A DNA stretch of 64,000 bases from assembly GCF_032399705.1 (NCBI RefSeq), contig NZ_CP135922.1, forward strand, positions 4,278,001 through 4,342,000, given 5' to 3'. Origin of the DNA: Paenibacillus sp. BIC5C1 (GTDB taxonomy: Bacteria > Bacillota > Bacilli > Paenibacillales > Paenibacillaceae). Shown in pieces: positions 1-64,000 of this stretch (position 1 is its first letter; each line of letters begins with the position of its first letter). The notes under the pieces are model-generated. The model was not told the origin of the DNA, did no database searches, and was given only the letters and a program-made list of their open reading frames with translations. The position numbers and the translations under genes were made by a program.

Positions 1-289
1 CTTTTTCTTGATCGTCTGCAGGAGCGTCGTCTTGCTCAGGAAGCTCGCCTTCAGCATCGATGATTGCAACAACTTCGCCAACGTGGCAAACTTGGCCATC
101 TTTTGCGAATACTTCTGTTACTGTGCCGTTAACCGGGCAAGGTACTTCAACGACCGCTTTGTCATTCTGTACTTCCATGATGATGTCGTCGTCAGTTACT
201 TTGTCACCGACTTTGATGTGCATCTTGATGATTTCGCCTTCGTGAAGGCCTTCGCCCAGTTCAGGGAATTTGTATTCAAATTTAGCCAA
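1..289 (-). CDS. pdhC: Dihydrolipoamide acetyltransferase E2 of pyruvate dehydrogenase, N-terminal part
   Basis: This is the E2 core subunit of the pyruvate dehydrogenase complex, which carries acetyl groups on lipoyl-lysine and passes them to CoA. Only the N-terminal lipoyl domain is in the window; the gene runs off the left edge. The start is TTG at 289, seven bases behind a strong AAGGAGG. The peptide opens MAKFEYKFPELGEG and reaches the lipoylation motif VQNDKAV, where the K is modified. It then enters an acidic, proline-containing linker of the kind that joins lipoyl and E1/E3-binding domains. It is the third gene of a pdhA-pdhB-pdhC operon, separated from pdhB by 175 bp in which I see no gene. 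An OGDH-type E2 is less likely because the E1 genes beside it are of the alpha/beta type. Confidence 0.93.
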   Translation of the reverse strand, partial: MAKFEYKFPELGEGLHEGEIIKMHIKVGDKVTDDDIIMEVQNDKAVVEVPCPVNGTVTEVFAKDGQVCHVGEVVAIIDAEGELPEQDDAPADDQEK

Positions 290-464
290 CTGAAAAACCT
301 CCTTGATTATGTCTCAATCCTGAAAACAACCCTTAACTCCAAGAAACAACCGTTACTGCTAGTGCAATAAACTGTTACTCAAGGGGCTAATGGCTGTTTA
401 CAGTGCAGCTTGCGCTGCGGTGTGGATCACCATACTGCGCCTTGCGGCATGTCAGATGATTAAA

Positions 465-1442
465 TTAGAAATTTACGACTTTGTTAACCGCAGCAACGAT
501 ACGTGCTGGGTTAGGAAGCCATGTATCTTCGATTTGTGCAAATGGATATACAGTATCCGGACCAGCTACACGCAGAACCGGTGCTTCCAAGTGCAGGATT
601 GCTTTTTCATTGATTTGGGCAATGACTTCAGCTGCAACACCTGCGCTCTTTTGAGCTTCCTGTACAACAATTGCACGGTTTGTTTTCTTAATGGAAGCAA
701 CGATAGTATCGATGTCGATCGGGCTAACCGTACGAAGGTCGATAACTTCAACTTTGATTCCTTGTTTCTCGAGTTCTTCTGCTGCTTTCACAGATGTGTG
801 AACCATCATACCGTAAGTAATGATAGTTACATCAGAACCTTCACGAACAACGTTCGCTTTGCCCAGCTCAACTGTGTAATCTTCTTCAGGTACTTCTGCA
901 CGGAATGCATGGTACAAGTTCAAGTGCTCCATGAAGAATACAGGGTCGTTGTCGCGAATAGAAGCGATCATCAGACCTTTTGCATCATAAGGGTTAGAAG
1001 GTACTACCACTTTGATACCCGGAGTTTGCGTAAGCAAACCTTCAAGGGAATCTGTGTGCAATTCTGCCGCTTTTACACCGCCACCGAATGGTGTACGGAA
1101 TACGATTGGAGAATTATATTTACCGCCGGAGCGGAAACGCATACGAGCTGCTTGAACTACCATTTGGTCAAGGGCTTCGAAGATAAAACCAACGAATTGG
1201 ATCTCGGCAACCGGACGGAAACCTTGAACACCCAAACCTACAGCCAGACCGCCAATAGCGGACTCAGCGAGTGGAGTATCAAATACACGCTCTTCGCCAA
1301 ACTCTTTTTGCAGACCTTCCGTTACACGGAAAACGCCGCCTACATTACCTACGTCTTCACCGAAAAGCAGAACGTTAGGATCACGTTTCAACTCCACGCG
1401 AAGCGCATCACGGATTGCTTCTTTCATGTTCATTTGTGCCAT
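465..1442 (-). CDS. pdhB: Pyruvate dehydrogenase E1 component subunit beta
   Basis: E1 beta pairs with E1 alpha (upstream) to decarboxylate pyruvate with thiamine diphosphate and to acetylate the E2 lipoyl group in the cytoplasm. The 325-residue length fits the family. It opens [14 protein letters not shown] and contains the typical LLFGEDVG and [10 protein letters not shown] stretches near residues 25-65. The transketolase C-terminal domain follows ([11 protein letters not shown]). I chose the ATG at 1442, 11 bases behind AAGGAGG. An upstream ATG at 1451 is only two bases from that site, and a longer frame to 1493 has no ribosome site. A branched-chain 2-oxoacid E1 beta is the main alternative. 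Confidence 0.93.
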
Positions 1443-1547
1443 TTGCTTCATTTCCTCCTTAAACATTGACAGTTCACATTTGAATTCATACATGTATACC
1501 GGGACACCGGAACCCGTCCCGGATGTTTATGCTTTATCGGAAAAAAC

Positions 1548-2615
1548 TTATTGGAAATCAGCTTTTTGCTCTTCCAAGTGCTTAGGCGTTTGTTCGAACA
1601 TGCTGTCGATCAAGCCTGAAATCGTCATTTTCTCGGTTTTTTCCGCTTTTTTGATCTCTTCGTTCACTTTTGCTTTTGCTTCTTCTTTCACACGTGCTGT
1701 ATCTTCTTCAGTCCAAAGACCTTTTTTCTCCAGATATTTAGCAAAACGCGCGATTGGATCTTTAGCATTCCACTCAGCCTCTTCTTCTTTTGTACGATAC
1801 TTGGAAGCATCGTCAGAAAGGGAGTGAGGACGGAAACGGTAAGTTACTGCTTCGATCAGAGTTGCGCCTTCGCCGTTACGACCACGTTCAGCAGCTTCCT
1901 GAACCGCTTTGATAACTGCAAAGATGTCCATACCGTCAACTTTAACACCTTTGATACCTGCCGCTACCGCTTTGTGAGCGATAGACAGAGCTGCCGTTTG
2001 TTTGGCAAAAGGAGTTGTGATGGCATAACCATTGTTTTGTACGAAGAAAATAACAGGCAATTTGTAAACACCAGCGTAGTTCAGACCTTCATAGAAGTCA
2101 CCTTCTGAAGAACCACCATCACCTGTGTACGTAATTACAACTTGTTTTTGTTTCTTCAATTTGTAACCCATAGCAATACCCATTGCGTGCAGAATTTGTG
2201 CACCAATGATGATTTGCGGCATCAATACATTAACGCCATCCGGGATTTGTCCACCATGTTGGTGTCCACGGGAGTACAGGAACGCTTGATAAAGAGGAAG
2301 TCCATGCCACACGAGTTGCGGAATGTCACGATAGCCAGGACATACAAAGTCTTCTTTTTCAATTGCAAATTCACTACCAACCATTGTAGCTTCTTGACCA
2401 GATACTGGAGCATAGAAACCAAGACGACCTTGACGGCCCAGGTTTACTGCACGGTCATCCCAAGTACGGGTAAATACCATGCGGTACATAATTTCTTTTA
2501 ATTGATCGTCGGAAAGTTTAGGCATCATGTCTTTGTTAACGATTTCGCCGTCAGGAGACAGCACGGACAGAGCTTCTACATCCTCCGTATATACTTCATA
2601 AGGAACCTTGCTCAT
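1548..2615 (-). CDS. pdhA: Pyruvate dehydrogenase E1 component subunit alpha
   Basis: This is the thiamine-diphosphate-binding half of E1 and the first gene of the pdh operon. The protein is 355 residues. It shows the classic ThDP motif, GDG at residues 165-167 and NN at 194-195. The GHQHGG segment near residue 117 and YRFRPHSLSDD near residue 270 are typical of E1 alpha and contain active-site histidines. The chosen ATG at 2615 (MSKVPYEVY) has GAGGTG about nine bases upstream; the frame stays open to 2651, but the extra residues are lysine-rich and lack a ribosome site. The gap to pdhB is about 100 bp. Transcription probably starts at the promoter at 2671-2700. Confidence 0.93.
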   Translation of the reverse strand: MSKVPYEVYTEDVEALSVLSPDGEIVNKDMMPKLSDDQLKEIMYRMVFTRTWDDRAVNLGRQGRLGFYAPVSGQEATMVGSEFAIEKEDFVCPGYRDIPQLVWHGLPLYQAFLYSRGHQHGGQIPDGVNVLMPQIIIGAQILHAMGIAMGYKLKKQKQVVITYTGDGGSSEGDFYEGLNYAGVYKLPVIFFVQNNGYAITTPFAKQTAALSIAHKAVAAGIKGVKVDGMDIFAVIKAVQEAAERGRNGEGATLIEAVTYRFRPHSLSDDASKYRTKEEEAEWNAKDPIARFAKYLEKKGLWTEEDTARVKEEAKAKVNEEIKKAEKTEKMTISGLIDSMFEQTPKHLEEQKADFQ

Positions 2616-2670
2616 TTTTTTCTTCACCTCAACAAAAAATTTGAATATCAAGTTCCGCTGTTATAATATT

Positions 2671-2700
2671 ATTATACACCTGTTTCACTGCATACGTCAA
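2671..2700 (-). promoter_or_regulatory. Sigma-A-type promoter of the pdhABC operon
   Basis: On the minus strand TTGACG (2695-2700) is followed after 18 bp by a perfect TATAAT (2671-2676). It lies 55 bp upstream of the pdhA start and points into the operon. Confidence 0.75.
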
Positions 2701-2870
2701 AGATATCCGTAATTTTTTTATGTTTCCTTCCGGATTGTATGTATAACAGGGGCTTAATATTGGTATAACAGCATAATACATGTTTGCGTATTTGACCTAT
2801 CCCCGCACAAGGTTAATCTTACCGTATTGCGCGGTCGAATGCAAAAATTAACCGAGAAAGGTGACGTTTT

Positions 2871-3605
2871 ATGACGGATTCCCGCTATTTGAAACGCACG
2901 ATTGTGAAGGAAGAGATTGAGAGCCGCTATCTCGGAGAGAAGCGCACACTACGAATTTATCTTCCCCCTGGCTATAACGAATTGTTATCCTACCCTGTCG
3001 TTTATTGTCAGGATGGTGAAGAATTTTTCAACTTTGGACGTATCGCCACCACTGCCAACCGTATCATTCTCGACGAAGGAGCCGAACCTTTCATTATAGT
3101 AGGAGTTCAGGTGGACGTGTCGGTAAGAACTCAGGAATATGCCCCTTTCGGGGATCGGTTCAAGGCATATACATCATGCTTCGCTGAAGAGATTATTCCC
3201 TATGTAGAAGAGAAATATCCTGTTCGCCGCTCTCCGCAGGAACGTGTTCTTGCCGGAGACTCGCTGGGTGGCAGCGTTTCGCTTCATCTTGCTCTGCTTT
3301 ATCCGGACCTGTTCACACGTGTCATCAGCATGTCTGGAGCTTACTACTCCGCTTCCCAGGAGATCTACGCTGCAGCTGAAGACTTGTCCTGGTTGTCGAT
3401 CTGGATGATTGTTGGTTTGCAGGAGACTGCATTTGAAGCCGACACCGGCACGTATGACTTTGTTCAATTAAACCGGGATACCCGTGATTTGCTGGAAAAA
3501 CGAGGTGCGCTTGTCTCCTATCAGGAGAAAGATGGGCATCACCAATGGGGATTCTGGCAAAAGGAACTGCCGGAAGCATTGCTATACTTTCTTCAGGAAA
3601 ATTAA
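2871..3605 (+). CDS. Putative alpha/beta-hydrolase esterase, enterochelin-esterase-like family
   Basis: This 244-residue protein belongs to the esterase D/enterochelin esterase-like branch of the alpha/beta hydrolases. The nucleophile elbow GDSLGGS is at residues 129-135 (Ser131). YPVVYCQDGEEFF near residues 41-53 is the usual first strand and oxyanion region, and GHHQWGFW near residue 221 supplies the catalytic histidine. There is no signal peptide, so it should be cytoplasmic. The start is supported by GAAAGGTGA upstream. It is divergent from pdhA and ends in its own terminator. The substrate cannot be told from sequence; siderophore esters and xenobiotic esters are both possible. Confidence 0.8.
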   Translation: MTDSRYLKRTIVKEEIESRYLGEKRTLRIYLPPGYNELLSYPVVYCQDGEEFFNFGRIATTANRIILDEGAEPFIIVGVQVDVSVRTQEYAPFGDRFKAYTSCFAEEIIPYVEEKYPVRRSPQERVLAGDSLGGSVSLHLALLYPDLFTRVISMSGAYYSASQEIYAAAEDLSWLSIWMIVGLQETAFEADTGTYDFVQLNRDTRDLLEKRGALVSYQEKDGHHQWGFWQKELPEALLYFLQEN

Positions 3606-3618
3606 TATCATTGAACAC

Positions 3619-3644
3619 GGCGGCTGAAATGCCGCTTTTGTTTT
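3619..3644 (+). terminator. Rho-independent terminator of the esterase gene
   Basis: A GCGGC/GCCGC stem with a six-base loop is followed by TTTTGTTTT, just after the stop codon. Confidence 0.7.
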
Positions 3645-3675
3645 ACAACTTTATGATACCGCTTACATTAACACT

Positions 3676-3701
3676 CAAAAAAGAAGCAGGTTCTCCTGCT
3701 T
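3676..3701 (-). terminator. Terminator of the phosphatase/TRIC operon
   Basis: On the minus strand an AAGCAGG/CCTGCTT stem is followed by TTTTTT. It lies about 60 bp past the phosphatase stop. Confidence 0.6.
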
Positions 3702-3761
3702 GTCCGTTCCAGCTTCTTCTCTTATAGCACACTTGTCATTCCAAGCAAATATAACTGATTG

Positions 3762-4232
3762 TTACATCAATGAATATTCCTTTTCAATCCGATCCAGCAA
3801 GACGTCGCAACCTGCATCAACCAGCCTGTAGACTTCTTCAAAATTGCCCGTATAATACGGGTCGGGTACTTCACGAAGCGTCTCGTCTGGCAGCAGATCC
3901 ATCATTTTGATAATTTCCGCATCTTCACCGCCCGTTACACTTCTTACATTAGCTGCGTTGGAATCATCCATGCATATAATGTAATTAAATTGTGTGAAGT
4001 CTGCACTTTCAAATTGTCTTGCTGCCATATTGGCATAAGAAATTTGATATGAATCCAGCAAGGATCGAGTCCCCTCATGCGGAGGTTTGCCAACATGCCA
4101 ATCTCCTGTTCCTGCCGAGTCCACAGAAATCTGATGGTCAAGCCCTCTTTCACTCACTTTATGACGGAGAACAGCCTCAGCCATCGGTGAGCGACAAATG
4201 TTACCCAAACATACAAATAAAACGTTAATCAT
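3762..4232 (-). CDS. Low-molecular-weight protein-tyrosine/arginine phosphatase
   Basis: This 156-residue enzyme has the family signature at its N-terminus: Cys8-X5-Arg14 within VCLGNICRSPM. The conserved general-acid motif DPYYTG is near residue 122. Family members (YwlE, YfkJ, Wzb) remove phosphate from tyrosine or arginine through a cysteinyl-phosphate intermediate. Without exopolysaccharide genes nearby a Wzb-type role is less likely, but substrate choice between pTyr and pArg cannot be read from sequence. It follows the TRIC gene by a single base and is probably co-transcribed with it. Confidence 0.9.
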   Translation of the reverse strand: MINVLFVCLGNICRSPMAEAVLRHKVSERGLDHQISVDSAGTGDWHVGKPPHEGTRSLLDSYQISYANMAARQFESADFTQFNYIICMDDSNAANVRSVTGGEDAEIIKMMDLLPDETLREVPDPYYTGNFEEVYRLVDAGCDVLLDRIEKEYSLM

Positions 4233-4233
4233 G

Positions 4234-4908
4234 TTATTCCCCCTTACTCAAAGTGCGGTTAAGTGGCGCCGGTGCTGTCTGAGGTTTAACATTCTCCGTT
4301 TGTACCAGGGAACGACGGGGCAGCTTCCATTTATAATGAACAGAACACATCCGGAAGAATACAACTGCTGCGAAACATATTAACAGTCCGGCGTTAGTTG
4401 TAAACCATCCCATACCTATGGCAAAACCAGCTGTTATTGCCCACACGGCATAAATTTCATCGCGCAGCACCAATGGTTTCCTGCCAGCAAGCAGGTCACG
4501 AATGATACCTCCGCCTATACCGGTCATCACAGCAGCTACAATAACTGCACTAATGGGATGTCCCATATTGGTCGCATATAACGCCCCTTGAATCGCAAAT
4601 GCTGCAAGTCCGATCGCATCGAACAGCGCTTCTGTCCGCTTCCAGTGACTAATCCACTTAAGAGGTAGTACAAATGCAATCGCTACAGAAATAAGGGCGA
4701 GCATAATCAGCATTCCCTGGCTCCACAGCATGGTTACGGGTACACCAATGAGTACATTACGAATGACTCCACCTCCAAATGCAGTCACGAGACCCAGCAC
4801 AAGCACGCCCAAAATGTCATACTCCTCTTCCATTGCCACGAAAGCTCCGGACATTGCAAATGCGATGGTACCTATAATGCTGAATACTTCAAAAATGTGC
4901 AAGTCCAA
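4234..4908 (-). CDS. TRIC-type cation channel family membrane protein (UPF0126/YvgT-like)
   Basis: A polytopic membrane protein with about seven hydrophobic helices and the twin glycine-rich repeats of the family: AFGGGVIRNVLIG near residue 45 and GIGGGIIRDLLAG near residue 130. Prokaryotic members form trimeric monovalent-cation channels; the physiological role here is unknown. Start choice is uncertain. The frame can begin with TTG at 4917, but GTGAGG is then too close; TTG at 4908 leaves about eight bases and gives the usual short N-terminus (MDLHIFEVF). It is the first gene of a two-gene operon with the phosphatase. Confidence 0.85.
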   Translation of the reverse strand: MDLHIFEVFSIIGTIAFAMSGAFVAMEEEYDILGVLVLGLVTAFGGGVIRNVLIGVPVTMLWSQGMLIMLALISVAIAFVLPLKWISHWKRTEALFDAIGLAAFAIQGALYATNMGHPISAVIVAAVMTGIGGGIIRDLLAGRKPLVLRDEIYAVWAITAGFAIGMGWFTTNAGLLICFAAVVFFRMCSVHYKWKLPRRSLVQTENVKPQTAPAPLNRTLSKGE

Positions 4909-5089
4909 CCTGTTCAAACCTCACTTTTCAAGTCATCTCCATGTCGCTCTACCCATTGTATCCGCGCATGCCGAAATTGTGCAACCACATTTTGTAGATT
5001 ATACTGGTTTTGTGAATGATTTTTGCATCATTCTAACACCTCATATAGAAGTGAATTGTTTCTTTATTGATTAGGAAGGATGAAATAGA

Positions 5090-5731
5090 ATGACGAAGAA
5101 GCGAATTGTTATTTTTACAGGCGGGCACCTCTCTCCCCGATTTCTAAAAGAAATCGGTAAGGATGACATCATTATCGCAGCAGATCGCGGGGCATTATTC
5201 TTAATAGAAAACGGAATTCAGCCACACATCGCAGTAGGAGATTTTGATTCCATTACCGAGCAGGAACGGGAACGTGTACAAGATAACAGCGAACGGATAA
5301 TCACCTGCGATCCTGTACATAAGGATTTGACAGATACCGAGATGGCATTTGAAACAGCATTGGATCTTGAGCCTACTGACATTCTTATGCTGGGCGCAAC
5401 GGGCACTCGCATGGATCATACACTGGCTAACGTACATATTATGGTCCGCGCTATGCAGCATCATATTTCCTGTACTTTGCAGGATGAACACAATTATATG
5501 ATGCTAACGACCTCCCAAGCTTTTGTGGAAGACCGTGGATATGAGTACATCTCTCTCCTCCCACTCACTAATGAAGTAACAGGTATTACACTGGAAGGTT
5601 TCATGTACCCGCTAGATCACGCAACTATACGCATGGGACAATCTTTGGGGATTAGCAACAAACTGCTCGGCAAATCTGGCACCGTCTCGATCGATAGTGG
5701 GTTATTACTCATTATTCAGAGCAAAGATTAA
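5090..5731 (+). CDS. thiN: Thiamine pyrophosphokinase
   Basis: This enzyme transfers pyrophosphate from ATP to thiamine to make the cofactor TPP. The 213-residue protein has the family motifs AADRGALFLI and VGDFDS in the first third and GATGTRMDHTLAN near residue 105. The C-terminal beta domain binds thiamine. AGGAAGGA precedes the ATG. It is monocistronic, with a strong terminator after it and no TPP riboswitch in front, unlike the thi operon 2 kb away. It allows salvage of thiamine; PDH encoded next door needs its product. Confidence 0.92.
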   Translation: MTKKRIVIFTGGHLSPRFLKEIGKDDIIIAADRGALFLIENGIQPHIAVGDFDSITEQERERVQDNSERIITCDPVHKDLTDTEMAFETALDLEPTDILMLGATGTRMDHTLANVHIMVRAMQHHISCTLQDEHNYMMLTTSQAFVEDRGYEYISLLPLTNEVTGITLEGFMYPLDHATIRMGQSLGISNKLLGKSGTVSIDSGLLLIIQSKD

Positions 5732-5800
5732 CCTTTCGTCTAAACTTATTACGTTTTTGTAACCAATAATTTAGCCTGATAATAAACGTATAAAACAACA

Positions 5801-5829
5801 AATACCCTTGATATATCAAGGGTATTTTC
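5801..5829 (+). terminator. Terminator of thiN
   Basis: A perfect 11-bp stem (AATACCCTTGA and complement) is followed by TTT. Confidence 0.8.
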
Positions 5830-5962
5830 TATGGTTGTAACAATAAAGATTCGTCAATGATTAATTTTTTGACATTTTTAATGGTATTTTAATAAACAAA
5901 CCCAAACCATTGAGGCCCTAAGGATGATGAGGTTTCATCCAATTTCTAGGCTGTTACAAAGC

Positions 5963-5971
5963 TGTTATACT
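5963..5971 (+). promoter_or_regulatory. Extended -10 promoter of the NlpC/P60 gene
   Basis: TG-T-TATACT at 5963-5971 is an exact extended -10. The -35 region 17 bp upstream (TTTCTA) is poor, as is usual for this class. It would give a leader of about 36 nt to the ATG at 6014. Confidence 0.5.
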
Positions 5972-6013
5972 CGCTCTAGCAACTAAACGAAAACGAATTT
6001 TGGAGGTACTCAC

Positions 6014-6514
6014 ATGAAAACAAACATCTTTGTCCAAAAGGCCGTAACCGTCGGGTTGTGCGCTACACTAGGTTTTGGAGCTGTATTAATGACAAATGCA
6101 CCTGTTGCACAGGCAGCAAGCGCTTCTGTATCCACAGGACAACAAATCGTGAATTATGGTAAAACCTTTACAGGAACTCCATATAAATTTGGCGCGTCAA
6201 CTTCTACAACCAAAAATTTTGACTGCTCTTCTTTTATGAAATACATCTTTAAAAAGTATGGTGTTGATTTGCCGCGTACATCCGTTCAGCAATCCAAAGA
6301 AGGCGTAGCTGTGTCTAAAGCAAATCTACGCGTTGGAGATCTGGTCTTCTTTTCTAGCGGTAGTCGCTCTACAGGCTCCAATATTACTCACGTAGGCGTA
6401 TATGCAGGCGACGGAAAAGTGCTGCACACGTACGGATCACCAGGTGTTACTCTTTCCGACTTGAACTCGGGCAACTGGAAAAAAACATATATTAAAGCTC
6501 GCCGCGTACTGTAG
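6014..6514 (+). CDS. Secreted NlpC/P60 cell-wall endopeptidase
   Basis: The 166-residue protein has a Sec signal peptide: basic start, hydrophobic stretch to about residue 26 and a likely cut after AQA at 33-35. A single NlpC/P60 domain follows. Catalytic Cys71 is in FDCSSFM and His126 in ITHVGVY; His138 (VLHTYG) fits the third polar residue. Such enzymes cut the D-Glu to diamino-acid bond of peptidoglycan stem peptides. There is no LysM, SH3 or other wall-binding domain, so it is probably a freely secreted minimal hydrolase. A strong TGGAGG ribosome site precedes the ATG and a terminator follows. Confidence 0.9.
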   Translation: MKTNIFVQKAVTVGLCATLGFGAVLMTNAPVAQAASASVSTGQQIVNYGKTFTGTPYKFGASTSTTKNFDCSSFMKYIFKKYGVDLPRTSVQQSKEGVAVSKANLRVGDLVFFSSGSRSTGSNITHVGVYAGDGKVLHTYGSPGVTLSDLNSGNWKKTYIKARRVL

Positions 6515-6542
6515 CTCATATTTTGAATACAACAAAGCGATT

Positions 6543-6573
6543 GGGGCCGGATCTAGTGATCCGGTCCTTTTAT
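6543..6573 (+). terminator. Terminator of the NlpC/P60 gene
   Basis: The GGCCGGATC/GATCCGGTCC stem with a TAGT loop is followed by TTTTATATTT. Confidence 0.8.
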
Positions 6574-6653
6574 ATTTACCCCATAAATTTCTCTGTCCAA
6601 ACTGGAATTATATGGAGGAAGGGCAAGCGTTAGGCACAGCGATACAACCTCTT

Positions 6654-7343
6654 TTATTGGGTATGAAGCATATAACCGATGCCACGGACGGTATGAATTA
6701 ATTTGATACTCCTCCCCTTATCCACCTTCACCCGTAAATGTTTGATATACACATCCACCACATTGGTATCCATTGCAAAATCATATCCCCATACTTCCCT
6801 TAAAATAACGCTCCGGGGACATGCCTCGTTCACATGACGGGCCAAAAATTCCAGCAATTCGTATTCTTTCGGAGTCAATATCAGATATTCGCCTGCACGA
6901 CTTACACGACGTGAACGCAGATTGACCTTGAGATCATGCACTACAATGACTTCTTCGTCTTCTTGTGAAACATGCGAGAACACGCGTAATAAATTTCGAA
7001 TTCTGGCCATCATCACATTACCGTGAATAGGTGCTTCCATCACATCATTAGCGCCGTAATCGAGTAATTCCACAATTAATTCAGGCGATATCTTGGGAGT
7101 TATCACAAGTAAAGGAGAAGTGACTCCTATGTGCACAAAAGACTCTAGTCCATGTTTCAGGGTATCTTCATGACATCCTTCATTCATTAAAATGATCATA
7201 TTGAGATTCGTGAGCGTTAATTCAGAAAGACGGTTCAGATCTGCCCACTCCATTTGCTCGACCTGATACCCTTCAGCACACAATATGCCTTGAATAAAAG
7301 AAACCAGATCTCCCTTGCCAACCAGTAATATGGAAGTTTTCAT
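6654..7343 (-). CDS. Orphan OmpR/PhoB-type response regulator with a degenerate receiver domain
   Basis: A 229-residue two-domain regulator. Residues 1-120 fold like a receiver by pattern, but the acidic pair expected near residue 9 is replaced by GKGD. The strand that normally ends in the phosphoacceptor Asp reads MIILMNEG near residues 49-56, and the terminal KPF is replaced by APIHG. Residues 130-229 are a typical winged-helix DNA-binding domain (LTPKEYELLEFL, VVDVYIKHLRVKV, IHTVRGIGYML). No histidine kinase is adjacent. It should bind DNA but is probably not controlled by aspartyl phosphorylation. Confidence 0.85.
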   Translation of the reverse strand: MKTSILLVGKGDLVSFIQGILCAEGYQVEQMEWADLNRLSELTLTNLNMIILMNEGCHEDTLKHGLESFVHIGVTSPLLVITPKISPELIVELLDYGANDVMEAPIHGNVMMARIRNLLRVFSHVSQEDEEVIVVHDLKVNLRSRRVSRAGEYLILTPKEYELLEFLARHVNEACPRSVILREVWGYDFAMDTNVVDVYIKHLRVKVDKGRSIKLIHTVRGIGYMLHTQ

Positions 7344-7450
7344 TTTTTCACCCGGCCTGTCTCATACGCTGCTACATTTATTGGTTTAAACTACTTTTAA
7401 TCCCCACATGTGCATCGCAGCATTGTTGTATGTTTATCATGCCGTAAAAT

Positions 7451-7481
7451 GAAAAAGTCCATTCCCGGAAGGAACGGACTC
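7451..7481 (-). terminator. Terminator of the thi operon
   Basis: On the minus strand a GTCCGTTCC/GGGAATGGAC stem with a short loop is followed by TTTTTCATTTT, about 25 bp past thiF. Confidence 0.75.
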
Positions 7482-7504
7482 AGAACACTCATTTGTTTTT
7501 TTCT

Positions 7505-8554
7505 TTAACCAAAGTACCGGTGAACCAGCGTACGCGCCTCTGCCGTGTCTTTTGTTCCATGAACAAGGACGCGCCCATCCTGAAAAATGACCATCCTGTG
7601 ACCCCCAGTTGTAAAAGAAACCAAAAACGGATTAGCCTCCACGTGGCCTTCATCCAGCTTACCGAGGCGATCAGCCGTATGCTGTAGATCCAGATTCATT
7701 CGCCGTGAAGGGCGAATCTGTACCGTATCTCTACCGCATAACACGTCTGTTTTTTCCAAGTTTGAAGAAGAGAGGTACGGATAGCTAGCCTTTACTCCGC
7801 AGGAAGGACAGTCTTCTTTTCGGGCACCGTCGACGTTAATGGCTATGTATTCGTTTCTCCACACATCGAATGATAACAACTTGCGTCTCAGTGCACCTGC
7901 ATTGCCACTAAGTAACTTCATCGCTTCCGCAGTCTGATTAGCCGTAACCATCTGCACTGCCTGAGGGATAATGCCTGACGTATCACATGTATCCCCACCT
8001 AAAGGAACCTCACCCAACAAACAGTTTAAACAAGGTGTTTCTCCAGGCAGAAACGTGTAGGTAATTCCATAACTGCCCACACATCCGCCGTAAATCCACG
8101 GAATACGATACTTTTGAGACATATCATTTATTAATAGCCGGGTATCAAAATTATCTGTGGCATCCATGATCAAGTCTGCGTTCTGAACCAGTTCCTCCAG
8201 CTCGTCTACTCTGACGTCCATCACTTTACCTACAACCTCAACGGTAGAATTAATGTCAGAAAGGCGCTTTTTTGCAGCCATCGCTTTGGGCATTCGCTGA
8301 ATGGCGTCTTCCTCTATATATAATTGTTGTCGCTGTAGATTGCTCCATTCCACATAGTCACGATCTGCAATGGTAATATGGCCAATTCCTGAACGTACCA
8401 GTGTTTCAGCAATGCCCGTACCAAGCGCGCCCGCTCCAACAATTAATACTCTGCTGTTATTCAATCTATGCTGACCTTCCTTACCAATAGGTGCATACCG
8501 TTCCTGTCTGGAATAGCGGTCTCCCTGTTCAGAAGATTGTGTCTGATTAGTCAT
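7505..8554 (-). CDS. thiF: ThiF/MoeB-type adenylyltransferase for the sulfur carrier ThiS
   Basis: ThiF activates the C-terminal glycine of ThiS by adenylation so that sulfur can be loaded for thiazole synthesis. The 349-residue protein has the nucleotide-binding [11 protein letters not shown] near residue 43 and the DATDNFDTR motif near 130. Two zinc-binding pairs are visible, CLNC (about 175) and CPSC (about 247). The C-terminal 90 residues look like a reduced rhodanese/MoeZ-type extension. Overlap with thiG by four bases and position directly after thiSG fix the role; MoeB is the alternative by sequence alone. Confidence 0.9.
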
Positions 8555-9318
8555 GTATGAACCATTCCTTCCGCGGGACTGCTCGCTGCTGCATAGCGCT
8601 TAACTGGAATCATGCCTGCCTCATAAGCCAGTCTGCCTGCTTCAACCCCCATCCGCATTGCCTTCGCCATCTTCACCGGATCTCCAGATCCAGAAACAGC
8701 CGTATTCAACAATACACCGTCAGCTCCCAGCTCCAGCGCATGAGCAGCATCTTTAGGTGCACGAAGTCCTGCATCCACAATAACAGGAACAACGGCTTGT
8801 TCAATAATGATCTCCAGGTTATAGGGATTAATAATCCCTCTTCCCGCCCCTATCGGTGAAGCCCCAGGCATAACAGCGTGTACGCCGAGTAGTTGTAATC
8901 GCTTGGCCAAAATAACATCGTCTGAAATATAAGGCAGTACCGTAAAGCCCTTTTCAAGCAGGATCTCGCAAGCTTTATATGTTTCAATCGGGTCAGGAAG
9001 CAGTGTGATTCCATCGCCGATAACTTCTACTTTTATCATATCACAAAGTCCTGATGCTCGAGCAAGCTCTGCGATTCGCACAGCTTCCTCTGCTGTTGAA
9101 GCACCCGCTGTATTGGGAAGCAGGGTATACTTTTTCAAATCCAGTGTGTCCAGAAAGTGCTGTTTGTGACGATCTTCCAGATTCAATCGCCGAACTGCAA
9201 ACGTTAAAACTTCCGTGCCTGAGGCCTCAACCGCCTTGCTCTGCACTTCCAAGTCCGAAAATTTGCCCGTACCCAACAGCAATCTAGATTCAAACGCATA
9301 ATTTCCAATCCTCAACAT
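8551..9318 (-). CDS. thiG: Thiazole synthase
   Basis: ThiG builds the thiazole phosphate of thiamine from deoxyxylulose phosphate, dehydroglycine and sulfur from ThiS thiocarboxylate. The 255-residue TIM-barrel protein contains [12 protein letters not shown] at the N-terminus. The Schiff-base lysine is in MIKVEVIGD, and the C-terminal phosphate-binding region is [19 protein letters not shown]. It sits three bases after thiS and overlaps thiF, so the genes are probably translationally coupled. Confidence 0.95.
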
Positions 9319-9321
9319 AAT

Positions 9322-9525
9322 TCAACCGCCTCCCACAAAATGTACAATTTCAATTCGGTCTCCGTCTCTTAACGCCGTCGTTTCATGATATTCCCGCGTT
9401 AAAATTTGACGATTCAATTCAACCACGACGGTTTTTACTTGCAAATTAAATGAATGTAGCAATTTGTCCACACGATCTAAGCTATCTTCAATTTGCATGG
9501 TTTGTCCGTTGACAATGATGTTCAC
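9322..9525 (-). CDS. thiS: Sulfur carrier protein ThiS
   Basis: A 67-residue ubiquitin-like protein whose C-terminal glycine is adenylated by ThiF and turned into a thiocarboxylate. The sequence ends VHFVGGG, so the essential terminal Gly-Gly is present. I chose GTG at 9525 because AAAGGAGA lies about eight bases upstream. A longer frame from 9561 would add 12 residues and has no ribosome site. It overlaps the end of thiO by four bases. Confidence 0.9.
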   Translation of the reverse strand: MNIIVNGQTMQIEDSLDRVDKLLHSFNLQVKTVVVELNRQILTREYHETTALRDGDRIEIVHFVGGG

Positions 9526-10751
9526 TGCAACATCTCCTTTCTGTTCAAACGTTCTGGACAAAGGTCCTGAATCCCCAGTTCTTCCGAGGTTTTGCCATAA
9601 ATCAAGTCAGCCATGAGGCTGGCTGTAATCGCACTAAGCAATATTCCGTTACGATAATGTCCAAAAGCAGCGAATAAACCCGGAACACTTTCACAAGCGC
9701 CCACATACGGCAATCTATCCGGAGTCGAGGGACGAACACCAGCCCACGCTCGGATAAAATGCGCATCCTTCATGCCAGGCACCCAATTTGTCGCAGCTGT
9801 AAGCAGCTTCTGAATACCTTGCACCGAAACATTCATGTCTGTTCTTCCAGGCAGGCTTGTTGCACCGATCCACACTTCTCCATTGGCTTTAGGAACAATA
9901 TATATATCCTCTGCATACACCGTTTTGTCAGGTCTGTAACCGACATAGTCGGGTGAAAACTGCACCGCTGCAATCTCCCCTTTCACAGGCAAAATAGGCG
10001 ATTTCAGGCCAACATGTCTCATCAATTCATCACCTTGTAACCCTGAAGCAATAATCACATTTCTCGATGTCATTGTTCCTATTGAAGTCTCGATTCCTTG
10101 TACACCGTTTACATTCGTATGCAAACGGACATCCTGTACACCTTCCATCACCCTCGCACCCATAGCTTGAGCCGATCTGATATAAGCCTGTGTTAGATTG
10201 ACGGGAAGGACCTCGCTCTCGGAGGGTCTGTAATATGCTCCATACGTATCCCTGTTTAACCATGAAGCTTCCTGTTGGACAGCGACACGATCCCACCAAA
10301 TATGTTCTGTAGATAAGGTAGACGATCGATTATTTTTGTAACTGGTGACCTCACAGTATGAACGAAAAGGAGTAATAAAACCATGCTGTTGCAGTCCCAT
10401 CTCCACTCCGCTAAGCGAACTGATTCGTTCCTTCTGCTCATGAAGCAAAGCTCTACTCTTCCGTGCAAGCTTCGCCATTACAGCATGAGTGAATGCCTCA
10501 CTGTCAGCAGCAAGCATCCCGGCGGCTGCACAGGAAGTTCCCCCAGCAATTCGCGCCCGCTCAACCAGAAGAACATCATGTCCTCGGGTAGCGAGTTCAT
10601 ATGCGATGGCACAACCGATAACGCCTCCGCCTACAATAATGGTTTCTGCATGAATCTTGCCTCGAACTTCCGCTCCAACTTTACTTCCCGATACGATTCC
10701 TGGATGATAGCCTGAACGATTCCTGCTTCGACTTCTTGCTTCCTCTCTCAT
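9522..10751 (-). CDS. thiO: Glycine oxidase
   Basis: ThiO is an FAD enzyme that oxidises glycine to the imine used by ThiG in aerobic thiazole synthesis. The 409-residue protein has the Rossmann dinucleotide motif IIVGGGVIGCAIAYELA near residues 38-54. A typical DAO substrate domain follows, with GATSLPGRTD and the C-terminal FGHYRNGILLS. The N-terminus carries about 35 extra basic residues before the Rossmann strand. The ATG is nevertheless supported by GGGAGATGA upstream and by the five-base gap from tenI. A start further in is possible. Confidence 0.9.
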   Translation of the reverse strand: MREEARSRSRNRSGYHPGIVSGSKVGAEVRGKIHAETIIVGGGVIGCAIAYELATRGHDVLLVERARIAGGTSCAAAGMLAADSEAFTHAVMAKLARKSRALLHEQKERISSLSGVEMGLQQHGFITPFRSYCEVTSYKNNRSSTLSTEHIWWDRVAVQQEASWLNRDTYGAYYRPSESEVLPVNLTQAYIRSAQAMGARVMEGVQDVRLHTNVNGVQGIETSIGTMTSRNVIIASGLQGDELMRHVGLKSPILPVKGEIAAVQFSPDYVGYRPDKTVYAEDIYIVPKANGEVWIGATSLPGRTDMNVSVQGIQKLLTAATNWVPGMKDAHFIRAWAGVRPSTPDRLPYVGACESVPGLFAAFGHYRNGILLSAITASLMADLIYGKTSEELGIQDLCPERLNRKEMLQ

Positions 10752-10755
10752 GATC

Positions 10756-11442
10756 TCATCTCCCTGGTTCGGCGTACTTCTCTGAATCTGTGATTGCCTG
10801 CCGTAATGATGCCGCGGCTAGTTTCGGCTCATCGTTCGCCCAAATCGTTGAAATCACAGCGGCCCCTCTGGCACCAGCAGTTCGAATGGCAGCAATATTA
10901 TCAGCTCTAATCCCGCCAATTGCGATTATCGGAATCGAAACATTGGAGCATACCTCGGCCAATGCACTAAGCCCTTTGGGTTCGCAATTTGGTTTGCTAT
11001 TTGAAGCATAGACATGCCCATAAAAGAGATAATCCGCTCCACGTTCTTCTGCAACTTTTGCTTCTTCCGGAGAATGAACCGATATGCCTACGCGCAGCCG
11101 CTCGACTCTCTTCAACTCATCCTTATCGTAACTGCGAATAACTGTTTGCCCCCAATGCACACCACCAAGCAACGTATGTTGATCCAGCCGATCTAAGCCA
11201 TTCATAATGATTTGGTTAGATGGAACACCTTGTGTGTTCAGACTTTGCGCCCAATACATCTGTTGCTCAAAGGACAGCCTTTTTTCCCGAATGTGAATAT
11301 AATCAACCCACTGCCATATATACTTAGCAATATTCAGAAAAGAGTCCATGTCTCCTGTACCTGGTGAAACCACATGCAGTTCGAAAGCTTTTGTTGTTAC
11401 ATGTTCGTGGAAGATTGCCGTCCTGTCCGCCTCCTCTTGCAT
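10756..11442 (-). CDS. tenI: Thiazole tautomerase TenI (thiamine-phosphate-synthase family)
   Basis: A TIM-barrel protein of the ThiE/TenI family. TenI converts the thiazole tautomer released by ThiG, whereas ThiE joins thiazole and pyrimidine; the order tenI-thiO-thiS-thiG-thiF is that of Bacillus subtilis and favours TenI. Visible motifs are DYIHIREKRLS, GADYLFYGHVY and IPIIAIGGIRADNI. The start is uncertain. The frame opens at 11496, inside the terminator hairpin, which cannot be translated from the regulated transcript. The next ATG is at 11442 and lacks a clear ribosome site. No tenA precedes it. Confidence 0.85.
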   Translation of the reverse strand: MQEEADRTAIFHEHVTTKAFELHVVSPGTGDMDSFLNIAKYIWQWVDYIHIREKRLSFEQQMYWAQSLNTQGVPSNQIIMNGLDRLDQHTLLGGVHWGQTVIRSYDKDELKRVERLRVGISVHSPEEAKVAEERGADYLFYGHVYASNSKPNCEPKGLSALAEVCSNVSIPIIAIGGIRADNIAAIRTAGARGAAVISTIWANDEPKLAAASLRQAITDSEKYAEPGR

Positions 11443-11462
11443 GATATAAGCTGATATAAAAC

Positions 11463-11494
11463 AAAAAAAAAGCCACTCCCGTAGGGGAGTGGCC
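11463..11494 (-). terminator. Riboswitch-controlled terminator in front of tenI
   Basis: On the minus strand a perfect GGCCACTCCCC/GGGAGTGGC hairpin is followed by nine T. It lies between the TPP aptamer and tenI and is the likely expression platform, although some 185 bp separate it from the aptamer. Confidence 0.85.
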
Positions 11495-11677
11495 ACGAAT
11501 TTAAAAATTCATGGATCAACTGAATGACTGCCGCATGCAATTATTCTATACATAACGGATAACAACTATAGAAACCATCCATAATCGCAACGCTGTATAC
11601 ATAGAGATGCATGATTCATCTTGCAGGCAATATCGCAAAAGTCATCGATAACGCTCTTTGTCATTAGTTGAAACGCG

Positions 11678-11770
11678 CCACTTCCCTACGCTGGTATGAT
11701 CCAGATCAGGTACAAAGGGTCCGGAATCGCATTCTTCCATCTCAGCCGCATCGTGCGGCCCCCCTAGTGT
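11678..11770 (-). ncRNA. TPP riboswitch (THI element)
   Basis: The conserved core is unmistakable on the minus strand: ACTAGGGGGGCC, then GGCTGAGATG, ACCCTTTGTACCTGATCTGG and GATCATACCAGCGTAGGGAA. In the presence of TPP it should favour the terminator at 11463-11494 and shut down the tenI-thiOSGF operon. I see no second copy before thiN. Confidence 0.96.
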
Positions 11771-11789
11771 TCATATGAAGCTGTAGCCT

Positions 11790-11818
11790 ATGTTACCATA
11801 GACACCCTTTTTTGTCAC
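11790..11818 (-). promoter_or_regulatory. Probable promoter of the riboswitch-controlled thi operon
   Basis: On the minus strand GTGACA (11813-11818) and TAACAT (11790-11795) are separated by 17 bp, some 20 bp upstream of the aptamer. Confidence 0.5.
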
Positions 11819-11840
11819 CGTACAATTTCCATTTATTACG

Positions 11841-13391
11841 TTATTGTTTCTCGGACCAAGCTTCAACATCCCATGTTTTGGTAACCCAATCTTCATAAAA
11901 ATCAGGTTCATGGGATACGAGCAGCACGGTACCCTTGAATTCTTGCAAGGCACGTTTCAGCTCTGCTTTAGCCGTAACATCCAAATGGTTTGTAGGCTCA
12001 TCGAACAAAATCCAATTACTTTCACGCATCAGAAGTTTACATAAACGAACTTTGGCTTGTTCACCACCACTAAGCGCATTAAGCGGACGAGTGATATGCT
12101 CATTTTTCAATCCACAACGTGCGAGATGGCCCCGGACTTCATTCTGTGTCAGATGAGAAAATTCATTCCACACATCTTCAATCGGGGTAATGTTTCCTGC
12201 ACGTACTTCCTGTTCGAAATAAGCTGTTTCCAGATAGTCACCCAGGAAAGTCTTACCGCTGATTGGTGGGATTTTTCCCAAGATAGTCTTAAGCAATGTG
12301 GATTTACCTACACCATTACAACCAACAATGGCAATTTTCTCCCCACGCTCAATCGTCATCGTCATCTTGGGCAATAATGCATATGAATATCCAATTTCAA
12401 AATCAATGCCTTCAAAGACGGTTTTACTACTCGCCCGGGCATCCTTGAATTTGAATGTGGGTTTGGCCGCTTCGTCTGGACGATCGATCCGTTCAATCTT
12501 ACCGAGCTGCTTCTCTCGGCTCTTGGCACGACCAGAAGTAGAAGCACGGGCTTTGTTCCGTTGAATAAAATCTTCCTGCTTCTTGATATACTCCTGCTGT
12601 TTCTCATAAGCATCAATATGCTGCGCCTTATTCATATCAGCCATTTCAAGGAATTTGTTATAGTTTGCTGCGTAACGCGTCAATTTGGCAAATTCCAGAT
12701 GATAAATAACGTTAACGACCTCATTCATAAATTCCGTATCATGCGAAATCAGAATGAATGCATACGGGTAGTCCTTCAAGTAACGCGTCAGCCATTCGAT
12801 GTGTTCCACATCGAGATAGTTCGTCGGCTCATCCAACAGAAGAGCAGTTGGTTTCTCCAGTAAGAGCTTGGCAAGCAATACCTTCGTACGTTGACCACCA
12901 CTAAGCGCGGCCACGTCACGATCCAGACCGATGGCGGACAAGCCCAGTCCATTTGCCATCTCTTCCACTTTCACATCAATCAGATAAAAATCACCTTGCT
13001 CCAATTGCTCTTGAATGTCTCCCATTTCTTCCAGCAACAATTCGAGCTTGTCCGGATCGGCGTCTGCCATCTGATCTGTGATGGACATCATTTCTTTTTC
13101 CAACTCAAGCAAGGGCAGGAACGCATCCTTAAGCACATCACGAATCGTTTTTCCAGGTGTGAGCTTGGTATGCTGGTCCAGATATCCATAACGAACTTTG
13201 GGGGTCCATTCGACCTTCCCTTCGTCCTTTAACAATTTCCCGGTAAGAATGTTCATCAGTGTGGACTTGCCCACACCATTTGCACCAACAAGACCTACAC
13301 GCTCTCCGGCAAGTAAACGAAAAGATACATTTTTAAATAACGTGCGGTCTCCGAAATTGTGACTCACGTTCTCTACTGACAATAAACTCAT
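11841..13391 (-). CDS. ABC-F family ATPase (YfmM-like)
   Basis: A 516-residue protein with two ABC ATPase domains and no membrane segments, the layout of ABC-F translation factors that act at the ribosomal E site. Walker A motifs are GANGVGKST (about 36) and GCNGVGKST (about 355). Signature motifs are LSGGQRTK and LSGGEQAK, and Walker B stretches are LLLDEPTNYLD and ILFDEPTNHLD. The inter-domain linker (about 240-300) is rich in Lys/Glu/Gln, as in the family. The opening MSLLSVENVSHNFGDRTLF resembles Bacillus YfmM. Whether it gives antibiotic resistance cannot be told from sequence. Confidence 0.9.
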   Translation of the reverse strand: MSLLSVENVSHNFGDRTLFKNVSFRLLAGERVGLVGANGVGKSTLMNILTGKLLKDEGKVEWTPKVRYGYLDQHTKLTPGKTIRDVLKDAFLPLLELEKEMMSITDQMADADPDKLELLLEEMGDIQEQLEQGDFYLIDVKVEEMANGLGLSAIGLDRDVAALSGGQRTKVLLAKLLLEKPTALLLDEPTNYLDVEHIEWLTRYLKDYPYAFILISHDTEFMNEVVNVIYHLEFAKLTRYAANYNKFLEMADMNKAQHIDAYEKQQEYIKKQEDFIQRNKARASTSGRAKSREKQLGKIERIDRPDEAAKPTFKFKDARASSKTVFEGIDFEIGYSYALLPKMTMTIERGEKIAIVGCNGVGKSTLLKTILGKIPPISGKTFLGDYLETAYFEQEVRAGNITPIEDVWNEFSHLTQNEVRGHLARCGLKNEHITRPLNALSGGEQAKVRLCKLLMRESNWILFDEPTNHLDVTAKAELKRALQEFKGTVLLVSHEPDFYEDWVTKTWDVEAWSEKQ

Positions 13392-13523
13392 AAGATGAGG
13401 TTGCTCCTATCTATTGGACATTACTATCGTTCCGAAACCCTATTTTAGCACAGGTGTCGCCTTTTCTGAAAGTAATGTAAACATCTCATGCAACCTCGCT
13501 TTTTTATTACAAACAAACCGCCT

Positions 13524-14507
13524 TTAATTTATGGAACAGTTATACTCAAAATAACCTTGTGCTGCCGCTTGTTTGGCATTTGTAAATACCTCTTCCGCTC
13601 TGTAACCATTGTTACATGTGGAAGGATAATAGTATTTAATTCCACTTACCGGATCAACTCCACCAACGATCGCTGTTTTCTTCACCAGTCTGCCACCACC
13701 AATGGCATAATTGTTTATCTTTTGGTTACCTACAGGTATTCCCTGAATAAAAGCCATAAGCCCCGTGTCATTAATCGAATTGTACCAATCTTCCTGAGAA
13801 ATCAATGGCATGGTAAAGGTATAGGAAACACCATTCCTTCTTGCAAACTCATTATGCCGGTTAATAACATCTGCCAATTCTTCCTGCACACTTGTCACGA
13901 TACGACTTCGTCTGATCTGCTCAAATGTTTCGGTATTCTGAAGCAGAGGGATTTGTGTGCTGGAGGCCAGTTCTTTCTGGAACCCTTCAACCCACATACC
14001 CAAGCCTGCATCGTAGGCATATATATACCCATCGAGTGTAAAATTAATACTGCTACCATTTGAATCAGAATATGTATAGGGCTTTTTGGGACTCCAAACT
14101 TGCCGGAATGAATCTTCAAGATTTCCGGTCACTTCTGTTTCGTTCGCCAAAATATAGTAACCATCATAATCCAGCACGACCACTGCAGGAATGTAATTAA
14201 ACATGGCCCGTATAGCCGCAAGATCATCCTGAATCCCCATATTTAGCGCCATTGTTTGAGTAAACGTAGCTAAGGCAAGCTCTTTGTCCGCTTTAACAAA
14301 TTTGGTCGAATCATACCCTGCTTCATCGTTTTGCTTCTCATTTTGATGCATCACGGCCCCTGCATCCAGTACAGCAGTCTGAAGTGCCATCTTATATCGA
14401 TTGCTTAAATATTGAGCCTCCTGGGCATTGTCTGTATTGTGAGAAATAACCCAGAATATAGGTAAAAAGATAAGCACAAACACAATGGAAAGATCAGTAA
14501 TCTTCAT
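13524..14507 (-). CDS. Single-pass membrane protein at the distal end of the Tad-like locus
   Basis: A 327-residue protein with one N-terminal transmembrane helix (residues about 5-21) and a large predicted extracytoplasmic part; I do not recognise its family. The start at 14507 (MKITDLSIVF) overlaps the preceding gene and leaves the helix at the very N-terminus, like a pseudopilin or minor pilin. The outer part has VVLDYDGYYILANETE, which looks like a beta-rich domain, and two cysteines near its end. As the last gene of the locus it may be a tip or assembly subunit; this is inference from context only. Confidence 0.6.
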   Translation of the reverse strand: MKITDLSIVFVLIFLPIFWVISHNTDNAQEAQYLSNRYKMALQTAVLDAGAVMHQNEKQNDEAGYDSTKFVKADKELALATFTQTMALNMGIQDDLAAIRAMFNYIPAVVVLDYDGYYILANETEVTGNLEDSFRQVWSPKKPYTYSDSNGSSINFTLDGYIYAYDAGLGMWVEGFQKELASSTQIPLLQNTETFEQIRRSRIVTSVQEELADVINRHNEFARRNGVSYTFTMPLISQEDWYNSINDTGLMAFIQGIPVGNQKINNYAIGGGRLVKKTAIVGGVDPVSGIKYYYPSTCNNGYRAEEVFTNAKQAAAQGYFEYNCSIN

Positions 14508-15066
14508 TGAGCACCATACCCCCATATGTGGTAAACACAGCTGCAGCTTGCGCAGACCCGTTTAACCACTCACGAATCAGCATGGCAGGTGTGCGATTGG
14601 TGTTTTTGACGGTTACTGTGAAGAAATCCCCCATTGCCAGTGTATATCTGCGCCCAGGATCGTCTAAAGCCAGCACACCAGACGAAGGAAACAACTTTGC
14701 TTTAATCTGGGCTGAATAATAACCATCCTGCACAGTTTCATAAGTACCAGAAAATGTGCTCTGATCCATCGGATCCGAGTAATGAGGAACATATTTTTTG
14801 TGCAAATGTTCCATAGAAATCTCATAGGCATTCCCCGTTCGGGCCATCTGTTCTTCGAACTCTGCATACATGGCAGGGGAAATGTATCCCTTTGTTCTGA
14901 TTGCATCGACAAAACGGGTAACCGTCTGAACAACAGTCATGCGTGCCATGTCATCCTGTCGATTAGCAGTCTCTGCTGCCGGGTATACATAAAGCAAAAT
15001 CACTGCCAGCAAAACAGAAAGCAGCTTGGATGCAGCATTAATCAAGGTGTACTGGCCTCCTTCCAA
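14494..15066 (-). CDS. Pilin-like single-pass protein of the Tad-like locus
   Basis: A 190-residue protein with one hydrophobic helix at about residues 10-30 and a soluble outer domain. No cleavable signal sequence or type III prepilin motif is obvious, and I do not recognise a named family. It overlaps both neighbours (by 25 and 14 bp), so translation is probably coupled through the block of four small membrane proteins. Size and topology resemble the TadE/TadF minor pseudopilins. Confidence 0.6.
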   Translation of the reverse strand: MEGGQYTLINAASKLLSVLLAVILLYVYPAAETANRQDDMARMTVVQTVTRFVDAIRTKGYISPAMYAEFEEQMARTGNAYEISMEHLHKKYVPHYSDPMDQSTFSGTYETVQDGYYSAQIKAKLFPSSGVLALDDPGRRYTLAMGDFFTVTVKNTNRTPAMLIREWLNGSAQAAAVFTTYGGMVLNEDY

Positions 15067-15440
15067 AATGCAATCTTTAGCAGTGCGCCAGCTTCACTTC
15101 TTATGAACTCAGGTCTATACGAAGCTGCAAGTTGCACAGGTATGGTTCCTCTTCTGTTTACAAGAGGATCAATGACATATGCAATCCCGTCCACCTCCAC
15201 GCTGACCGTTGTCCCTGTCATTTGCCTCACAGTGTGTAAGACTTCAGCACCACTATAACGGATTGGCTGGCTTATACGTAGCGTGGTATTCACCCGTCCT
15301 TCCATGTCTGCTGTCGTCTTCACCAAATGATTTAATGCGTCTGATAGAACCCGAACATTCTGCTGCCCGTACAGGCAGGCTGTCACAAATAAGACAACCG
15401 CCGTACAGAACAACATAAGCTGCTGTGTATTCTGGGACAT
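15042..15440 (-). CDS. Small single-pass membrane protein of the Tad-like locus
   Basis: A 132-residue protein with an N-terminal hydrophobic helix (about residues 8-24, LMLFCTAVVLFVTACLYG) followed by an outer domain with several beta-like stretches. The cysteine in TACLYG is reminiscent of a lipobox but is not preceded by a standard L-[AS]-[GA] pattern, so lipidation is doubtful. No family recognised. It overlaps the next gene by 25 bp. Confidence 0.55.
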   Translation of the reverse strand: MSQNTQQLMLFCTAVVLFVTACLYGQQNVRVLSDALNHLVKTTADMEGRVNTTLRISQPIRYSGAEVLHTVRQMTGTTVSVEVDGIAYVIDPLVNRRGTIPVQLAASYRPEFIRSEAGALLKIAFWKEASTP

Positions 15441-15456
15441 GTTAAACCAACTCCTG

Positions 15457-15942
15457 TCAGGATTGCTGGAAAATAAGCCCTCTTACCACATTAGATCTGT
15501 CTTTTACGATAATTGCTTTGAATTTACCACTTGGATTGACATATTGATTGTCTTTTTCACTCATGGTCTGGTTGATAACGCCCACTTTCTCGTCAGGTGT
15601 AATAACCGAACCATAATCTGCATTATTGAGATCCTGGGAGATGTTCAACTGATTACCGTACCATTGACCTCCCTTGTTTTTACCTGTTATAACTTGAATA
15701 CCGAACTGATCCTTGTCCGCATATTTACGCAACGCGTTTGTAACCTGTGATCCACTAATGGTTGTTCCGTCATACACGGTAAATGCAGCTTGAGACAATT
15801 CGGTCTGGATATCGGCAAAATTGTTCTGTGCCGTTTTGGTCGCCTCCTGAGCCGAAATAAACAATAGAACTACAATCGTAATAAGGGCGATGGTCAGAAA
15901 GATGCCTGCTGCCACCTTTAAAGCGCTTGATGCATTGTTCAT
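15457..15942 (-). CDS. Probable major pilin-like subunit of the Tad-like locus
   Basis: A 161-residue protein with short polar N-terminus MNNASSALK, a hydrophobic helix at about 10-30 and an immediately following amphipathic helix (EATKTAQNNFADIQTELSQ). That is the layout of pilins and pseudopilins. The outer domain is Asn/Gly/Ser-rich. It directly follows the gene for the inner-membrane platform and has its own ribosome site. No prepilin peptidase is in this window, and no G-F/E cleavage site is obvious, so processing is open. Confidence 0.6.
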   Translation of the reverse strand: MNNASSALKVAAGIFLTIALITIVVLLFISAQEATKTAQNNFADIQTELSQAAFTVYDGTTISGSQVTNALRKYADKDQFGIQVITGKNKGGQWYGNQLNISQDLNNADYGSVITPDEKVGVINQTMSEKDNQYVNPSGKFKAIIVKDRSNVVRGLIFQQS

Positions 15943-15997
15943 GATAAATCCTCCTATATTGTTTTTAATTTATTTCAGACTGTGACGTACATGGTCG

Positions 15998-18073
15998 TTA
16001 CAGTTTCTGAATCTGTTCATAATAAATGTTCATTTGTAGGAAACTCATGCCTACCAGCGGAATGACCAGATAGAGGAAGATCAGGGCATACATCGGTGTA
16101 AACCCGATCATTCTCCCCCATGACGCTTTAACATCAATCATCTTGGTGTATTCCTGCTTCCGTTGTTCAAAATAAAAGGCCATCATGCTATCCAGATCAT
16201 CAAATGCTTCTCGAATTGAAATTTTCCCGAGTGCAAGTTGCAGCTTTTCAACCAAACGTTGAAATTCAGGCAGCCCTGCATCTTCTTTTAATTGTTCAAG
16301 CGCATGCTCCGGCCCATGTTCAAAGTGCAACAGACATTTTTGCAATGGCCTTTTGAAAATAACAGCAAAGCGATTGAGCCATTCCAGTATCTCCTCTACG
16401 GACATACGATCCATCTCTCGCAAGATCGAGATAACCGTCTGAAACTGATAGATTTCATGCCTCATATCCATACTTCTCATTTTGCGCTGGAACATCATGA
16501 GCCATATCGGCATGTGATAACCCGCTATACCTATCATCATTGCAATAATTAACTCCCACCAGCGGAGGTATTGTTTGTTGTAACCTTCCAGCTTCTGCAG
16601 GATGCGTGCAATTGTTTCATTCTGTGTATCATGGTCCAGTTGAACGGGATTCACGGACTGCAGTGCATTGGAGATCTCATCAAAAGTGGCTCCTCGCTTC
16701 ATTTCAATGCGCTCTAGTACAGCTTGATCCAGGCTTGCTTTTTCTGTAGCCTGCTTCAACTCCGCCTCTCCCATCGAGCCAAACATCCGGTCATCTCTCA
16801 CGGGGTCATATAAAATATGATTTCGTTCAACCTGATGCAGCAGCAAAACACAGCCAATGGTCAGGACAAAACAACTTGCAAATAACATCAGCCTTCGTAT
16901 AGAAAGCCATTCATATTTCAGTTCCGAGCTACTTTCCCGCATCAGTCTTACGGTTTGACTGTAATTGGTACTGCCAGGTTTTGCCGCGAACAACATCGCA
17001 AGTTTACGAATGAACGTCTGCTTGTATAAGAACTGATCCATTCTGGAGTGTTTGCGTCCTGTCCGATAACGGGTTTCATCATATTGCTGAAGTCTTTGCA
17101 AAAGCAGGTAGGCAAGTATGATGATGACGTAGATGGATATTTTGGTTATAAAGCCGATTTTGCTGCGATAGAACTCATCCATCGTCGGAAAACTTCCTCT
17201 GGCCCAACGTTCAATTGGAGCGGTGAACAGAACGGGGGCAAGGGCAATGATGTTCAACCCTTTTAACAAATAGTCCAATTTGTCCCGCCGCAAAATCTCC
17301 AGATGAATTTCCTGCGTCAGATTCCCCAAACCTTTCAAGTAAATCGAACCCTGTGCTCTGTCTTTATCCCCGAACTCCATCACCATATATGAAATACCGG
17401 CGAAACCTTTAAGAAAACGATTTAGCGCAATCTCGTAGTATCGTTCCAAAGCTTCGTTCGGATCTGGAGAAGTCAATGCTTCATAGATCAACAGCACTTG
17501 CTCGGCAGCCTCTCCTTTACCTGCTTCCGCTGCTTCATACAGTGCTTCCTCTACCATTCCATGCTGATGATACCGATGTCTCACGTCGGCAAACAGGTCC
17601 AGCATCTGTACCAACAGTCGTTTCTCCATACGATTCAGACACATATCCAGTACAAGGCTGTTTAGAACTACAGCACAGAGTACCGACAATATGACAAAGG
17701 CGATACCCGGCTGCATAAGAAAAAGGATTACACTAATACTCCCGTATCCTCCGAGGATCATTAAGACCACGCTCATCGCCATTCGTCTTAAGGATGGTTC
17801 GTCGCCAACATGCCGGAATGAAATTCGTTTCTGTACTTGCAGAATATAGGAAGAGAGAAGCGGCACTTTCATGCCCCAGCGATAAGACTGTAACAGGAAC
17901 GATCCCCACCGCAGCGTACGATTTCCGTTTAGCGTAGCGATTCCGATAGATTTACTTGCATTGTCTCCTTCTTTGTGACGTAACAGGTTCAGTACAAGTA
18001 GCGTGATTATCAAGCCACCTGCACATATCCCCAGCACCAAGAGAAGAACAAACTTAACGGTCATAGGTATCAC
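15998..18073 (-). CDS. TadB-TadC-like fused inner-membrane platform protein
   Basis: A 691-residue membrane protein that looks like two type II secretion F-domain proteins joined head to tail. The first half has an N-terminal helix, a helical pair near 105-150, a cytoplasmic stretch (MLDLFADVRHRYHQHGMVEEAL) and a helical pair near 270-330. The second half repeats this with helices near 390 and 500, a cytoplasmic stretch (IYQFQTVISILREMDRMSVEEIL) and C-terminal helices at about 655-675. In Tad systems TadB and TadC are separate proteins of about 300 residues, so the length fits a fusion. It overlaps the ATPase gene by 20 bp. Confidence 0.75.
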   Translation of the reverse strand: MIPMTVKFVLLLVLGICAGGLIITLLVLNLLRHKEGDNASKSIGIATLNGNRTLRWGSFLLQSYRWGMKVPLLSSYILQVQKRISFRHVGDEPSLRRMAMSVVLMILGGYGSISVILFLMQPGIAFVILSVLCAVVLNSLVLDMCLNRMEKRLLVQMLDLFADVRHRYHQHGMVEEALYEAAEAGKGEAAEQVLLIYEALTSPDPNEALERYYEIALNRFLKGFAGISYMVMEFGDKDRAQGSIYLKGLGNLTQEIHLEILRRDKLDYLLKGLNIIALAPVLFTAPIERWARGSFPTMDEFYRSKIGFITKISIYVIIILAYLLLQRLQQYDETRYRTGRKHSRMDQFLYKQTFIRKLAMLFAAKPGSTNYSQTVRLMRESSSELKYEWLSIRRLMLFASCFVLTIGCVLLLHQVERNHILYDPVRDDRMFGSMGEAELKQATEKASLDQAVLERIEMKRGATFDEISNALQSVNPVQLDHDTQNETIARILQKLEGYNKQYLRWWELIIAMMIGIAGYHMPIWLMMFQRKMRSMDMRHEIYQFQTVISILREMDRMSVEEILEWLNRFAVIFKRPLQKCLLHFEHGPEHALEQLKEDAGLPEFQRLVEKLQLALGKISIREAFDDLDSMMAFYFEQRKQEYTKMIDVKASWGRMIGFTPMYALIFLYLVIPLVGMSFLQMNIYYEQIQKL

Positions 18074-19880
18074 CCCAATGTTGCTTGATGAACTGTTCGA
18101 ACAGCGCAGCGTCCTGCAGTGTCATCTGATCCCGCATATCCGTAATGCTCCCTATGGAGATCGGAGCTGTGATGACGTAATTGCCATCCCTGTACTCAAT
18201 CACATTGCGAAACGTAAATCCCGCCCGTTCCTCCACGCTATCCCCTTTATTCGCGCGTGGCAGACACTCCGTAATTCGTTCGATATATCTTCGTCCCTCT
18301 GCGTCCTTTTTCATATGTACATCAAAATTAATGACACTTACGACCTGTTCCTCGGCAATATGTTCATGTTGGAACATACCTGTTTTGAGTAGTGAATTAC
18401 GGAGGGAGAAGACCAGATCACGAAACGTTTTGGCGTGATGGGTAAACAGGGTGAACAGACTGGCAACCTGGGACATCTGAATCATCCATGCGGCTACTTC
18501 ATCACTTGCGACCTCACCGAGAATATTTACAGTACCATCCGTCTTTTTCTGTAAGTCCAGTCCCTGTTGACCTGAGATGTGCTCCGTTTCCCGGAAACTT
18601 AGTATGTTACGGCGACTGTATATACGCCGCAGTTGTAGCTCGAAAGCCATCTCCTGTACACGCAGGGTATACGAAGCGTAAATATGCTTCACCATCGCCA
18701 TAAGTAGGGTCGTTTTACCCGACCCCTGTGCTCCTGTTACAGCTGTAATTCGACTGCCTTTCATCAAAAATTGCAGCAAAGTGATTGGCAGACCTGCGTT
18801 GTTACCAGTAATCAACTGTTCCAGTGAAGCATTGGGAATATCGAATTTCCGGACAAAGAATGCCCATGATTCAGCAAAGGGAGGACGTACAACAACGACA
18901 CGTGATCCATCCTTCATCTCGTTCACCTTGTACCCATTCGCCTCCGAAAGCTGTCCCGGATAGTTGTATTTATAAATATTCTGACATACCCTCTTCAGTT
19001 CACGGATACTGCCAAATGACAGGAAGGACAGATGAATGGACTTACCTTTATAGAAAATCCAGACACTTTCCATTCCACTAAGTGGTTCTTCGAGGGGAGC
19101 ATCTTCAAGTCCATCCGTGAGCAGATCATTCCACGAAGCTGGCTGCCGTAGCCCCATATCCTGAAGGGCATCCAGCATGCCGCTTACACCACCACTAACG
19201 CCATCTATTCGTTGATCTCTTATTTCATCAACCACCGAGAAACCTTTATAATGTTGATAGATACGTTGAACGATGATATCCGTTTTTTCTCTGAATCCAA
19301 GCTCTCTATACTCACACTCAAACACATATCGGATGTCCTCCTCGGAGATATAGTAACTTCCTCCGTCGTCTGCACCTTCACTCAGCCTCAGTCTGCCCAG
19401 ATCATAAGTGTCAATCATGCGCGACAAAGCATCAACACCAAATTGCTGCCGGTATAGATAAAACACAATTTCGAATTGATCCTGAACCGTCAGCAGCTCC
19501 GTTTCACCAAAATAAATGACCTCATCAATGTTCGACTTACTCAGTCCTATACTGCGAGTAAGAAGATCACCTATCAGATTTTTGACATATGTTTTGTCAC
19601 TGATGCTTCCTGATACACAACCTTTAAGCGCCTTGCGCATTTCGGCACGTTGATTGATTCTCCGGCGATATTCTTCTTCATGCAATCCGGCATCAGCAAG
19701 TTGACTATGACTAAGCTCATGAAGCGAGTTCTTTACTTTCTCCGTCAGCACTTCAATTGTGAAGGATTCACGCTCAGGGGCACGATTATGCTTTTCACGA
19801 TGGGAAGCTTTATATTTGAACCAAACATACGCAAGGCATAACAGCAAAATTAAAATTAACCATAGGGTATTCCAGAGCAT
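18054..19880 (-). CDS. TadA/CpaF-like secretion ATPase with an N-terminal membrane anchor
   Basis: A 608-residue protein whose C-terminal half is a type II/IV secretion ATPase. Walker A GAQGSGKTT is at residues 383-391, the Walker B region ILGEV at about 453-457, and the His-box-like HHAKT at 481-485. It should power assembly of the pilus subunits encoded downstream. Unlike standard soluble TadA, it opens with a clear transmembrane helix (residues 3-22, WNTLWLILILLLCLAYVW) and a basic stop. Residues 40-250 contain the acidic/helical N-terminal domain. It lies seven bases after the second TadZ-like gene. Confidence 0.85.
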   Translation of the reverse strand: MLWNTLWLILILLLCLAYVWFKYKASHREKHNRAPERESFTIEVLTEKVKNSLHELSHSQLADAGLHEEEYRRRINQRAEMRKALKGCVSGSISDKTYVKNLIGDLLTRSIGLSKSNIDEVIYFGETELLTVQDQFEIVFYLYRQQFGVDALSRMIDTYDLGRLRLSEGADDGGSYYISEEDIRYVFECEYRELGFREKTDIIVQRIYQHYKGFSVVDEIRDQRIDGVSGGVSGMLDALQDMGLRQPASWNDLLTDGLEDAPLEEPLSGMESVWIFYKGKSIHLSFLSFGSIRELKRVCQNIYKYNYPGQLSEANGYKVNEMKDGSRVVVVRPPFAESWAFFVRKFDIPNASLEQLITGNNAGLPITLLQFLMKGSRITAVTGAQGSGKTTLLMAMVKHIYASYTLRVQEMAFELQLRRIYSRRNILSFRETEHISGQQGLDLQKKTDGTVNILGEVASDEVAAWMIQMSQVASLFTLFTHHAKTFRDLVFSLRNSLLKTGMFQHEHIAEEQVVSVINFDVHMKKDAEGRRYIERITECLPRANKGDSVEERAGFTFRNVIEYRDGNYVITAPISIGSITDMRDQMTLQDAALFEQFIKQHWGDTYDR

Positions 19881-19886
19881 CAGAGG

Positions 19887-20717
19887 TCAGGCTCCCCTTT
19901 CTAGCCTCTTTAGTACGGTTCGCATCCCTGCTCCGTCCATAATGAGGCGAGCAAGTTCAGTCATACTTGCGGCAAAGCTCCCTTTACGAATATCTTTATT
20001 GTTGCTCAGACCTTCCAGTTGCAAGTACGCAGCCGCATCACGACGATTGAAGGCATCCAGAAATCCGGTGGTATAAGGCAACACTGATATCGAGCCTTTG
20101 TATCGAAAACGCCGACGAATGTTGGTGATGGTTGCACGTGAATGAGGATCATACTTATTCAGCACGATGTGCAGCTTCTGATCACTCATACTCTCGGGTC
20201 TGATTTTTTCAAAAAAATACTCCAGATCCCTCATATTTTGATTCAGGTTCACCACAACATAGTCCGCTTGATCCACCAGAACCTTGTTATTAGTACCTGC
20301 GCGATCTGCATCGAGAAGAACCAGATCATAATATTCGTTGGCTACGTGCAGCAGCGTTTTTAATGTATCCACATGCTCTTCTGAGGAACGCTCCAGCCTG
20401 TTAATTCTGCCAGTCAACAAATCCAGACGATCTTTGAGCAGCGGCTTGGTGTAATCCCTCAAATTGTGCTTGTTCAGACTCCCGCTGATATGCAGCCGTT
20501 CCACAGCATCCCATCCCCCCTCCTCGAATGTAAATGCTGATCCCGTGTCCTCTATTTCTTTAGGTGGAAGGGCTGCTTCTGCGCTGCTACCGACTGGACC
20601 TGTATTTACAAGCAAAATTCTTGTCCTATATTGAAGGGCCATTGCATAGGCGCCGATTAACGCACTTGAGGTGCTGCCTGTTCCTGCAAAAGGACTCCAA
20701 AACGTAATGGTGCTCAT
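19887..20717 (-). CDS. ParA/MinD-like TadZ protein with an eroded P-loop (second copy)
   Basis: A 276-residue protein of the MinD/ParA/CpaE class. The N-terminal strand and loop ITFWSPFAGTGSTSSALIGAYAMAL hold the position of the deviant Walker A, but the usual KGGVGKT is replaced by AGTGSTS without the signature lysines. The next landmarks are present: ILLVNTGP, YDLVLLDADRAGTNNK and YVVVNLNQNMRDLEYF. TadZ proteins place the Tad machine at a cell position. It overlaps the preceding TadZ-like gene by four bases. Confidence 0.7.
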   Translation of the reverse strand: MSTITFWSPFAGTGSTSSALIGAYAMALQYRTRILLVNTGPVGSSAEAALPPKEIEDTGSAFTFEEGGWDAVERLHISGSLNKHNLRDYTKPLLKDRLDLLTGRINRLERSSEEHVDTLKTLLHVANEYYDLVLLDADRAGTNNKVLVDQADYVVVNLNQNMRDLEYFFEKIRPESMSDQKLHIVLNKYDPHSRATITNIRRRFRYKGSISVLPYTTGFLDAFNRRDAAAYLQLEGLSNNKDIRKGSFAASMTELARLIMDGAGMRTVLKRLERGA

Positions 20718-21436
20718 GCCCTCATCCTTTCTGCTTCTTTAATAGCCCGGCGACTCTGGACATTTTCCCATCCGGTCAACTGCTCCACTAATCTGCATAG
20801 CGATCTTTTATAGTTCCGTGACAGTGGCCCCAGGCGAATACGGCGATGATGCTCGTTTTCCAGTTTGACTGCTGCAGTCAGTTCATCCCAAGGCAACATC
20901 AGCGATTCCCCTGTCCATACAAATGGACTACCTTCCAGATACGCCCACAAATATCGAGCTTCCAGTTTGCATTCAACGGCATTAATCAAAATGCGCTGGA
21001 ACGGCAGTTCTGCTGGCAGGGACTGTTCTTCAAGCAAACGCTTGAGCCACCCTTTACCTCGTTCCAGATTGTAGCGTTCATAGTCACTGACCCAGACACG
21101 AGTATCTGCTGTGAGCCATAGATCACGTGACGCAAAGTGTGATGTTTCCATGTCGTAAAGGACATAATCATAACTCTCTAATTTCTCGCCATTCGCTTCA
21201 AGATGACTCTCTACCGCTGTTGAAGTTACGAACTGACAAGCGATATCAAAACCTTCAAATTCTGTAATACGCAGAGATTGCTGACTTTCCCCAACGCCGT
21301 ATCCATATTTCTGTTGTAGTGTTCCATCAACAAGCAAGACACGTTTACCGGAGGACGCTAGTATTTTGCAAAGGTACAGCATCAGGTCATTCTTTTCGCA
21401 TAACCCAGCAAAGATCCATGTTTGCATAGCTATCAA
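20714..21436 (-). CDS. TadZ-like MinD/ParA-fold protein with degenerate P-loop (first copy)
   Basis: A 240-residue protein. The opening strand QTWIFAGLCEKNDLMLYLCKILASSGKRVLLVDGT follows the ParA/MinD pattern of strand, loop, helix and second strand, but the loop GLCEKNDL lacks any Walker lysine or glycine-rich core. YDYVLYDMETSHFA fits the Walker B region. It is probably a non-hydrolysing relative of TadZ. A four-base overlap with the next gene implies equal production of both, perhaps as a pair. Confidence 0.6.
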   Translation of the reverse strand: MIAMQTWIFAGLCEKNDLMLYLCKILASSGKRVLLVDGTLQQKYGYGVGESQQSLRITEFEGFDIACQFVTSTAVESHLEANGEKLESYDYVLYDMETSHFASRDLWLTADTRVWVSDYERYNLERGKGWLKRLLEEQSLPAELPFQRILINAVECKLEARYLWAYLEGSPFVWTGESLMLPWDELTAAVKLENEHHRRIRLGPLSRNYKRSLCRLVEQLTGWENVQSRRAIKEAERMRA

Positions 21437-21494
21437 AGCTCCTTAAAGTTTCTTTATACGTTGTTAAATGCATAATAATTATATTTCCTACGTT

Positions 21495-22517
21495 TTACTC
21501 CCCGCCCGTTAGCAAGCTTTTCTGCTCATCCGTACTTGAAGTGGATGTTGAAAAATCATTGCTCTCTGTACCCGTCGTTCCGCTGCTACCTGAACCGTCA
21601 TTCCAGATGACCCCATCAGTAGACGAAGAATTATTTGCTCCAGGGCGACTATTGTATGAAACGGAAGACTGTGCAACATCCTGCTCTACACCTTGGGATG
21701 GCGCTGACATGGATGCGGCGAGTGAACTTTCTAGCGAACTGCGTACTTGCCGCGCTAACTCCACTTCAGCCCGACGTACAAGATTAGGATCACTCTCCAG
21801 CAGTTTTAACACTTCATTGTTGGCAGGGTATGTCGGGATTGCTGGTGTCTGGAACTGGGGTTCTACATAGGTTAGGGCATAGATTGAAGCTTTATGTAAA
21901 TAGGCATCTACAATTGCACTTGAAAGGGACAGGATCTCCTCCTCCGACATTGTAATCCATAGTGTAGCTGCATTTAACCTTTCAACTTTCTTTTTGGACA
22001 GGAGAATATAGTCTTGACCCGTTGGAAACTGAATACGAATATCAATGATGTCTCCCTTCGCAAGTGAAGAGGGTAATAACACAACCTGTAGTTCCCGGTT
22101 TCTTAAATCCGGCGGTGCCGGGGTATCCTCATACACCATTTCAGTTGTAATAGCAGTTCCCTTTTTTAATTCTATTTTCGCCACTTGACCATCCATCTGC
22201 TTGGAGCTGGACCACAGATTCCTTGGTGCCTGAGCATCTGGAACGGCTATCAGTTTGATATCCTCGGGCAATATCGGCTCTCCTGCTTCAACATCCCGTA
22301 TAGTTACCCATCCCTGTGCCCCCGAGTTCCATTGTTGCATCAATTCAGCTTCTTTTTGTTCGTAGGCTGACGAGTAACGGGACTCCACTTCAGCTCTCGT
22401 ATCACTCATGGTTTTGACATTGTAAATGACATATGCCCCAAACAATAAACCGATTGCTCCTGCTCCCGTCAATCCAGCGTAAATCAGTTGACGGCTTTGT
22501 TTTCTTAATTTAGACAA
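21495..22517 (-). CDS. CpaB/RcpC-like protein with an SAF domain
   Basis: A 340-residue protein with an N-terminal transmembrane helix (residues about 12-34), a short coiled segment and an SAF-like domain. The SAF part is WVTIRDVEAGEPILPEDIKLI and GQVAKIELKKGTAITTEMV, at residues about 69-127. A second beta region follows, then a Ser/Thr/Gly-rich, probably disordered tail. CpaB proteins are periplasmic assembly factors of Tad pili; in a monoderm this one would face the cell wall. It lies between the kinase-fusion gene and the TadZ-like pair. Confidence 0.75.
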   Translation of the reverse strand: MSKLRKQSRQLIYAGLTGAGAIGLLFGAYVIYNVKTMSDTRAEVESRYSSAYEQKEAELMQQWNSGAQGWVTIRDVEAGEPILPEDIKLIAVPDAQAPRNLWSSSKQMDGQVAKIELKKGTAITTEMVYEDTPAPPDLRNRELQVVLLPSSLAKGDIIDIRIQFPTGQDYILLSKKKVERLNAATLWITMSEEEILSLSSAIVDAYLHKASIYALTYVEPQFQTPAIPTYPANNEVLKLLESDPNLVRRAEVELARQVRSSLESSLAASMSAPSQGVEQDVAQSSVSYNSRPGANNSSSTDGVIWNDGSGSSGTTGTESNDFSTSTSSTDEQKSLLTGGE

Positions 22518-22543
22518 AAGAGGCTCTCCTTTCGCAATCTCTT

Positions 22544-24022
22544 CTAATCATGTGCTCTTTTTCTTGCAAAGAATGAACGTTTCTTGGGAAGCTGCCCCAT
22601 CATATGAGTCAGAATATGTGCAAAAACCTTATCCATCTGCGGCTCCCGATCAAAGGGATCGATATGTAAAGGCAGGCCGTAGACACTGGAAGTATCCAAT
22701 GTTTTTCGGATGCGCTGAACGGCATCAGATGCTGCCAGTGGCAGGCAGTAGATCCATTTGTCTTTCGGGTACCGGTTGTGTGAACGGACAAAAGATCCAA
22801 TCTCAGCTTGTCTCCATTCGGCACCGGAACCTATAACAATGGGCAAGTCAGCTCTGAGAAACTCTTCAAGCCGGTTCTGATCCTGACCACTGCCCAGATC
22901 CATCACAATGAACTGATAGCTGCCTCCCAATAAAGACAGGATGTCTGCACGTCCAGATTGTTTCCAGTAATGTACACCATCCACTGCAAACTGTCTGCCT
23001 GCTGGCACGGGTTTACCTGCATGCGCCACTTGTTGAATCCGTGTAAACGATTGGGAACGTGGCGACATCTCGATTATGGCAACTTTGAAGTTCTGCCGCT
23101 CCAGATAGTGACTTATGGCTATGGCCGTATGCGTAACTCCAACACCGGATGATGCCCCTGTCAAAGCGATCACTCTTGTTCCTCCGCTTATCGTCACCGT
23201 CGTTTCTGAACCACCAGCAGCTATTCCCGGTCTGCGCAGCAGCTCCTTACGAACTTCATCAGCCGATTGAAAACGTTCATTCGGATTCAGTCGCAACAAC
23301 CTTCTCGCAACAGGAATATAGGTACGTGGAACATCGCTGCGAATGGAACTCTCTACTCCCTGAATCCATTCGGTATAAGTCCCACAAGTCATGAGATAGA
23401 GCAGCAATGCTCCAAGCCCATAAAGGTCAGAACGCGCATCCGTCTGGCCTGAACCATATTGTTCTGGTGCAGCGAAGCCGGCCGTTCCCAATTTAACCGT
23501 ATCATCAACTCTTTGTGCTTTATAGCTCCGTGCTATCCCAAAATCAATCAGTCTAACTTCATGTTCTGGTGTAATCATAATGTTGGATGGTTTCAAATCC
23601 CGGTAGATGACAGGCGGGTCCAGACTATGCAAATAACTCAATACATCCAGCAACTGAAGCACAAACTCCGTCATATGCTCAAGCGGAATCTTCCCCCGAC
23701 ATTGCTTGAAATAGTCACTAAGTGTCAATCCTTCAATGTACTCCATCACAAGATAGGTATAACCGTGCTCATCAGGAACAAAAAAATCTACGATTTGCGG
23801 CAATCTGGGATGCCTCAGAGATGTAAGAAGAGCAGCTTCTGACTCCATACTGCCTTCGTATGGCATCGCCGTCACGCTTTCTTTAATCGCCCAGGTTTTG
23901 CCTGGCAACTTCAAATCCTCTGCTTCATATACATGGCTCATACCACCTGAACCTAGAATGGACACAATACGATACCTTCCTCCCAGCAGGCTTCCACGCT
24001 CGAGCCTGGCCGGATGTCTCAT
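22544..24022 (-). CDS. Ser/Thr protein kinase fused to a TadZ/CpaE-like domain
   Basis: A 492-residue protein. Residues about 17-265 are a complete Hanks-type kinase: glycine loop GSGGMSHVY (24-32), AIKE lysine (47), catalytic YRDLKPSN (140-147), DFG (160-162) and AAPEQYG (184-190). Residues 280-480 form a second domain of the MinD/CpaE type. There the P-loop position reads GASSGVGVTH (289-298), without the usual GKT, followed by VAIIEMSPRS and YQFIVMDLGSG. There is no membrane segment or PASTA domain. ATG at 24022 has AAGGAGGAG upstream; the frame stays open to 24049 but would start inside a terminator T-run. First gene of the Tad-like locus. Confidence 0.85.
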   Translation of the reverse strand: MRHPARLERGSLLGGRYRIVSILGSGGMSHVYEAEDLKLPGKTWAIKESVTAMPYEGSMESEAALLTSLRHPRLPQIVDFFVPDEHGYTYLVMEYIEGLTLSDYFKQCRGKIPLEHMTEFVLQLLDVLSYLHSLDPPVIYRDLKPSNIMITPEHEVRLIDFGIARSYKAQRVDDTVKLGTAGFAAPEQYGSGQTDARSDLYGLGALLLYLMTCGTYTEWIQGVESSIRSDVPRTYIPVARRLLRLNPNERFQSADEVRKELLRRPGIAAGGSETTVTISGGTRVIALTGASSGVGVTHTAIAISHYLERQNFKVAIIEMSPRSQSFTRIQQVAHAGKPVPAGRQFAVDGVHYWKQSGRADILSLLGGSYQFIVMDLGSGQDQNRLEEFLRADLPIVIGSGAEWRQAEIGSFVRSHNRYPKDKWIYCLPLAASDAVQRIRKTLDTSSVYGLPLHIDPFDREPQMDKVFAHILTHMMGQLPKKRSFFARKRAHD

Positions 24023-24047
24023 ATAGACTCCTCCTTGTATGCATAAC

Positions 24048-24119
24048 AAAAAAGGGAAAGCTTCACCGAAGCGGAACAGACCGGATAGCCGGACTCTTCA
24101 CTTCGGGATGCTTTCCCTC
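24048..24119 (-). ncRNA. Structured leader/terminator RNA in front of the kinase gene
   Basis: On the minus strand an outer GGGAAAGC/GCTTTCCC stem encloses an inner CCGAAGTG/CGCTTCGG stem and an apical CCGG-CTAT-CCGG hairpin, and ends in TTTTTTG. It lies between a good promoter (24146-24175) and the kinase start codon (24022). It may therefore be an attenuator or riboswitch-like leader. Alternatively it is just the terminator of the upstream methyltransferase operon. It matches no riboswitch class I recognise. Confidence 0.6.
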
Positions 24120-24145
24120 AACTTGTTATGGTTAATATTGGTATC

Positions 24146-24175
24146 ATTATAGTATAGGCAATAAGGTGTTGTAAA
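24146..24175 (-). promoter_or_regulatory. Promoter of the kinase/Tad-like locus
   Basis: On the minus strand TTTACA (24170-24175) and a perfect TATAAT (24146-24151) are spaced by 18 bp. The transcript would start near 24139, before the structured leader. Confidence 0.65.
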
Positions 24176-24201
24176 GCATAAAATTTAATGCCTTTAATAT
24201 C

Positions 24202-25251
24202 TTAATACTTAATCATATATAGCGTGATTTCTTCACGGTTATGAAACAACTGTTTGGAACGTTGAATCTGCATCCGGGAGCGCTCAAATGTATCGATGAC
24301 TTCTTTTATCAACGCAAGCGGCTTCTTGTGCAGTAACTTCACTGTCACAACTGCTGTCCCCCCCGATTGAAGACTGTATAACAAGTCCGATATAAGACGG
24401 CTCATCAGCTTGGGACTCCAGCTCATATCACATACGAGCAGATCGAATTCCCCTTCGCGGAAACGTACATCACCAGCATTCTTTTTCAAAAACGTCAATT
24501 TGGGAGATTCCAGCAGGGTCGCATCCATCTTGGCAGGATCAACAGCTGTAACTTCAAGCCCGCGCTCTAGCAGGAAAGAGGTCCATCCACCAGGCGCAGC
24601 ACCAATGTCCAATGCTTTGTGAAAAGAAGTAAAGTCGATGCCAAATGTCTGCTCCGCTTCAAGCAATTTGAATTTGGCACGAGAGATTTGTCCCTCTTCC
24701 TTCTGAAAACGAACTGCTCCGCCACTCCAGTCCGACAGATTTTGATCCGGTCTGGATACACCGGCATATAACATGTCATCGGCAACGAAGACTGATATAA
24801 CATGATCCGCATCACGGACAACCCAATCACAACCAAGGTCATCCAACTTCTCGGTCAAGAGCTGTTTCAATGAAGCAGCGTTCTCCCTCCAGAAGGCCCC
24901 TTCGGTTTTACGAACTTGTAATGCAACTTTAGTGCCTGTTAACTCCGTATGGTTCAACACAAATGAAATCAATTTTTCCATTGCTTGCGCTGAATCTTCC
25001 GTATTTTCCTGAAATTGAACAGGTTGAATATGACGTAAAAACGTCGGGCTTTCTTCCAAAAGCTTGATCGCTACCTCTTCTTCCGCAATCGGAAGACCGG
25101 CAAGCAGAATCTCACCTGGTACGAGTACCGTGCTCTTTACTGCCCCAAATGTACGGCGCAATTCCTCCTGAGCATAGGGTGCAAAACCATGATTGGCTGT
25201 GCAGATAAAACGGGAGAAGTCTCCTTCACCCCAAGATGACTGTGTACTCAA
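24202..25251 (-). CDS. RlmM/FtsJ-like SAM-dependent RNA 2'-O-methyltransferase
   Basis: A 349-residue protein. The N-terminal 150 residues look like a THUMP-type RNA-binding domain (ISFVLNHTELTGTKVALQVRK in the middle). The C-terminal half is a Rossmann methyltransferase: DIGAAPGGWTSFLLERG is the SAM-binding motif I near residue 215, followed by VTAVDPAKM. The RrmJ/FtsJ catalytic pattern is visible as FDLLVCDMSWSP and VTVKLL. RlmM methylates C2498 of 23S rRNA in E. coli; the target here is not known. It is the last gene of a long minus-strand operon. Confidence 0.8.
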   Translation of the reverse strand: MSTQSSWGEGDFSRFICTANHGFAPYAQEELRRTFGAVKSTVLVPGEILLAGLPIAEEEVAIKLLEESPTFLRHIQPVQFQENTEDSAQAMEKLISFVLNHTELTGTKVALQVRKTEGAFWRENAASLKQLLTEKLDDLGCDWVVRDADHVISVFVADDMLYAGVSRPDQNLSDWSGGAVRFQKEEGQISRAKFKLLEAEQTFGIDFTSFHKALDIGAAPGGWTSFLLERGLEVTAVDPAKMDATLLESPKLTFLKKNAGDVRFREGEFDLLVCDMSWSPKLMSRLISDLLYSLQSGGTAVVTVKLLHKKPLALIKEVIDTFERSRMQIQRSKQLFHNREEITLYMIKY

Positions 25252-25257
25252 AATGTG

Positions 25258-26037
25258 TTACCCTCCAGAACGTACGCGAATCCAGGGACGTCCATCTTCC
25301 CACTGGATATCAACCGGAACATCGTACGTATGCTTAATTGTATCTTGTGTTAAAACTTCCTGTTTGGGCCCTGCCGCAGCAATACGTCCATCGCGGATCA
25401 AGGCCACATGTGTGAACAAAGGTACGATCTCTTCCACGTGATGTGTTACATAAACGACAGTGATATTACGCTTACGTAGCCGATCAATTTCGGCCAACAT
25501 TTTCTCACGTTCATACAGATCTAGTCCGGCACAAGGCTCGTCCATAATCAGCAATTTGGGATCTGCCATCAATGAACGAGCCAGCATTACTTTTTTGCGC
25601 TCCCCCTGAGAAAGGGTGCCGAGCGGATGATTAGCAAGTTTTGCAAAACCCATTTCATCAAGCAGGTTCAATGCTTTGGCCTTCACGTCATCCGGAATCG
25701 TTTGATAGAAACGCAAAAAAGCATAAGCTCCTGTTGCGACAACTTCCCATACAGGATCTCGATGTGTCAGTTTCTCAATCAATGTCTGACTGATATAACC
25801 AATTTCTTTCCGAACCTCCCGAACGTCACATTGACCATACAGATTGCCCAATACTTCAATACGCCCCTGACTTGGAAACATATATCCATTCATCATTTCC
25901 AGCAGCGTTGTTTTACCTGAACCATTGCGTCCAAGAATTACCCAATGTTCGCCTTCTTTAACATGCAGATGAACGTCATCCAGAATCTGATTGTCTTCCC
26001 TTCTAAGAGAGACATGCTCCATTGAGATTACACTCAT
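25258..26037 (-). CDS. Stand-alone ABC transporter ATP-binding protein (YlmA-like)
   Basis: A 259-residue single ABC ATPase: Walker A GRNGSGKTT near residue 37, signature LSQGERKK near 142, Walker B LLIMDEPCAGLDL near 160 and H-loop YVTHHVEE near 198. There is no permease gene beside it, so it either serves a remote permease or has a non-transport role. It overlaps the thioredoxin-like gene by four bases and is part of the repair operon. Confidence 0.88.
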   Translation of the reverse strand: MSVISMEHVSLRREDNQILDDVHLHVKEGEHWVILGRNGSGKTTLLEMMNGYMFPSQGRIEVLGNLYGQCDVREVRKEIGYISQTLIEKLTHRDPVWEVVATGAYAFLRFYQTIPDDVKAKALNLLDEMGFAKLANHPLGTLSQGERKKVMLARSLMADPKLLIMDEPCAGLDLYEREKMLAEIDRLRKRNITVVYVTHHVEEIVPLFTHVALIRDGRIAAAGPKQEVLTQDTIKHTYDVPVDIQWEDGRPWIRVRSGG

Positions 26038-26351
26038 TTCAGTACCGCCTTTCGGATTTCCCCTAACAGATGCTCGACAGAGTTCATCCGATAAACCATT
26101 CTGGGTACATCATGCTCTCCATCAAACAGCATAACAGCAGGCACACTCGAAATCTGAAACTGCTGCACAAGTTCCGGGATGTCGTGAATATTCATCTCGG
26201 TCAAAATCCCTTCGGGCAGCAAATGTTCCGCGATCTCGAGCATTCGACGTGCTGTTGCACAAGTTCCGCATAGCGGGGTATAGATAAATACAGCCTGAGG
26301 CATGCCTTCCCATACACCGCGCATTAACATTTTGGTCGTAATTGGCTTCAT
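26034..26351 (-). CDS. Thioredoxin-family protein with a CGTC active site
   Basis: A 105-residue thioredoxin fold: FIYTPLCGTCATARRM carries the redox pair C-G-T-C at about 29-32, and SVPAVMLF has the cis-proline. It has no signal peptide. The start overlaps the stop of the receiver-like gene by one base. It probably reduces a partner from this operon, but the partner cannot be named. Confidence 0.85.
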   Translation of the reverse strand: MKPITTKMLMRGVWEGMPQAVFIYTPLCGTCATARRMLEIAEHLLPEGILTEMNIHDIPELVQQFQISSVPAVMLFDGEHDVPRMVYRMNSVEHLLGEIRKAVLK

Positions 26352-26689
26352 CAGCTTTCTTCTCCCGCAGCAACACGCAGCATAACTTCACCCGACATCG
26401 GACCATTATGGATGGTAACAGAGTCTGGTTTATTGCTGTACAACAATTCGTACATCTGACGTTTGCCATACATGCTGGACGTGTGCAAATAGATCTGTCG
26501 TGGAAACAAACCTTCCCGGACGATTGAAGCAGCAACTTCACCGCCATTCGGCGAATCTGGACCCAGTTCAAAATCCAGGGATAGAATGTCCACATCACCT
26601 TCTCTAAGCAGCATCAGGCATTCTTCTGCGTTGGTAGCCAGAACAAACCCTTTCGGACATGCCCGGTAATCATCCAAAAAAACATGCAT
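26351..26689 (-). CDS. Receiver-like 'cyclic-phosphate processing' domain protein
   Basis: A 112-residue single-domain protein that I recognise as the predicted cyclic-phosphate processing receiver family. Landmarks are FLDDYRACPKGF at the N-terminus, LSLDFELG near residue 46 and YLHTSSMYGKRQM near residue 75. It keeps several receiver-like acidic residues, but the conserved HTSS and DDYR motifs point to a phosphoesterase-like role on nucleic-acid termini rather than signalling; that role is a prediction from the family. ATG at 26689 is preferred over the frame start at 26710. It lies between endonuclease IV and the thioredoxin. Confidence 0.7.
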   Translation of the reverse strand: MHVFLDDYRACPKGFVLATNAEECLMLLREGDVDILSLDFELGPDSPNGGEVAASIVREGLFPRQIYLHTSSMYGKRQMYELLYSNKPDSVTIHNGPMSGEVMLRVAAGEES

Positions 26690-26710
26690 TACATTCGCTC
26701 CTCTCCCCAT

Positions 26711-27559
26711 TTAAAGCCAGGAACGCATGAGCTCAATGTCACCACGGTGTGTTCCATCTTCGCCTGATTCGGTTTCCAGCACAACTACCGCTTGCTGAAA
26801 TTCAGGCGCACATAACAGTTCCTGCATCGCTTTTTTTCCTATATAACCTTGTCCAATCCGTGCATGTCTGTCCTTGCATGAACCAGAGGGATATTTCGAA
26901 TCATTAAAGTGAACAGCCGCAAGAGCATCCCAGTATCCCAGCATTCTGCCTTTCTCCAGCATCGATGCCTCATTACCTGACGTCCACATGCCTGAAGCAA
27001 AAGCATGACACGTGTCAAAACAAAAAGCAATATGTTCAGGATACCGGCTTAGTTTACGAATCTGTATCAACTCTTCCATCGTCGTACCCATGGGACCATG
27101 ATCTCCAGCTTGATTTTCAAGCAGAATCTTAGCCTGTCCATCCCAATCTGCTAAAGCGGTATCCAGACAGGATATGAGATTCTGATATCCTTCGAGTGGT
27201 TCATTGCTCTTGAGATGACCAAAATGAACTACAGTCCCTACTGAACCGCAAGCATCTGCAATATGCAAATCATTTTGTATCGATGCAATGGTTGCATGAA
27301 AACCCGCCTCTCCTCGGGTTTTGCCCAAAGCCGGATTCGTGGGATAGGGTGAGTGCGCAATGGAAGAAATCCCCTGCGTCTCACACCAGTCCCGACACTG
27401 TTCAGCATCTTTGAGGTCCAATTCTTTCAAGCCAAGACTCCGCGGGTTCTTCGGAAAATATTGAAATGCCGTAGAACCCATCTCATATGCCCGTTTGGCT
27501 GCCTGAAGAAATCCACCTCTGGTGCTAACATGTGCCCCGATTCCGCTTTTAGGCCTCAT
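26711..27559 (-). CDS. nfo: Endonuclease IV, AP endonuclease
   Basis: A 282-residue TIM-barrel enzyme that cuts DNA 5' of abasic sites and trims blocked 3' ends. Metal-binding and family motifs are all visible: GAHVSTRGG at the start, SIAHSPYPTN, LLENQAGDHGPMG, FCFDTCHAFASG, VHFNDSKYPSGSCKDRHARIG and VVLETESGEDG. It overlaps the 3' end of the glycosylase gene by 11 bp, so the base-excision steps are genetically coupled. Confidence 0.93.
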   Translation of the reverse strand: MRPKSGIGAHVSTRGGFLQAAKRAYEMGSTAFQYFPKNPRSLGLKELDLKDAEQCRDWCETQGISSIAHSPYPTNPALGKTRGEAGFHATIASIQNDLHIADACGSVGTVVHFGHLKSNEPLEGYQNLISCLDTALADWDGQAKILLENQAGDHGPMGTTMEELIQIRKLSRYPEHIAFCFDTCHAFASGMWTSGNEASMLEKGRMLGYWDALAAVHFNDSKYPSGSCKDRHARIGQGYIGKKAMQELLCAPEFQQAVVVLETESGEDGTHRGDIELMRSWL

Positions 27560-28370
27560 GCTGGCAATCCGGACAGAAGAAAGCCTTCTTTCCCGTAATT
27601 TCCACGCGCGCTATCGTTCCCCCACAACGAGGGCAAGTTTCCCCTTCACGATCATACACTCGGCACTGCTCGTCAAAACTTCCCGTCTTGGTATCTCCCT
27701 GCATCAACGGCATTTCCATATAACCGCCTTCCGAAGCAGCTTCCCGCAACACGGATTGCATAGAATGGTACAAACGTGCTGTGAGTTCAGGCGATGCAGC
27801 AATATTTTGAGTCTTAGAGCTTGGTCTCAGACCTGCTGCAAATGCAATCTCATCTGAATAACAATTTCCGATGCCTGCAATAATGTGCTGGTTAACCAGT
27901 GTAGTTTTGAGTGTACCTCGACGTCCTTTCAACAGAGCAGCAAAGCGTTCTGCATTCATGCGCCGATCAAGAGGTTCAGGTCCAAGATCAGACATAGCCT
28001 CTTCCGTCTCTTTGGAAGTAAGCAAATGTAGATATCCTAAACGGAGCCCAATAAAGTATAACGTATACTCTCCAAACTGAATTTCCACTTGCGTGGAACG
28101 ATCAGGACGTTCAGCTTCCGTGCCCCAGAAAATCATTCCGCCCAGCATGAGATGAAGCACAAGCCGCTTGCCATTAGCCAAATGAAAGATCAGATGTTTG
28201 GCCCTACGCTCTACAAATATGATACGATTGCCTGTCAGTTCACGGGTAAACACATCAGGATCGGTATTAATCGACTTTTCACGGTTAACCACCACACTTG
28301 TAATCGGCAAATCGAGTATTTTCTCGGACAGCAAGGTCCGGTAGTTTTCCATTTCCGGCAATTCCGGCAT
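27549..28370 (-). CDS. Fpg/Nei-family DNA glycosylase/AP lyase
   Basis: A 273-residue protein starting MPELPEME, which supplies the catalytic Pro2 and Glu3 after Met removal. ERRAKHLIFHL has the conserved lysine near residue 56. The helix-two-turn-helix region is IAGIGNCYSDEIAF near 165. The C-terminal zinc finger is complete, with CRVYDREG, CPRCGGT and FFCPDCQ. It removes oxidised bases and passes abasic sites to endonuclease IV from the overlapping gene. I do not assign mutM, because the loop between LILHLM and GMIFWG differs from textbook Fpg and a Nei-like preference is possible. Confidence 0.88.
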   Translation of the reverse strand: MPELPEMENYRTLLSEKILDLPITSVVVNREKSINTDPDVFTRELTGNRIIFVERRAKHLIFHLANGKRLVLHLMLGGMIFWGTEAERPDRSTQVEIQFGEYTLYFIGLRLGYLHLLTSKETEEAMSDLGPEPLDRRMNAERFAALLKGRRGTLKTTLVNQHIIAGIGNCYSDEIAFAAGLRPSSKTQNIAASPELTARLYHSMQSVLREAASEGGYMEMPLMQGDTKTGSFDEQCRVYDREGETCPRCGGTIARVEITGKKAFFCPDCQHEA

Positions 28371-28377
28371 CGTACAT

Positions 28378-29187
28378 CTACCCCTTCTTGGATGCTTGGC
28401 CTGTCGTCTGCGACAGCCACTCAATCAGTTTATGCAAATCTTCAAACACATGATCAGGACGAACCTTGGTCGCTTGGATGTGGCTATCCATATTGTCCCG
28501 TGTCGTTATCCCCGTAAGAACCAGCAGAGTTTCGCATCCCGCCGCAGCGCCTGCGGCAATATCTGTACGCATATTGTCTCCGATTACAGCAACTTCATCA
28601 GACTTTAAGTTCAATCGGCTAATGGCAGACTTCATAATAATACTTGATGGTTTGCCAATGACGGTAGGATGAACTCCGGTTGCTGCTTCTATCGCTGCCC
28701 CAATCGTCCCTGCTCCCGGCGTAAGCCCATCATCAGAAGGTAGCTGCAAATCAGGATTGGTCATAACAGATTTAGAGCCACCATTGATCCAGCGAAGCGC
28801 TTTAGTCAATTTATGATAGGAAAATTCACGATCAATTCCTTGTATAACGTATTCAGGTTCATCGTCTGCTAGTGTAAGACCTGCTGCTTCAATCGCTTGC
28901 AACAGCCCTTCTTCCCCGATACAAGCCACTTTCGCACCCGGAGACTCTTGGGCCACGTATTCCGCAGCCGCCACCGCAGAAGTACATACCTGAGATGCAT
29001 CGGCGGGGATGCCCATCCCATTCAGATGATCTGCCACACCTTGCGGTGTGCGCGAAGAATTATTAGTCACAAACAAATAAGGCATGCCTTGTTCATTCAA
29101 TGTCCGAATAAGCTTATCGGCTCCTTCGATACGATGTCTGCCATGATAGAGCGTACCATCCAGGTCGATCAGATAGGCCTTAATCAT
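28378..29187 (-). CDS. HAD-superfamily IIA phosphatase, NagD/YutF-like
   Basis: A 269-residue HAD hydrolase. Motif I is LIDLDGTLYHG, motif II TNNSS, motif III lysine in GKPSSIIMKSA, and motif IV GDNMRTDIAAG. The C2 cap domain lies between motifs II and III. Members dephosphorylate small molecules such as p-nitrophenyl phosphate or nucleotides; the true substrate is unknown. ATG at 29187 has AAAGGAAG eight bases upstream. It heads the repair operon. Confidence 0.88.
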   Translation of the reverse strand: MIKAYLIDLDGTLYHGRHRIEGADKLIRTLNEQGMPYLFVTNNSSRTPQGVADHLNGMGIPADASQVCTSAVAAAEYVAQESPGAKVACIGEEGLLQAIEAAGLTLADDEPEYVIQGIDREFSYHKLTKALRWINGGSKSVMTNPDLQLPSDDGLTPGAGTIGAAIEAATGVHPTVIGKPSSIIMKSAISRLNLKSDEVAVIGDNMRTDIAAGAAAGCETLLVLTGITTRDNMDSHIQATKVRPDHVFEDLHKLIEWLSQTTGQASKKG

Positions 29188-29196
29188 ATACAGCAC

Positions 29197-29541
29197 TTCC
29201 TTTCTTTATTGCATTAACATTTCATGTCCTTAACCATTTGCATCGAACTACAATGCTAACCTATGTATACAGTACATAAAAATGGCTTGCTCGCATCTGC
29301 ACGCAACACGTCGAACTGAATCGAACCTGGACGTTTAGCCCCGCGCGTCTTCTGTACAAGCTTGTCATTTCCTGCGCTTTCCCGGAAAATAATTGAATCA
29401 TTTCCCTGCTCATATTGCCCATCCTACACGCTTTCCGGCCAGATTGCAAAAGGGACCTCGGGAGTAACTTCCCCTCAGTCCCGTGTAATTAACGGCTTGT
29501 TCTCCCGTCGTGTTTGGCTGTACTCTTTTGCACATCCACCA
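29197..29541. other. 345-bp gap between the repair operon and rnz
   Basis: No gene is supported here. It contains a terminator-like hairpin of rnz on the minus strand at 29452-29482 (GGGAC/GTCCC stem, then TTTTGC, weak). Near 29263-29278 is a TATGTA-TACATA dyad upstream of the HAD gene that could be an operator. Confidence 0.5.
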
Positions 29542-30480
29542 TTAGGATTCGCTCTTACGGTGAACAACTGGAATAAGCTCGTGTTCAATCGCAAGTTTGG
29601 AATTCGGGAATATCGATTGCGCCTCCTCCAGAAGTGGCTGCAACTGATCCTCATCTTTGTAACGAGAGCTAAAATGGGTCATGATCAGCTGTCCCGCACC
29701 TGCCGCTCTCGCCGCCTCAGCCGCTTGCTTCGAAGTACTATGATAGTACTCATGTGCCGTATCAGCCAAATCATGCAGGAACGTAGCTTCGTGTACAAGA
29801 ACATCCGCATTTAGAGCGAGCGGCTGCACATTGTCACACGGGCGTGTATCGCCCAAGATGGTAATGACCATACCTCGCTTGGGTGCACCCAACACATCTT
29901 CTGGACGAAGGAAGTCCCCGTTGTCGAGGGTAATCGTTTCTCCCCGTTTCAAGCGACCAAATAGCGGCCCCGGCTTCAAGCCATACTCAGCCAGTTTTGC
30001 AGGGTCCAGACTGCCTGGACGATCCTTTTCGGTAATCCGATATCCATAACTGTCGATACGATGTTCTAGCAACGCAGATTCTACAATGAAGCTCTCATCT
30101 TCGAAAAGCACTCCGCCTGTATGTTCCACAATGCTTAGTTCATAGTTTAGCCGTGATTGGCTCAGCTCCATGGTTGTCATGATCATTCGTTCAGTTCCTG
30201 GCGGTCCATACACCGTTAACGGTGTAGTGCCACCCTGATATGCTCTGCTGGAGAGCAGACCTGGTAGTCCAAATACATGATCTCCATGTAAATGGGTGAT
30301 AAATATTTTCTCCAATTTGCTCAATTTAAGGGGAGAACTTAAAATCTGATGCTGGGTTCCTTCCCCGCAGTCAAACAACCACAATGCTCTGCGCTCATCC
30401 AACATGCGCAGCCCTATGGAAGTTACATTCCGCTGAAGCGTAGGTACACCAGCGTTAGTTCCCAGGAAATATAGTTCCAT
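29542..30480 (-). CDS. rnz: Ribonuclease Z, tRNA 3'-processing endonuclease
   Basis: A 312-residue metallo-beta-lactamase-fold nuclease that removes tRNA 3' trailers. Zinc motif FITHLHGDHVFGLPG is near residue 60. Later ligands are in ILGDTRPCDNV and LVHEATF, and HSTSKQAAEAARAAGAGQLIMTHFSSRY is typical of the family. The start MELYFLGTNAG at 30480 matches other RNase Z proteins; the frame stays open 30 bases upstream without support. It has its own transcription unit after the metH terminator. Confidence 0.93.
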   Translation of the reverse strand: MELYFLGTNAGVPTLQRNVTSIGLRMLDERRALWLFDCGEGTQHQILSSPLKLSKLEKIFITHLHGDHVFGLPGLLSSRAYQGGTTPLTVYGPPGTERMIMTTMELSQSRLNYELSIVEHTGGVLFEDESFIVESALLEHRIDSYGYRITEKDRPGSLDPAKLAEYGLKPGPLFGRLKRGETITLDNGDFLRPEDVLGAPKRGMVITILGDTRPCDNVQPLALNADVLVHEATFLHDLADTAHEYYHSTSKQAAEAARAAGAGQLIMTHFSSRYKDEDQLQPLLEEAQSIFPNSKLAIEHELIPVVHRKSES

Positions 30481-30508
30481 CTGGATCGCACCTCTTTCTG
30501 CTGCCAGC

Positions 30509-30534
30509 AAAAAGCCTCCGACAATGCGGAGGGC
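30509..30534 (-). terminator. Terminator of metH
   Basis: On the minus strand a GCCCTCCG/CGGAGGC hairpin is followed by TTTTTG, 20 bp after the metH stop. Confidence 0.8.
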
Positions 30535-30553
30535 TTTGCCTGACCTTTTACTT

Positions 30554-33500
30554 TTAAGCCTTATCCACGTTAAAATACTTCGCTTGCGGATGGCTGAATA
30601 CCATCGCCGATACCGATGCTTCAGGTTCCATCATGAAACCTTCAGTCAATTCCACACCAATATCCTCAGGCTGTAACAACTTGAACAGTGGGCCTTGGTC
30701 TTCCAAGTCGGGACAAGCCGGATATCCGAATGATACCCTGATTCCCTGATAGCGTGCTCCATGACGTTGCTTCATGGTCATCTGTGCTGGATCCGGGAAT
30801 CCCCAGATATCTCTCATCATATGATGAACCCGCTCAGCTAATCCCTCTGCTACTTCAAGCGCTACGGATTGCAGAGCATGTGAACGAAGATAATCACCTT
30901 GCTCCTTCCAAGCTGTCGATAACTCCCGTACACCATGCCCAGCCGTTACGACCATGAAACCAACGTAATCCATTTGTCCGGATTCCACTGGCTTTAAGAA
31001 ATCGGAAAGACACAGGTATGGTTCAACTTTTTGACGAGGGAACGTGAATGTATGCAAGATATTACTTGTATTCTCCGGGTCATAGATGATGACGCTGTTA
31101 CCACTGGACTGAGCCGGGAAGAAACGATACATCGCATGCGCCTGAATAATCCCGTCACGAACAGCTTCCTGCATAATATCATCCACTACCGCTTTCAGGT
31201 CAGTGGCTTTCTGATCACCCGAAGCAAGCAACTGCTCTACTGAGCCACGCAAACCAAGATGGTGACCTAGCAACATCTGCATGTTCACATACGGTAATAT
31301 GTGTGATAGCGGATAGTTGCGCATCACATGTCGTTCCAGATCCGGTGGAACGAGAACCGGATTGTCTACTGCGATATCCGAACGCTCTACCCGTGTAAGC
31401 TCGGGAAGTGATGTAACGGTTTCTGCGCCAGCTGCGTCCGCCTCTTTTTCAGCGTCCATCTCCAGCTGCATCACTTCACGAGTACTTGGATTCATCAGCT
31501 TGTTGGCCAAATCCAGGCCATCCATCGCATCTTTTGCATATACAACCATGCCGTTATATTCCGGGCGTATACGATTCTTGGTGAATTTGCGTGTCAATGC
31601 CGCTCCACCAACCATAATAGGCACATCAATACCTGCTGTGCGTAAGTCCTGAGCGGTTAGAATCATCTGTTGTGCCGATTTCACCAACAGACCGGATAAA
31701 CCGATAGCATCGACTTTCTCTTCTCTGTATGCCTCGATAATTCGCTCTGGTGGTACTTTTATACCCAAATTAATGATCCGGTAACCGTTATTGGAAAGGA
31801 TGATCTCCACCAGGTTTTTGCCGATGTCATGCACATCGCCTTTGACCGTCGCTAAAATAATCTTTCCTTTAACTGACGTCTCATTTTTCTCCATGAACTG
31901 TTCCAAATAAGCAACCGAAGCCTTCATAACTTCCGCGCTCTGAAGCACTTCTGCTACGATCAGCTCATTATTGTTAAACAGTCGCCCTACTTCTTCCATG
32001 CCCCGCATCAACGGGCCATTGATTACTTCAAGGGCTGTATATTTGGCGAGTGCCTGCTCCAGATCGGGCAGCAAACCTTCTTTGCTTCCTTCAACAACAT
32101 ACGATGCGAGACGTTCTTCCAACGACAGGTTCGAAATCTTTTCTTTTTTCTCAACCTTTTTGTTACGGAACGCGGCTACGAAAGCAGCCAGTGTTTCATC
32201 ATTCGTATTATATAACAGCTCTTCCGAGAGTCTGCGCTCTTCTTCGGGAATGGATGCATAACGCTCCAGCTTCTCGGTGTTGACGATGGCATAATCGAGA
32301 CCTGCTTTGGTACACTCATATAAAAATACAGAGTTCAGCACTTCACGCCCAGCTTCAGGCAATCCAAATGAAATGTTACTGATCCCCAGTATCGTATGAC
32401 ATTCAGGCATCGCTTCTTTAATGACACGAATACCTTCGATTGTTTCTTTCGCCGATCCGATATACTGTTCATCGCCCGTCCCTACTGGAAACACCAGGGT
32501 ATCAAAAATCAGGTCTTCGGCTTTTAAGCCATATTTGTTCACCAGCAAATCGTAAGACCGCTTGGCTACCTCCAGCTTGTCCTCACGACTAATGGCTTGA
32601 CCGCGTTCATCAATCGTTCCAACAACGACAGCACCGCCGTATTTATGCAAGAGCGGAGTGACCAGCTCGAACTTTTCCTCGCCGTCCTCAAGGTTAATGG
32701 AGTTAATTATCGCTTTACCCTGAGAGTATTGCAGTGCAAGGTCGATGACGGCTGCATCTGTCGTATCGATCATAAGTGGCACCTTTACTTTTTTGACAAC
32801 AAGTTCAAGGAATTTCTCCATGTCTTCAGCTTCTTCACGGTCCGGGTCTTGAACACAAACGTCGACAACATGTGCCCCATTTTTCACCTGAGCCCGAGCA
32901 ATTTCTGAAGCTTCTTCATATTTACCTTCAACAATAAGACGCTTGAATTTTCGTGATCCAAGTACGTTCGTACGTTCCCCAACCATGTAAGGGCGATTGT
33001 CCTGTTCGACGTAGACTGGATCTATTCCTGACAACGCTGGTGGATGTGTTCCGTTCATTTCTCTGGGAGGGTACTTGGCAAGTGTATCCCGCATTGCCCG
33101 AATATGTGCAGGTGTTGTTCCACAGCAGCCGCCCGCGATGTTCAACCAGCCTTGTTCGGCAAAAGCACCGATCTTCTGAGCAAGCGAATCCGGGGATTCA
33201 TGGTAATTACCATTCTCATCCGGAAGACCTGCATTCGGATAACAACTTACTGCAACTGAAGCCATACCGGAAAGTGATCGAATATGGTCACGCATAAATT
33301 CCGGACCTGTAGCACAGTTTAGTCCCACTGAAATTGGGTTAAGGTGTTCTAAGGATATATAAAAAGACTCAATGTTCTGACCAGCTAGGGTTGTACCCAT
33401 CGGTTCGATCGTTCCTGAGATCATCAGAGGAAGTTTGATGCCGCTTTGCTCGAATGCCTGTTGAATTCCAATGCTACCTGCTTTTACATTAAGCGTGTCT

Positions 33501-33994
33501 TGTGAGGTTTCGAGCAGCAACGCATCAACGCCTCCCTCAATTAAAGCAAGCGCTTGCTCGAAATAACTGTCGATGAGCTCTTGAAAAGTTACTCCACCCG
33601 TTACTGACAGCGTTTTGGTTGTAGGTCCCATTGCACCTACCACATAACGTGGAGACTCCGGTGTCGAAAATCGATCCACGGCAGCTTTTGCGATTCTGGC
33701 TGCTTCGAGATTAATTTCAATTGCACGGTCCTGAATGTCATATTCAGCAAGTACAACAGAAGTTGCACCAAACGTATTTGTTTCAATCAAGTCAGCACCG
33801 GCTTCCAGATATTCCTCATGAATACGCTGGATTAGATCCGGACGTGTAAGCACAAGCATTTCATTACATCCATCCAGGTCTTCTCCGCCAAAATCTGCGC
33901 CAGTGAGATCAACTTGTTGAATCATGGTCCCCATTGCACCGTCGAGGATCAATATTCGTTGTTTTAATGCATCATGTAGGCTAAGCTTGTCCAA
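30554..33994 (-). CDS. metH: Cobalamin-dependent methionine synthase
   Basis: A 1,146-residue enzyme with the full domain set. The homocysteine domain comes first (LDGAMGTMIQ, LNCATGPEFM, AGGCCGTTP zinc cysteines). The pterin domain follows (VGERTNVLGSRKF, VDVCVQDPDREE), then the cap, the B12 domain (VHDIGKNLVEIIL, with the cobalt-ligand histidine) and the SAM-binding activation domain at the C-terminus (FGYPACPDLEDQ). It methylates homocysteine from methyl-THF. I chose TTG at 33994, eight bases behind GGAGG; the GTG at 34003 overlaps that ribosome site. No S-box or B12 riboswitch is visible upstream. Confidence 0.95.
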   Translation of the reverse strand: MDKLSLHDALKQRILILDGAMGTMIQQVDLTGADFGGEDLDGCNEMLVLTRPDLIQRIHEEYLEAGADLIETNTFGATSVVLAEYDIQDRAIEINLEAARIAKAAVDRFSTPESPRYVVGAMGPTTKTLSVTGGVTFQELIDSYFEQALALIEGGVDALLLETSQDTLNVKAGSIGIQQAFEQSGIKLPLMISGTIEPMGTTLAGQNIESFYISLEHLNPISVGLNCATGPEFMRDHIRSLSGMASVAVSCYPNAGLPDENGNYHESPDSLAQKIGAFAEQGWLNIAGGCCGTTPAHIRAMRDTLAKYPPREMNGTHPPALSGIDPVYVEQDNRPYMVGERTNVLGSRKFKRLIVEGKYEEASEIARAQVKNGAHVVDVCVQDPDREEAEDMEKFLELVVKKVKVPLMIDTTDAAVIDLALQYSQGKAIINSINLEDGEEKFELVTPLLHKYGGAVVVGTIDERGQAISREDKLEVAKRSYDLLVNKYGLKAEDLIFDTLVFPVGTGDEQYIGSAKETIEGIRVIKEAMPECHTILGISNISFGLPEAGREVLNSVFLYECTKAGLDYAIVNTEKLERYASIPEEERRLSEELLYNTNDETLAAFVAAFRNKKVEKKEKISNLSLEERLASYVVEGSKEGLLPDLEQALAKYTALEVINGPLMRGMEEVGRLFNNNELIVAEVLQSAEVMKASVAYLEQFMEKNETSVKGKIILATVKGDVHDIGKNLVEIILSNNGYRIINLGIKVPPERIIEAYREEKVDAIGLSGLLVKSAQQMILTAQDLRTAGIDVPIMVGGAALTRKFTKNRIRPEYNGMVVYAKDAMDGLDLANKLMNPSTREVMQLEMDAEKEADAAGAETVTSLPELTRVERSDIAVDNPVLVPPDLERHVMRNYPLSHILPYVNMQMLLGHHLGLRGSVEQLLASGDQKATDLKAVVDDIMQEAVRDGIIQAHAMYRFFPAQSSGNSVIIYDPENTSNILHTFTFPRQKVEPYLCLSDFLKPVESGQMDYVGFMVVTAGHGVRELSTAWKEQGDYLRSHALQSVALEVAEGLAERVHHMMRDIWGFPDPAQMTMKQRHGARYQGIRVSFGYPACPDLEDQGPLFKLLQPEDIGVELTEGFMMEPEASVSAMVFSHPQAKYFNVDKA

Positions 33995-34109
33995 TATCGT
34001 CACCTCCGCAAAACGTTAAATCTTAGTTTAACAGAAACTAACTTAATGTGAAAGATCGGGTTTGATCAGTCCCCAGGCGGTTTTTATGAAGTCCGAATGA
34101 ATTTGTGAA

Positions 34110-34138
34110 TCGACAAAAATAGTGGAATCCGATATAAT
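34110..34138 (+). promoter_or_regulatory. Promoter of the acireductone dioxygenase gene
   Basis: TCGACA (34110-34115) and TATAAT (34133-34138) are separated by 17 bp. It is divergent from metH. Confidence 0.7.
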
Positions 34139-34172
34139 AGCGATTAAACCAAGTGGAAAAGAGGGAAAGAAT

Positions 34173-34718
34173 ATGGCTGAAATTGTAATCCGAAATACGA
34201 ACGAACGTATCACTGGAGACGAAAATGTTCGAAATTTCTTAAACAAATATGAAGTATTATTTGAAAAATGGGACGCGTCCAAATTAAACACTGATCTGCA
34301 AAACAACTTTGGACTCACTGATGAACAAAAAGAAGAAGTACTAAAAACATTTGATTATGAAATCAGAGACTTGGCTGCACGTCGCGGGTACCAAATCTGG
34401 GATGTCATTACGCTGTCTGAACAAACACCAGATATTGAAGAGAAGCTTGCCAAATTCGAAGAGATTCATACTCATGCTGAAGATGAAATCCGTGCTATTG
34501 TAGCCGGCAAAGGAATCTTTGTTATCAAAGCTACAGATGATGTAGGTTACTTTAATGTAGAATTGTCTCCTGGAGACGTTATCTCGGTACCTGAGAACAC
34601 CCCACACTTCTTCACATTGATGGAGAACAAACAAATCATTGCTGTACGTCTGTTCATTGAAAAAGATGGCTGGATCGCAGATCCTTACCCAGATCCAACG
34701 TTTATCAAACAAGCCTAA
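34173..34718 (+). CDS. mtnD: Acireductone dioxygenase (ARD-type cupin)
   Basis: A 181-residue cupin. The metal site is IHTHAEDEIRAI (two His and Glu) with a later PHFFTL histidine, as in ARD of the methionine salvage pathway, which oxidises acireductone to the keto acid precursor of methionine. ATG at 34173 has GAGGGAAAG upstream; the frame is open to 34122 without support. No other mtn gene is in this window, but the gene is divergent from metH, so both act in methionine supply. Function rests on the ARD motif spacing. Confidence 0.85.
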   Translation: MAEIVIRNTNERITGDENVRNFLNKYEVLFEKWDASKLNTDLQNNFGLTDEQKEEVLKTFDYEIRDLAARRGYQIWDVITLSEQTPDIEEKLAKFEEIHTHAEDEIRAIVAGKGIFVIKATDDVGYFNVELSPGDVISVPENTPHFFTLMENKQIIAVRLFIEKDGWIADPYPDPTFIKQA

Positions 34719-34744
34719 TAAGCAAATTCTATTATTTGCTCAAC

Positions 34745-34776
34745 AAACCCCTGTTCAATTCGAACAGGGGTTTCTT
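34745..34776 (+). terminator. Terminator of mtnD
   Basis: The AAACCCCTGTTC/GAACAGGGGTTT stem with an AATTC loop is followed by CTTC. It may work in both directions, since the gntR gene ends 32 bp further on. Confidence 0.75.
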
Positions 34777-34807
34777 CATATTCAGATAGTATACAACATT
34801 AGATGTC

Positions 34808-35482
34808 CTATATAAAATAATGTGGATATTTTGCCTTCATCTTCTCTTGTTCAACAACAACTAGTCTGAGATGTGCTTCCATAACTTCAACAGCTCGCTC
34901 GGTTTCACGTTCCGTAATAAGCCGGTATATTTCTTTATGTTGTGAAATAATAACCTCTGCATCGGAATCTTCAGACAAACGTAATAAACGAAGGCGATTA
35001 AAGGGAATATTGAGCTGCTGCAGCATTTTCCAAGTTCTCATTTTTCCTGTGCCTTGAAACAATATCTGATGAAACTCTTCATCTAATTCAAAAAGCCGAT
35101 AAAAATTATTTTTTCCTATACATACTTCCTGCATAGCAATATTGGTTTCAAGTCTGAATCTGAATTCTTCCGGAAAAGAAGCACAAGCCAGCGTAACAAT
35201 TTCCTTCTCCATCTTCTCCCTCATAAACCGGCCTTCTTCAACATGCTCCAGATTAATATGGGAGACAATGGTACCACTCTGTGGAATGATATCCAGTAAT
35301 TCTTCCTCGGCAAGCTTCATAAAAGCTTCACGTACTGGTGTTCTGCTTACTTGCAATTCATCCGCAATTTCCTTCTCGGAAATCTTGGTACCAGGCTCAA
35401 GTTCAAGGTGCAGAATCCGTTCCTTTATCAGATTGTATGAATAAGCCCGGGTCGAACCTCTAATCTTTTGATTAAGTGACAT
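34808..35482 (-). CDS. GntR-family transcriptional regulator, FadR/FCD type
   Basis: A 224-residue regulator. The N-terminal winged helix is present (SEKEIADELQVSRTPVREAFMKLAEEELL, then PQSGTIVSHI). The C-terminal all-helical FCD domain has the expected acid/His positions (ELDEEFHQILF, ISQHKEIYRLI, AHLRLV). It lies about 100 bp downstream of the transporter genes on the same strand and probably controls them in response to a sugar acid or similar ligand; the ligand is not known. Confidence 0.85.
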   Translation of the reverse strand: MSLNQKIRGSTRAYSYNLIKERILHLELEPGTKISEKEIADELQVSRTPVREAFMKLAEEELLDIIPQSGTIVSHINLEHVEEGRFMREKMEKEIVTLACASFPEEFRFRLETNIAMQEVCIGKNNFYRLFELDEEFHQILFQGTGKMRTWKMLQQLNIPFNRLRLLRLSEDSDAEVIISQHKEIYRLITERETERAVEVMEAHLRLVVVEQEKMKAKYPHYFI

Positions 35483-35586
35483 GCCTTAACCTCTTCCTCT
35501 CAGCCATATTCATCCATCTTAGCACAATTTGCCGTTCCACTAAAATTCCCTAAATGAAACGGCAACGGGCAAATTTCAGTTCAGAA

Positions 35587-37218
35587 CTATTGTTGCTTGT
35601 TTTCTTTGTACTTCTTATATGTGTCATTGGAAAGCTGCATATACTGAGGCAAGCCTTGGCTCTCCAGCTCTTTTACAAATGCATCAAACTCGGAAAGATT
35701 ACGTTCTCCCAGAATAAATTTAAGCGTATTTTGATCCGAGAAATCCTTGAGCGGTGTACTAAGCAGTGTCACCTGTTCACGATCAATATCTGAGTAAGGA
35801 ATTGGCGGCTCGGCAGGGATCACTTCTTTGATATCTTTCATGTCTTGCTGGAATTTCAGCTCTTCCTCACTAAACATGGAGTGCAACAAGTCTGTCGTTC
35901 CTCCATAGGCAAACACACCACCGGAGAATCCGTAATCAATACGCAAGTCCTTCGTACCTTTTGGATTCAATCCGTTATAGTTCACATCTTCTACCAATTT
36001 ACGAACGCCATCCTGTTTGGTGAAGGTTTCGCCTTCTACTCCCCATTTGGCAAATTCCTGACCTTCATCACTATAGTATAACCAGTCAATAAATTGCATG
36101 GTTGCTTTGAAATTCTCGTTGTCTTTAATTTTCCCGGAAATCATGACACCGTTTTCAAGTCTGGATCCGGACATCAATTGACCTTTTGGACCACCAGGAA
36201 CTGTAATTTTGGCGATGGAGAAATTCCCTTCTCCCAACGTTTTGTTCATATCGTTACGATGAAGCACTACCGTTTGCGAGTTACCGTTAATAATAAAGGA
36301 TTTTCCAGAAACAAACTTTTGAATAGCCTGGTCATCGTCCTGGGTGAAGCTTTCCTTATCCAGCAACCCTTCCGATACAAGCTTGTTAAAGTAAGTTAAC
36401 ATTTCCTTGTATTCCGGTGTAGTCGAAGTGTATACAAATTCATCCTGATCTTCTTTATACGTTAAACCATTTCCAAATCCCCACCCAGCTTTCGTTCCAA
36501 AACTGGTAGCAGCAATATTCAATGTACTGTTAAATTGGAAACGATCTGAGAACGGAGTTGAATCTGGATAGATTTCTTTCAGCTTTTTGGCTGCATCATA
36601 CAATTCGTCCCAAGTTTTTGGAATGGCAATGTTATTTTTCTCAAAAATATCAGTTCTCACAATAAGGGTATAGTCCGGCCAAACCTCTTCATGTAAGCCT
36701 GGGAGTACATAATATTTTCCATCTTCTTGTCGAAGACCCTCAAGTTCATCTTGGAGTCCCCATTTCTCAACCTTATCTTTGAAATTTGGCATCAAATCAA
36801 CATAGTCACTCACGGGCAAAATCGCACCAGAGGATACAAAAGCAGATTCTTCACCCGGATAGGTTTTCGGAATAACCAACGGGGCATCTCCAGAGCTGAT
36901 TAGAAGAGATCTTTTCTGGGAATAGTCACTCATCGGAACGATGGTAGGTTCCAGCGTGACTCCGGTTTTTTCCGTGATTTTTTGAAACAGGAGCCAGTCT
37001 TTTTTGTACGGGTATGCTGGCTGGTCGCTGTACAGAATAGATAGATTAAATGGTTCAGCCGCTTTGAAGGTTTCTCCTACACCGTATGATTCCATGGCCC
37101 CCTTGGATTCTGGCTCAACTTTCTCTCCACCAGCACCACTGCTACATGCTGCCAGAACGACACTCATCATTGTTGCCAATACCATCTTGCCTACAAGCTT
37201 ACGTGGTCTATGTTTCAT
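35587..37218 (-). CDS. Sugar ABC transporter substrate-binding lipoprotein (LplA-like)
   Basis: A 543-residue lipoprotein. The signal peptide ends in the lipobox VLAAC (Cys25), followed by a short Ser/Gly linker. The body is the large periplasmic-binding-protein fold seen in the LplA family of Paenibacillaceae and Bacillus, which work with LplB and LplC/YtcP-type permeases. Its substrate is probably an oligosaccharide. It is the third gene of the operon; no dedicated ATPase is encoded here, so a shared MsmX-type ATPase is likely. Confidence 0.88.
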   Translation of the reverse strand: MKHRPRKLVGKMVLATMMSVVLAACSSGAGGEKVEPESKGAMESYGVGETFKAAEPFNLSILYSDQPAYPYKKDWLLFQKITEKTGVTLEPTIVPMSDYSQKRSLLISSGDAPLVIPKTYPGEESAFVSSGAILPVSDYVDLMPNFKDKVEKWGLQDELEGLRQEDGKYYVLPGLHEEVWPDYTLIVRTDIFEKNNIAIPKTWDELYDAAKKLKEIYPDSTPFSDRFQFNSTLNIAATSFGTKAGWGFGNGLTYKEDQDEFVYTSTTPEYKEMLTYFNKLVSEGLLDKESFTQDDDQAIQKFVSGKSFIINGNSQTVVLHRNDMNKTLGEGNFSIAKITVPGGPKGQLMSGSRLENGVMISGKIKDNENFKATMQFIDWLYYSDEGQEFAKWGVEGETFTKQDGVRKLVEDVNYNGLNPKGTKDLRIDYGFSGGVFAYGGTTDLLHSMFSEEELKFQQDMKDIKEVIPAEPPIPYSDIDREQVTLLSTPLKDFSDQNTLKFILGERNLSEFDAFVKELESQGLPQYMQLSNDTYKKYKENKQQ

Positions 37219-37287
37219 TTAATTCTCCCCCTGCATGTGGTTTAGATTGGCCTTACAATCAAGATGTTGAACTATATCGGGTTAGGA

Positions 37288-38157
37288 TTACTGTTTAACA
37301 GATCCCAACATGATACCGGTTACAAAATATCTTTGAACAAATGGATAAATCGTTAAAATAGGCAAAATGGTGAGTACCATCGTGACCGATTTGATATTTG
37401 CAGAAATTTGAGTCAGATTATCCGCTGAAGCACCAGCCGAAGCACCGCCAGTTGCACCTGCAATCATGTTGCGCAAGTAGATCGTAACGGGAAACAGTTC
37501 CTTTTTGTCGAGATACAGGAAGGCTGGAAACCAGGAGTTCCAATGTCCCACAGCGTAAAACAGAACCATTGTTGCCATGACAGCTTTACTCAGTGGTAGA
37601 ATGATCCGCAACAAAATGCCATACGTATTCAAACCGTCAATAGCTGCCGCTTCCTCAAGCTCTTCAGGCATGTTTTCGAAAAATGATTTCATAATTAACA
37701 TGTTATAGATACTGATTGCACCAGGCACAACCAATGCCCACATCGTATTATTGAAGCCCAGAGAGTTAATCAGAACATAGTTAGGAATCAAACCTCCACT
37801 GAAAAACATCGTGAACACGGCGAACATCGTCAAAAATTTACGTCCCATCAATCTTTTCTTGGATAAGGCATAAGCGAAGATGGTCGTCATGAACATGGAA
37901 ATCAAAGTACCAACAACGGTATATATAATTGTATTTTTGTAGTTGGTCCAGAACATGCTATCGCGTGAGATGGTCTTGTAGGTTTCCACATTAAATCCTC
38001 TTGGGATAATGCTCACCTTGCCTGAATTGATATAAGCCTCGCTGCTGAAAGACTGGGCCACGACATTCAGAAACGGATAGAGCGTGATGAATACCACAAG
38101 CAGCAGAAAGATGGCATTGAAAACTTTAAATACTTTGTATGATTTTGATTCCAGCAT
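37288..38157 (-). CDS. Carbohydrate ABC transporter permease, LplC/YtcP type
   Basis: A 289-residue permease with six predicted helices. The EAA loop that contacts the ATPase is EAAAIDGLNTYGILLRIILPLSKAV near residue 185. The C-terminal GSVKQ ending is typical of YtcP-like permeases. It follows the LplB-like permease by 12 bp and forms the heterodimeric channel with it. Confidence 0.9.
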   Translation of the reverse strand: MLESKSYKVFKVFNAIFLLLVVFITLYPFLNVVAQSFSSEAYINSGKVSIIPRGFNVETYKTISRDSMFWTNYKNTIIYTVVGTLISMFMTTIFAYALSKKRLMGRKFLTMFAVFTMFFSGGLIPNYVLINSLGFNNTMWALVVPGAISIYNMLIMKSFFENMPEELEEAAAIDGLNTYGILLRIILPLSKAVMATMVLFYAVGHWNSWFPAFLYLDKKELFPVTIYLRNMIAGATGGASAGASADNLTQISANIKSVTMVLTILPILTIYPFVQRYFVTGIMLGSVKQ

Positions 38158-38169
38158 ATTGCTCCTCCT

Positions 38170-39132
38170 TTACCACAAGCTTCGTTGTGTCAGTCTGCGT
38201 GAAATTGCATTAACCGAGAATACCAGGATCAGTCCAATAATGGATTCGAACAAACCAATGGCGGTAGCATAGCTAAAATTGCTGGACTGCAAACCTACCC
38301 GGTACAGATAAGTAGAAATCACGTCAGATGTCTCGTAGATCAGCGGATTGTAAAGGAGCAAGATTTTCTCAAATCCAACCGCAAGGAAATTACCCATGTT
38401 CAAAATCAGCAATGTAACGATCGTTGGCAAAATGCCTGGTATGGTTATATGGAGGGTTTGCTTCCAACGGTTCGCACCATCAATCCGCGCAGCCTCATAC
38501 AAAGAATCATCAATTGTTGTTAATGCAGCCAAATATAGAATGGCTCCCCACCCCATACCTTGCCAAACCTCAGAGGTGATATAGATTGTTCTGAACCATT
38601 CCGCACGTTGCATGAAAGGAATGCTGTCTCCAGTAAAGAATGATACCATTCCGTTAATGGAGCCATTAACTGCCGTTAATTGCAGAATCATTCCGGCAAC
38701 GATAACGATGGACAAGAAGTGCGGAAGATACGATGCGGTCTGCACAAACTTTTTGAAACGTTTGCTTTTCACCTCATTCAGCAGCAAAGCAAAAATGATC
38801 GGGACTGGGAAGGTGAAAAGTAACGCAAGTCCACCGAGCATAAGTGTGTTCCCAAATACTTTCCAAAAGGTTGGGTCTTGAATGAACATCTGAAAATACC
38901 TGAATCCAACCCACGTCTCTCCAAAAATACTGCCTCCTGGTACAAATCGTCTAAATGCGATTACATTACCGAGCATGGGCCCATATTTGAAAATAATAAG
39001 ATAGATAATTGGAAGAATTAACAGTGAGTACAGCTGCCAATCTTTGCGAAGCAGTGCTGTAACAGTTCTTAACCTGCTTTCTTTACGTAAAGATGTCATC
39101 GTTAGCGTGGTTTTAGCGGTTTCCGACTCCAT
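38170..39132 (-). CDS. Sugar ABC transporter permease, LplB type
   Basis: A 320-residue permease with a cytoplasmic N-terminus of about 30 residues and six helices. The EAA loop reads EAARIDGANRWKQTLHITIPGI near residue 220, and the C-terminus ends in a basic stretch. It is the first gene of the lplB-lplC-lplA-like operon. A 550-bp upstream region holds the probable promoter and operators. Confidence 0.9.
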   Translation of the reverse strand: MESETAKTTLTMTSLRKESRLRTVTALLRKDWQLYSLLILPIIYLIIFKYGPMLGNVIAFRRFVPGGSIFGETWVGFRYFQMFIQDPTFWKVFGNTLMLGGLALLFTFPVPIIFALLLNEVKSKRFKKFVQTASYLPHFLSIVIVAGMILQLTAVNGSINGMVSFFTGDSIPFMQRAEWFRTIYITSEVWQGMGWGAILYLAALTTIDDSLYEAARIDGANRWKQTLHITIPGILPTIVTLLILNMGNFLAVGFEKILLLYNPLIYETSDVISTYLYRVGLQSSNFSYATAIGLFESIIGLILVFSVNAISRRLTQRSLW

Positions 39133-39165
39133 ATGTTATTTCACTCCGATCCTTAGCTTGATAAA

Positions 39166-39181
39166 ATAAAAGCGTTTTCGA
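39166..39181 (+). promoter_or_regulatory. cre-like CcpA site in the transporter leader
   Basis: ATAAAAGCGTTTTCGA matches the cre core AARCGNWWWC with two flank mismatches. It lies about 35 bp upstream of the lplB-like start, where bound CcpA could act as a roadblock. Confidence 0.4.
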
Positions 39182-39387
39182 TCATTTTTTATCATCTCTT
39201 CTTTTTGTAGAAGACAAGTAATCAGATGCACTTCACCCCCACCTGCAGAATAAACCAAACAAGAAAAATGTAAGCGATATCAATTCTAGGAATCACTAGA
39301 GATACATATCAGATAAGATGCTTACCCTCAATTTCTCACTAACTACTTCATGATGTATTTCCAGAACTAAATGGTTCACTTCGATTA

Positions 39388-39420
39388 TGTAAAGCGCTTA
39401 CAAACGATGTGAAAATTATA
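39388..39420 (-). promoter_or_regulatory. Transporter promoter -10 with overlapping palindromic operator
   Basis: A TATAAT on the minus strand (39415-39420) lacks a good -35. About 12 bp downstream is the palindrome TGTAAGCGCTTTACA (39388-39402). It resembles a cre or other LacI-family operator with one extra base. Placed at roughly +6 to +20 it would block transcription. Confidence 0.5.
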
Positions 39421-39482
39421 GCGAATAACTCCCGCTTCCACTTCATTCAAGTAAGTCAACAGATATTCACTGTATTCATTCG

Positions 39483-39500
39483 CATACTAGTCATACTAGT
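39483..39500. repeat. Tandem 9-bp repeat CATACTAGT
   Basis: Two exact head-to-tail copies, roughly 75-95 bp upstream of the inferred transporter start point. A possible activator site; no partner regulator can be named. Confidence 0.45.
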
Positions 39501-39602
39501 ATGTTAGTTATATTCTAAATCAGCAGTTCTATAATTTCAATAACTTTTAGTAAAAAAAATTGTATTTTGTTATTATAATATGGTTCAAACTGCCCCAAAA
39601 CA

Positions 39603-39658
39603 AAAAAACATTGTTAGGTTTTATGGATAAATTACATCTCATAAACCTAACAATGTTT
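39603..39658 (-). terminator. Terminator of the HAD hydrolase gene
   Basis: A long stem (ACATTGTTAGGTTT and complement) with an approximately 20-base loop is followed on the minus strand by TTTTTTTG. Confidence 0.75.
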
Positions 39659-39682
39659 GAGTAGTACATTAAAAACACGATT

Positions 39683-40498
39683 TTATGATGCACTCATTGA
39701 GAATTCAGCAATGATTCGTTCCAATTCGGATAAATGCTTGATTTGATGGTCAGGCACATACGATTCGGTATTCTCTTTATTCTCACGGTTAATCCAAACA
39801 GATTGAATACCTGCAGACAACGCTCCACGAATATCAGTCGTTAGCTTATCTCCAACCATCATACTTTCCTCAGGTTGAACTCCCAGCTTATTCAATGCGT
39901 GCTCGAAGATCGAAGGATCAGGTTTTCCTTTACCAAACGTACCCGAGATAATAATTTCATCAAAGAAAGGAGCCAATTCAGGAACGCCATCAAGCTTCTC
40001 TTGCTGTAAAGCAGGACAGCCGTTAGTTAAAAGCAAAAGCTTGAACTTCCCTTGTAGATGACTCAACGTTTCCATCGTTTCTTCATAGACATGGGGTCTT
40101 GATCTCCGCTCAGCCCCAAATTGTGAGGCAAGTCGTTCCGCCAGATCTTCACGATCAACACCCAGCTTTAACAAGCCACGATGCCATGATTCTTTTCGAT
40201 ATGCGGGTGCAAGCTGCTCCAACTGGCGAAACTCAGGTTGATCCCCACCCGTGAAGTTGGCCCAAAGACCTTCAAACGGGTTAATCCCAATCATTTTGGT
40301 AAACGTAAAAGTTTCATAGGATTCATACAGATTACGTGCCTCATTACGAACAGCTTCCTCAAGGTCTTCAGGTTTAACACCAGTCTCTTGAGCTGCAATC
40401 AGGCAAGTTTCATGAAAAGCCTCTCGAACACTGCGCTCATCCCACAGTAAAGTATCATCTAGGTCGAACAAAATCGCTTTTAACGCCATTTCGGTCAT
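39683..40498 (-). CDS. HAD-family hydrolase (phosphatase, YjjG/YsaA-like)
   Basis: A HAD phosphatase of about 271 residues with motif I LFDLDDTLLWD, motif II LLLTNGCP, motif III lysine in GKGKPDPSIF and motif IV MVGDKLTTDIRGA. The helical C1 cap lies between motifs I and II. Members act on nucleotides or sugar phosphates; the substrate is not known. Two in-frame ATGs compete (40498 MTEMALKAI and 40489 MALKAI); a GGGGAAG precedes both. The frame extends to 40564 but overlaps the neighbouring gene. Confidence 0.85.
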   Translation of the reverse strand: MTEMALKAILFDLDDTLLWDERSVREAFHETCLIAAQETGVKPEDLEEAVRNEARNLYESYETFTFTKMIGINPFEGLWANFTGGDQPEFRQLEQLAPAYRKESWHRGLLKLGVDREDLAERLASQFGAERRSRPHVYEETMETLSHLQGKFKLLLLTNGCPALQQEKLDGVPELAPFFDEIIISGTFGKGKPDPSIFEHALNKLGVQPEESMMVGDKLTTDIRGALSAGIQSVWINRENKENTESYVPDHQIKHLSELERIIAEFSMSAS

Positions 40499-40517
40499 CT
40501 TCCCCTTTATGCAATAA

Positions 40518-41030
40518 TTACTTTTTCTCGTATGTTTCCACGGTGATCTGATGTGCTTTGGCAAATTTCAGAAGACGTTCAGTGATTGCATCGGTATCAT
40601 AACGATTAAGTAGTTTGGTAAATACCCATCTCTTACCTCGTGCATTATGCTCAATCACAACTGTACCTGGCTCAATTCTGAATTTCACAATATCGTCGAC
40701 TCCAATTGAACGCTCACGGTTCCCTTTTGTCGTCAAAATCCGATTACTTCCTATTTTGACATAAGGGCGACGGAGCATGAAGATGACTGCCAAAAATACA
40801 TATAGCAACATGGTCACCCAGTCCCAAGTGGTCATCGGAGCTTTGACAAGAAATGTACTCATAAAGAGATACAGAAATGCTAGTCCGATCAGGAAAATAG
40901 GAAACAGAAGGCTGCGTCCTTTAAATACGTCCTCACCTGGTGTACCGGAAACCGGTTGACCGCTCTTTTTACGTTGCTGATTCAACTGCTTAGAATTTTT
41001 CCGAACCGTTCTCTCGAACGAACGCGACAT
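40518..41030 (-). CDS. Small two-helix membrane protein of unknown function
   Basis: A 170-residue protein with a basic N-terminus (MSRSFERTVRKNSKQLNQQRKK), two close transmembrane helices at about residues 40-80, and a C-terminal beta-rich cytoplasmic part resembling a PH-like domain (FRIEPGTVVIEHNARGKRWVF). I do not recognise a named function. ATG at 41030 has AAGGGGGA upstream, which I prefer to the longer frame at 41084. It ends 20 bp before the HAD start, so both are probably one transcript. Confidence 0.65.
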   Translation of the reverse strand: MSRSFERTVRKNSKQLNQQRKKSGQPVSGTPGEDVFKGRSLLFPIFLIGLAFLYLFMSTFLVKAPMTTWDWVTMLLYVFLAVIFMLRRPYVKIGSNRILTTKGNRERSIGVDDIVKFRIEPGTVVIEHNARGKRWVFTKLLNRYDTDAITERLLKFAKAHQITVETYEKK

Positions 41031-41120
41031 GAGAATCCCCCTTAGATGTTCTTTGTATCGGCTTACATAACTGTAAACCAACATTTCCCCCTATAATTTG
41101 CAACCTCTAGATAACAGGAA

Positions 41121-41155
41121 GAAACCTAAATATCATATTGATATCATTAGGTTTC
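41121..41155 (-). terminator. Hairpin after the ynzC-like gene
   Basis: A GAAACCTAA/TTAGGTTTC stem lies directly behind the stop codon; the following minus-strand bases (TTCCTG) are a weak T-run. Confidence 0.5.
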
Positions 41156-41156
41156 C

Positions 41157-41366
41157 TTAATGTTTGAGTTTGCCTTGGTGGCCCTGATCGTTCTCGTCAT
41201 CTACAATTTCAATTGAATCCAGTTGTTGTCTGAAATTGCTACGAATGTTATTCAAATAGATTTCTCTAAGCTTGGCACGTTCTGCGAGCTCTTCCTCTGT
41301 CAAGCCAGTGGATTTTTGCTTACGGGCCAATTCATTAATACGTGCTACCAGACTATCTATATCCAA
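41157..41366 (-). CDS. DUF896 family protein (YnzC-like)
   Basis: A 69-residue helical protein with the DUF896 signature: RINELARKQKSTGLTEEELAER near the N-terminus and LREIYLNNIRSNFRQQLDSI in the middle. In B. subtilis the homologue YnzC lies in the LexA-controlled yneA operon, and the same arrangement is seen here. TTG at 41366 has GGAGGGG six bases upstream, which fixes the start. The molecular function is unknown. Confidence 0.85.
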   Translation of the reverse strand: MDIDSLVARINELARKQKSTGLTEEELAERAKLREIYLNNIRSNFRQQLDSIEIVDDENDQGHQGKLKH

Positions 41367-41462
41367 GCTTGTCCCCTCCAAAAATACAAAGTCATATTAA
41401 CTTTGACATGATAAGGGCAGCTTGTCAAGCTGACACGCATTAGTGCGTGTGGATGTGCAGTT

Positions 41463-41840
41463 TTATTCTGTGAATTGAGGCAGTATTAAGACTTGCCCCA
41501 CCTGTATCGAAGTTGAATGAAGTTGATTCACTTTCTTGATTGCTTCTATATATACACGTGTATCCATTGTTTCAGGTTTGTGCTCCAATGATATACTCCA
41601 TAGCGTATCTCCTTGTGAAACTGCCATCTTCCCTCCAGGCAACAAATCGTTCTCATTGCCAGCGAACACAGTGAGTACTGTACTGCATCCAACCAGTATA
41701 ATTAAGCTTACGATTATTAATTTCAAGACCCAAGTTGGGACATTACCTTTTGCAAAAACCTTCTTAAAATTCCTTATGTTAGTTTCAACCACATCTGAAT
41801 GCACCGGTTCGTAAATGCTTTGATAAGTAGAATATCTCAT
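41463..41840 (-). CDS. yneA: YneA-like SOS cell-division inhibitor (membrane LysM protein)
   Basis: A 125-residue protein: a 38-residue cytoplasmic N-terminus, one transmembrane helix at about 40-62 and a C-terminal LysM domain (VSQGDTLWSISLEHK to VGQVLILPQF). This is the YneA layout, an SOS-induced inhibitor that delays septum formation. It is divergent from lexA, with LexA boxes over its promoter, and is followed by the ynzC-like gene. No yneB recombinase gene separates the two, in contrast to B. subtilis. The N-terminal extension is longer than I expect for YneA. Confidence 0.8.
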   Translation of the reverse strand: MRYSTYQSIYEPVHSDVVETNIRNFKKVFAKGNVPTWVLKLIIVSLIILVGCSTVLTVFAGNENDLLPGGKMAVSQGDTLWSISLEHKPETMDTRVYIEAIKKVNQLHSTSIQVGQVLILPQFTE

Positions 41841-41882
41841 TAAATATCGACCTCCAAACGTTTGTTCCTATCCGTTGAAATC

Positions 41883-41911
41883 AATATAACACGAACACTT
41901 GTTTTGTACAA
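41883..41911 (-). promoter_or_regulatory. Promoter of yneA
   Basis: On the minus strand TTGTAC (41906-41911), a 17-bp spacer and TATATT (41883-41888). A LexA box fills the spacer. Confidence 0.65.
41892..41905 (-). promoter_or_regulatory. LexA box 1
   Basis: CGAACACTTGTTTT is a near match to the Gram-positive consensus CGAACNNNNGTTCG. It lies between the -35 and -10 of yneA. Confidence 0.65.
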
Positions 41912-41920
41912 TAACTTTTT

Positions 41921-41934
41921 AGAACAATTGTTCG
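41921..41934 (-). promoter_or_regulatory. LexA box 2
   Basis: On the minus strand CGAACAATTGTTCT, almost a perfect LexA palindrome, about 10 bp upstream of the yneA -35. Confidence 0.8.
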
Positions 41935-42081
41935 CTTTTTTTGTTACATACTACATTCCATTATCTTTCTTCTATTGTAGGGGAACTGTCATTTGCAGTA
42001 TTTGATTAGACGAAAAGAAAATTTTCATTTTTAATTTGCAAAAAAACATTGATTTTATAGCATTTTATTTAGAACTTATGT

Positions 42082-42110
42082 TTGTACGAACGGAGGTTCT
42101 ATGTTATAAT
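42082..42110 (+). promoter_or_regulatory. Promoter of lexA
   Basis: TTGTAC (42082-42087), 17 bp, then TATAAT (42105-42110). Confidence 0.75.
42087..42100 (+). promoter_or_regulatory. LexA box 3, autoregulatory
   Basis: CGAACGGAGGTTCT fills the spacer of the lexA promoter. A weaker AGAACTTATGTTTG lies just upstream at 42071-42084. Confidence 0.8.
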
Positions 42111-42145
42111 TTTCCCAAACGTTACTAAAATGGGGTTGATACGGT

Positions 42146-42772
42146 ATGTCGAAGATATCCAGCAGGCAACAGGCTATTCTGGAGTTTATACGCAATGAAG
42201 TCCGGTTGAAGGGGTATCCTCCTTCCGTACGCGAAATTGGTGAAGCCGTTGGATTGGCCTCCAGCTCTACAGTTCATGGACATCTGGATCGTTTGGAGAA
42301 GAAAGGTCTGATTAGACGTGACCCAACCAAACCAAGAGCCATTGAACTACTTAGCCAGGAAGAGTCAGAGCATTCACATCAGTTTGCTCACAGCGTTGCT
42401 CGCATTCCTGTCGTGGGTAAAGTTACTGCAGGGGTTCCAATCACAGCAACAGAAAATATCGAAGATTACTTCCCTCTTCCTACTCATTATGTAGGCGAAC
42501 AGAAAGTATTTATGCTTTCGGTCGTGGGAGACAGTATGGTTGAAGCAGGCATTGTTAACGGAGACTATGTTATCGTACGTCAGCAGCAAACTGCAGATAA
42601 CGGCGATATCGTAGTAGCCATGACTGAAGACGATGAAGCAACGGTAAAAACGTTCTACAAAGAGAAAGATCATATTCGTCTTCAACCGGAAAATTCGACT
42701 TTTGAACCGTTGCGTTTGAAACACGTTAGCATCCTGGGCAAAGTCATTGGCCTTTTCCGTGATATTCATTAA
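42146..42772 (+). CDS. lexA: LexA repressor, SOS regulator
   Basis: A 208-residue LexA. The N-terminal winged helix has [36 protein letters not shown]. The self-cleavage Ala-Gly bond lies in VTAGVPITA near residue 92. Catalytic Ser is in [11 protein letters not shown] (about 129) and Lys in [10 protein letters not shown] (about 168). It is autoregulated through the box in its promoter and divergent to yneA. Confidence 0.95.
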
Positions 42773-42816
42773 TATGTATTGAAGTTGTACAGTGGTCTCA
42801 CAATAAGATACTTAAA

Positions 42817-42854
42817 GAGGTTGTCCCCTTGAACGGGACAACCTCTTTTTTCTT
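42817..42854 (+). terminator. Terminator of lexA
   Basis: The GAGGTTGTCCC/GGGACAACCTC hairpin is followed by TTTTTTCTT. It probably also ends transcription from the convergent aldehyde dehydrogenase side. Confidence 0.85.
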
Positions 42855-42884
42855 ATACTACTTATATTGTTCTAAGTTAGTCGA

Positions 42885-44186
42885 TTATTCGCTGCGTTTA
42901 AGAATGCTTTTATGATGAGAGAACACATCAAAACTCTGTTTACCATGGTAGGAACCCATTCCACTTTCCCCTACACCGCCAAACGGGAGATAATGTGATG
43001 TCATATGAGACAAAGTATCATTAATACAACCACCACCAAAAGATACTTGATTCAGAACCTGATTCTGCAGATCCTCATCCTGAGTGAAGAGATATAATGC
43101 CAGTGGTTTTGGACGACGAACAATCTCATCTAACATGGGAGCGAGGTCGGTATACTTAAATACAGGAAGAATTGGACCAAAGATCTCTTCTTGCATCACT
43201 GGGGATTTCCAATCCACTCCCCCCAGAACTGTTGGTTCAATGAGCAGCTGATCACGTTCAGAACGTCCACCGATCATTGCTTTGCCATCTTGGAGCAACA
43301 CCGATAAACGATCAAAGTTACGTGCGTTGACAATGTGCGGAAAATCAGCATTTTTCATCACATCATCTCCAAATTTATCCTGAATTTCTGCACCGATCAA
43401 TTCCATTAATTTGTCATGAACATCCTCATGTACAAGTAAATAATCCGGAGCGACACAGGTTTGACCAGCATTCAGAAATTTACCGCGAACAATGCGCTGA
43501 GCTGCCAGCTTCAAATCCGCATCCTGATGAACAACGACCGGGCTCTTACCACCTAGTTCTAACGTAACTGGAGTCAAATGCTCAGCAGCTGCCTTCATAA
43601 CAATGCGGCCAACACCTGTACTGCCTGTAAAGAAAATATAATCTAACTTTTCTTTCAACAATGCCGTACTCGTCTCCACTTCCCCTTCCATAACTGCCAT
43701 GTACTCACTAGGAAATATCTCATGAATCAGATCATAAGTTAGACGTGACACGGTTGGGGTTAATTCAGACGGCTTAATAATGGCACAGTTACCCGCAGCA
43801 ATGGCTCCAATTAGAGGGCCGAAAGCTAATTGAAACGGATAGTTCCAAGGTGCAATAATAAGAGCAACTCCATAAGGTTCAGGATAAATTAAGCTTGTGC
43901 CATCAGGTATAGCAGAATTTGTAGGCACAGGTTTTGGTGTAGCCCATTCCTCCAAATGTTCCAATGCAAAATCCAGTTCACCCAACACGATCCGAATCTC
44001 AGAGCCATAAGCCTCTGTAGCTGATTTATTTAGATCCGCACGAAGTGCGTCTAGAATACGTTGCTGATACTTCTCAATTCCCTGTCTTAATTGCTGAAGA
44101 GCACGAATACGGTACTCAATAGACTTAGTTTGTCCTGTATAAAAAAATGTCCGCTGTGCGGCAACCAGTTGCTTCTCTTGTTCCAT
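42885..44186 (-). CDS. Aldehyde dehydrogenase, class 3-like (YwdH-like)
   Basis: A 433-residue NAD(P)-dependent aldehyde dehydrogenase. Visible motifs are APWNYPFQL, GNCAIIKPSE, FFTGSTGVGRIV, catalytic Glu in LELGGKSP, catalytic Cys in NAGQTCVAPDY, and EEIFGPILPVF. The C-terminus ends in the PFGGVGESGMGSYHGKQSFDVFSH stretch, typical of short fatty-aldehyde dehydrogenases. It is monocistronic with its own promoter. Confidence 0.92.
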   Translation of the reverse strand: MEQEKQLVAAQRTFFYTGQTKSIEYRIRALQQLRQGIEKYQQRILDALRADLNKSATEAYGSEIRIVLGELDFALEHLEEWATPKPVPTNSAIPDGTSLIYPEPYGVALIIAPWNYPFQLAFGPLIGAIAAGNCAIIKPSELTPTVSRLTYDLIHEIFPSEYMAVMEGEVETSTALLKEKLDYIFFTGSTGVGRIVMKAAAEHLTPVTLELGGKSPVVVHQDADLKLAAQRIVRGKFLNAGQTCVAPDYLLVHEDVHDKLMELIGAEIQDKFGDDVMKNADFPHIVNARNFDRLSVLLQDGKAMIGGRSERDQLLIEPTVLGGVDWKSPVMQEEIFGPILPVFKYTDLAPMLDEIVRRPKPLALYLFTQDEDLQNQVLNQVSFGGGCINDTLSHMTSHYLPFGGVGESGMGSYHGKQSFDVFSHHKSILKRSE

Positions 44187-44238
44187 ATTAACATCTCCAA
44201 TTAATTGTTCAAAATTTAATTTCTAAAAATATAAATGA

Positions 44239-44267
44239 ATTATAACGCATTTATATGAAACTATCAA
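44239..44267 (-). promoter_or_regulatory. Promoter of the aldehyde dehydrogenase gene
   Basis: On the minus strand TTGATA (44262-44267), 17 bp, TATAAT (44239-44244). Confidence 0.7.
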
Positions 44268-44573
44268 CATATAGATACTGTAAAAATAGAGCAAAGAATT
44301 AAAACATACTCTCGCTTCAACGATATGGTCATATTTTAATTAACCATTCTATTTCTTATTGACTACATAAAAAGCCTTAACACTAATATGCCAAAACTTA
44401 TGCTACGAATGCCAGCTTCCTCTTAACATTCTTATTCCCTTCCCCGTTTTAGTCAAACATGATGTATCCATCCTTCCAAATGGTGGGCACGTGTTCTGTC
44501 TATATTTTCTCTTCCTGAATTTTTTCTTCATTATATGAGGGATCCACACTGACATCACTTTATTAAAATTGGA

Positions 44574-44602
44574 TTGACAAATAAAGAGGGCATTGTTATA
44601 AT
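44574..44602 (+). promoter_or_regulatory. Consensus promoter of the acetyltransferase gene, with flanking dyad
   Basis: TTGACA (44574-44579), 17 bp, TATAAT (44597-44602): a perfect sigma-A consensus. An inverted repeat GAGGGC (44586-44591)/GCCCTC (44604-44609) brackets the -10 box and could be an operator. Confidence 0.85.
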
Positions 44603-44633
44603 CGCCCTCATATCTTATGGAAGGATGATTCAG

Positions 44634-44687
44634 ATGATTCGTCGTTTAAAAAAACTAAAGAATGTGGCTACCGCATCACGCTTCTAA
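44634..44687 (+). CDS. Leader peptide of the acetyltransferase gene
   Basis: A 17-codon reading frame, MIRRLKKLKNVATASRF, starts 9 bases behind GGAAGGA. It ends 39 bp before the acetyltransferase ATG. Its last codons and stop form the left arm of the stem that covers the downstream ribosome site. This is the layout of translational attenuators of cat and erm genes, in which a drug-stalled ribosome on the leader opens the stem. The peptide is strongly basic. That a ribosome-targeting drug induces it is inference. Confidence 0.7.
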   Translation: MIRRLKKLKNVATASRF

Positions 44688-44718
44688 GTTGCCCAGAAAT
44701 ATAACTTTAGAAGCGAGG
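44679..44718 (+). promoter_or_regulatory. Attenuator stem covering the acetyltransferase ribosome site
   Basis: CGCTTCTAA (44679-44687, the end of the leader peptide) is exactly complementary to TTAGAAGCG (44707-44715), which runs into the GAGG ribosome site at 44715-44718. The loop is 19 bases. Confidence 0.75.
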
Positions 44719-44726
44719 AAACTAAA

Positions 44727-45386
44727 ATGAATATAAACCAATTGAATCACTGGTCTGAAATTAAGTATTTAAAGGACATTGTAACCAATCCATTAATCGA
44801 AGTTGGCGATTACTCTTATTACTCCGGTTATTATGATAACAGTTCATCTTTTGAAGACGGATGCGTGAGATATTTATGGGGAGATGACAAATCGAGGAGC
44901 TTATTCAACCCCATTGATGAATTCGGATGGCAAATAGACCGCTTAATTATTGGTAATTATGTATGTATTGCAGCTGGTGTCGTCATTCTTATGGGAGGAA
45001 ATAACAATCATCATGCGGAGTGGATCACTGTCTATCCATTTGCTGATCAAATTAGCCGTTCCTTCTCACCCAAGGGAGATACCATTATAGAAAGCGATGC
45101 ATGGATCGGTATGAATGCCATGATTATGCCGGGTGTTACCATTGGTGAAGGTGCGATTGTTGCAGCAGGCTCAGTTGTAACAAAAGATGTCGCCCCTTAC
45201 ACGATAATTGGTGGCAATCCTGCAAAAGAAATTAGGAAGCGTTTCTCCGAAGAAGAAATCATGAAGTTAAAAGAAATGCGCTGGTTTGATTGGAAAAGAA
45301 AATCGATTGAAGCAGTCACTCACTTACTTTCTAATTCTTCTATTGACGAGTTATATGAGTACTACTTATCAGAAATTAAGGACTGA
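44727..45386 (+). CDS. CatB/Vat-type xenobiotic O-acetyltransferase
   Basis: A 219-residue left-handed beta-helix acetyltransferase of the hexapeptide XAT class, whose members acetylate chloramphenicol (CatB) or streptogramin A (Vat). Hexapeptide stretches are IGNYVCIAAGVVI and IGMNAMIMPGVTIGEGAIVAAGSVV; the catalytic histidine is in GGNNNHHAEWIT near residue 92. The C-terminus is helical (FSEEEIMKLKEMRWFDW). The attenuator upstream fits drug-inducible expression. Which drug is acetylated cannot be decided, and some family members are not resistance enzymes. Confidence 0.85.
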   Translation: MNINQLNHWSEIKYLKDIVTNPLIEVGDYSYYSGYYDNSSSFEDGCVRYLWGDDKSRSLFNPIDEFGWQIDRLIIGNYVCIAAGVVILMGGNNNHHAEWITVYPFADQISRSFSPKGDTIIESDAWIGMNAMIMPGVTIGEGAIVAAGSVVTKDVAPYTIIGGNPAKEIRKRFSEEEIMKLKEMRWFDWKRKSIEAVTHLLSNSSIDELYEYYLSEIKD

Positions 45387-45401
45387 GTTCCTATAGATAT
45401 A

Positions 45402-45436
45402 AAGCTAGGTTGGATACTATCCTGCCTGGCTTTTTT
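45402..45436 (+). terminator. Terminator of the acetyltransferase gene
   Basis: The AAGCTAGG/CCTGGCTT hairpin with an internal GGAT/ATCC stem is followed by TTTTTT. Confidence 0.7.
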
Positions 45437-45474
45437 AATCCCCTCACCACAAAAAGAAAAACCCCTCGGTGCTT

Positions 45475-46585
45475 TGGTCAAGACCCCATTTAGTAGACAT
45501 TATAAAAAGACCCTAGGCTGAAGAAACTCTCCATAGAGGCATTGTCATAACAATTTCCTCGGCGAGACATGCTGATTCGGGCGCCAACCTTTGGCAGCAT
45601 GTCGTGGTAAGCATGAGACGTGTACTGGAACTCTTGGTCGCTGTGAACGATCAGTCCGGTCACGTCTTTTTGCTTCGCAAACGCCTTACTAAATGTGCGG
45701 AGCACTAGTTCATTGTCGTTGCGTTCGCCTATTTCGTAAGCCACAATTTCGTTATTAAACAGATCCTTAATGGCTGAAAGATATACCCAGAGCTCTCCCA
45801 CACTATACTGGGTAATATCGGTTACCCATTTCTGATTCGGCTTTTCCGCACGGAAGTCGCGCTTCAAGAGGTTCTCTGCTACACGCTGCGCAGGTGCATA
45901 CGAGCTGCTGGAGCGTCGTTTACGACGGATTCGAGATTGAATACCGAGCCTTTGCATCAGGCGGAGCATCTTTTTGTGGTTCATCCAAATTCCTTGATCT
46001 CGCCAAAGGAATAACTGGAGCTGTCGATAACCATATTTGCCTTCATATCGTTGATACGTTTGAAGCACCTGTTTCTTCGCCCTTGCATCGCGATCGATTC
46101 GTTTACGTTTTACATAGGCATAAAACCCACTCCGGGACACGCCAAACACATGGCATAGTTTCTGGATATCACCGTATGCCGCTACTTTTTCCATGATCTG
46201 AAATCTCTCTTGTTTGCTTCCTCCTTCCAGGTTACCAAGCACTTTTTTTAGCAATTCATTCTCCCGTTTCAGGTTTTGCACATAGCTGTCTTGATTTATG
46301 TATTCTTTTCGGCGACCTCGCTGATCCATCAGTCCGAACTCGCCTTGCTCCCGGTATTTTCGCATCCATCTCTTCATTCGTCCCGGTTCATGAATCCCCA
46401 AATGTTCATTAATCTTTCGATAAGTCCATCCTTCAACAGTATGTAGACGAATGGCCTCTTTTTTAATCTTCTCCGAATAAGTATTAAACTTTTGTCCCTT
46501 TATCGCCATAAAAAATGCACCCCCTAGAATTTCATCGGTTAAACCTAGGGGGTTTTCCAATGTCTATTCTAAGGGGTGCACTTCA
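45475..46585 (-). mobile_element. IS3-family insertion sequence, internally shortened
   Basis: The element is bounded by imperfect inverted repeats: TGGTCAAGACCCC at 45475 and, read from the other side, TGAAGTGCACCCC at 46585. Both run on into TAGACATT and CCCTAGG, giving about 40 bp of alignable ends. The ends have the TG...CA form of the IS3 family. I see no clear target-site duplication. The right end abuts the terminal hairpins of an IS200-type element, which suggests insertion into it or next to it. Confidence 0.8.
45490..46509 (-). pseudogene. IS3-family transposase, single frame, C-terminally truncated
   Basis: A 339-residue frame that joins an OrfA-like helix-turn-helix part (AIRLHTVEGWTYRKINEHLGI, leucine-zipper-like EYINQDSYVQNLKRENELLKKVL) directly to the OrfB catalytic part, without the usual programmed frameshift. 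DDE residues are present: WVTDITQY, VHSDQEFQY and SMESFF. Straight after the third acidic residue the frame runs into the terminal inverted repeat and ends (SLGSFYNVY). About 50 residues that normally follow, including the downstream Lys/Arg, are missing. Probably inactive. Confidence 0.8.
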
Positions 46586-47235
46586 CCTGTATAACGGGTG
46601 GTTTGTTCTGCGGCTGAAAGCCTTTGTTACTAGCCAGCCCTAAAAGGGCGTTGAAGGTTCGCCAAACGCACTACTTTTTCGGATACCCCTAAAGGGGTCC
46701 TCTATTTCTTCTTTCGTAGTTCCTTTGTTTCTTCTCCTATAAACGGATCAATATACTTCGCCATTGTTATTTGTTCCGCGACGATATCTTCCTGCAATTG
46801 GTATTGGACATATTCTTGTATCACTTTCTTGTTCCATTCAACGGTATCCACGTAAAATCCTTTACACCAGAACTTCCGATTCCCGTATCGATACTTTAAA
46901 TTTGCATGTTAATCAAAGATCATCAAGCTGCTCTTTCCTTTTAAATATCAGATAAACGCCGATACACTAAGCTTCGGTAGGATGCTCACCAACATATGAA
47001 TGTGGTCTTTGCATGCTTCCGCCTCAATAATCTCCACGTTTTTTCTCTCACATAGTTGTCTTCGTATTTTCCCAATATCCTGTATTGATTTCCCGTAAAT
47101 AACCTGGCGTCTGTACTTTGGCGCAAACACGATATGATACTTACAATTCTATTTTGTATGTACTAAACTGTTCAAATCAGATGACATCTGTATTCCTCTT
47201 ATTGTCGATAAATTCGGTTGGCGAACCAAATTTAT
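46586..47235 (-). mobile_element. IS200/IS605-family insertion sequence remnant
   Basis: Subterminal hairpins typical of this family lie at 46637-46649 (GCCC/GGGC), 46685-46698 (ACCCC/GGGGT) and 47211-47232 (AATTCGGTT/AACCAAATT). A further CACC/GGGTG dyad sits at the junction with the IS3 element. The transposase is broken, so the element cannot move by itself. Confidence 0.7.
46702..47187 (-). pseudogene. tnpA: Y1-type transposase TnpA (IS200), three nonsense codons
   Basis: The reading frame can be followed from ATG at 47187 to TAG at 46704: NCKYHIVFAPKYRRQVIYG at the start, the metal-binding HIH motif in ACKDHIHMLVSI, and a C-terminal part with FWCKGFYVDTV, where the catalytic tyrosine is expected near EYVQYQL. 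Three in-frame stops interrupt it, at codon 13 (TAG), directly after VSAFI (TGA) and before HANLKY (TAA). No frameshift is needed, so the gene was silenced by point mutations. Confidence 0.85.
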
Positions 47236-47465
47236 TTTAACATTAGGAGGAATTTTTTTTTCATACATCGCTGAAAGCTATCCCGAACCATACGCATAGC
47301 GTATAGTTTTCTTTTCACAAAAAAAGCCTTGAGTATCAATACTTTTAATGCAAGCATTTTAAGTTCACCTTGCACTTAAGTGAATTTATTACATTACTTC
47401 TTATATTATATGGGGATTTATCTGGATGGCAACACTAGTACCTTTTTCATACAAAACATGTATTA

Positions 47466-47735
47466 TTACCCTAAGTAAAATTTAATGTATTCTTCTAATT
47501 GGTCTAGCCAAGCGTCGATTGTCTTCTTTGCTAGAGCACTGCTAAAACGCCCTAGTTCTCTCTCTCCGTGGCTTACAACCACTGTCGGGATGAACTTTAC
47601 TTCCGTGTGAATGGAAGGATCATACTCAATCCTAGAGACGCTGACCTGCTGTCGTTCCTGAGCAATCTTGTCGAGAGTCTTCTGGAAGCGTCGGCAGTGA
47701 CCGCAGTCGTTGCTGTAATAAAGAGTCAGCTTCAT
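47466..47735 (-). CDS. Glutaredoxin/thioredoxin-like small redox protein
   Basis: An 89-residue thioredoxin fold with CGHC at about residues 11-14 (YYSNDCGHCRRF) and the cis-proline in KFIPTVVV. Phages often carry such proteins to feed ribonucleotide reductase; none is in this window. It overlaps the small gene upstream by four bases (ATGA). It is the leftmost intact gene of the phage-like region. Confidence 0.8.
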   Translation of the reverse strand: MKLTLYYSNDCGHCRRFQKTLDKIAQERQQVSVSRIEYDPSIHTEVKFIPTVVVSHGERELGRFSSALAKKTIDAWLDQLEEYIKFYLG

Positions 47736-47920
47736 TCGTCACCGTAATCATTCGGGAACTTATAGAACTTTCCGATAGTTACTGTCCATTTACCGAAGTA
47801 CAAGCACACGTAGATATTTCTCTTGCCCATGTGGTCGTTAGTGTTGAAGTTAGCCCCTAAAAGGAAAGTTTGGTTGTCATATACCTCAATGTTCCAGCCG
47901 TGATAGTCTCGTTCTCTCAT
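47732..47920 (-). CDS. Small phage-region protein, unknown
   Basis: A 62-residue protein rich in aromatic residues (YHGWNIEVYDNQTFLLG, YVCLYFGKWTVTIGKFY), probably a small beta structure. GGGGAAC lies upstream of the ATG. It overlaps the redox gene by four bases, so they are translated together. No family recognised. Confidence 0.55.
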   Translation of the reverse strand: MRERDYHGWNIEVYDNQTFLLGANFNTNDHMGKRNIYVCLYFGKWTVTIGKFYKFPNDYGDE

Positions 47921-47937
47921 ATTCGTTCCCCTTTCTA

Positions 47938-48194
47938 TTAGGCGTGGATTGCTATTTCTACACAGGAAGTAATCACGTGCTCAGGCGCATTGCCAGTAAA
48001 ACGCCCTACCTCTTTGCCTTCTTTTAAAGACCCACCGTAGGAACGCTCACAACCCCGATTTTGGAAGCAGCCTCAACACAGATAGTACAATCAACATCAA
48101 TCCCACGCTCGACAGTAACCTTAGAGAGTGTTGGAGCAATTAATTTACATGGAACGCACCAAGGTGCATAAAATTTAATGATGTCATTTGACAA
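47938..48194 (-). pseudogene. Frameshifted thioredoxin-like gene
   Basis: From TTG at 48194 the frame reads IIKFYAPWCVPCKLIAPTLS, with a CVPC redox site, and runs to VSVPTVGL, where it meets a stop. The next frame continues the fold as GSLKEGKEVGRFTGN and ends at 47938. One base has been lost, or is missing from the assembly, near 48030. It is a second redox protein in front of the intact glutaredoxin-like gene. GGAGG precedes the start. Confidence 0.7.
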
Positions 48195-48286
48195 TTCCTC
48201 CGATTATGGGTAAATAAATACGCCTCCTTACTTAGTAGTTTGTGAAGGCTTCAGTGAAGGCTTCGAGTGGTTGCAAGCCATGCGCC

Positions 48287-48496
48287 TTAACGTCCATTTG
48301 CATTTTCCGTGTTTGTTGGGGAGTAGACTTCAACCATGTATGTGATAATGTCGTTTCCAGCTTCATCAACATCAGGTAATATGTTCTTAATCGTCAGCAC
48401 TTTCACGATGTATTAGACCATGTGGTTACTCGTCTCATTTCCGACGATAATCTTGTCACCTACAGCGTACTTCGCAGATACGATAATGTCTGCCAT
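48287..48496 (-). pseudogene. Small phage gene with an in-frame ochre stop
   Basis: ATG at 48496 has GGGAGGTGAG upstream and opens MADIIVSAKYAVGDKIIVG. After 27 codons there is TAA (48413-48415), but the same frame continues as protein-like sequence (YIVKVLTIKNILPDVDEAG, then NDIITYMVEVYSPT) to a stop at 48287. Either a nonsense mutation or two separate short peptides; the continuity favours the first. Family unknown. Confidence 0.55.
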
Positions 48497-48520
48497 GTGG
48501 TTCTCACCTCCCTTCAGGGA

Positions 48521-48763
48521 TTAGTTGAGACCCTCTTCGGGAGTCACCACAGCAGTCTTCAGACCGTCAACCAACTTAACTGCGGTCTCGACTTGGGCAA
48601 CTTGTCCATGGAAGTCACTGCGGTGAGCTTTGGCTTTAGTTAGAAGCTCTTGGTGATGAGCAATGAGCAATGATTGCTTCCGCATCCTGGCGATATTTTC
48701 CATAGTCAGTACACCGTGTTGCAGTCGAAACTGAAGACCAAGTAAAGCATCCCTTCGTGTCAC
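48521..48763 (-). CDS. Small helical phage-region protein, unknown
   Basis: An 80-residue, probably all-helical protein (NIARMRKQSLLIAHHQELL, then KAKAHRSDFHGQVAQVE). The GTG start at 48763 overlaps the TGA of the preceding 37-codon frame (ATGAAGTGA), which suggests translational coupling. No family recognised. Confidence 0.5.
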   Translation of the reverse strand: MTRRDALLGLQFRLQHGVLTMENIARMRKQSLLIAHHQELLTKAKAHRSDFHGQVAQVETAVKLVDGLKTAVVTPEEGLN

Positions 48764-48873
48764 TTCATGTTCAGCCCAAGCCAGTTGTTCAACCAGTTCC
48801 TGTAAGTAGGTGCTTGCAGGGTTACCTTTTTACCGAAAATGCCTTTTACGATGTTTGCGATTGATTTAAGCAT
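48760..48873 (-). CDS. 37-residue peptide after the sigma factor gene
   Basis: ATG at 48873 overlaps the last codons of the sigma gene in another frame and encodes MLKSIANIVKGIFGKK plus 21 residues. The first part is an amphipathic basic helix. The stop overlaps the next GTG start. Support is the chained overlaps only; the ribosome site is weak. Confidence 0.4.
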   Translation of the reverse strand: MLKSIANIVKGIFGKKVTLQAPTYRNWLNNWLGLNMK

Positions 48874-49825
48874 CTTGTTGGCTGGCTTTCTGACGGATAT
48901 AATAGAGAACCCTTGTCGAGTAGGTGGAGGTGTCGTAACCACAGACCTCAAGCAGTTCCGTGATATCTTCGATGCAAAGGTTCTCATTACGCTCCTTAGT
49001 TTCCTGAGCGAGAATGGATATCTCCCGTTCATACTTGGAAGGAATCTTGGTTTTCTCTTCTTTTACGTCAGACTTACGACTCTCGATTTTACTTCTAATT
49101 CGAGCCAAGGTACGATTAATCGTCATCGGGTAAACGTTAAGACGTTCCGCAATCTGTGTATTGTTGTTGCTTGCGTCCTCCAAGACTAAACACATGACCT
49201 TCTTCTCGAAATCCGTGAACATGGGGTCTTCTAGTAATTGCTTTACATAGAGACGATTGGTAACCTCTTCTTCAATACTTCTCTCGTCCTTGTTGGCGAA
49301 CTCGAAGTTTTCCATACCGTCGTAGTGCTCAAGTTCATCACTGAACATCGCAATCTCTCGATAGCGTTCGACAGTCACCTTAAGCAGTTCGGACATTTCA
49401 TCCTCGGCGGGGCGATACCCAAGAGATTCCTCAATCTCGGCCATCCTCTTAATGAGGGCAACTGCACCACGACTTAACCGGACAGACTGAGAGTCACTAT
49501 AAAGAAGTTGATTGATTTCCCAGAGGATAGGGCGCACGACAAAGGTCGTAAACTTAATGCCCCTATCAAAGTCAAAGTCTCTAATAGAAGTGAGTATGCC
49601 GATACACGCGTGTTGGTACAGTTCGTCCTCGGTGATACGAAACTTTGAAACAAGTTCCTCGATACTCCCTTTAAAATGCTTGATGATCGAGAAGATAAAG
49701 TCTCTATTCGCTTTCAAGAACTCGCCCATGAGTTCTCCATCTTCTTTACATGCTTTCAGGAGTCCTATATTGTGCATATCCTTCAAGTTGTCTTGCCTAA
49801 GATGTAGGTAGTTGGGACTCAGCAC
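48866..49825 (-). CDS. Phage-encoded sigma-70-family RNA polymerase sigma factor
   Basis: A 319-residue sigma factor. Region 2 is clear (DELYQHACIGILTSIRDFD, then RGIKFTTFVVRPILWEINQLL, residues about 70-110), then a region-3-like RMAEIEESLGYRPAEDEMSELL, and region 4 with helix-turn-helix NNNTQIAERLNVYPMTINRTLARI near 225. About 75 further residues follow, an unusual extension. GTG at 49825 has GAGGTGA seven bases upstream. It lies in the operon started by the phage promoter at 50159-50190 and may recognise that promoter class. Confidence 0.85.
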   Translation of the reverse strand: MLSPNYLHLRQDNLKDMHNIGLLKACKEDGELMGEFLKANRDFIFSIIKHFKGSIEELVSKFRITEDELYQHACIGILTSIRDFDFDRGIKFTTFVVRPILWEINQLLYSDSQSVRLSRGAVALIKRMAEIEESLGYRPAEDEMSELLKVTVERYREIAMFSDELEHYDGMENFEFANKDERSIEEEVTNRLYVKQLLEDPMFTDFEKKVMCLVLEDASNNNTQIAERLNVYPMTINRTLARIRSKIESRKSDVKEEKTKIPSKYEREISILAQETKERNENLCIEDITELLEVCGYDTSTYSTRVLYYIRQKASQQDA

Positions 49826-49827
49826 TA

Positions 49828-50109
49828 TTACTTCACCTCGAACTTTCTGTCTTCTGCTTTCAAAAAGTTCACTACCTCACCATCTGCAGTAACCACGACA
49901 CCATCCTCGTTGGCTGTAAGATTTTTTTTGAAATCGCTCCACTTCAATTTCGGTCCTTGAGGTGTTGCGAAGCCGTTTCTCTCCATAAATGCTTTGTACA
50001 CAGTGTCATCCATCGTCTTGATTTTCTTGTGGTTGCCTGTGGCTTGGGCATCTGTTACCTCAATATCCAATTCGTTATCGGCTATCTCGGGGGTATTAAC
50101 AACACTCAT
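49828..50109 (-). CDS. Small acidic phage-region protein, unknown
   Basis: A 93-residue protein with an acidic N-terminus (TPEIADNELDIEVTDAQAT) and a more structured C-terminus (KLKWSDFKKNLTANEDG). AAGGAG precedes the ATG. It is the first gene after the phage-type promoter at 50159-50190 and ends two bases before the sigma factor start. No family recognised; tight linkage to the sigma gene may mean a partner role. Confidence 0.6.
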   Translation of the reverse strand: MSVVNTPEIADNELDIEVTDAQATGNHKKIKTMDDTVYKAFMERNGFATPQGPKLKWSDFKKNLTANEDGVVVTADGEVVNFLKAEDRKFEVK

Positions 50110-50158
50110 TTAGCCCATCTCCTTCCGGTATTAAACCGTGTTATTTGCTTCATACTCT

Positions 50159-50190
50159 AGTAGTCGGGCTATGTATGGTAGGAGATGCGA
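50159..50190 (-). promoter_or_regulatory. Phage promoter, TCGCANCT-N16-CGACNACT class (copy 1)
   Basis: On the minus strand TCGCATCT (50183-50190), 16 bp, CGACTACT (50159-50166), then AGAG. It drives the 93-residue gene and the large sigma factor, and is preceded at once by a terminator. Confidence 0.8.
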
Positions 50191-50220
50191 ACAAAAAGAA
50201 AAGACCCCTTTCGGGGTCTT
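50191..50220 (-). terminator. Terminator preceding phage promoter copy 1
   Basis: On the minus strand AAGACCCC-GAAA-GGGGTCTT is followed by TTCTTTTTG, directly upstream of the promoter -35. Confidence 0.85.
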
Positions 50221-50223
50221 CAG

Positions 50224-50254
50224 GCTGTCGAGACTTTCTCGACAGCTATTTTTT
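50224..50254 (+). terminator. Hairpin with plus-strand T-run
   Basis: GCTGTCGAGA/TCTCGACAGC hairpin followed on the plus strand by TATTTTTTT. It would stop antisense transcription from the left; no plus-strand gene ends here. Confidence 0.65.
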
Positions 50255-50331
50255 TATACATTCAATTCAACACGACACTGCGTTAATATTGTATAATATT
50301 GGTAAATAAATGTGCGGAAGAGTGTACAAAT

Positions 50332-50478
50332 ATGTTGCGTTCTAATCGAAAAAAACAACGACTTGCACCGGAAGAATGTTTAATCCCATCAAGTAAGGCG
50401 TATACTGCTTGCATGCGCTGTGTACAAGATTTTGATGGGCGGTCACGAACTCGTTGTTCGTCATGTCTCTTACGTTAG
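50332..50478 (+). CDS. 48-residue zinc-ribbon-like protein on the opposite strand
   Basis: The only plus-strand frame in the phage-like region that looks real. It has a basic N-terminus (MLRSNRKKQRLAPEE) and two cysteine pairs, CMRC (27-30) and CSSC (42-45), as in a small zinc ribbon. A TATAAT lies at 50292-50297 with no good -35, and the ribosome site (GGAAGAG) is weak and distant. It converges on the minus-strand gene at 50485. Possibly a small DNA-binding or RNA-polymerase-binding regulator; that is inference. Confidence 0.5.
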   Translation: MLRSNRKKQRLAPEECLIPSSKAYTACMRCVQDFDGRSRTRCSSCLLR

Positions 50479-50484
50479 TTGTCA

Positions 50485-50727
50485 TTAGACAATGTTCCCT
50501 TCAGCTTCAAGAACTTCCAACAGGGTCTCGTAAGAAGGCAGGTTGATTACTGTCTCTTCAATCCAGTGTTGGAACATATCAAACTTATCTTCAGAGACCA
50601 ATTTCTCTTCAGTGATGGAACTCAGGAAAATACTCTTCCCGTTCGCTTGGAAGTGAATCTCCTTCATGTGCTTCTCAGGAACTTCTTTAAGTAGCAAACC
50701 TGCGGCTATTCTGTGGTCAATGTTCAT
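50485..50727 (-). CDS. Small phage-region protein, unknown
   Basis: An 80-residue protein (MNIDHRIAAGLLLKEVPEKH, acidic C-terminus). ATG at 50727 lies nine bases or so behind GGGAGA; the alternative GTG at 50736 touches the ribosome site. It is expressed from the phage promoter at 50752-50783. No family recognised. Confidence 0.6.
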   Translation of the reverse strand: MNIDHRIAAGLLLKEVPEKHMKEIHFQANGKSIFLSSITEEKLVSEDKFDMFQHWIEETVINLPSYETLLEVLEAEGNIV

Positions 50728-50751
50728 CTGTATCACTCTCCCTTTACTCTC

Positions 50752-50783
50752 AGTAGTAGAGTTATGTAGGGAGAAAGATGCGA
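50752..50783 (-). promoter_or_regulatory. Phage promoter, TCGCANCT-N16-CGACNACT class (copy 2)
   Basis: On the minus strand TCGCATCT (50776-50783), 16 bp, CTACTACT (50752-50759), one mismatch to the -10 consensus, then GAGAG. Confidence 0.75.
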
Positions 50784-50809
50784 AAGAAAAAGAGACCCGA
50801 AGGTCTCGA
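50784..50809 (-). terminator. Terminator preceding phage promoter copy 2
   Basis: On the minus strand GAGACC-TTCG-GGTCTC followed by TTTTTCTT; the T-run leads directly into the promoter -35 box. Confidence 0.8.
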
Positions 50810-50865
50810 ATTTCTTACAAGTTACCTCAATCATTGGAAGAGGATACTTTGGCGTAGTTGCGTAG

Positions 50866-51108
50866 CTAAATTAGGTCTAAACAGGCAAAACAGGAGTTAG
50901 CTTTTTTCCTGATAGCGTCGATATTTTCGTTCAATTTGATGTCCGAATTGTACAGGTCTCCGTAGCTTTCTTTCAGGGCATCCAGTTCCGCAGAGATAAG
51001 GCACTTGCCCTCCCCTTCAAGCACATTGGTATAATCCAGTCCCATATCAGAAACAGCCTTCCTGTTGTTCTGAAGAATTCCATAAACGTCCCTGAACTTA
51101 ATTTTCAT
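50866..51108 (-). CDS. Small phage-region protein, unknown
   Basis: An 80-residue, mainly helical protein (KFRDVYGILQNNRKAVSDMG, ending SCFACLDLI with a CxxC). Its ATG overlaps the stop of the upstream gene (ATGA), so the two are coupled. No family recognised. Confidence 0.6.
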   Translation of the reverse strand: MKIKFRDVYGILQNNRKAVSDMGLDYTNVLEGEGKCLISAELDALKESYGDLYNSDIKLNENIDAIRKKANSCFACLDLI

Positions 51109-51398
51109 CGTCTTGTCCTCCTAATCGTGCTGAGACGGTTTGTGTAGTCTGCTGAGAAGCAGTCCTGAAGACACTGCTTGTTACCCTCAATAGAAGCCTG
51201 AAGCGCAGGGGTGGAAGATACGTTAGCATCCATGATGCGTTCTAGCAATGATTCAAGCTGATTCTTGTTCCTGCGAATTACGTCTACCGTGGCGGGCGAC
51301 ACATGCCGCATGGCTTGCTCCATATTCCGGATAGCACTCTCAATCATCTCTACTTGCTCTACTACAACTCCAAGAGTGTAAACATAAGCCCTTTCCAT
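51105..51398 (-). CDS. Small helical phage-region protein, unknown
   Basis: A 97-residue all-helical protein (VEQVEMIESAIRNMEQAMRH, NKNQLESLLERIMDA), likely coiled coil. AGGAGG lies directly upstream of the ATG. No phage-class promoter is visible in front of it. No family recognised. Confidence 0.6.
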   Translation of the reverse strand: MERAYVYTLGVVVEQVEMIESAIRNMEQAMRHVSPATVDVIRRNKNQLESLLERIMDANVSSTPALQASIEGNKQCLQDCFSADYTNRLSTIRRTRR

Positions 51399-51562
51399 TT
51401 TATCCCTCCTGGTAAAATGCGTTTAAAGTGTCCTAGCATTTACGATTTACTCCACCGTTAATAGATGACTTCCATTTACCTTTTTGCCAAAACACGAAGT
51501 CATATATAGAGTCAGTTTTTAAAACACCATTCATGGCGTACCTGCATTTTTTTCTTATAGAT

Positions 51563-51745
51563 CTAGTCCTTCGAGCGACGAATCATCTTCTTTGCTTGCT
51601 TCTCAGCGGTACGACGGGTGGCTCGGTTATAAGCCATAAATGGGATAGACTTGTCCAACTCCCCTGCTTTAATCAAAGAAGCCACATCAGATATCAACAG
51701 TGGACTATTTCCCAGAATCATTGCGTTTTCGTTTTTGACCATCAT
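51563..51745 (-). CDS. Small basic phage-region protein with a YNRATRR motif
   Basis: A 60-residue protein starting MMVKNENAMILGN and ending in a basic helix with YNRATRRTAEKQAKKMIRR, a motif I recall from other phage genomes without a known function. GAAGGTAAAA precedes the ATG at 51745. The frame stays open to 51853, but that part overlaps a degenerate reading frame. Confidence 0.5.
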   Translation of the reverse strand: MMVKNENAMILGNSPLLISDVASLIKAGELDKSIPFMAYNRATRRTAEKQAKKMIRRSKD

Positions 51746-51782
51746 CAGTTTTACCTTCTTTCGTCTGAGGGTCTTTGTACCT

Positions 51783-51929
51783 TTACTTCTTGCCGTCCTT
51801 CTCACGATAGAACTTGCCACCTTCCATGCGGGGCTATCCTCACCACGGAGCACAATAGGTACGAGTTTAATGACGTACAGGTGGATCTACTTTTCTTACT
51901 TCTTGTTTCTTCTGTCCGTTCTCATTCAC
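51783..51929 (-). pseudogene. Degenerate small gene with two compensating frame changes
   Basis: From GTG at 51929 (GGAGAGG upstream) the frame reads VNENGQKKQEVRKVDPPVRH and stops. The next frame continues IKLVPIVLRGEDSP, and the first frame resumes as MEGGKFYREKDGKK to a stop at 51783. The 147-bp length is a multiple of three, so an insertion and a deletion seem to balance. Low support; it could also be noise. Confidence 0.35.
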
Positions 51930-51959
51930 TTACCTCTCCATTAAGAGGGGTAGTGTAAC

Positions 51960-52457
51960 CTAGATGGACGGAGCGAACTTAAAAATTTGGCAGATACAGT
52001 CGGGGTCATCGCATCCGTTAGCGTTAGTGTTCCGATCAGGAAGGATCTCTTGGTGCTCATAGTACCCTTGAGCTACGACCGTGATGATACGGTCTACATC
52101 GTGCATACGTATGATGGCTGAATCTCCTGCTCCGATGAAGTGGAACTTACCTGCTTCTAGTTCTGCCTGTGCAGCAGAAACCAGACCATCCTGAATCTCT
52201 CCGTCGGTAAGTTCTCCGGCATTTCCGAAGTATTCAAAACCCTGCGGGAACAAAGGGACTACGAAGGCTTCTTCTGACTTAAGCGTTTGTTCAGCTAAAG
52301 TGCTTTCTAATTCCTTGACACGTTTCGATAAGTCTTTATTTAACTTGACCGTCTCGTCATAGCGCGCGGCTTTTTGGATGATGGCAAGAAAGTCACCACC
52401 GTTCATGCTAGGCACTACAGGGAAACCGAAAGGCTTAAAGGAAATCTGTTTTGTCAT
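51960..52457 (-). CDS. Phage-region protein with coiled coil, unknown
   Basis: A 165-residue protein: an N-terminal FGFPVVPSMNGGDF segment, a coiled coil at about 38-60 (KLNKDLSKRVKELESTLAEQ), a soluble middle, and a C-terminus with three cysteines (GCDDPDCICQIF) that may bind metal. CGGAGGTAA precedes the ATG. It is driven by the phage promoter at 52494-52525. No family recognised. Confidence 0.65.
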   Translation of the reverse strand: MTKQISFKPFGFPVVPSMNGGDFLAIIQKAARYDETVKLNKDLSKRVKELESTLAEQTLKSEEAFVVPLFPQGFEYFGNAGELTDGEIQDGLVSAAQAELEAGKFHFIGAGDSAIIRMHDVDRIITVVAQGYYEHQEILPDRNTNANGCDDPDCICQIFKFAPSI

Positions 52458-52493
52458 TGTTGTTACCTCCGTTGTTTGTTTTACTGTCCCTAT

Positions 52494-52525
52494 AGTGGTC
52501 GCTCCATACCAGTTGGTAGTTGCGA
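52494..52525 (-). promoter_or_regulatory. Phage promoter, TCGCANCT-N16-CGACNACT class (copy 3)
   Basis: On the minus strand TCGCAACT (52518-52525), 16 bp, CGACCACT (52494-52501), then ATAGGGACAG. The start-site side resembles the T7 core ACTATAGGGA. Confidence 0.85.
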
Positions 52526-52558
52526 TTGATTCTGTAACTTCGTCGTGCTCCGTTACTA

Positions 52559-52888
52559 TTAAATAGTTGTGTTATTGATAGGCTCGGTTGCCTCCTCTTT
52601 CACTTCTTCCGCTTGTAATGTCCAGTATGCCACCTTTGTAAAGTGAACCCCTGATACCTCACCCAAGATGTTTTCTACGGCGAATACTTCACCTTCCTTT
52701 TGATACTTACGAAATATTTTCTTGTATTCTTCCTGCACATCTTTAGCCGCTTTGAGGATTATTTCCACAGGCTTATCTACGCCATCCTCGACAATCTTAC
52801 CTTTAAGCTTAGGGTCAATCTCGAACCATTCCACCCTCTTAACTTCACCGTTGTCAAGGAAAAAATTAGCTGTTATCTGAACCTTCAT
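52559..52888 (-). CDS. Phage-region protein, unknown
   Basis: A 109-residue protein starting MKVQITANFFLDNGEVKRVEWFEID, a beta-rich opening, followed by a helical middle (VEIILKAAKDVQEEYKKIF) and another beta part. The ATG at 52888 overlaps the end of the upstream zinc-ribbon gene by 23 bp. A longer frame upstream is an artefact of that overlap. No family recognised. Confidence 0.6.
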   Translation of the reverse strand: MKVQITANFFLDNGEVKRVEWFEIDPKLKGKIVEDGVDKPVEIILKAAKDVQEEYKKIFRKYQKEGEVFAVENILGEVSGVHFTKVAYWTLQAEEVKEEATEPINNTTI

Positions 52889-53231
52889 TCTTAAAGTCAC
52901 CCTCTTCGTCTGTATACTGGTAGTCTTTAAAGTCTTTAATGTGAATCTCAATGCTCTCCATCCATTCACCTTGCTCGTTAAACATCTGTTCGATCTCCAT
53001 GAGTTTCTGAAGGTTGTACTTGCTGATCGGAGGAACGATAGATTCCTCACCCTCGTCGTACCGAACCCACCACCTGCGGATAGTCTCGATAGTAAGTGTC
53101 TGATTGATGAAGTTTCCACAGTGATTGCACCATAGCACCAACGCCTTATCACATTCCATCTCTTCAGGTGTAAAAGAAGAACGTGCCCCACAGTGGGGGC
53201 ACTTGTTTAAGAATCCTATCATCCATGTCAC
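52866..53231 (-). CDS. Zinc-ribbon phage-region protein
   Basis: A 121-residue protein with CPHC (about 11-14) and CNHC (about 35-38), spaced as in a zinc ribbon, then an acidic C-terminus (KDYQYTDEEGDFKNEGS). The start may be ATG at 53231 or MIGFLNK at 53222. It lies nine bases downstream of the phage promoter at 53240-53271, so the transcript would be nearly leaderless if the upstream ATG is used; this favours 53222. No named family. Confidence 0.65.
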   Translation of the reverse strand: MTWMIGFLNKCPHCGARSSFTPEEMECDKALVLWCNHCGNFINQTLTIETIRRWWVRYDEGEESIVPPISKYNLQKLMEIEQMFNEQGEWMESIEIHIKDFKDYQYTDEEGDFKNEGSDNS

Positions 53232-53239
53232 CTCTCTAT

Positions 53240-53271
53240 AATGGTCGGCTTATGATTAGCGGGAGTCTCGA
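53240..53271 (-). promoter_or_regulatory. Phage promoter, weaker match (copy 4)
   Basis: On the minus strand TCGAGACT (53264-53271), 16 bp, CGACCATT (53240-53247), then ATAGAG. Two mismatches in the -35 box and one in the -10, but the spacing is identical. It overlaps the end of the upstream membrane-protein gene. Confidence 0.55.
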
Positions 53272-53621
53272 AGTCCTGTCTTCAGGTCTTCAAAACTGGT
53301 TTTAACCTTTTCCTTATTTGCATGCTCGTCTGCTACACTGTGGGAAGGCTTAATAAAGGAAGCCAGCAATGCAATACCTGCGAAGATTTGCGGCAAAGCA
53401 GAAGCTGCAATTGCTGTGTGGAAAATCGCACTCAGCGCACCAGCAACGAATGAACCTGCAATGAGTTTTAATCCGAACCCGATAACCCAACCTACCAAGA
53501 GAGCAAACAAAGGTTTAAGTAGAATAGTAATAATAATAATTGCTACCGCTCCTGCAACCCCGACTGCTCCCGCCGCACCAACACCCACACCTGCCAATAA
53601 CGCTCCGACTACTTTTTTCAT
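53256..53621 (-). CDS. Small Gly/Ala-rich membrane protein of the phage region
   Basis: A 121-residue protein with about three hydrophobic segments (residues 4-35, 36-60, 70-92), rich in Gly and Ala, and a charged C-terminal tail (HANKEKVKTSFEDLKTGLRD). It overlaps the upstream gene by four bases. Holin-like in size only; there is no endolysin nearby, so I do not assign lysis. Confidence 0.6.
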   Translation of the reverse strand: MKKVVGALLAGVGVGAAGAVGVAGAVAIIIITILLKPLFALLVGWVIGFGLKLIAGSFVAGALSAIFHTAIAASALPQIFAGIALLASFIKPSHSVADEHANKEKVKTSFEDLKTGLRDSR

Positions 53622-53836
53622 TGTCGAATCTCTCCCTTAAAGTATTTGAAATAGTCATACTTTTCACTTAATGGCTCATACTTGATTCCGTTGTCGGCGG
53701 GATACGACTCAGTGTGAAGTACTTTTAATTCCTGAATCTCTTTAGGTATTCCATTAGGGTAAGCCGCACAGGTCATGTTCTCCCGTTCGTCCCTATTAAA
53801 GTGCTTGCAGAATATACAAGGAATTGTAATATCCAT
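53618..53836 (-). CDS. Small cysteine-motif protein, conserved type
   Basis: A 72-residue protein: CIFCKHFNRDERENMTCAAYP at residues about 7-27 carries three cysteines, followed by NGIPKEIQELKVLHTE and a C-terminal NGIKYEP. I recognise this pattern from small conserved bacterial and phage proteins of unknown function. GAGGGG precedes the ATG at 53836. The frame upstream to 54019 lacks a ribosome site. Confidence 0.65.
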   Translation of the reverse strand: MDITIPCIFCKHFNRDERENMTCAAYPNGIPKEIQELKVLHTESYPADNGIKYEPLSEKYDYFKYFKGEIRQ

Positions 53837-54031
53837 TATAAAAATCCCCTCTCCATTTCTGCCAATTCCATCTCTTTCATATACGTAACTGATTGAGTTT
53901 CTTCTATATAAAGGAGCTTCACTCAGACAGGCGAGGCTACATAAGACGCTATTAGGAAATTTGCTCCGTCTTACAGAGAAATAGTGCTCGTTATTAAAGA
54001 GAGGGTTTATGAAACACATGTTGGCACATCG

Positions 54032-55150
54032 TTACCACCCCTCACATTTGAATCCACCGTACTGCTCGTACCACTCCCATATCTTCGCATCAATAGGTAC
54101 TCCGGTTATCTTGGCGGTGAATGTTTCAGGCATCAACTCAATAGGAAACCACTTGGTTGCATAGTTACAAAGGTGGTTCGCAATATACGTCGATTCCGCA
54201 TTGGTGAGGATTGTCTTCGCTCCATAGTTGTCAGGGTCAAGGGCAGAGTACGTATAGAACTGTTGTGCTCCAATGTTGTGATAATGAAGCCAGTGACCAA
54301 TCTCATGAATGACCGTCCTCAGTTTATTAGGAGAGGACTTCTGTCCAGTATCGTATTCCATTTGAGCAATGACATCAGCGTTGGCGTAGTCATACGTCTT
54401 ACTTACGACAACCTTTCCAGAGGAAGGGTCAAAGTATCCATTCGCACCATTACCGTTCTCAATCTTAATTGTTAGCTTATGCTTCTGAATCATATCAGCG
54501 AAGCCGCCGCAGGTATTCAGGAGTAACGCCAATGCTTCGGTCACATAGTTAGCGGCATCAATCTTCTTAGCGAAGTTTACTGACACTCCTAAGTTACTTG
54601 CCCACTTCTCAGCTTCAACAACGGAAGTAAACGGTTGCCACGTAACAGGAAGCTGTATGCCACTTTCCGGTGCGTCCGGTGGTTGTTGGTCTTCGGCTGG
54701 CTCTTCGGGCGGGTCAGGGTAATTACCTAAGTCAGTTGTTCCGGTGAGTAGAAGGTTAACGTCAGGCTCCGTAAGGAAGTGGAACATCAACTCAAGGTTC
54801 TTTCCGTCTCCGTGTGGTGTGTGGTACTCGAACAGGAACTCTTTACCTGCCACCACTGGATGCGCTACCTGAAAGTACAAGCCTTCCTCGTAGTTCTTGC
54901 AATGAATGTTCTTGGCGAGTACCTTTCCGTCCACAGTTAAATTCCAGTAGTCTTCGACGGTATTCATGTTCGTTCTGATGGATACCGCATAGAACTCAAG
55001 GTCATGGGACATTGTAAAGGTATCTTTGATCATCCTATCCCCGTTCGCCTTAGCAGGAACCATGATTGCCCTGCCCACAAAATGAGGGTGAGGTTTGGTA
55101 GGGTAGTAGGGTGGGTCTAGTCGCCCACCAACAGCATAACGATCGAACAT
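54032..55150 (-). CDS. Zincin-like metallopeptidase domain protein of the phage region
   Basis: A 372-residue protein. The first 145 residues look beta-rich, like a binding or structural module (FYAVSIRTNMNTVEDYWNL). A Pro/Asp/Glu-rich linker follows at about 146-165 (PDPPEEPAEDQQPPDAPE). The C-terminal part contains VIHEIGHWLHYHN near residue 302, an HExxHxxxH zinc motif. No signal peptide is visible. It could be a virion-associated protease or a secreted host-directed enzyme. GGGAGGTCA precedes the ATG, and the stop of the upstream gene overlaps it. Confidence 0.75.
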   Translation of the reverse strand: MFDRYAVGGRLDPPYYPTKPHPHFVGRAIMVPAKANGDRMIKDTFTMSHDLEFYAVSIRTNMNTVEDYWNLTVDGKVLAKNIHCKNYEEGLYFQVAHPVVAGKEFLFEYHTPHGDGKNLELMFHFLTEPDVNLLLTGTTDLGNYPDPPEEPAEDQQPPDAPESGIQLPVTWQPFTSVVEAEKWASNLGVSVNFAKKIDAANYVTEALALLLNTCGGFADMIQKHKLTIKIENGNGANGYFDPSSGKVVVSKTYDYANADVIAQMEYDTGQKSSPNKLRTVIHEIGHWLHYHNIGAQQFYTYSALDPDNYGAKTILTNAESTYIANHLCNYATKWFPIELMPETFTAKITGVPIDAKIWEWYEQYGGFKCEGW

Positions 55151-55677
55151 TACTGACCTCCCTCAGTCTTGGAATCCATTATCTCTGTAATCACCCTAAG
55201 ACGGAACCCACAGGTTGCTTTGAGGTCCTGGAACTCTTCCATAAATGTATCCTTGTGATGTTTTACAAGTGCCAAGCGCCTAAAAGCATCCTTGTTTTCA
55301 CGGTATCTGGCCTTCTTTCCAGCAAGATGCGTATCCCTGTGTTCGTGGTATTGCATAATCGCCCTTATTCTCCGGTCACAACAAGTGAATAGATGATTAC
55401 TGCTACATTTTTTTTGGAATGTCTCACCGCTTTTCTTGCAAACAAAGCCCTGTTTTGCTCTAGGTTTGTAAGGCGCAACGGAGGTCATACCCCCTAGTTC
55501 TTTAAAGTCAGTTGTCAAGTTAGACCAATTAATAGTTGAAATTTTGGGTATCACTTTAACTACTCCCATCTGTCGGAGAACTTTGTATAGCAAGTACGGA
55601 GGGTGAAGATACCTTCTCTTTCCTATGGCTGGCTTTGTTCTCATATCTTTACGAATTCCTATGTAATCTCTGAGCAT
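55150..55677 (-). CDS. Basic Cys/His-rich phage-region protein, unknown
   Basis: A 175-residue, strongly basic protein. The centre has CKKSGETFQKKC and LFTCCDRR with nearby histidines (MQYHEHRDTHLAGKKARY), which may form a zinc site and suggests nucleic-acid binding. TTGGAG precedes the ATG. It overlaps the start of the metallopeptidase-like gene. No family recognised. Confidence 0.6.
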   Translation of the reverse strand: MLRDYIGIRKDMRTKPAIGKRRYLHPPYLLYKVLRQMGVVKVIPKISTINWSNLTTDFKELGGMTSVAPYKPRAKQGFVCKKSGETFQKKCSSNHLFTCCDRRIRAIMQYHEHRDTHLAGKKARYRENKDAFRRLALVKHHKDTFMEEFQDLKATCGFRLRVITEIMDSKTEGGQ

Positions 55678-55731
55678 TCTCCAACCTTGACCAAGTTTCC
55701 GTAACGATAATACTTACTGAAGATGATTGAA

Positions 55732-55913
55732 CTAATCGTCTTCACTGACACCCTTCTTCAGAAGAACACCGCCAACAGAGACGTATCTTGAACCAGCGTA
55801 TTTTTCCTCAGCTACATCGTTCGAGTCATCCCAATGGGCATTCATCTTGTATGCTCAATCATGGTGTTACCGCCCATGGTAAGCAGAATCTCTTGCAATG
55901 GCTCATCACTCAT
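55732..55913 (-). pseudogene. Frameshifted small phage gene
   Basis: ATG at 55913 opens MSDEPLQEILLTMGGNTMIE and soon stops. One base off, the reading goes on as AYKMNAHWDDSNDVAEEKYAG and ends GVLLKKGVSEDD at 55732. A single-base deletion, or sequencing indel, near 55850 explains this. AGGAAA precedes the start. Family unknown. Confidence 0.6.
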
Positions 55914-55923
55914 GTGTTTCCTA

Positions 55924-56127
55924 CTAGTGTAAAATAGTTGGTTCGCCGTTCATCTGCTCAACTTGATTCATGATTTGCTTCATCTCTTGAGCGAAGGTGA
56001 TAATCATTGCTGCGGCTATATCAGAATCGACCTCCTCTTGCCGACCGCCATTCTTAGCGATGTTCTTTGCCGTGTGAGCAACCTTTCCCACAATGATTTC
56101 TGTGTATTGTTCTGTTGTCATCTTCAT
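55924..56127 (-). CDS. Small helical phage-region protein, unknown
   Basis: A 67-residue helical protein (MKMTTEQYTEIIVGKVAHTA, then SDIAAAMIITFAQEMKQIMNQ). AGAGGCGA precedes the ATG. It lies 23 bp downstream of the phage promoter at 56150-56181. No family recognised. Confidence 0.6.
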   Translation of the reverse strand: MKMTTEQYTEIIVGKVAHTAKNIAKNGGRQEEVDSDIAAAMIITFAQEMKQIMNQVEQMNGEPTILH

Positions 56128-56149
56128 AGCTTGTCGCCTCTTTCTCTAT

Positions 56150-56181
56150 AGTGGTCGCTACATAGTCTCGGATAGTTGCAA
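56150..56181 (-). promoter_or_regulatory. Phage promoter, TCGCANCT-N16-CGACNACT class (copy 5)
   Basis: On the minus strand TTGCAACT (56174-56181), 16 bp, CGACCACT (56150-56157), then ATAGAG. Confidence 0.8.
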
Positions 56182-56196
56182 AATCAAATCCGATTT

Positions 56197-56580
56197 TCAT
56201 ACGCTGAATGTCCCCGCTTTACGTCCAACCTGAAGCTTGTTAGATTGCAGGATGTAAAGGAGTTGAGCAGTTGTCACAGAACCACCGAACTTACTTTCAA
56301 TCTCACGAGTCAGAACATCTTGAGCACGTTCTGGTCTCGGCAGGATTGCGGCAGGTTCTTCGACCAAAGTGTAGCTGTGAATACCGTCACCCAAGTTGTC
56401 AACACGAATCTTGTAGCCTTGCTTGTACAGTTCTTGGAGACGTGCCGCCCAACGCTGGCTGATTTCGTACAGTTCGTAGTTAGCCAATCCTTTAGAAGCT
56501 GCGTTACGCAGCGCGTTCAGCACCATCGCTCGTTGAGAAGTACGCTTCTGCGTATTAGGGTTGAACTTTGCTGTTGTCAT
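56197..56580 (-). CDS. Winged-helix-like phage protein
   Basis: A 127-residue protein. The first half reads like a helix-turn-helix/winged helix (SQRAMVLNALRNAASKGLAN, YELYEISQRWAARLQELYKQ, GYKIRVDNLGDGIHSYTLV). The second half is a helical segment with DVLTREIESKFGGSVTTAQLL. It probably binds DNA. I use ATG at 56580 because the phage promoter at 56626-56657 would start the RNA near 56619, which excludes the longer frame. Confidence 0.65.
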   Translation of the reverse strand: MTTAKFNPNTQKRTSQRAMVLNALRNAASKGLANYELYEISQRWAARLQELYKQGYKIRVDNLGDGIHSYTLVEEPAAILPRPERAQDVLTREIESKFGGSVTTAQLLYILQSNKLQVGRKAGTFSV

Positions 56581-56625
56581 GTGTCCCTGGCTCCGTTTCG
56601 ATTGTTTGTTTTGCATTACACTCAC

Positions 56626-56657
56626 AGTAGTCAAGCCATCGACGTAAAAAGGTGCGA
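56626..56657 (-). promoter_or_regulatory. Phage promoter, TCGCANCT-N16-CGACNACT class (copy 6)
   Basis: On the minus strand TCGCACCT (56650-56657), 16 bp, TGACTACT (56626-56633), then GTGAG. A terminator ends six bases upstream. Confidence 0.8.
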
Positions 56658-56663
56658 TAAAAT

Positions 56664-56688
56664 AAAAAGACCCCCGAAAGGATCTTTT
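56664..56688 (-). terminator. Terminator preceding phage promoter copy 6
   Basis: On the minus strand AAAAGATCC-TTTC-GGGGGTCTTTTT followed by ATTTT. It overlaps the stop codon of the 144-residue gene. Confidence 0.7.
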
Positions 56689-57121
56689 ACTTCTTGGCTT
56701 GAACTCTTGAGGTTAAGTTAACCATCGCCAGCGTAGGTACAGAAGCCGAAACGGGCGGCTGGACTTGGTATGCTTTGTCTCCTATAAAGGCAGTAGCGCC
56801 ATTACCGGACACCGCTATTGTTACGTTTGCCTCCTTATCTACTGCTTCAATGACAAGCACCGTTCTTGGGTTATCGTCGTGGATACCGCCCACCTTGGCG
56901 TAAACAGGGCATCCTGCCGCTGTTAATCTACTTGCGATATGCTGAACCAGTTCGGAGGTTACATGCGTATGGCTGGTCTTATACTCCCCTACGTTTAATG
57001 TGATGGGGTAATCCGTTCCGTTGACAGTAACGACGATGTTGTCATTAGCTCCAGTTTTAATCTCTGTGTCTTGTGCAAGAGAAACGTTTCCCCACACCCT
57101 AATCCCTGAAGCTGTTGCCAT
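56687..57121 (-). CDS. Beta-rich phage-region protein, unknown
   Basis: A 144-residue protein starting MATASGIRVWGNVSLAQDTE. It is Val/Thr/Ala/Gly-rich with regular beta-like stretches (NIVVTVNGTDYPITLNVGEY, NVTIAVSGNGATAFI), so a structural or decoration-type role is possible but not shown. AAAGGAGTGA precedes the ATG at 57121; the frame open to 57163 has no support. It follows the DNA polymerase gene by 79 bp. Confidence 0.6.
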   Translation of the reverse strand: MATASGIRVWGNVSLAQDTEIKTGANDNIVVTVNGTDYPITLNVGEYKTSHTHVTSELVQHIASRLTAAGCPVYAKVGGIHDDNPRTVLVIEAVDKEANVTIAVSGNGATAFIGDKAYQVQPPVSASVPTLAMVNLTSRVQAKK

Positions 57122-57200
57122 GTTATCACTCCTTTCAGACTTGCTATCTTCAATATAAGGCACTTACCTTAGTTAGTAACAAATAACAAAGAAGCCGTTA

Positions 57201-59786
57201 TTATGCAGCCTCCTCTTCTTCCTCTTCGTCATCCTTCTCAGCAAACATACCGACTTCATACTCGATACCGAACTTGGAAAGTTTCTTCTTAACCTCTTCC
57301 TCGAAGATATCTCTCCAATCCAAAGCACCTTCGTTCATAAGACGGATTTGCTCTTGCGAGAAGTTGCCGCCCCAATAAGGAGATACCTCAATATCCGATT
57401 TGAATTGGACTCCTGCATCGTTAGGGATAACATTAGCCATTGTATCTGTAATCGCCTTTAGTACGGCTAGGTCAACGGTCTCAGGGGCGTCGAAAATCAA
57501 CTCGTCGTGTACCTGAAGGACAAGGTGGATATCATCCTTCTCAAGTTGAGACACATAGCCGTTAATTACCCACTCACGACGGTTTAAGCACGTAGTTCCG
57601 TCTGGTCGTTTAGGGTAGAACAGTTCCACCATCGCCTTCTTGGATTGATCAGCGCTTGAGCCCTGGATTTTGGCATTACAACTCTGCCGCTTGCACTTTT
57701 CAATTTTCCAGTGCCAACCAGAACGCTTCCACAGATCCTCCTGTTTAGCTTCAGCAATGGTCTCACCGAATCTGCGTTTGCGTCCAAGAACAGTCTCAAT
57801 GTAGCCCTTCTCCATAACCTCTTTGTGGGTTGTTCCTTCCCACCTAAGGTAGTTAGGCATGGAGGACTTAAAGCCGTCAATCAGTTCCTTTGCTTCCTCT
57901 TTACTGGATTCAATTTGGTCACTTAAGCCCAAGTCCGTAATACCGTAAATTACACCGAATACTACGGACTTGGTTTTCTTACGAAGTAACTCAAAAAATG
58001 TGGAAAGACGTTCAATGGTCGGACGGGTAATCTCCGTAGTAGAAGAGTTAGTGCCCTGTTCTTTACTGTTCATATAAGTTATTGCATAGATAAGTTCATG
58101 AGAACCTGCATATTTCGTAATCGCTTCATCTACGTTAACGCTGGTCTCTTTTTCTGAATCCCCCTTGTAACCCCGAATCGTCTCGAACATATCATAGTCG
58201 AAGCTGTGAATCTGGCATGTTACCCGACTGTGCATATCAAGCCCTAGCTTGAAGATATCAATGAGGGTTTGTTCCTGAGTAAAGATAGCCAACCAGCGCA
58301 ATTCCTGTTGCGAGAAGTCTCCGCTGACCAGTAGTCTCCCACTAGGGGCACGGAAGGCATAGCGAATCAGGTCAAATTTAGATGGAATTTGCTGAAGGTT
58401 TGGTGCTGAACAGGAAACACGTCCAGTCCTTACCAGTTGGTTGTAGGAACAGTGGATGATTCCTTCTACCGTATCGTCAGGAAGCTTATTACAGAAGGCA
58501 TCAATGAGTTTCGACAGCCCACGGTATTCCAGAATATAGTCGATAATTTTGTGAGTCTTATCACCAAGGGTCACGGTTACCTTCTTATTTCTTGTAAGTA
58601 CCTTCTTACTTGTAGACAGCTTAGGTACTTTACGCTTTAGGTCTTTGTCGTAAACCATTTCTGCCTCAAGAATCTTATGCTCTACATATAGTTTGCTGGC
58701 TAATTGTGCGGGAGAGCCTAGGTTAAACTCTTCCACCACTTCGTACTCTTCCTTAAACTTAATCCCTTGTCGCTGTCGGGTTCGTGACTTAATAAGAGTA
58801 ATCGTTCCACCTAAGACGGCGAAAATATCTGCCTTAAGTTCGTCCAATTTCTCTTGTAGAACTTTACCAATAATATCTTTCAGAAACTTGGAGTCAAGCT
58901 CTACTCCCCGTCGCTCTGCTGTAGCAAAAACAGCCAGCAATGGCATCTCAACTTCTCGGAAAAGACGGTAAACGCCGTCAAGTCCAAAAGATGGAGTTTC
59001 CACAATGCTTTTTTGATATCTGAACACCCAATGAGTCATGAATACGTCATGGCAAGCATAGTAGTTAGCAAGCCTGTGAGGTATACTATCAAATGGAATC
59101 TTGTCGAACATGCTACCGAACCTAAAAGTTGGGCGGCTAAGTTCATCATGGCTCAATTTACCTTGCTCGATTAGCCAAGGAAGAGCGTAAGAGTTGTACC
59201 ATTCTTTCAGACCTTTTGGTTTATTTTCGTTTAATAAACTGCCCATAATCATCGTGTCCCAATGAATATTAAACGTAATGTCAATATCTGCCCAATTCTT
59301 GAGTGCGTGAATGTCAAACTTTGCGTTTGCCATGACAATCATATCATCTTCTTCTAACAAGGGTTTAAGGGCGGTTGATACTGCATCAAAAGACAAACAT
59401 TCAACATTTATCGACATTTCATGTAAAAAAGGGCGCATGGGTATATTAAAATACTCTTCTGATTCAAAACCTATGGAAATTGAGATTAGAGTGTCCCTCC
59501 AGCTGTTTAGTCCATAAGTCTCAGTGTCGAGATAGATATAGGCATCGCCTTGATACATCGTTTTATATGCTTTGTAGTAGTTGACTAATCGCTGAAGTAA
59601 CTCAGGAGTATTGATGAGCGTGTAATTGTCAGGCATGACGATCGATGCTTCTACGTCTAAGATTTTCTGTTCTTTCTTAGTGAGTTTCTTCGCCTTTTTA
59701 ACTATTTCTGTATTCTTAGTGCGTGTGGTTCGGGCAGACTTCTTTTCGCTTTTAGTTAAAATGTTGATGACTTCGTTATCTGACAT
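57201..59786 (-). CDS. Family A DNA polymerase with 3'-5' exonuclease domain
   Basis: An 861-residue replicative-type polymerase. A basic N-terminal tail precedes the DnaQ-like proofreading domain (exo I LDTET, residues 86-90; later MANAKFDIHALK). The polymerase palm/fingers show motif A SGDFSQQELRW, motif B RKKTKSVVFGVIYG and motif C LQVHDELIF (VHDE from 759). The extreme C-terminus is an acidic run of Glu. The 5'-3' exonuclease domain of bacterial Pol I is absent, as in T7-type and other phage polymerases. AGGGAGG precedes the ATG. Confidence 0.95.
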   Translation of the reverse strand: MSDNEVINILTKSEKKSARTTRTKNTEIVKKAKKLTKKEQKILDVEASIVMPDNYTLINTPELLQRLVNYYKAYKTMYQGDAYIYLDTETYGLNSWRDTLISISIGFESEEYFNIPMRPFLHEMSINVECLSFDAVSTALKPLLEEDDMIVMANAKFDIHALKNWADIDITFNIHWDTMIMGSLLNENKPKGLKEWYNSYALPWLIEQGKLSHDELSRPTFRFGSMFDKIPFDSIPHRLANYYACHDVFMTHWVFRYQKSIVETPSFGLDGVYRLFREVEMPLLAVFATAERRGVELDSKFLKDIIGKVLQEKLDELKADIFAVLGGTITLIKSRTRQRQGIKFKEEYEVVEEFNLGSPAQLASKLYVEHKILEAEMVYDKDLKRKVPKLSTSKKVLTRNKKVTVTLGDKTHKIIDYILEYRGLSKLIDAFCNKLPDDTVEGIIHCSYNQLVRTGRVSCSAPNLQQIPSKFDLIRYAFRAPSGRLLVSGDFSQQELRWLAIFTQEQTLIDIFKLGLDMHSRVTCQIHSFDYDMFETIRGYKGDSEKETSVNVDEAITKYAGSHELIYAITYMNSKEQGTNSSTTEITRPTIERLSTFFELLRKKTKSVVFGVIYGITDLGLSDQIESSKEEAKELIDGFKSSMPNYLRWEGTTHKEVMEKGYIETVLGRKRRFGETIAEAKQEDLWKRSGWHWKIEKCKRQSCNAKIQGSSADQSKKAMVELFYPKRPDGTTCLNRREWVINGYVSQLEKDDIHLVLQVHDELIFDAPETVDLAVLKAITDTMANVIPNDAGVQFKSDIEVSPYWGGNFSQEQIRLMNEGALDWRDIFEEEVKKKLSKFGIEYEVGMFAEKDDEEEEEEAA

Positions 59787-59854
59787 ACTGGCCCTCCCTA
59801 TCGATATGAAAATAACGTTGTAATGAATATTATTGACTGTCGTGTTTAAATAGG

Positions 59855-59885
59855 GTATTTAATAAAAAGGCCATCTCAGCCCCTC
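59855..59885 (-). terminator. Weak terminator-like hairpin after the polymerase-upstream gene
   Basis: On the minus strand a short GGC/GCC hairpin is followed by TTTTTATT, just after the stop of the ssDNA-binding gene. Confidence 0.35.
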
Positions 59886-59897
59886 ACTCATTACAGA

Positions 59898-60554
59898 TTA
59901 GAATGGAAGTTTGCGTTGTGTTGCAGGTACTCCTTGTTGCTCATTGGCTGGCTGAACACCTTGTGGTGCATGATTATAAACGTTAGATTGAGTCTGGGCA
60001 CCTGCTATTAACGCTTGCATGAAATCTGCAATCTCGTCTGGGCTATGTGGTGTAACTTGCGGTGTAATATCAGGCATCTGGTCGATTAATTCTTGCGTCG
60101 GGAAGTCCAGAACAGGTTTTCCAGCTTCAGGGTTTGTCACATAGCGGCGGGCACTGTAGGCAGTGTCGGAAGCACCTCTACCAGTGCGGTAAAGGGTTAC
60201 GAAGTTCTTAGTAGGGTCGCACTCGTCGAGATTAAATTCTTGGTTCAACTTTTGAACATGAGACTTAGCCAAAGAGACGAATTTGACTCTCTTCTCTACA
60301 GGGTCATACACACGGAACTTAATCCGCAATGCAGGATATTTAAAAGGGTTTGCTTTGCAAAGTGGGCAAATGTCTTTGCCGGGGCAACGAATGTATTTAG
60401 GTGTCAGACCGGATTCATAGTGCTCACGGATACCGAACAGGTCTTCAAACCAGTCGATGAAGAGCATAGTCATTGGCTTTCCTTCTTCAAAAGTAATGAA
60501 TTCTGCACCGCCAGAGAGAATTGCTCCAAGACCATGAATGACTGTGTTAGACAT
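59898..60554 (-). CDS. Putative phage single-stranded DNA-binding protein
   Basis: A 218-residue protein. A central zinc-type cluster CPGKDICPLC (about 53-62) is followed by beta-rich FRVYDPVEKRVKFVSL, and the C-terminal third is disordered (Gln/Pro-rich). Phage T4 gp32-like and related SSBs share this layout. Location between a sigma factor/primase block and the DNA polymerase fits a replication role. The usual acidic SSB tip is absent; the protein ends RKLPF. GGAGGAAA precedes the ATG and a phage promoter lies 55 bp upstream. Confidence 0.65.
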   Translation of the reverse strand: MSNTVIHGLGAILSGGAEFITFEEGKPMTMLFIDWFEDLFGIREHYESGLTPKYIRCPGKDICPLCKANPFKYPALRIKFRVYDPVEKRVKFVSLAKSHVQKLNQEFNLDECDPTKNFVTLYRTGRGASDTAYSARRYVTNPEAGKPVLDFPTQELIDQMPDITPQVTPHSPDEIADFMQALIAGAQTQSNVYNHAPQGVQPANEQQGVPATQRKLPF

Positions 60555-60608
60555 AATGTGTTTCCTCCAATGTAATTTGTACTTGAGGTTCGCTGACCTC
60601 TTACTATT

Positions 60609-60640
60609 AGTCGTCGTTCCATCTTTTCAAAAAGGAGCGA
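60609..60640 (-). promoter_or_regulatory. Phage promoter, TCGCANCT-N16-CGACNACT class (copy 7)
   Basis: On the minus strand TCGCTCCT (60633-60640), 16 bp, CGACGACT (60609-60616), then AATAG. Drives the ssDNA-binding protein and possibly the polymerase. Confidence 0.8.
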
Positions 60641-61042
60641 ATGACTTTTCAAGAATTGGATACGATATATTTCAAATAGATTTAATCTATCTTCTTTTAA
60701 TATTTCTTCCTTAAATGTCAGTAGTGTATTTGTACCTTTGGAAATCTGCGTTATTCGCTTCAACTACTAAAAGATTGGCTAAATAATATGATCTGTAAAA
60801 TAGATTAGTAACATAACCTATTTTAATTGCACTGTTTTGCAACATAGTGTATTGACACTACTCTAAGTGCAGTTGTAAAATGTTTCTATGAGAAATTTGA
60901 AACATATATAGGAACAGTTAAAGGTTTTTTAGGCAAGGTATGTTATACTTTAAAAGAGAGAAATATTGAAGCTAAGAAACTCCTAAGACACTCTTACTAA
61001 TATCTATCTATGTATATTTTCTAAGGTAGGTAAATTAGGCTG
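60641..61042. other. 400-bp AT-rich gap between the ssDNA-binding and small sigma genes
   Basis: No reading frame with protein-like composition and ribosome site on either strand. It holds one good plus-strand sigma-A-type promoter (60852-60881) and a possible extended -10 (TG-T-TATACT near 60940), both pointing right. An origin, an antisense RNA or a host-read regulatory region are all possible. Confidence 0.5.
60852..60881 (+). promoter_or_regulatory. Host-type promoter pointing against the phage genes
   Basis: TTGACA (60852-60857), 18 bp, TAAAAT (60876-60881). Its transcript would run antisense into the small sigma factor gene. Confidence 0.5.
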
Positions 61043-61573
61043 TTACCCCTGGCATAACTTTTTCAACGTTTTCATCGCACGGGAAGCATGGGACTTGTTC
61101 AAGCCAAGTAAGTTAGAAATCTCTGTTGGCTTCATATCTATCCCTTCCTCTGTGAAGAGCATGAAATCAATGATTCGACGTTGTTGCGGTGTAAACATAC
61201 AGAGGTTGTTCAAGTAATCCGTTTTTACGTCAGACAGTCCATAGCCTATCTCTTCAGTTGCGTACGAGAAGTAATCGATAGTTGAACCATGTTCTTCATC
61301 TGCCCCATCGCAAAAATTAACAGAGGTGCTGTTTTTGCTAATCATACGGTTGTTTTTGCGGTAGTAGTCAAATACTGCACGTTGAACGACAGTGTGAGAG
61401 AATGTGAAGATATCTTTCTTAACTTGTCCTTTGTCGATGGCTGTAAGAATACGAAGCACGGCTTCTGACTGAACTTCTTCACGGTCTTCGCTTCTCACGC
61501 CTTTCAGTATAAATTTGAAGATAGGTGTTAAGGACTTGATATCGAAGTTCGATATCGTTGTTTGAGTTGTCAT
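61043..61573 (-). CDS. Small phage-encoded sigma factor (ECF-like layout)
   Basis: A 176-residue protein with a region 2-like helix set (REEVQSEAVLRILTAIDKGQ, FSHTVVQRAVFDYYRKNNR) and a region 4-like helix-turn-helix (MKPTEISNLLGLNKSHASRAM, about 150-170), joined by an acidic linker. Length and two-domain layout resemble ECF and phage sigma factors. TTGGAGGAA precedes the ATG. It lies behind its own copy of the phage promoter, so it could activate itself. Confidence 0.75.
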   Translation of the reverse strand: MTTQTTISNFDIKSLTPIFKFILKGVRSEDREEVQSEAVLRILTAIDKGQVKKDIFTFSHTVVQRAVFDYYRKNNRMISKNSTSVNFCDGADEEHGSTIDYFSYATEEIGYGLSDVKTDYLNNLCMFTPQQRRIIDFMLFTEEGIDMKPTEISNLLGLNKSHASRAMKTLKKLCQG

Positions 61574-61623
61574 GGTTAATATTCCTCCAATGGTTTCATG
61601 TGTAATGTGTTGCCAGTAATATC

Positions 61624-61655
61624 AGAGGTCGTTGCTTCGTCTGAGTAAGATGCGA
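61624..61655 (-). promoter_or_regulatory. Phage promoter, TCGCANCT-N16-CGACNACT class (copy 8)
   Basis: On the minus strand TCGCATCT (61648-61655), 16 bp, CGACCTCT (61624-61631), then GATA. Drives the small sigma factor gene. Confidence 0.75.
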
Positions 61656-61677
61656 CTAAATTTGAATAGAATTTTGC

Positions 61678-62766
61678 TTACTGGAACATTGACCCGATTA
61701 GGTTCACGTTGTAGGTGTCGAGACGGTCTAGTAAACAAGCATTAAGCAGTTCATTGCTGTCTTTGAGCGCAGGAAAGCTAGGGTAGCGTACACGGTTCAC
61801 AACGAACCCTGCCCTATCCAGTAAGATTGCGGCGTCTTGCATTCCCTTCTCACCCGCTTTATCGTTGTCTAGCATCAAATCAATTTCCTCGATGCCAGCC
61901 AACTGCAACTCCCGAATTTGATTCCTGAAAAGAATACGTCCGTTAATCGAGATTGCGGGTATATCCACCTGATAGTTGGACATACAGTCAATAGGTGATT
62001 CGACCATCCTGACTCGCCTAATTCGGTGTTTCGTGGTTCTAAGTGTGTTAATGAAATGGAGACCAAAAATAATATCTTTCTTTATCGCGCTGCCCTCATT
62101 AATGAACTTAGTACCGTGATAGCTGTTGCCTATCTTTCTCTTCTGCACAAAACGGAGTTCTCCGGATCTCGTCCTCTGAGGGAATACAACTGTCGCAGTT
62201 TCAGTGTCAACACAGATTTCGTAGGTTTCGAGGGTTCTGTCGTTAAATCCCCTAGAACGCATGTAATTTATGCCAGTCTGATAGAGTAGTTCATTACTAG
62301 CCCTCGAATCTTTCATGCTAGTAAGAACGCTCTCTTCGAGGTGGGGAATAACGTACTTGTTCCTACGATTATCTATGAAATCAACCATATCGAACGTTCT
62401 TCGTTTTTCTTCCTCGATGATATAGGTAGAAAGCAAAACTTTAATGCCCTCTCCTTCATTCAGGTCAAGAGCGTTCTCTATTAATATGTCTATTGTTCCT
62501 AAGTAGCCACAATAAAAGCAGTTACAGTGATAGGGCGGTTCTTTAGAGATGCCAAAAGATGCCCTTGTTTCGGAATGTAATGGACAGCAACTCATGACCC
62601 ATTCCCCCGTATCATTCAGTCCTGTGAATGCTTTAGGGTTACTTAGAACCTTCGAGAGATGCTGATAAGAGAACCTGAGTTCATCTGTCAACTCTTCAGG
62701 ATCAATGTACAAGGATTCAAGAATCTCAATATTGGGATCCTCTTGTTTGAGAGAGAGATTAATCAC
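61678..62766 (-). CDS. DnaG-like phage primase
   Basis: A 362-residue primase: N-terminal zinc finger (CCPLHSETRASFGI, CNCFYCGYLG, residues about 60-90), a middle RNA-polymerase-core region, and a Toprim domain with VRMVESPIDCMSN (Glu, about 252) and LMLDNDKAGEKGM (DxD, about 296). There is no fused helicase; the separate DnaB-like gene is two genes upstream. The start is GTG at 62766, overlapping the end of the small upstream gene. Confidence 0.88.
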   Translation of the reverse strand: MINLSLKQEDPNIEILESLYIDPEELTDELRFSYQHLSKVLSNPKAFTGLNDTGEWVMSCCPLHSETRASFGISKEPPYHCNCFYCGYLGTIDILIENALDLNEGEGIKVLLSTYIIEEEKRRTFDMVDFIDNRRNKYVIPHLEESVLTSMKDSRASNELLYQTGINYMRSRGFNDRTLETYEICVDTETATVVFPQRTRSGELRFVQKRKIGNSYHGTKFINEGSAIKKDIIFGLHFINTLRTTKHRIRRVRMVESPIDCMSNYQVDIPAISINGRILFRNQIRELQLAGIEEIDLMLDNDKAGEKGMQDAAILLDRAGFVVNRVRYPSFPALKDSNELLNACLLDRLDTYNVNLIGSMFQ

Positions 62767-62938
62767 TTCCCTTTCCCCCTATCTGGGCGAAACCGGGAGA
62801 GCGGATTTCTATCTCGTCCTCATGAACATCGACGTGAACGTTGAAAAAGTTAGGGAAGTATTGGCAGTGAGCCGTTAACTCCTTACTCTCCCTATACGCT
62901 TCTAAGCTGATAGAGTTAAGGTACAGTTGTACCCACAT
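62759..62938 (-). CDS. Small protein between helicase and primase genes
   Basis: A 59-residue protein (MWVQLYLNSISLEAYRESKE, then NVHVDVHEDEIEIRSPGF) with a beta-rich C-terminal half. Its stop overlaps the primase start by eight bases, and it begins 20 bp after the helicase stop. GAGGGA precedes the ATG. No family recognised, but position suggests a replication accessory. Confidence 0.6.
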   Translation of the reverse strand: MWVQLYLNSISLEAYRESKELTAHCQYFPNFFNVHVDVHEDEIEIRSPGFAQIGGKGSD

Positions 62939-62957
62939 GGGCTAGTCCCTCCCTCTC

Positions 62958-64000
62958 TTAGAAGTATTGTTCGTTAATGGAATCATCCAGGAGAGAGACG
63001 ATACCAGAGTCGAAGTCGTAGCGCACAAGGAACGATTGTCCGCTTGCATTTTCACGATTTTTTATGACCAAGATTCTAAAGGTGTTGTCACTCACTTTTA
63101 CGATAGAGATGCCCTTTGAAGCATCCTGTACGATGGCGAAGGTTTCCCCAATATCTCCGGCATCAACGTTCTCCGTAATGTCCTTCTTTACTTTTTTAAG
63201 GGCATCGCGGTTCGCTTGAGCGACAACTATTGCGGGCTTACCAGTATCGAGAATTAAGTCTCGAACTCCTGCCGAAACATCATACAGGCGCTGTCTAAGG
63301 TCGCCGCTCCCCCGTGAGGGAAGTCGTAACTTTGATAATTGGTCGAGTGTCCAACGATTGTGACCTTCTCGTTCGAGTATCCGGTGGATTTCGTCGAGCG
63401 TGTAAGGTTTGCCTCCATTACTCTTAAGGTCGTAAATTACCATGTCTTTCTTCTTCTGCTTAAGGCGGTCAATAAACTCCGCATAAGCATCTCTCTTTTC
63501 GTTAGAGAGCGTACCGCGTGTTAGAGCAAGCCGTGACACTTTGGCAAGTGTATTGTCCCAGTTATGGGCAATTTCTGACGCTCTTTGCTCCAAGGCGAAG
63601 TAGGCTGGATAGTCATCGTCTAATGTACTGTTCCATGCCGCTGACATCATAAAGGATGATATGAGGGTCTTCCCCATGTTTGTTGGCGCAAACACGAGAA
63701 AGTAATCGACCGCCCCATCTGTGTATTCAAGTCCGTTGGTCGCTAAATCTAGCGGCTTGAATCCAGTAGTCATTCCTATGATTTCATCTTTTGCCCTACC
63801 GTGGATTTTCTCATAAGCATCGAGACGTTGTTGTGCATTTTCGATGTAGGAGTAGCCCTGACCCCTTAAGCCGATAGACTTCAGAAATCTTCCTGCTTCC
63901 ATCTGAAGTTGCTGAATAGCCGCTGTCGTTTCCTTTTTGGCGAAAGTCTCCGAAGCAGATACCAGTATCGGTTTGAACTCCCTATAAAGAAAGTCCTCCC
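62958..64000 (-). CDS. DnaB-like replicative helicase, partial
   Basis: A RecA-fold ATPase cut by the right edge: the frame stays open to 64000 without a start that must be used. Walker A is APTNMGKTLISS, followed by YFALEQRASEIAHNWD, a Walker B-like AIVVAQANRD region and DAGDIGETFAIVQDA. A hydrophobic/charged C-terminus follows. The layout fits phage DnaB/gp4-type helicases. It opens the visible replication block helicase, small protein, primase. Confidence 0.8.
   Translation of the reverse strand, partial: EDFLYREFKPILVSASETFAKKETTAAIQQLQMEAGRFLKSIGLRGQGYSYIENAQQRLDAYEKIHGRAKDEIIGMTTGFKPLDLATNGLEYTDGAVDYFLVFAPTNMGKTLISSFMMSAAWNSTLDDDYPAYFALEQRASEIAHNWDNTLAKVSRLALTRGTLSNEKRDAYAEFIDRLKQKKKDMVIYDLKSNGGKPYTLDEIHRILEREGHNRWTLDQLSKLRLPSRGSGDLRQRLYDVSAGVRDLILDTGKPAIVVAQANRDALKKVKKDITENVDAGDIGETFAIVQDASKGISIVKVSDNTFRILVIKNRENASGQSFLVRYDFDSGIVSLLDDSINEQYF

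Follow-up and report, generated by a model that had tools for sequence, protein, structure and literature searches.

A probable middle-promoter family in a Jenst-like Paenibacillus prophage and its candidate ECF-like sigma factor

In phage SPO1, middle and late promoters are served by gp28 and gp33/gp34, and their boxes are unlike those described here. Promoters of ECF (group 4) sigma factors combine a 16-bp spacer with a CGAC-type −10, as do the sites described here, whose CGAC core and spacing are ECF-like, and they carry a fixed AAC in the −35. The closest described counterpart of our sites is a repeated motif in Brevibacillus phages, with 19 copies in Jenst and 20 in SecTim467 (Berg et al. 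2016, PMC4909266). The text of that report describes two conserved parts at a promoter-like distance, located before replication, nucleotide and transcription genes, states that the motif was not found in the host but also occurs in the unrelated Bacillus phage Basilisk, draws a comparison with SPO1 and suggests phage sigma factors as readers, giving three candidates without a choice among them. A preliminary description of our sites had called the family undescribed, which does not hold at the family level, given this related repeat published in 2016. The two very probably represent the same family: both have two blocks at a promoter-like distance, stand before replication and transcription genes and are absent from the host (as far as the text of the 2016 report goes), and orthologous genes of the prophage and Jenst have their sites at matching distances. 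Identity with the Jenst/SecTim467 motif is judged by number, place and phage.

The window analysed here is a stretch of 64,000 nucleotides from Paenibacillus sp. BIC5C1 (NZ_CP135922.1, positions 4,278,001 to 4,342,000), and its relevant features, in window coordinates, are as follows.

47466..64000, minus strand: in-window part of a Jenst-like prophage remnant (genome 4325466-4392775; tblastn of ORFs against Jenst)
48866..49825, minus strand: 319-aa SigB/F/G-like sigma factor, rival reader of the sites and proposed late sigma (Jenst 70%)
50159..50190, minus strand: site 1, exact; start codon at +49 nt, CDS 49828-50109
50752..50783, minus strand: site 2, one mismatch; ATG at +24 nt, CDS 50485-50727; preceded by a terminator-like hairpin
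52494..52525, minus strand: site 3, exact; ATG at +36 nt, CDS 51960-52457
53240..53271, minus strand: site 4, three mismatches; in-frame ATG at +17 nt, CDS 52866-53222
56150..56181, minus strand: site 5, one mismatch; ATG at +22 nt, CDS 55924-56127
56626..56657, minus strand: site 6, one mismatch; ATG at +45 nt, CDS 56197-56580; preceded by a terminator-like hairpin
57201..59786, minus strand: family A DNA polymerase (Pfam DNA_pol_A 4.9e-70; Jenst 79%)
60609..60640, minus strand: site 7, one mismatch; 54 nt upstream of CDS 59898-60554, the gene preceding the DNA polymerase
61043..61573, minus strand: ECF-like sigma factor, 176 aa, proposed reader of the sites
61624..61655, minus strand: site 8, one mismatch; 50 nt upstream of the ECF-like sigma gene
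61678..62766, minus strand: DNA primase (PHROG 47 4.2e-40; Jenst 73%)
62958..63902, minus strand: in-window part of a DnaB-like helicase (PHROG 19 3.9e-31)

From its ORFs, the region is recognizable as a prophage, now partly deleted, of a relative of Brevibacillus phage Jenst. Between genome positions 4325466 and 4392775, two blocks of ORFs, one late and one middle, are collinear with Jenst and inverted with respect to each other, while the Jenst stretch with terminase, portal and major head genes (about 10.2-18.5 kb) has no match, which makes the prophage a remnant. The helicase ORF runs on beyond the window (62958-64256 in full, genome 4340958-4342256), with 82% to Jenst across this longer ORF, and CDS 49828-50109 is what is left of a Gam-like gene located ahead of the gene for the 319-aa sigma.

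All eight minus-strand sites of the preliminary description were present with their positions and sequences correctly given. Measured against TCGCANCT-N16-CGACNACT, two match exactly, another five differ at one position and the one at 53240 differs at three; at up to three mismatches the window holds 12 matches (the eight and four others), compared with a mean of 3.83 and a maximum of 11 in shuffled sequence. The sites stand just before replication and regulatory genes, including that of the ECF-like sigma. From the second box to the start codon we measured 17-54 nt across the eight sites, close to the 9-55 bp claimed earlier, with start codons picked by their Shine-Dalgarno match and, for 53240, the in-frame ATG at +17 used, not the ATG at +13. 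Jenst offers counterparts of several sites: that of site 7 likewise lies 54 nt from its gene, that of site 8 lies at 48 nt, and a site at 70450 precedes the full-length version of the gene behind site 1. In the case of the weak site 4, a site with a higher score (L103:7429) stands ahead of a gene whose product opens with the same residues (MIGFLNK). Three of the eight sites begin 7-9 nt beyond terminator-like hairpins (50221-50200, 50807-50792 and 56688-56665). Rfam gave no match at the sites, its sole match in the window being a TPP riboswitch at 11666-11775.

The exact 16-bp spacing claimed for the family stands out when the spacer is varied. When the 68-kb prophage was scanned with YCGCANCT-Nx-CGACYAYW and no more than one mismatch was allowed, x = 16 gave nine matches (0.0 in shuffles) and every other x from 12 to 20 gave none or one. 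At up to two mismatches there were 15 matches at x = 16 and six at x = 19 (shuffle mean 0.7, largest 2); five of the latter six have their first box in common with a spacer-16 match and are thus the same sites read three bases on. The preliminary description missed a third conserved piece, ATR, located 4-6 nt upstream of CGAC, which reads ATA or ATG in seven of the eight sites and AAG in 61624. These eight sites are the fairer check of ATR than the pooled set, whose 46 sites were mostly chosen by matrix score, so that part of the conservation at the scored positions, that of ATR among them, stems from this selection. The overall element can be written TCGCANCT-N10-ATR-N3-CGACYACT: tripartite, non-palindromic, on the same strand and with fixed spacing.

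Across the whole genome (7,078,281 bp), nine matches at 0-1 mismatch were found and all nine lie inside the one prophage; seven are window sites and the other two (genome 4342274 and 4344649, i.e., window 64274 and 66649) lie beyond the window end. An additional weaker site occurs at genome 4392819 on the opposite strand. Exactly two mismatches are seen in 41 places, and the total at up to two mismatches, 50, compares with 67 for a reversed control pattern; these 41 matches look like background. Equal matches outside phage-like DNA, which the preliminary description had named as evidence against it, are absent outside the prophage at 0-1 mismatch. Chance, which it had excluded, is also rejected here by the genome scan together with the spacer scans, and the view of a promoter family that is not sigma-A-like, has fixed spacing and is restricted to phage DNA is well supported. 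Among 75 congeners, exact GCAMCT-N10-ATR-N3-CGACYACT gave 18 matches (four for a control pattern), eight of them outside ECF prophages. These eight, which speak against reading by a phage ECF sigma, fall one per genome in eight genomes, five of which have no close ECF homologue. A profile of 11 homologues plus that of Bacillus phage EZ-2018a (EZ) found no ECF homologue in the eight off-phage loci (11-16 kb each or, at L090, bases 1-86000 of the 107,741-base contig); this profile also failed to list a SigM-like host ECF at one locus (L086), and is therefore narrow. Rfam had no match in the eight loci.

We infer, with a probability of roughly 0.7, that the sites serve a Jenst-like phage as middle promoters, read by its own ECF-like sigma factor with host RNA polymerase. 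The preliminary description knew of no sigma factor with this consensus; that statement can now be narrowed, as the best candidate is the ECF-like sigma encoded under one of the sites. Its profile scores lie close to the thresholds (TIGR02937: 39.1 bits over residues 19-174, below the curated cut-off of 42.9; Pfam Sigma70_r2: 21.4, below the cut-off of 24), and a Pfam search at E 0.001 gave no sigma region 4. A relative in L045 passes the Sigma70_r2 cut-off (30.4), PHROG 1740 ("RNA polymerase sigma factor") matches at 2.3e-15, the top matches of a fold search are mostly ECF structures, and the Jenst homologue (65%) is annotated as sigma-24. A candidate promoter stands ahead of the ECF gene itself in seven of the 13 assessable ECF lineages, as at 61624-61655 here; against the pairing, the other six have no site directly before that gene (L030, L031, L047, L064, EZ and pPlas1), and L047 has no convincing site anywhere. 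The occurrence reported for the unrelated phage Basilisk also speaks against it. In the proposed mechanism, this small sigma, putatively made up of domains 2 and 4 only, would bind host RNA polymerase; its domain 4 would recognize the −35, TCGCANCT, its domain 2 would recognize the −10 with the CGAC core, and transcription would start in a purine-rich stretch 3-6 nt past the second box; the −35, −10 and +1 assignments are predictions from the sequence. Through the site ahead of its own gene the sigma would feed back positively on itself, turning the infection from early to middle genes, and the 319-aa sigma, as a product of the same regulon, would then open the late genes.

The favoured −10 differs between elements, being CGACYACT in this prophage, CGACCATA in Jenst, CGATAGTT in the Paenibacillus plasmid pPlas1 and CACTACTT in EZ-2018a. 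The Jenst matrix gave 20 matches in Jenst, 14 of which had served to train it and one of which (77556) is within an annotated gene; the shuffles preserve single-base content only. On EZ-2018a the window-trained matrix found nothing over background, and a shifted dialect emerged later, with 3, 4 and 16 matches at up to one, two and three mismatches (shuffle means 0.05, 0.4 and 3.9); this dialect is based on few sites. Spacer 13 in EZ gave three matches at up to two mismatches (shuffle mean 0.35), two of which have the first box of a spacer-16 match. Whether the Jenst-like phages and phage-plasmids hold an ECF-like family with mutually private promoter dialects, the −10 rewritten per lineage in step with the sigma while the −35 core and the 16-bp spacer are kept, as is ATR in three of the four, is in our judgement an even call.

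The main rival to a phage ECF reader, which we regard as unlikely, is that the sites are promoters of the 319-aa SigB/F/G-like sigma and that the ECF-like protein does something else. The 319-aa protein is a clear sigma factor, its operon has an upstream site, and a 14-kb piece (L058) carries four sites and this sigma, with no ECF found in the piece. Of 21 targets, 15 yielded this protein and 19 the ECF, a comparison that does not separate the two sigmas because the targets lacking the 319-aa protein are stretches of 40 kb or less. Against this reading, the profiles and PDB chains that the 319-aa protein matches best are of SigB/F/G and SigA type (TIGR02980: 60.4 bits, cut-off 234.35; PDB chain 1l0o_C, "sigma factor", 6.8e-9; SigA chains from 9.4e-8), sigmas that recognize TATAAT or another −10 rich in A+T, and between phages of different dialect the 319-aa protein diverges less than the ECF does. 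Moreover, some late genes of Jenst and the prophage are preceded by another, TATAAT-like motif, TGTTARG-N16-TTATAWTG, which we tentatively assign to the 319-aa sigma. Support for this late motif is modest and comes only from the class with up to one mismatch and from matching positions: at up to three mismatches the counts are 24 vs. 17.7 in Jenst, 11 vs. 7.3 in the prophage and 22 vs. 22.6 in EZ, pPlas1 has one match at up to two mismatches, and TGTTAGG-Nx-TTATAATG at up to three mismatches gave 11 matches in Jenst with spacer 17 and 10 with spacer 16. The third Jenst sigma, gp111, was rejected as a general reader, being intact in Jenst and L058 only among the 21 targets (many of them stretches that may end short of its position) and a remnant in the prophage.

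Phage repeats bound by repressors exist, and the element might be an operator for a phage activator or repressor instead of a promoter read directly by a sigma, which we consider improbable. The text of the 2016 report left this reading open (PMC4909266). Against it, the element is non-palindromic and oriented with the gene, its two boxes lie at −35/−10 distance with one fixed spacer, and some sites directly follow the hairpins; sigma-A-like pairs are not enriched in the region (19 vs. 28.1 in shuffles), and one overlaps a site on the same strand.

Host ECF promoters combine an AAC-type −35 with a CGAC or CGTC −10, and reading of the sites by a host ECF sigma of the SigX/SigM type is more improbable still. 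The off-phage locus L086 speaks in its favour, since the site there is closely followed by a SigM-like ECF gene (TIGR02950 108 bits, cut-off 148) and by one of the anti-sigma type. We rejected a host ECF regulon on the genome-wide result, since none of the nine best matches lies outside the prophage; besides, phages of each of three host genera have a dialect of their own, and the two Paenibacillus elements (the prophage and pPlas1) differ. Finally, a T7-type promoter for a single-subunit RNA polymerase, formed by the second box and a downstream ATAGGG (the letters at 52494 and 56150, CGACCACTATAGGGA and CGACCACTATAGAGA, resemble the T7 core), was rejected as very improbable: T7 promoters have no counterpart of the upstream box, Pfam RNA_pol (PF00940), which detected T7 itself at 9.9e-110, matched nothing in the host genome or in Jenst, and the sole EZ match is weak (17.2 bits, under the cut-off) and within the DNA polymerase gene.

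If the pairing of the sites with the phage ECF is right, the middle-gene switch of this phage group would be explained from sequence, and related sigma-promoter pairs with separate −10 boxes would offer a means of studying how ECF domain 2 shifts its DNA specificity. If the dialects are real, they would amount to a naturally occurring set of orthogonal sigma-promoter pairs in which the spacer adds a third recognition element. The element also offers a signature for detecting Jenst-like prophages and plasmid prophages.

Compared with the text of the 2016 report (PMC4909266), the present analysis gives the −10 dialect CGACYACT, measures ATR and the exact spacer, adds Paenibacillus and Bacillus relatives and prefers the ECF-like sigma. 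What is new is the probable sigma partner and the promoter change from phage to phage; no assignment of the motif to the ECF-like gene was found among the open-licence titles and abstracts examined. Sigma factors in phages of spore-formers are also the subject of PMC9429907, passages of which, unlike the present work, concern sporulation-like sigmas and their effect on host sporulation, and in whose main text Jenst, Brevibacillus and Paenibacillus do not occur. The proposed scheme shares with SPO1 a Gram-positive host in which phage sigmas steer the host's RNA polymerase through an early-middle-late cascade; it differs from SPO1 in its candidate middle sigma, which is of ECF-like type, and in a promoter made of three conserved parts. 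The candidate resembles the ECF (group 4) factors, e.g., E. coli sigma-E and B. subtilis SigX/SigW, in being a small sigma whose nearest folds are mostly ECF, and it differs from them in being phage-borne, in scoring just under the ECF cut-offs, and in its proposed promoters, which have a −35 of TCGCANCT with a variable sixth base and the extra ATR.

On rereading the sequence, all eight minus-strand copies of TCGCANCT-N16-CGACNACT that the preliminary description had placed between 50159 and 61655 were present as claimed, two of them exact, five with one mismatch and one (53240) with three. The family of sites, proposed as phage promoters, is real and phage-specific in the BIC5C1 genome: across 7.08 Mb, the nine best matches (0-1 mismatch) all fall inside one prophage, seven within the window and two beyond its end (4342274, 4344649). 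The two-mismatch class (41 genome matches) is not above background. The sites are very probably promoters, and are most likely read by the phage's own ECF-like sigma factor, to which we assign a probability of roughly 0.7.

Features of the prophage and its surroundings (window positions unless marked as genome or Jenst positions).
11666-11775, minus strand: TPP riboswitch, not in the prophage
45490-46560: transposase-like gene, adjoining the prophage left end
48866-49825: 319-aa SigB/F/G-like sigma gene
50159-50190, minus strand: site
50342-50485: short remnant of the gene corresponding to Jenst gp111, the third that is sigma-like
50752-50783, minus strand: site
52494-52525, minus strand: site
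53240-53271, minus strand: site
56150-56181, minus strand: site
56626-56657, minus strand: site
60609-60640, minus strand: site
61043-61573: ECF-like sigma gene, 176 aa
61624-61655, minus strand: site
genome 4388607, 4362940, 4377179, 4382445: TGTTARG-N16-TTATAWTG in the prophage, beyond the window end
genome 4392819-4392850, plus strand: weaker site at the prophage far end, matching the place of an outward-facing Jenst site (8718)
Jenst 13517, 15448, 22161, 46731: TGTTARG-N16-TTATAWTG

The strongest evidence for the site family is the fixed 16-bp spacer. With at most one mismatch, YCGCANCT-Nx-CGACYAYW gives nine matches at x=16 and no more than one at every other x from 12 to 20; at up to two mismatches x=19 also gives six (shuffle mean 0.7), five of which are spacer-16 sites in a three-base-shifted reading. 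The spacer itself holds three conserved bases, ATR, located 4-6 bases before CGAC and absent from the preliminary description (ATA or ATG in seven of the eight sites, AAG in one). Downstream of each of the eight sites, the start codon of the next gene follows on the same strand after 17-54 nt, and three of them start 7-9 nt past a terminator-like hairpin. Sigma-A-like pairs are rarer in the region than in shuffles (19 vs. a mean of 28.1, sd 6.2).

The genes under or near the in-window sites encode a family A DNA polymerase, a primase, a DnaB-like helicase, a Gam-like remnant and two sigma-like proteins, together with genes without known function. ORFs across genome positions 4325466 to 4392775 match the Brevibacillus phage Jenst, and since the Jenst stretch with the terminase, portal and major head genes has no counterpart among these matches, we regard the prophage as a remnant. 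Site positions are closely similar in the two: 48 nt (Jenst) and 50 nt (window) before the ECF-like gene, 54 nt in each before the pre-polymerase gene, and 23 nt in both before a 360-aa gene. A Jenst-trained matrix, whose training set included 14 of the 20 matches it then found in Jenst, gave means over ten single-base shuffles of 0.0 at all thresholds of 10 or above and 0.1 at 8; one match (77556) falls within an annotated gene. Three pairs of Jenst sites (78507/94014, 72400/105561, 4948/92747) have near-identical spacers and, judged by sequence, look as if promoters had been copied inside the genome.

The window form of the motif is present in close Paenibacillus relatives. Further afield, the 137-kb Paenibacillus peoriae plasmid pPlas1 (NZ_CP061173.1) carries ParM, both sigma genes and replication genes like those of Jenst; its ECF-like gene is 43% identical to that of the window. 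The plasmid is apparently a phage-plasmid belonging to the Jenst group. In 100,000 of its 137,220 bases, TCCCAACT-N16-CGATAGTT gives 10, 15 and 20 matches at up to one, two and three mismatches (shuffles 0, 0.1 and 0.65). Other spacers from 12 to 20 give none at up to two mismatches and, at up to three, 0 or 1 each, but four at spacer 20, three of which have their first box in common with a spacer-16 match. The ECF-like protein of Bacillus phage EZ-2018a is 24% identical to that of the window, and TTGCAACT-N16-CACTACT gives 3, 4 and 16 matches there at up to one, two and three mismatches (shuffles 0.05, 0.4 and 3.9), compared with 1, 3 and 10 at spacer 13; no ATR was evident in these sites. 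The patterns of the four elements were each matched against all four; the cross-matches between window and Jenst are expected because their patterns have most bases in common.

Matches to the window/Jenst/pPlas1/EZ-2018a patterns at up to one, then up to two mismatches (the pPlas1 pattern takes C or T at its eighth base).
Prophage: 6/0/0/0; 10/2/0/0
Jenst: 1/13/0/0; 8/19/1/0
pPlas1: 0/0/13/0; 1/0/16/0
EZ-2018a: 0/0/0/3; 0/0/0/3

Several Paenibacillus genomes hold stripped remnants (L043-L046, L099-L101) with an ECF-like gene and one site ~210 nt upstream; the 319-aa-type sigma also occurs in L043 and L099-L101, and in L045 with a virion-protein fragment. No convincing site was found at L047, where the ECF-like protein is 34% identical.

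Among 75 congeneric genomes, the ECF-like sigma was detected (E 1e-15 or better) in 13 and exact GCAMCT-N10-ATR-N3-CGACYACT in 12, with 18 matches (control pattern, 4), ten in prophages with the ECF-like gene and eight elsewhere, one in each of eight genomes. By shared genes these eight form two groups. In six (L086, L087, L088, L089, L091, L093; other Paenibacillus), a near-perfect motif lies upstream of a small-gene family (up to 286 aa) that has a conserved stretch (ggctagcc...) ahead of the start codon, RHS- or VgrG-type neighbors in at least four of the six loci, and no Pfam or PHROG match among members tested. In the other two (L090:8143-8174, L092:6481-6512), the locus is phage-like and the motif precedes a gene for an integrase-type serine recombinase. 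The stretches searched around the eight matches (16 kb for the six-locus group) yielded no phage-type ECF homologue; at L086, genes for a SigM-like host ECF sigma and an anti-sigma-type protein come after the site. These matches may be relics, reflect a second user of a similar promoter, or be partly due to chance.

The rival reader is the 319-aa SigB/F/G-like sigma. A 14-kb piece of another genome (L058) holds four sites and this sigma, with no ECF-like gene in the piece, and this, with the weakness of the late motif, slightly reduces our confidence in the ECF-like reader. That motif, TGTTARG-N16-TTATAWTG, precedes some late genes at corresponding places in the prophage and Jenst, which lends modest support to the possibility that it marks late promoters of another phage sigma.

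The ECF-like sigma stays our preferred reader. The family had been called undescribed; part of its novelty is already taken. Berg et al. (2016; PMC4909266) describe a MEME motif with 19 copies in Jenst and 20 in SecTim467, present also in Bacillus phage Basilisk, lying ahead of replication and transcription genes and not found in the host; phage sigma factors are suggested as possible users and three are listed, among them the ECF-like one (YP_009199201.1, the Jenst sigma-24 protein). If, as is very probable, that motif is the present one, the family has been known since 2016 (PMC4909266). To this we add a preferred sigma, the ATR element, the -10 box dialects, and the Paenibacillus, plasmid and EZ-2018a members; no earlier account of these appeared among the papers listed by the literature searches, though they may be printed elsewhere. 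The sites presumably resemble B. subtilis SigX promoters, and there is probably a likeness to SPO1 too.
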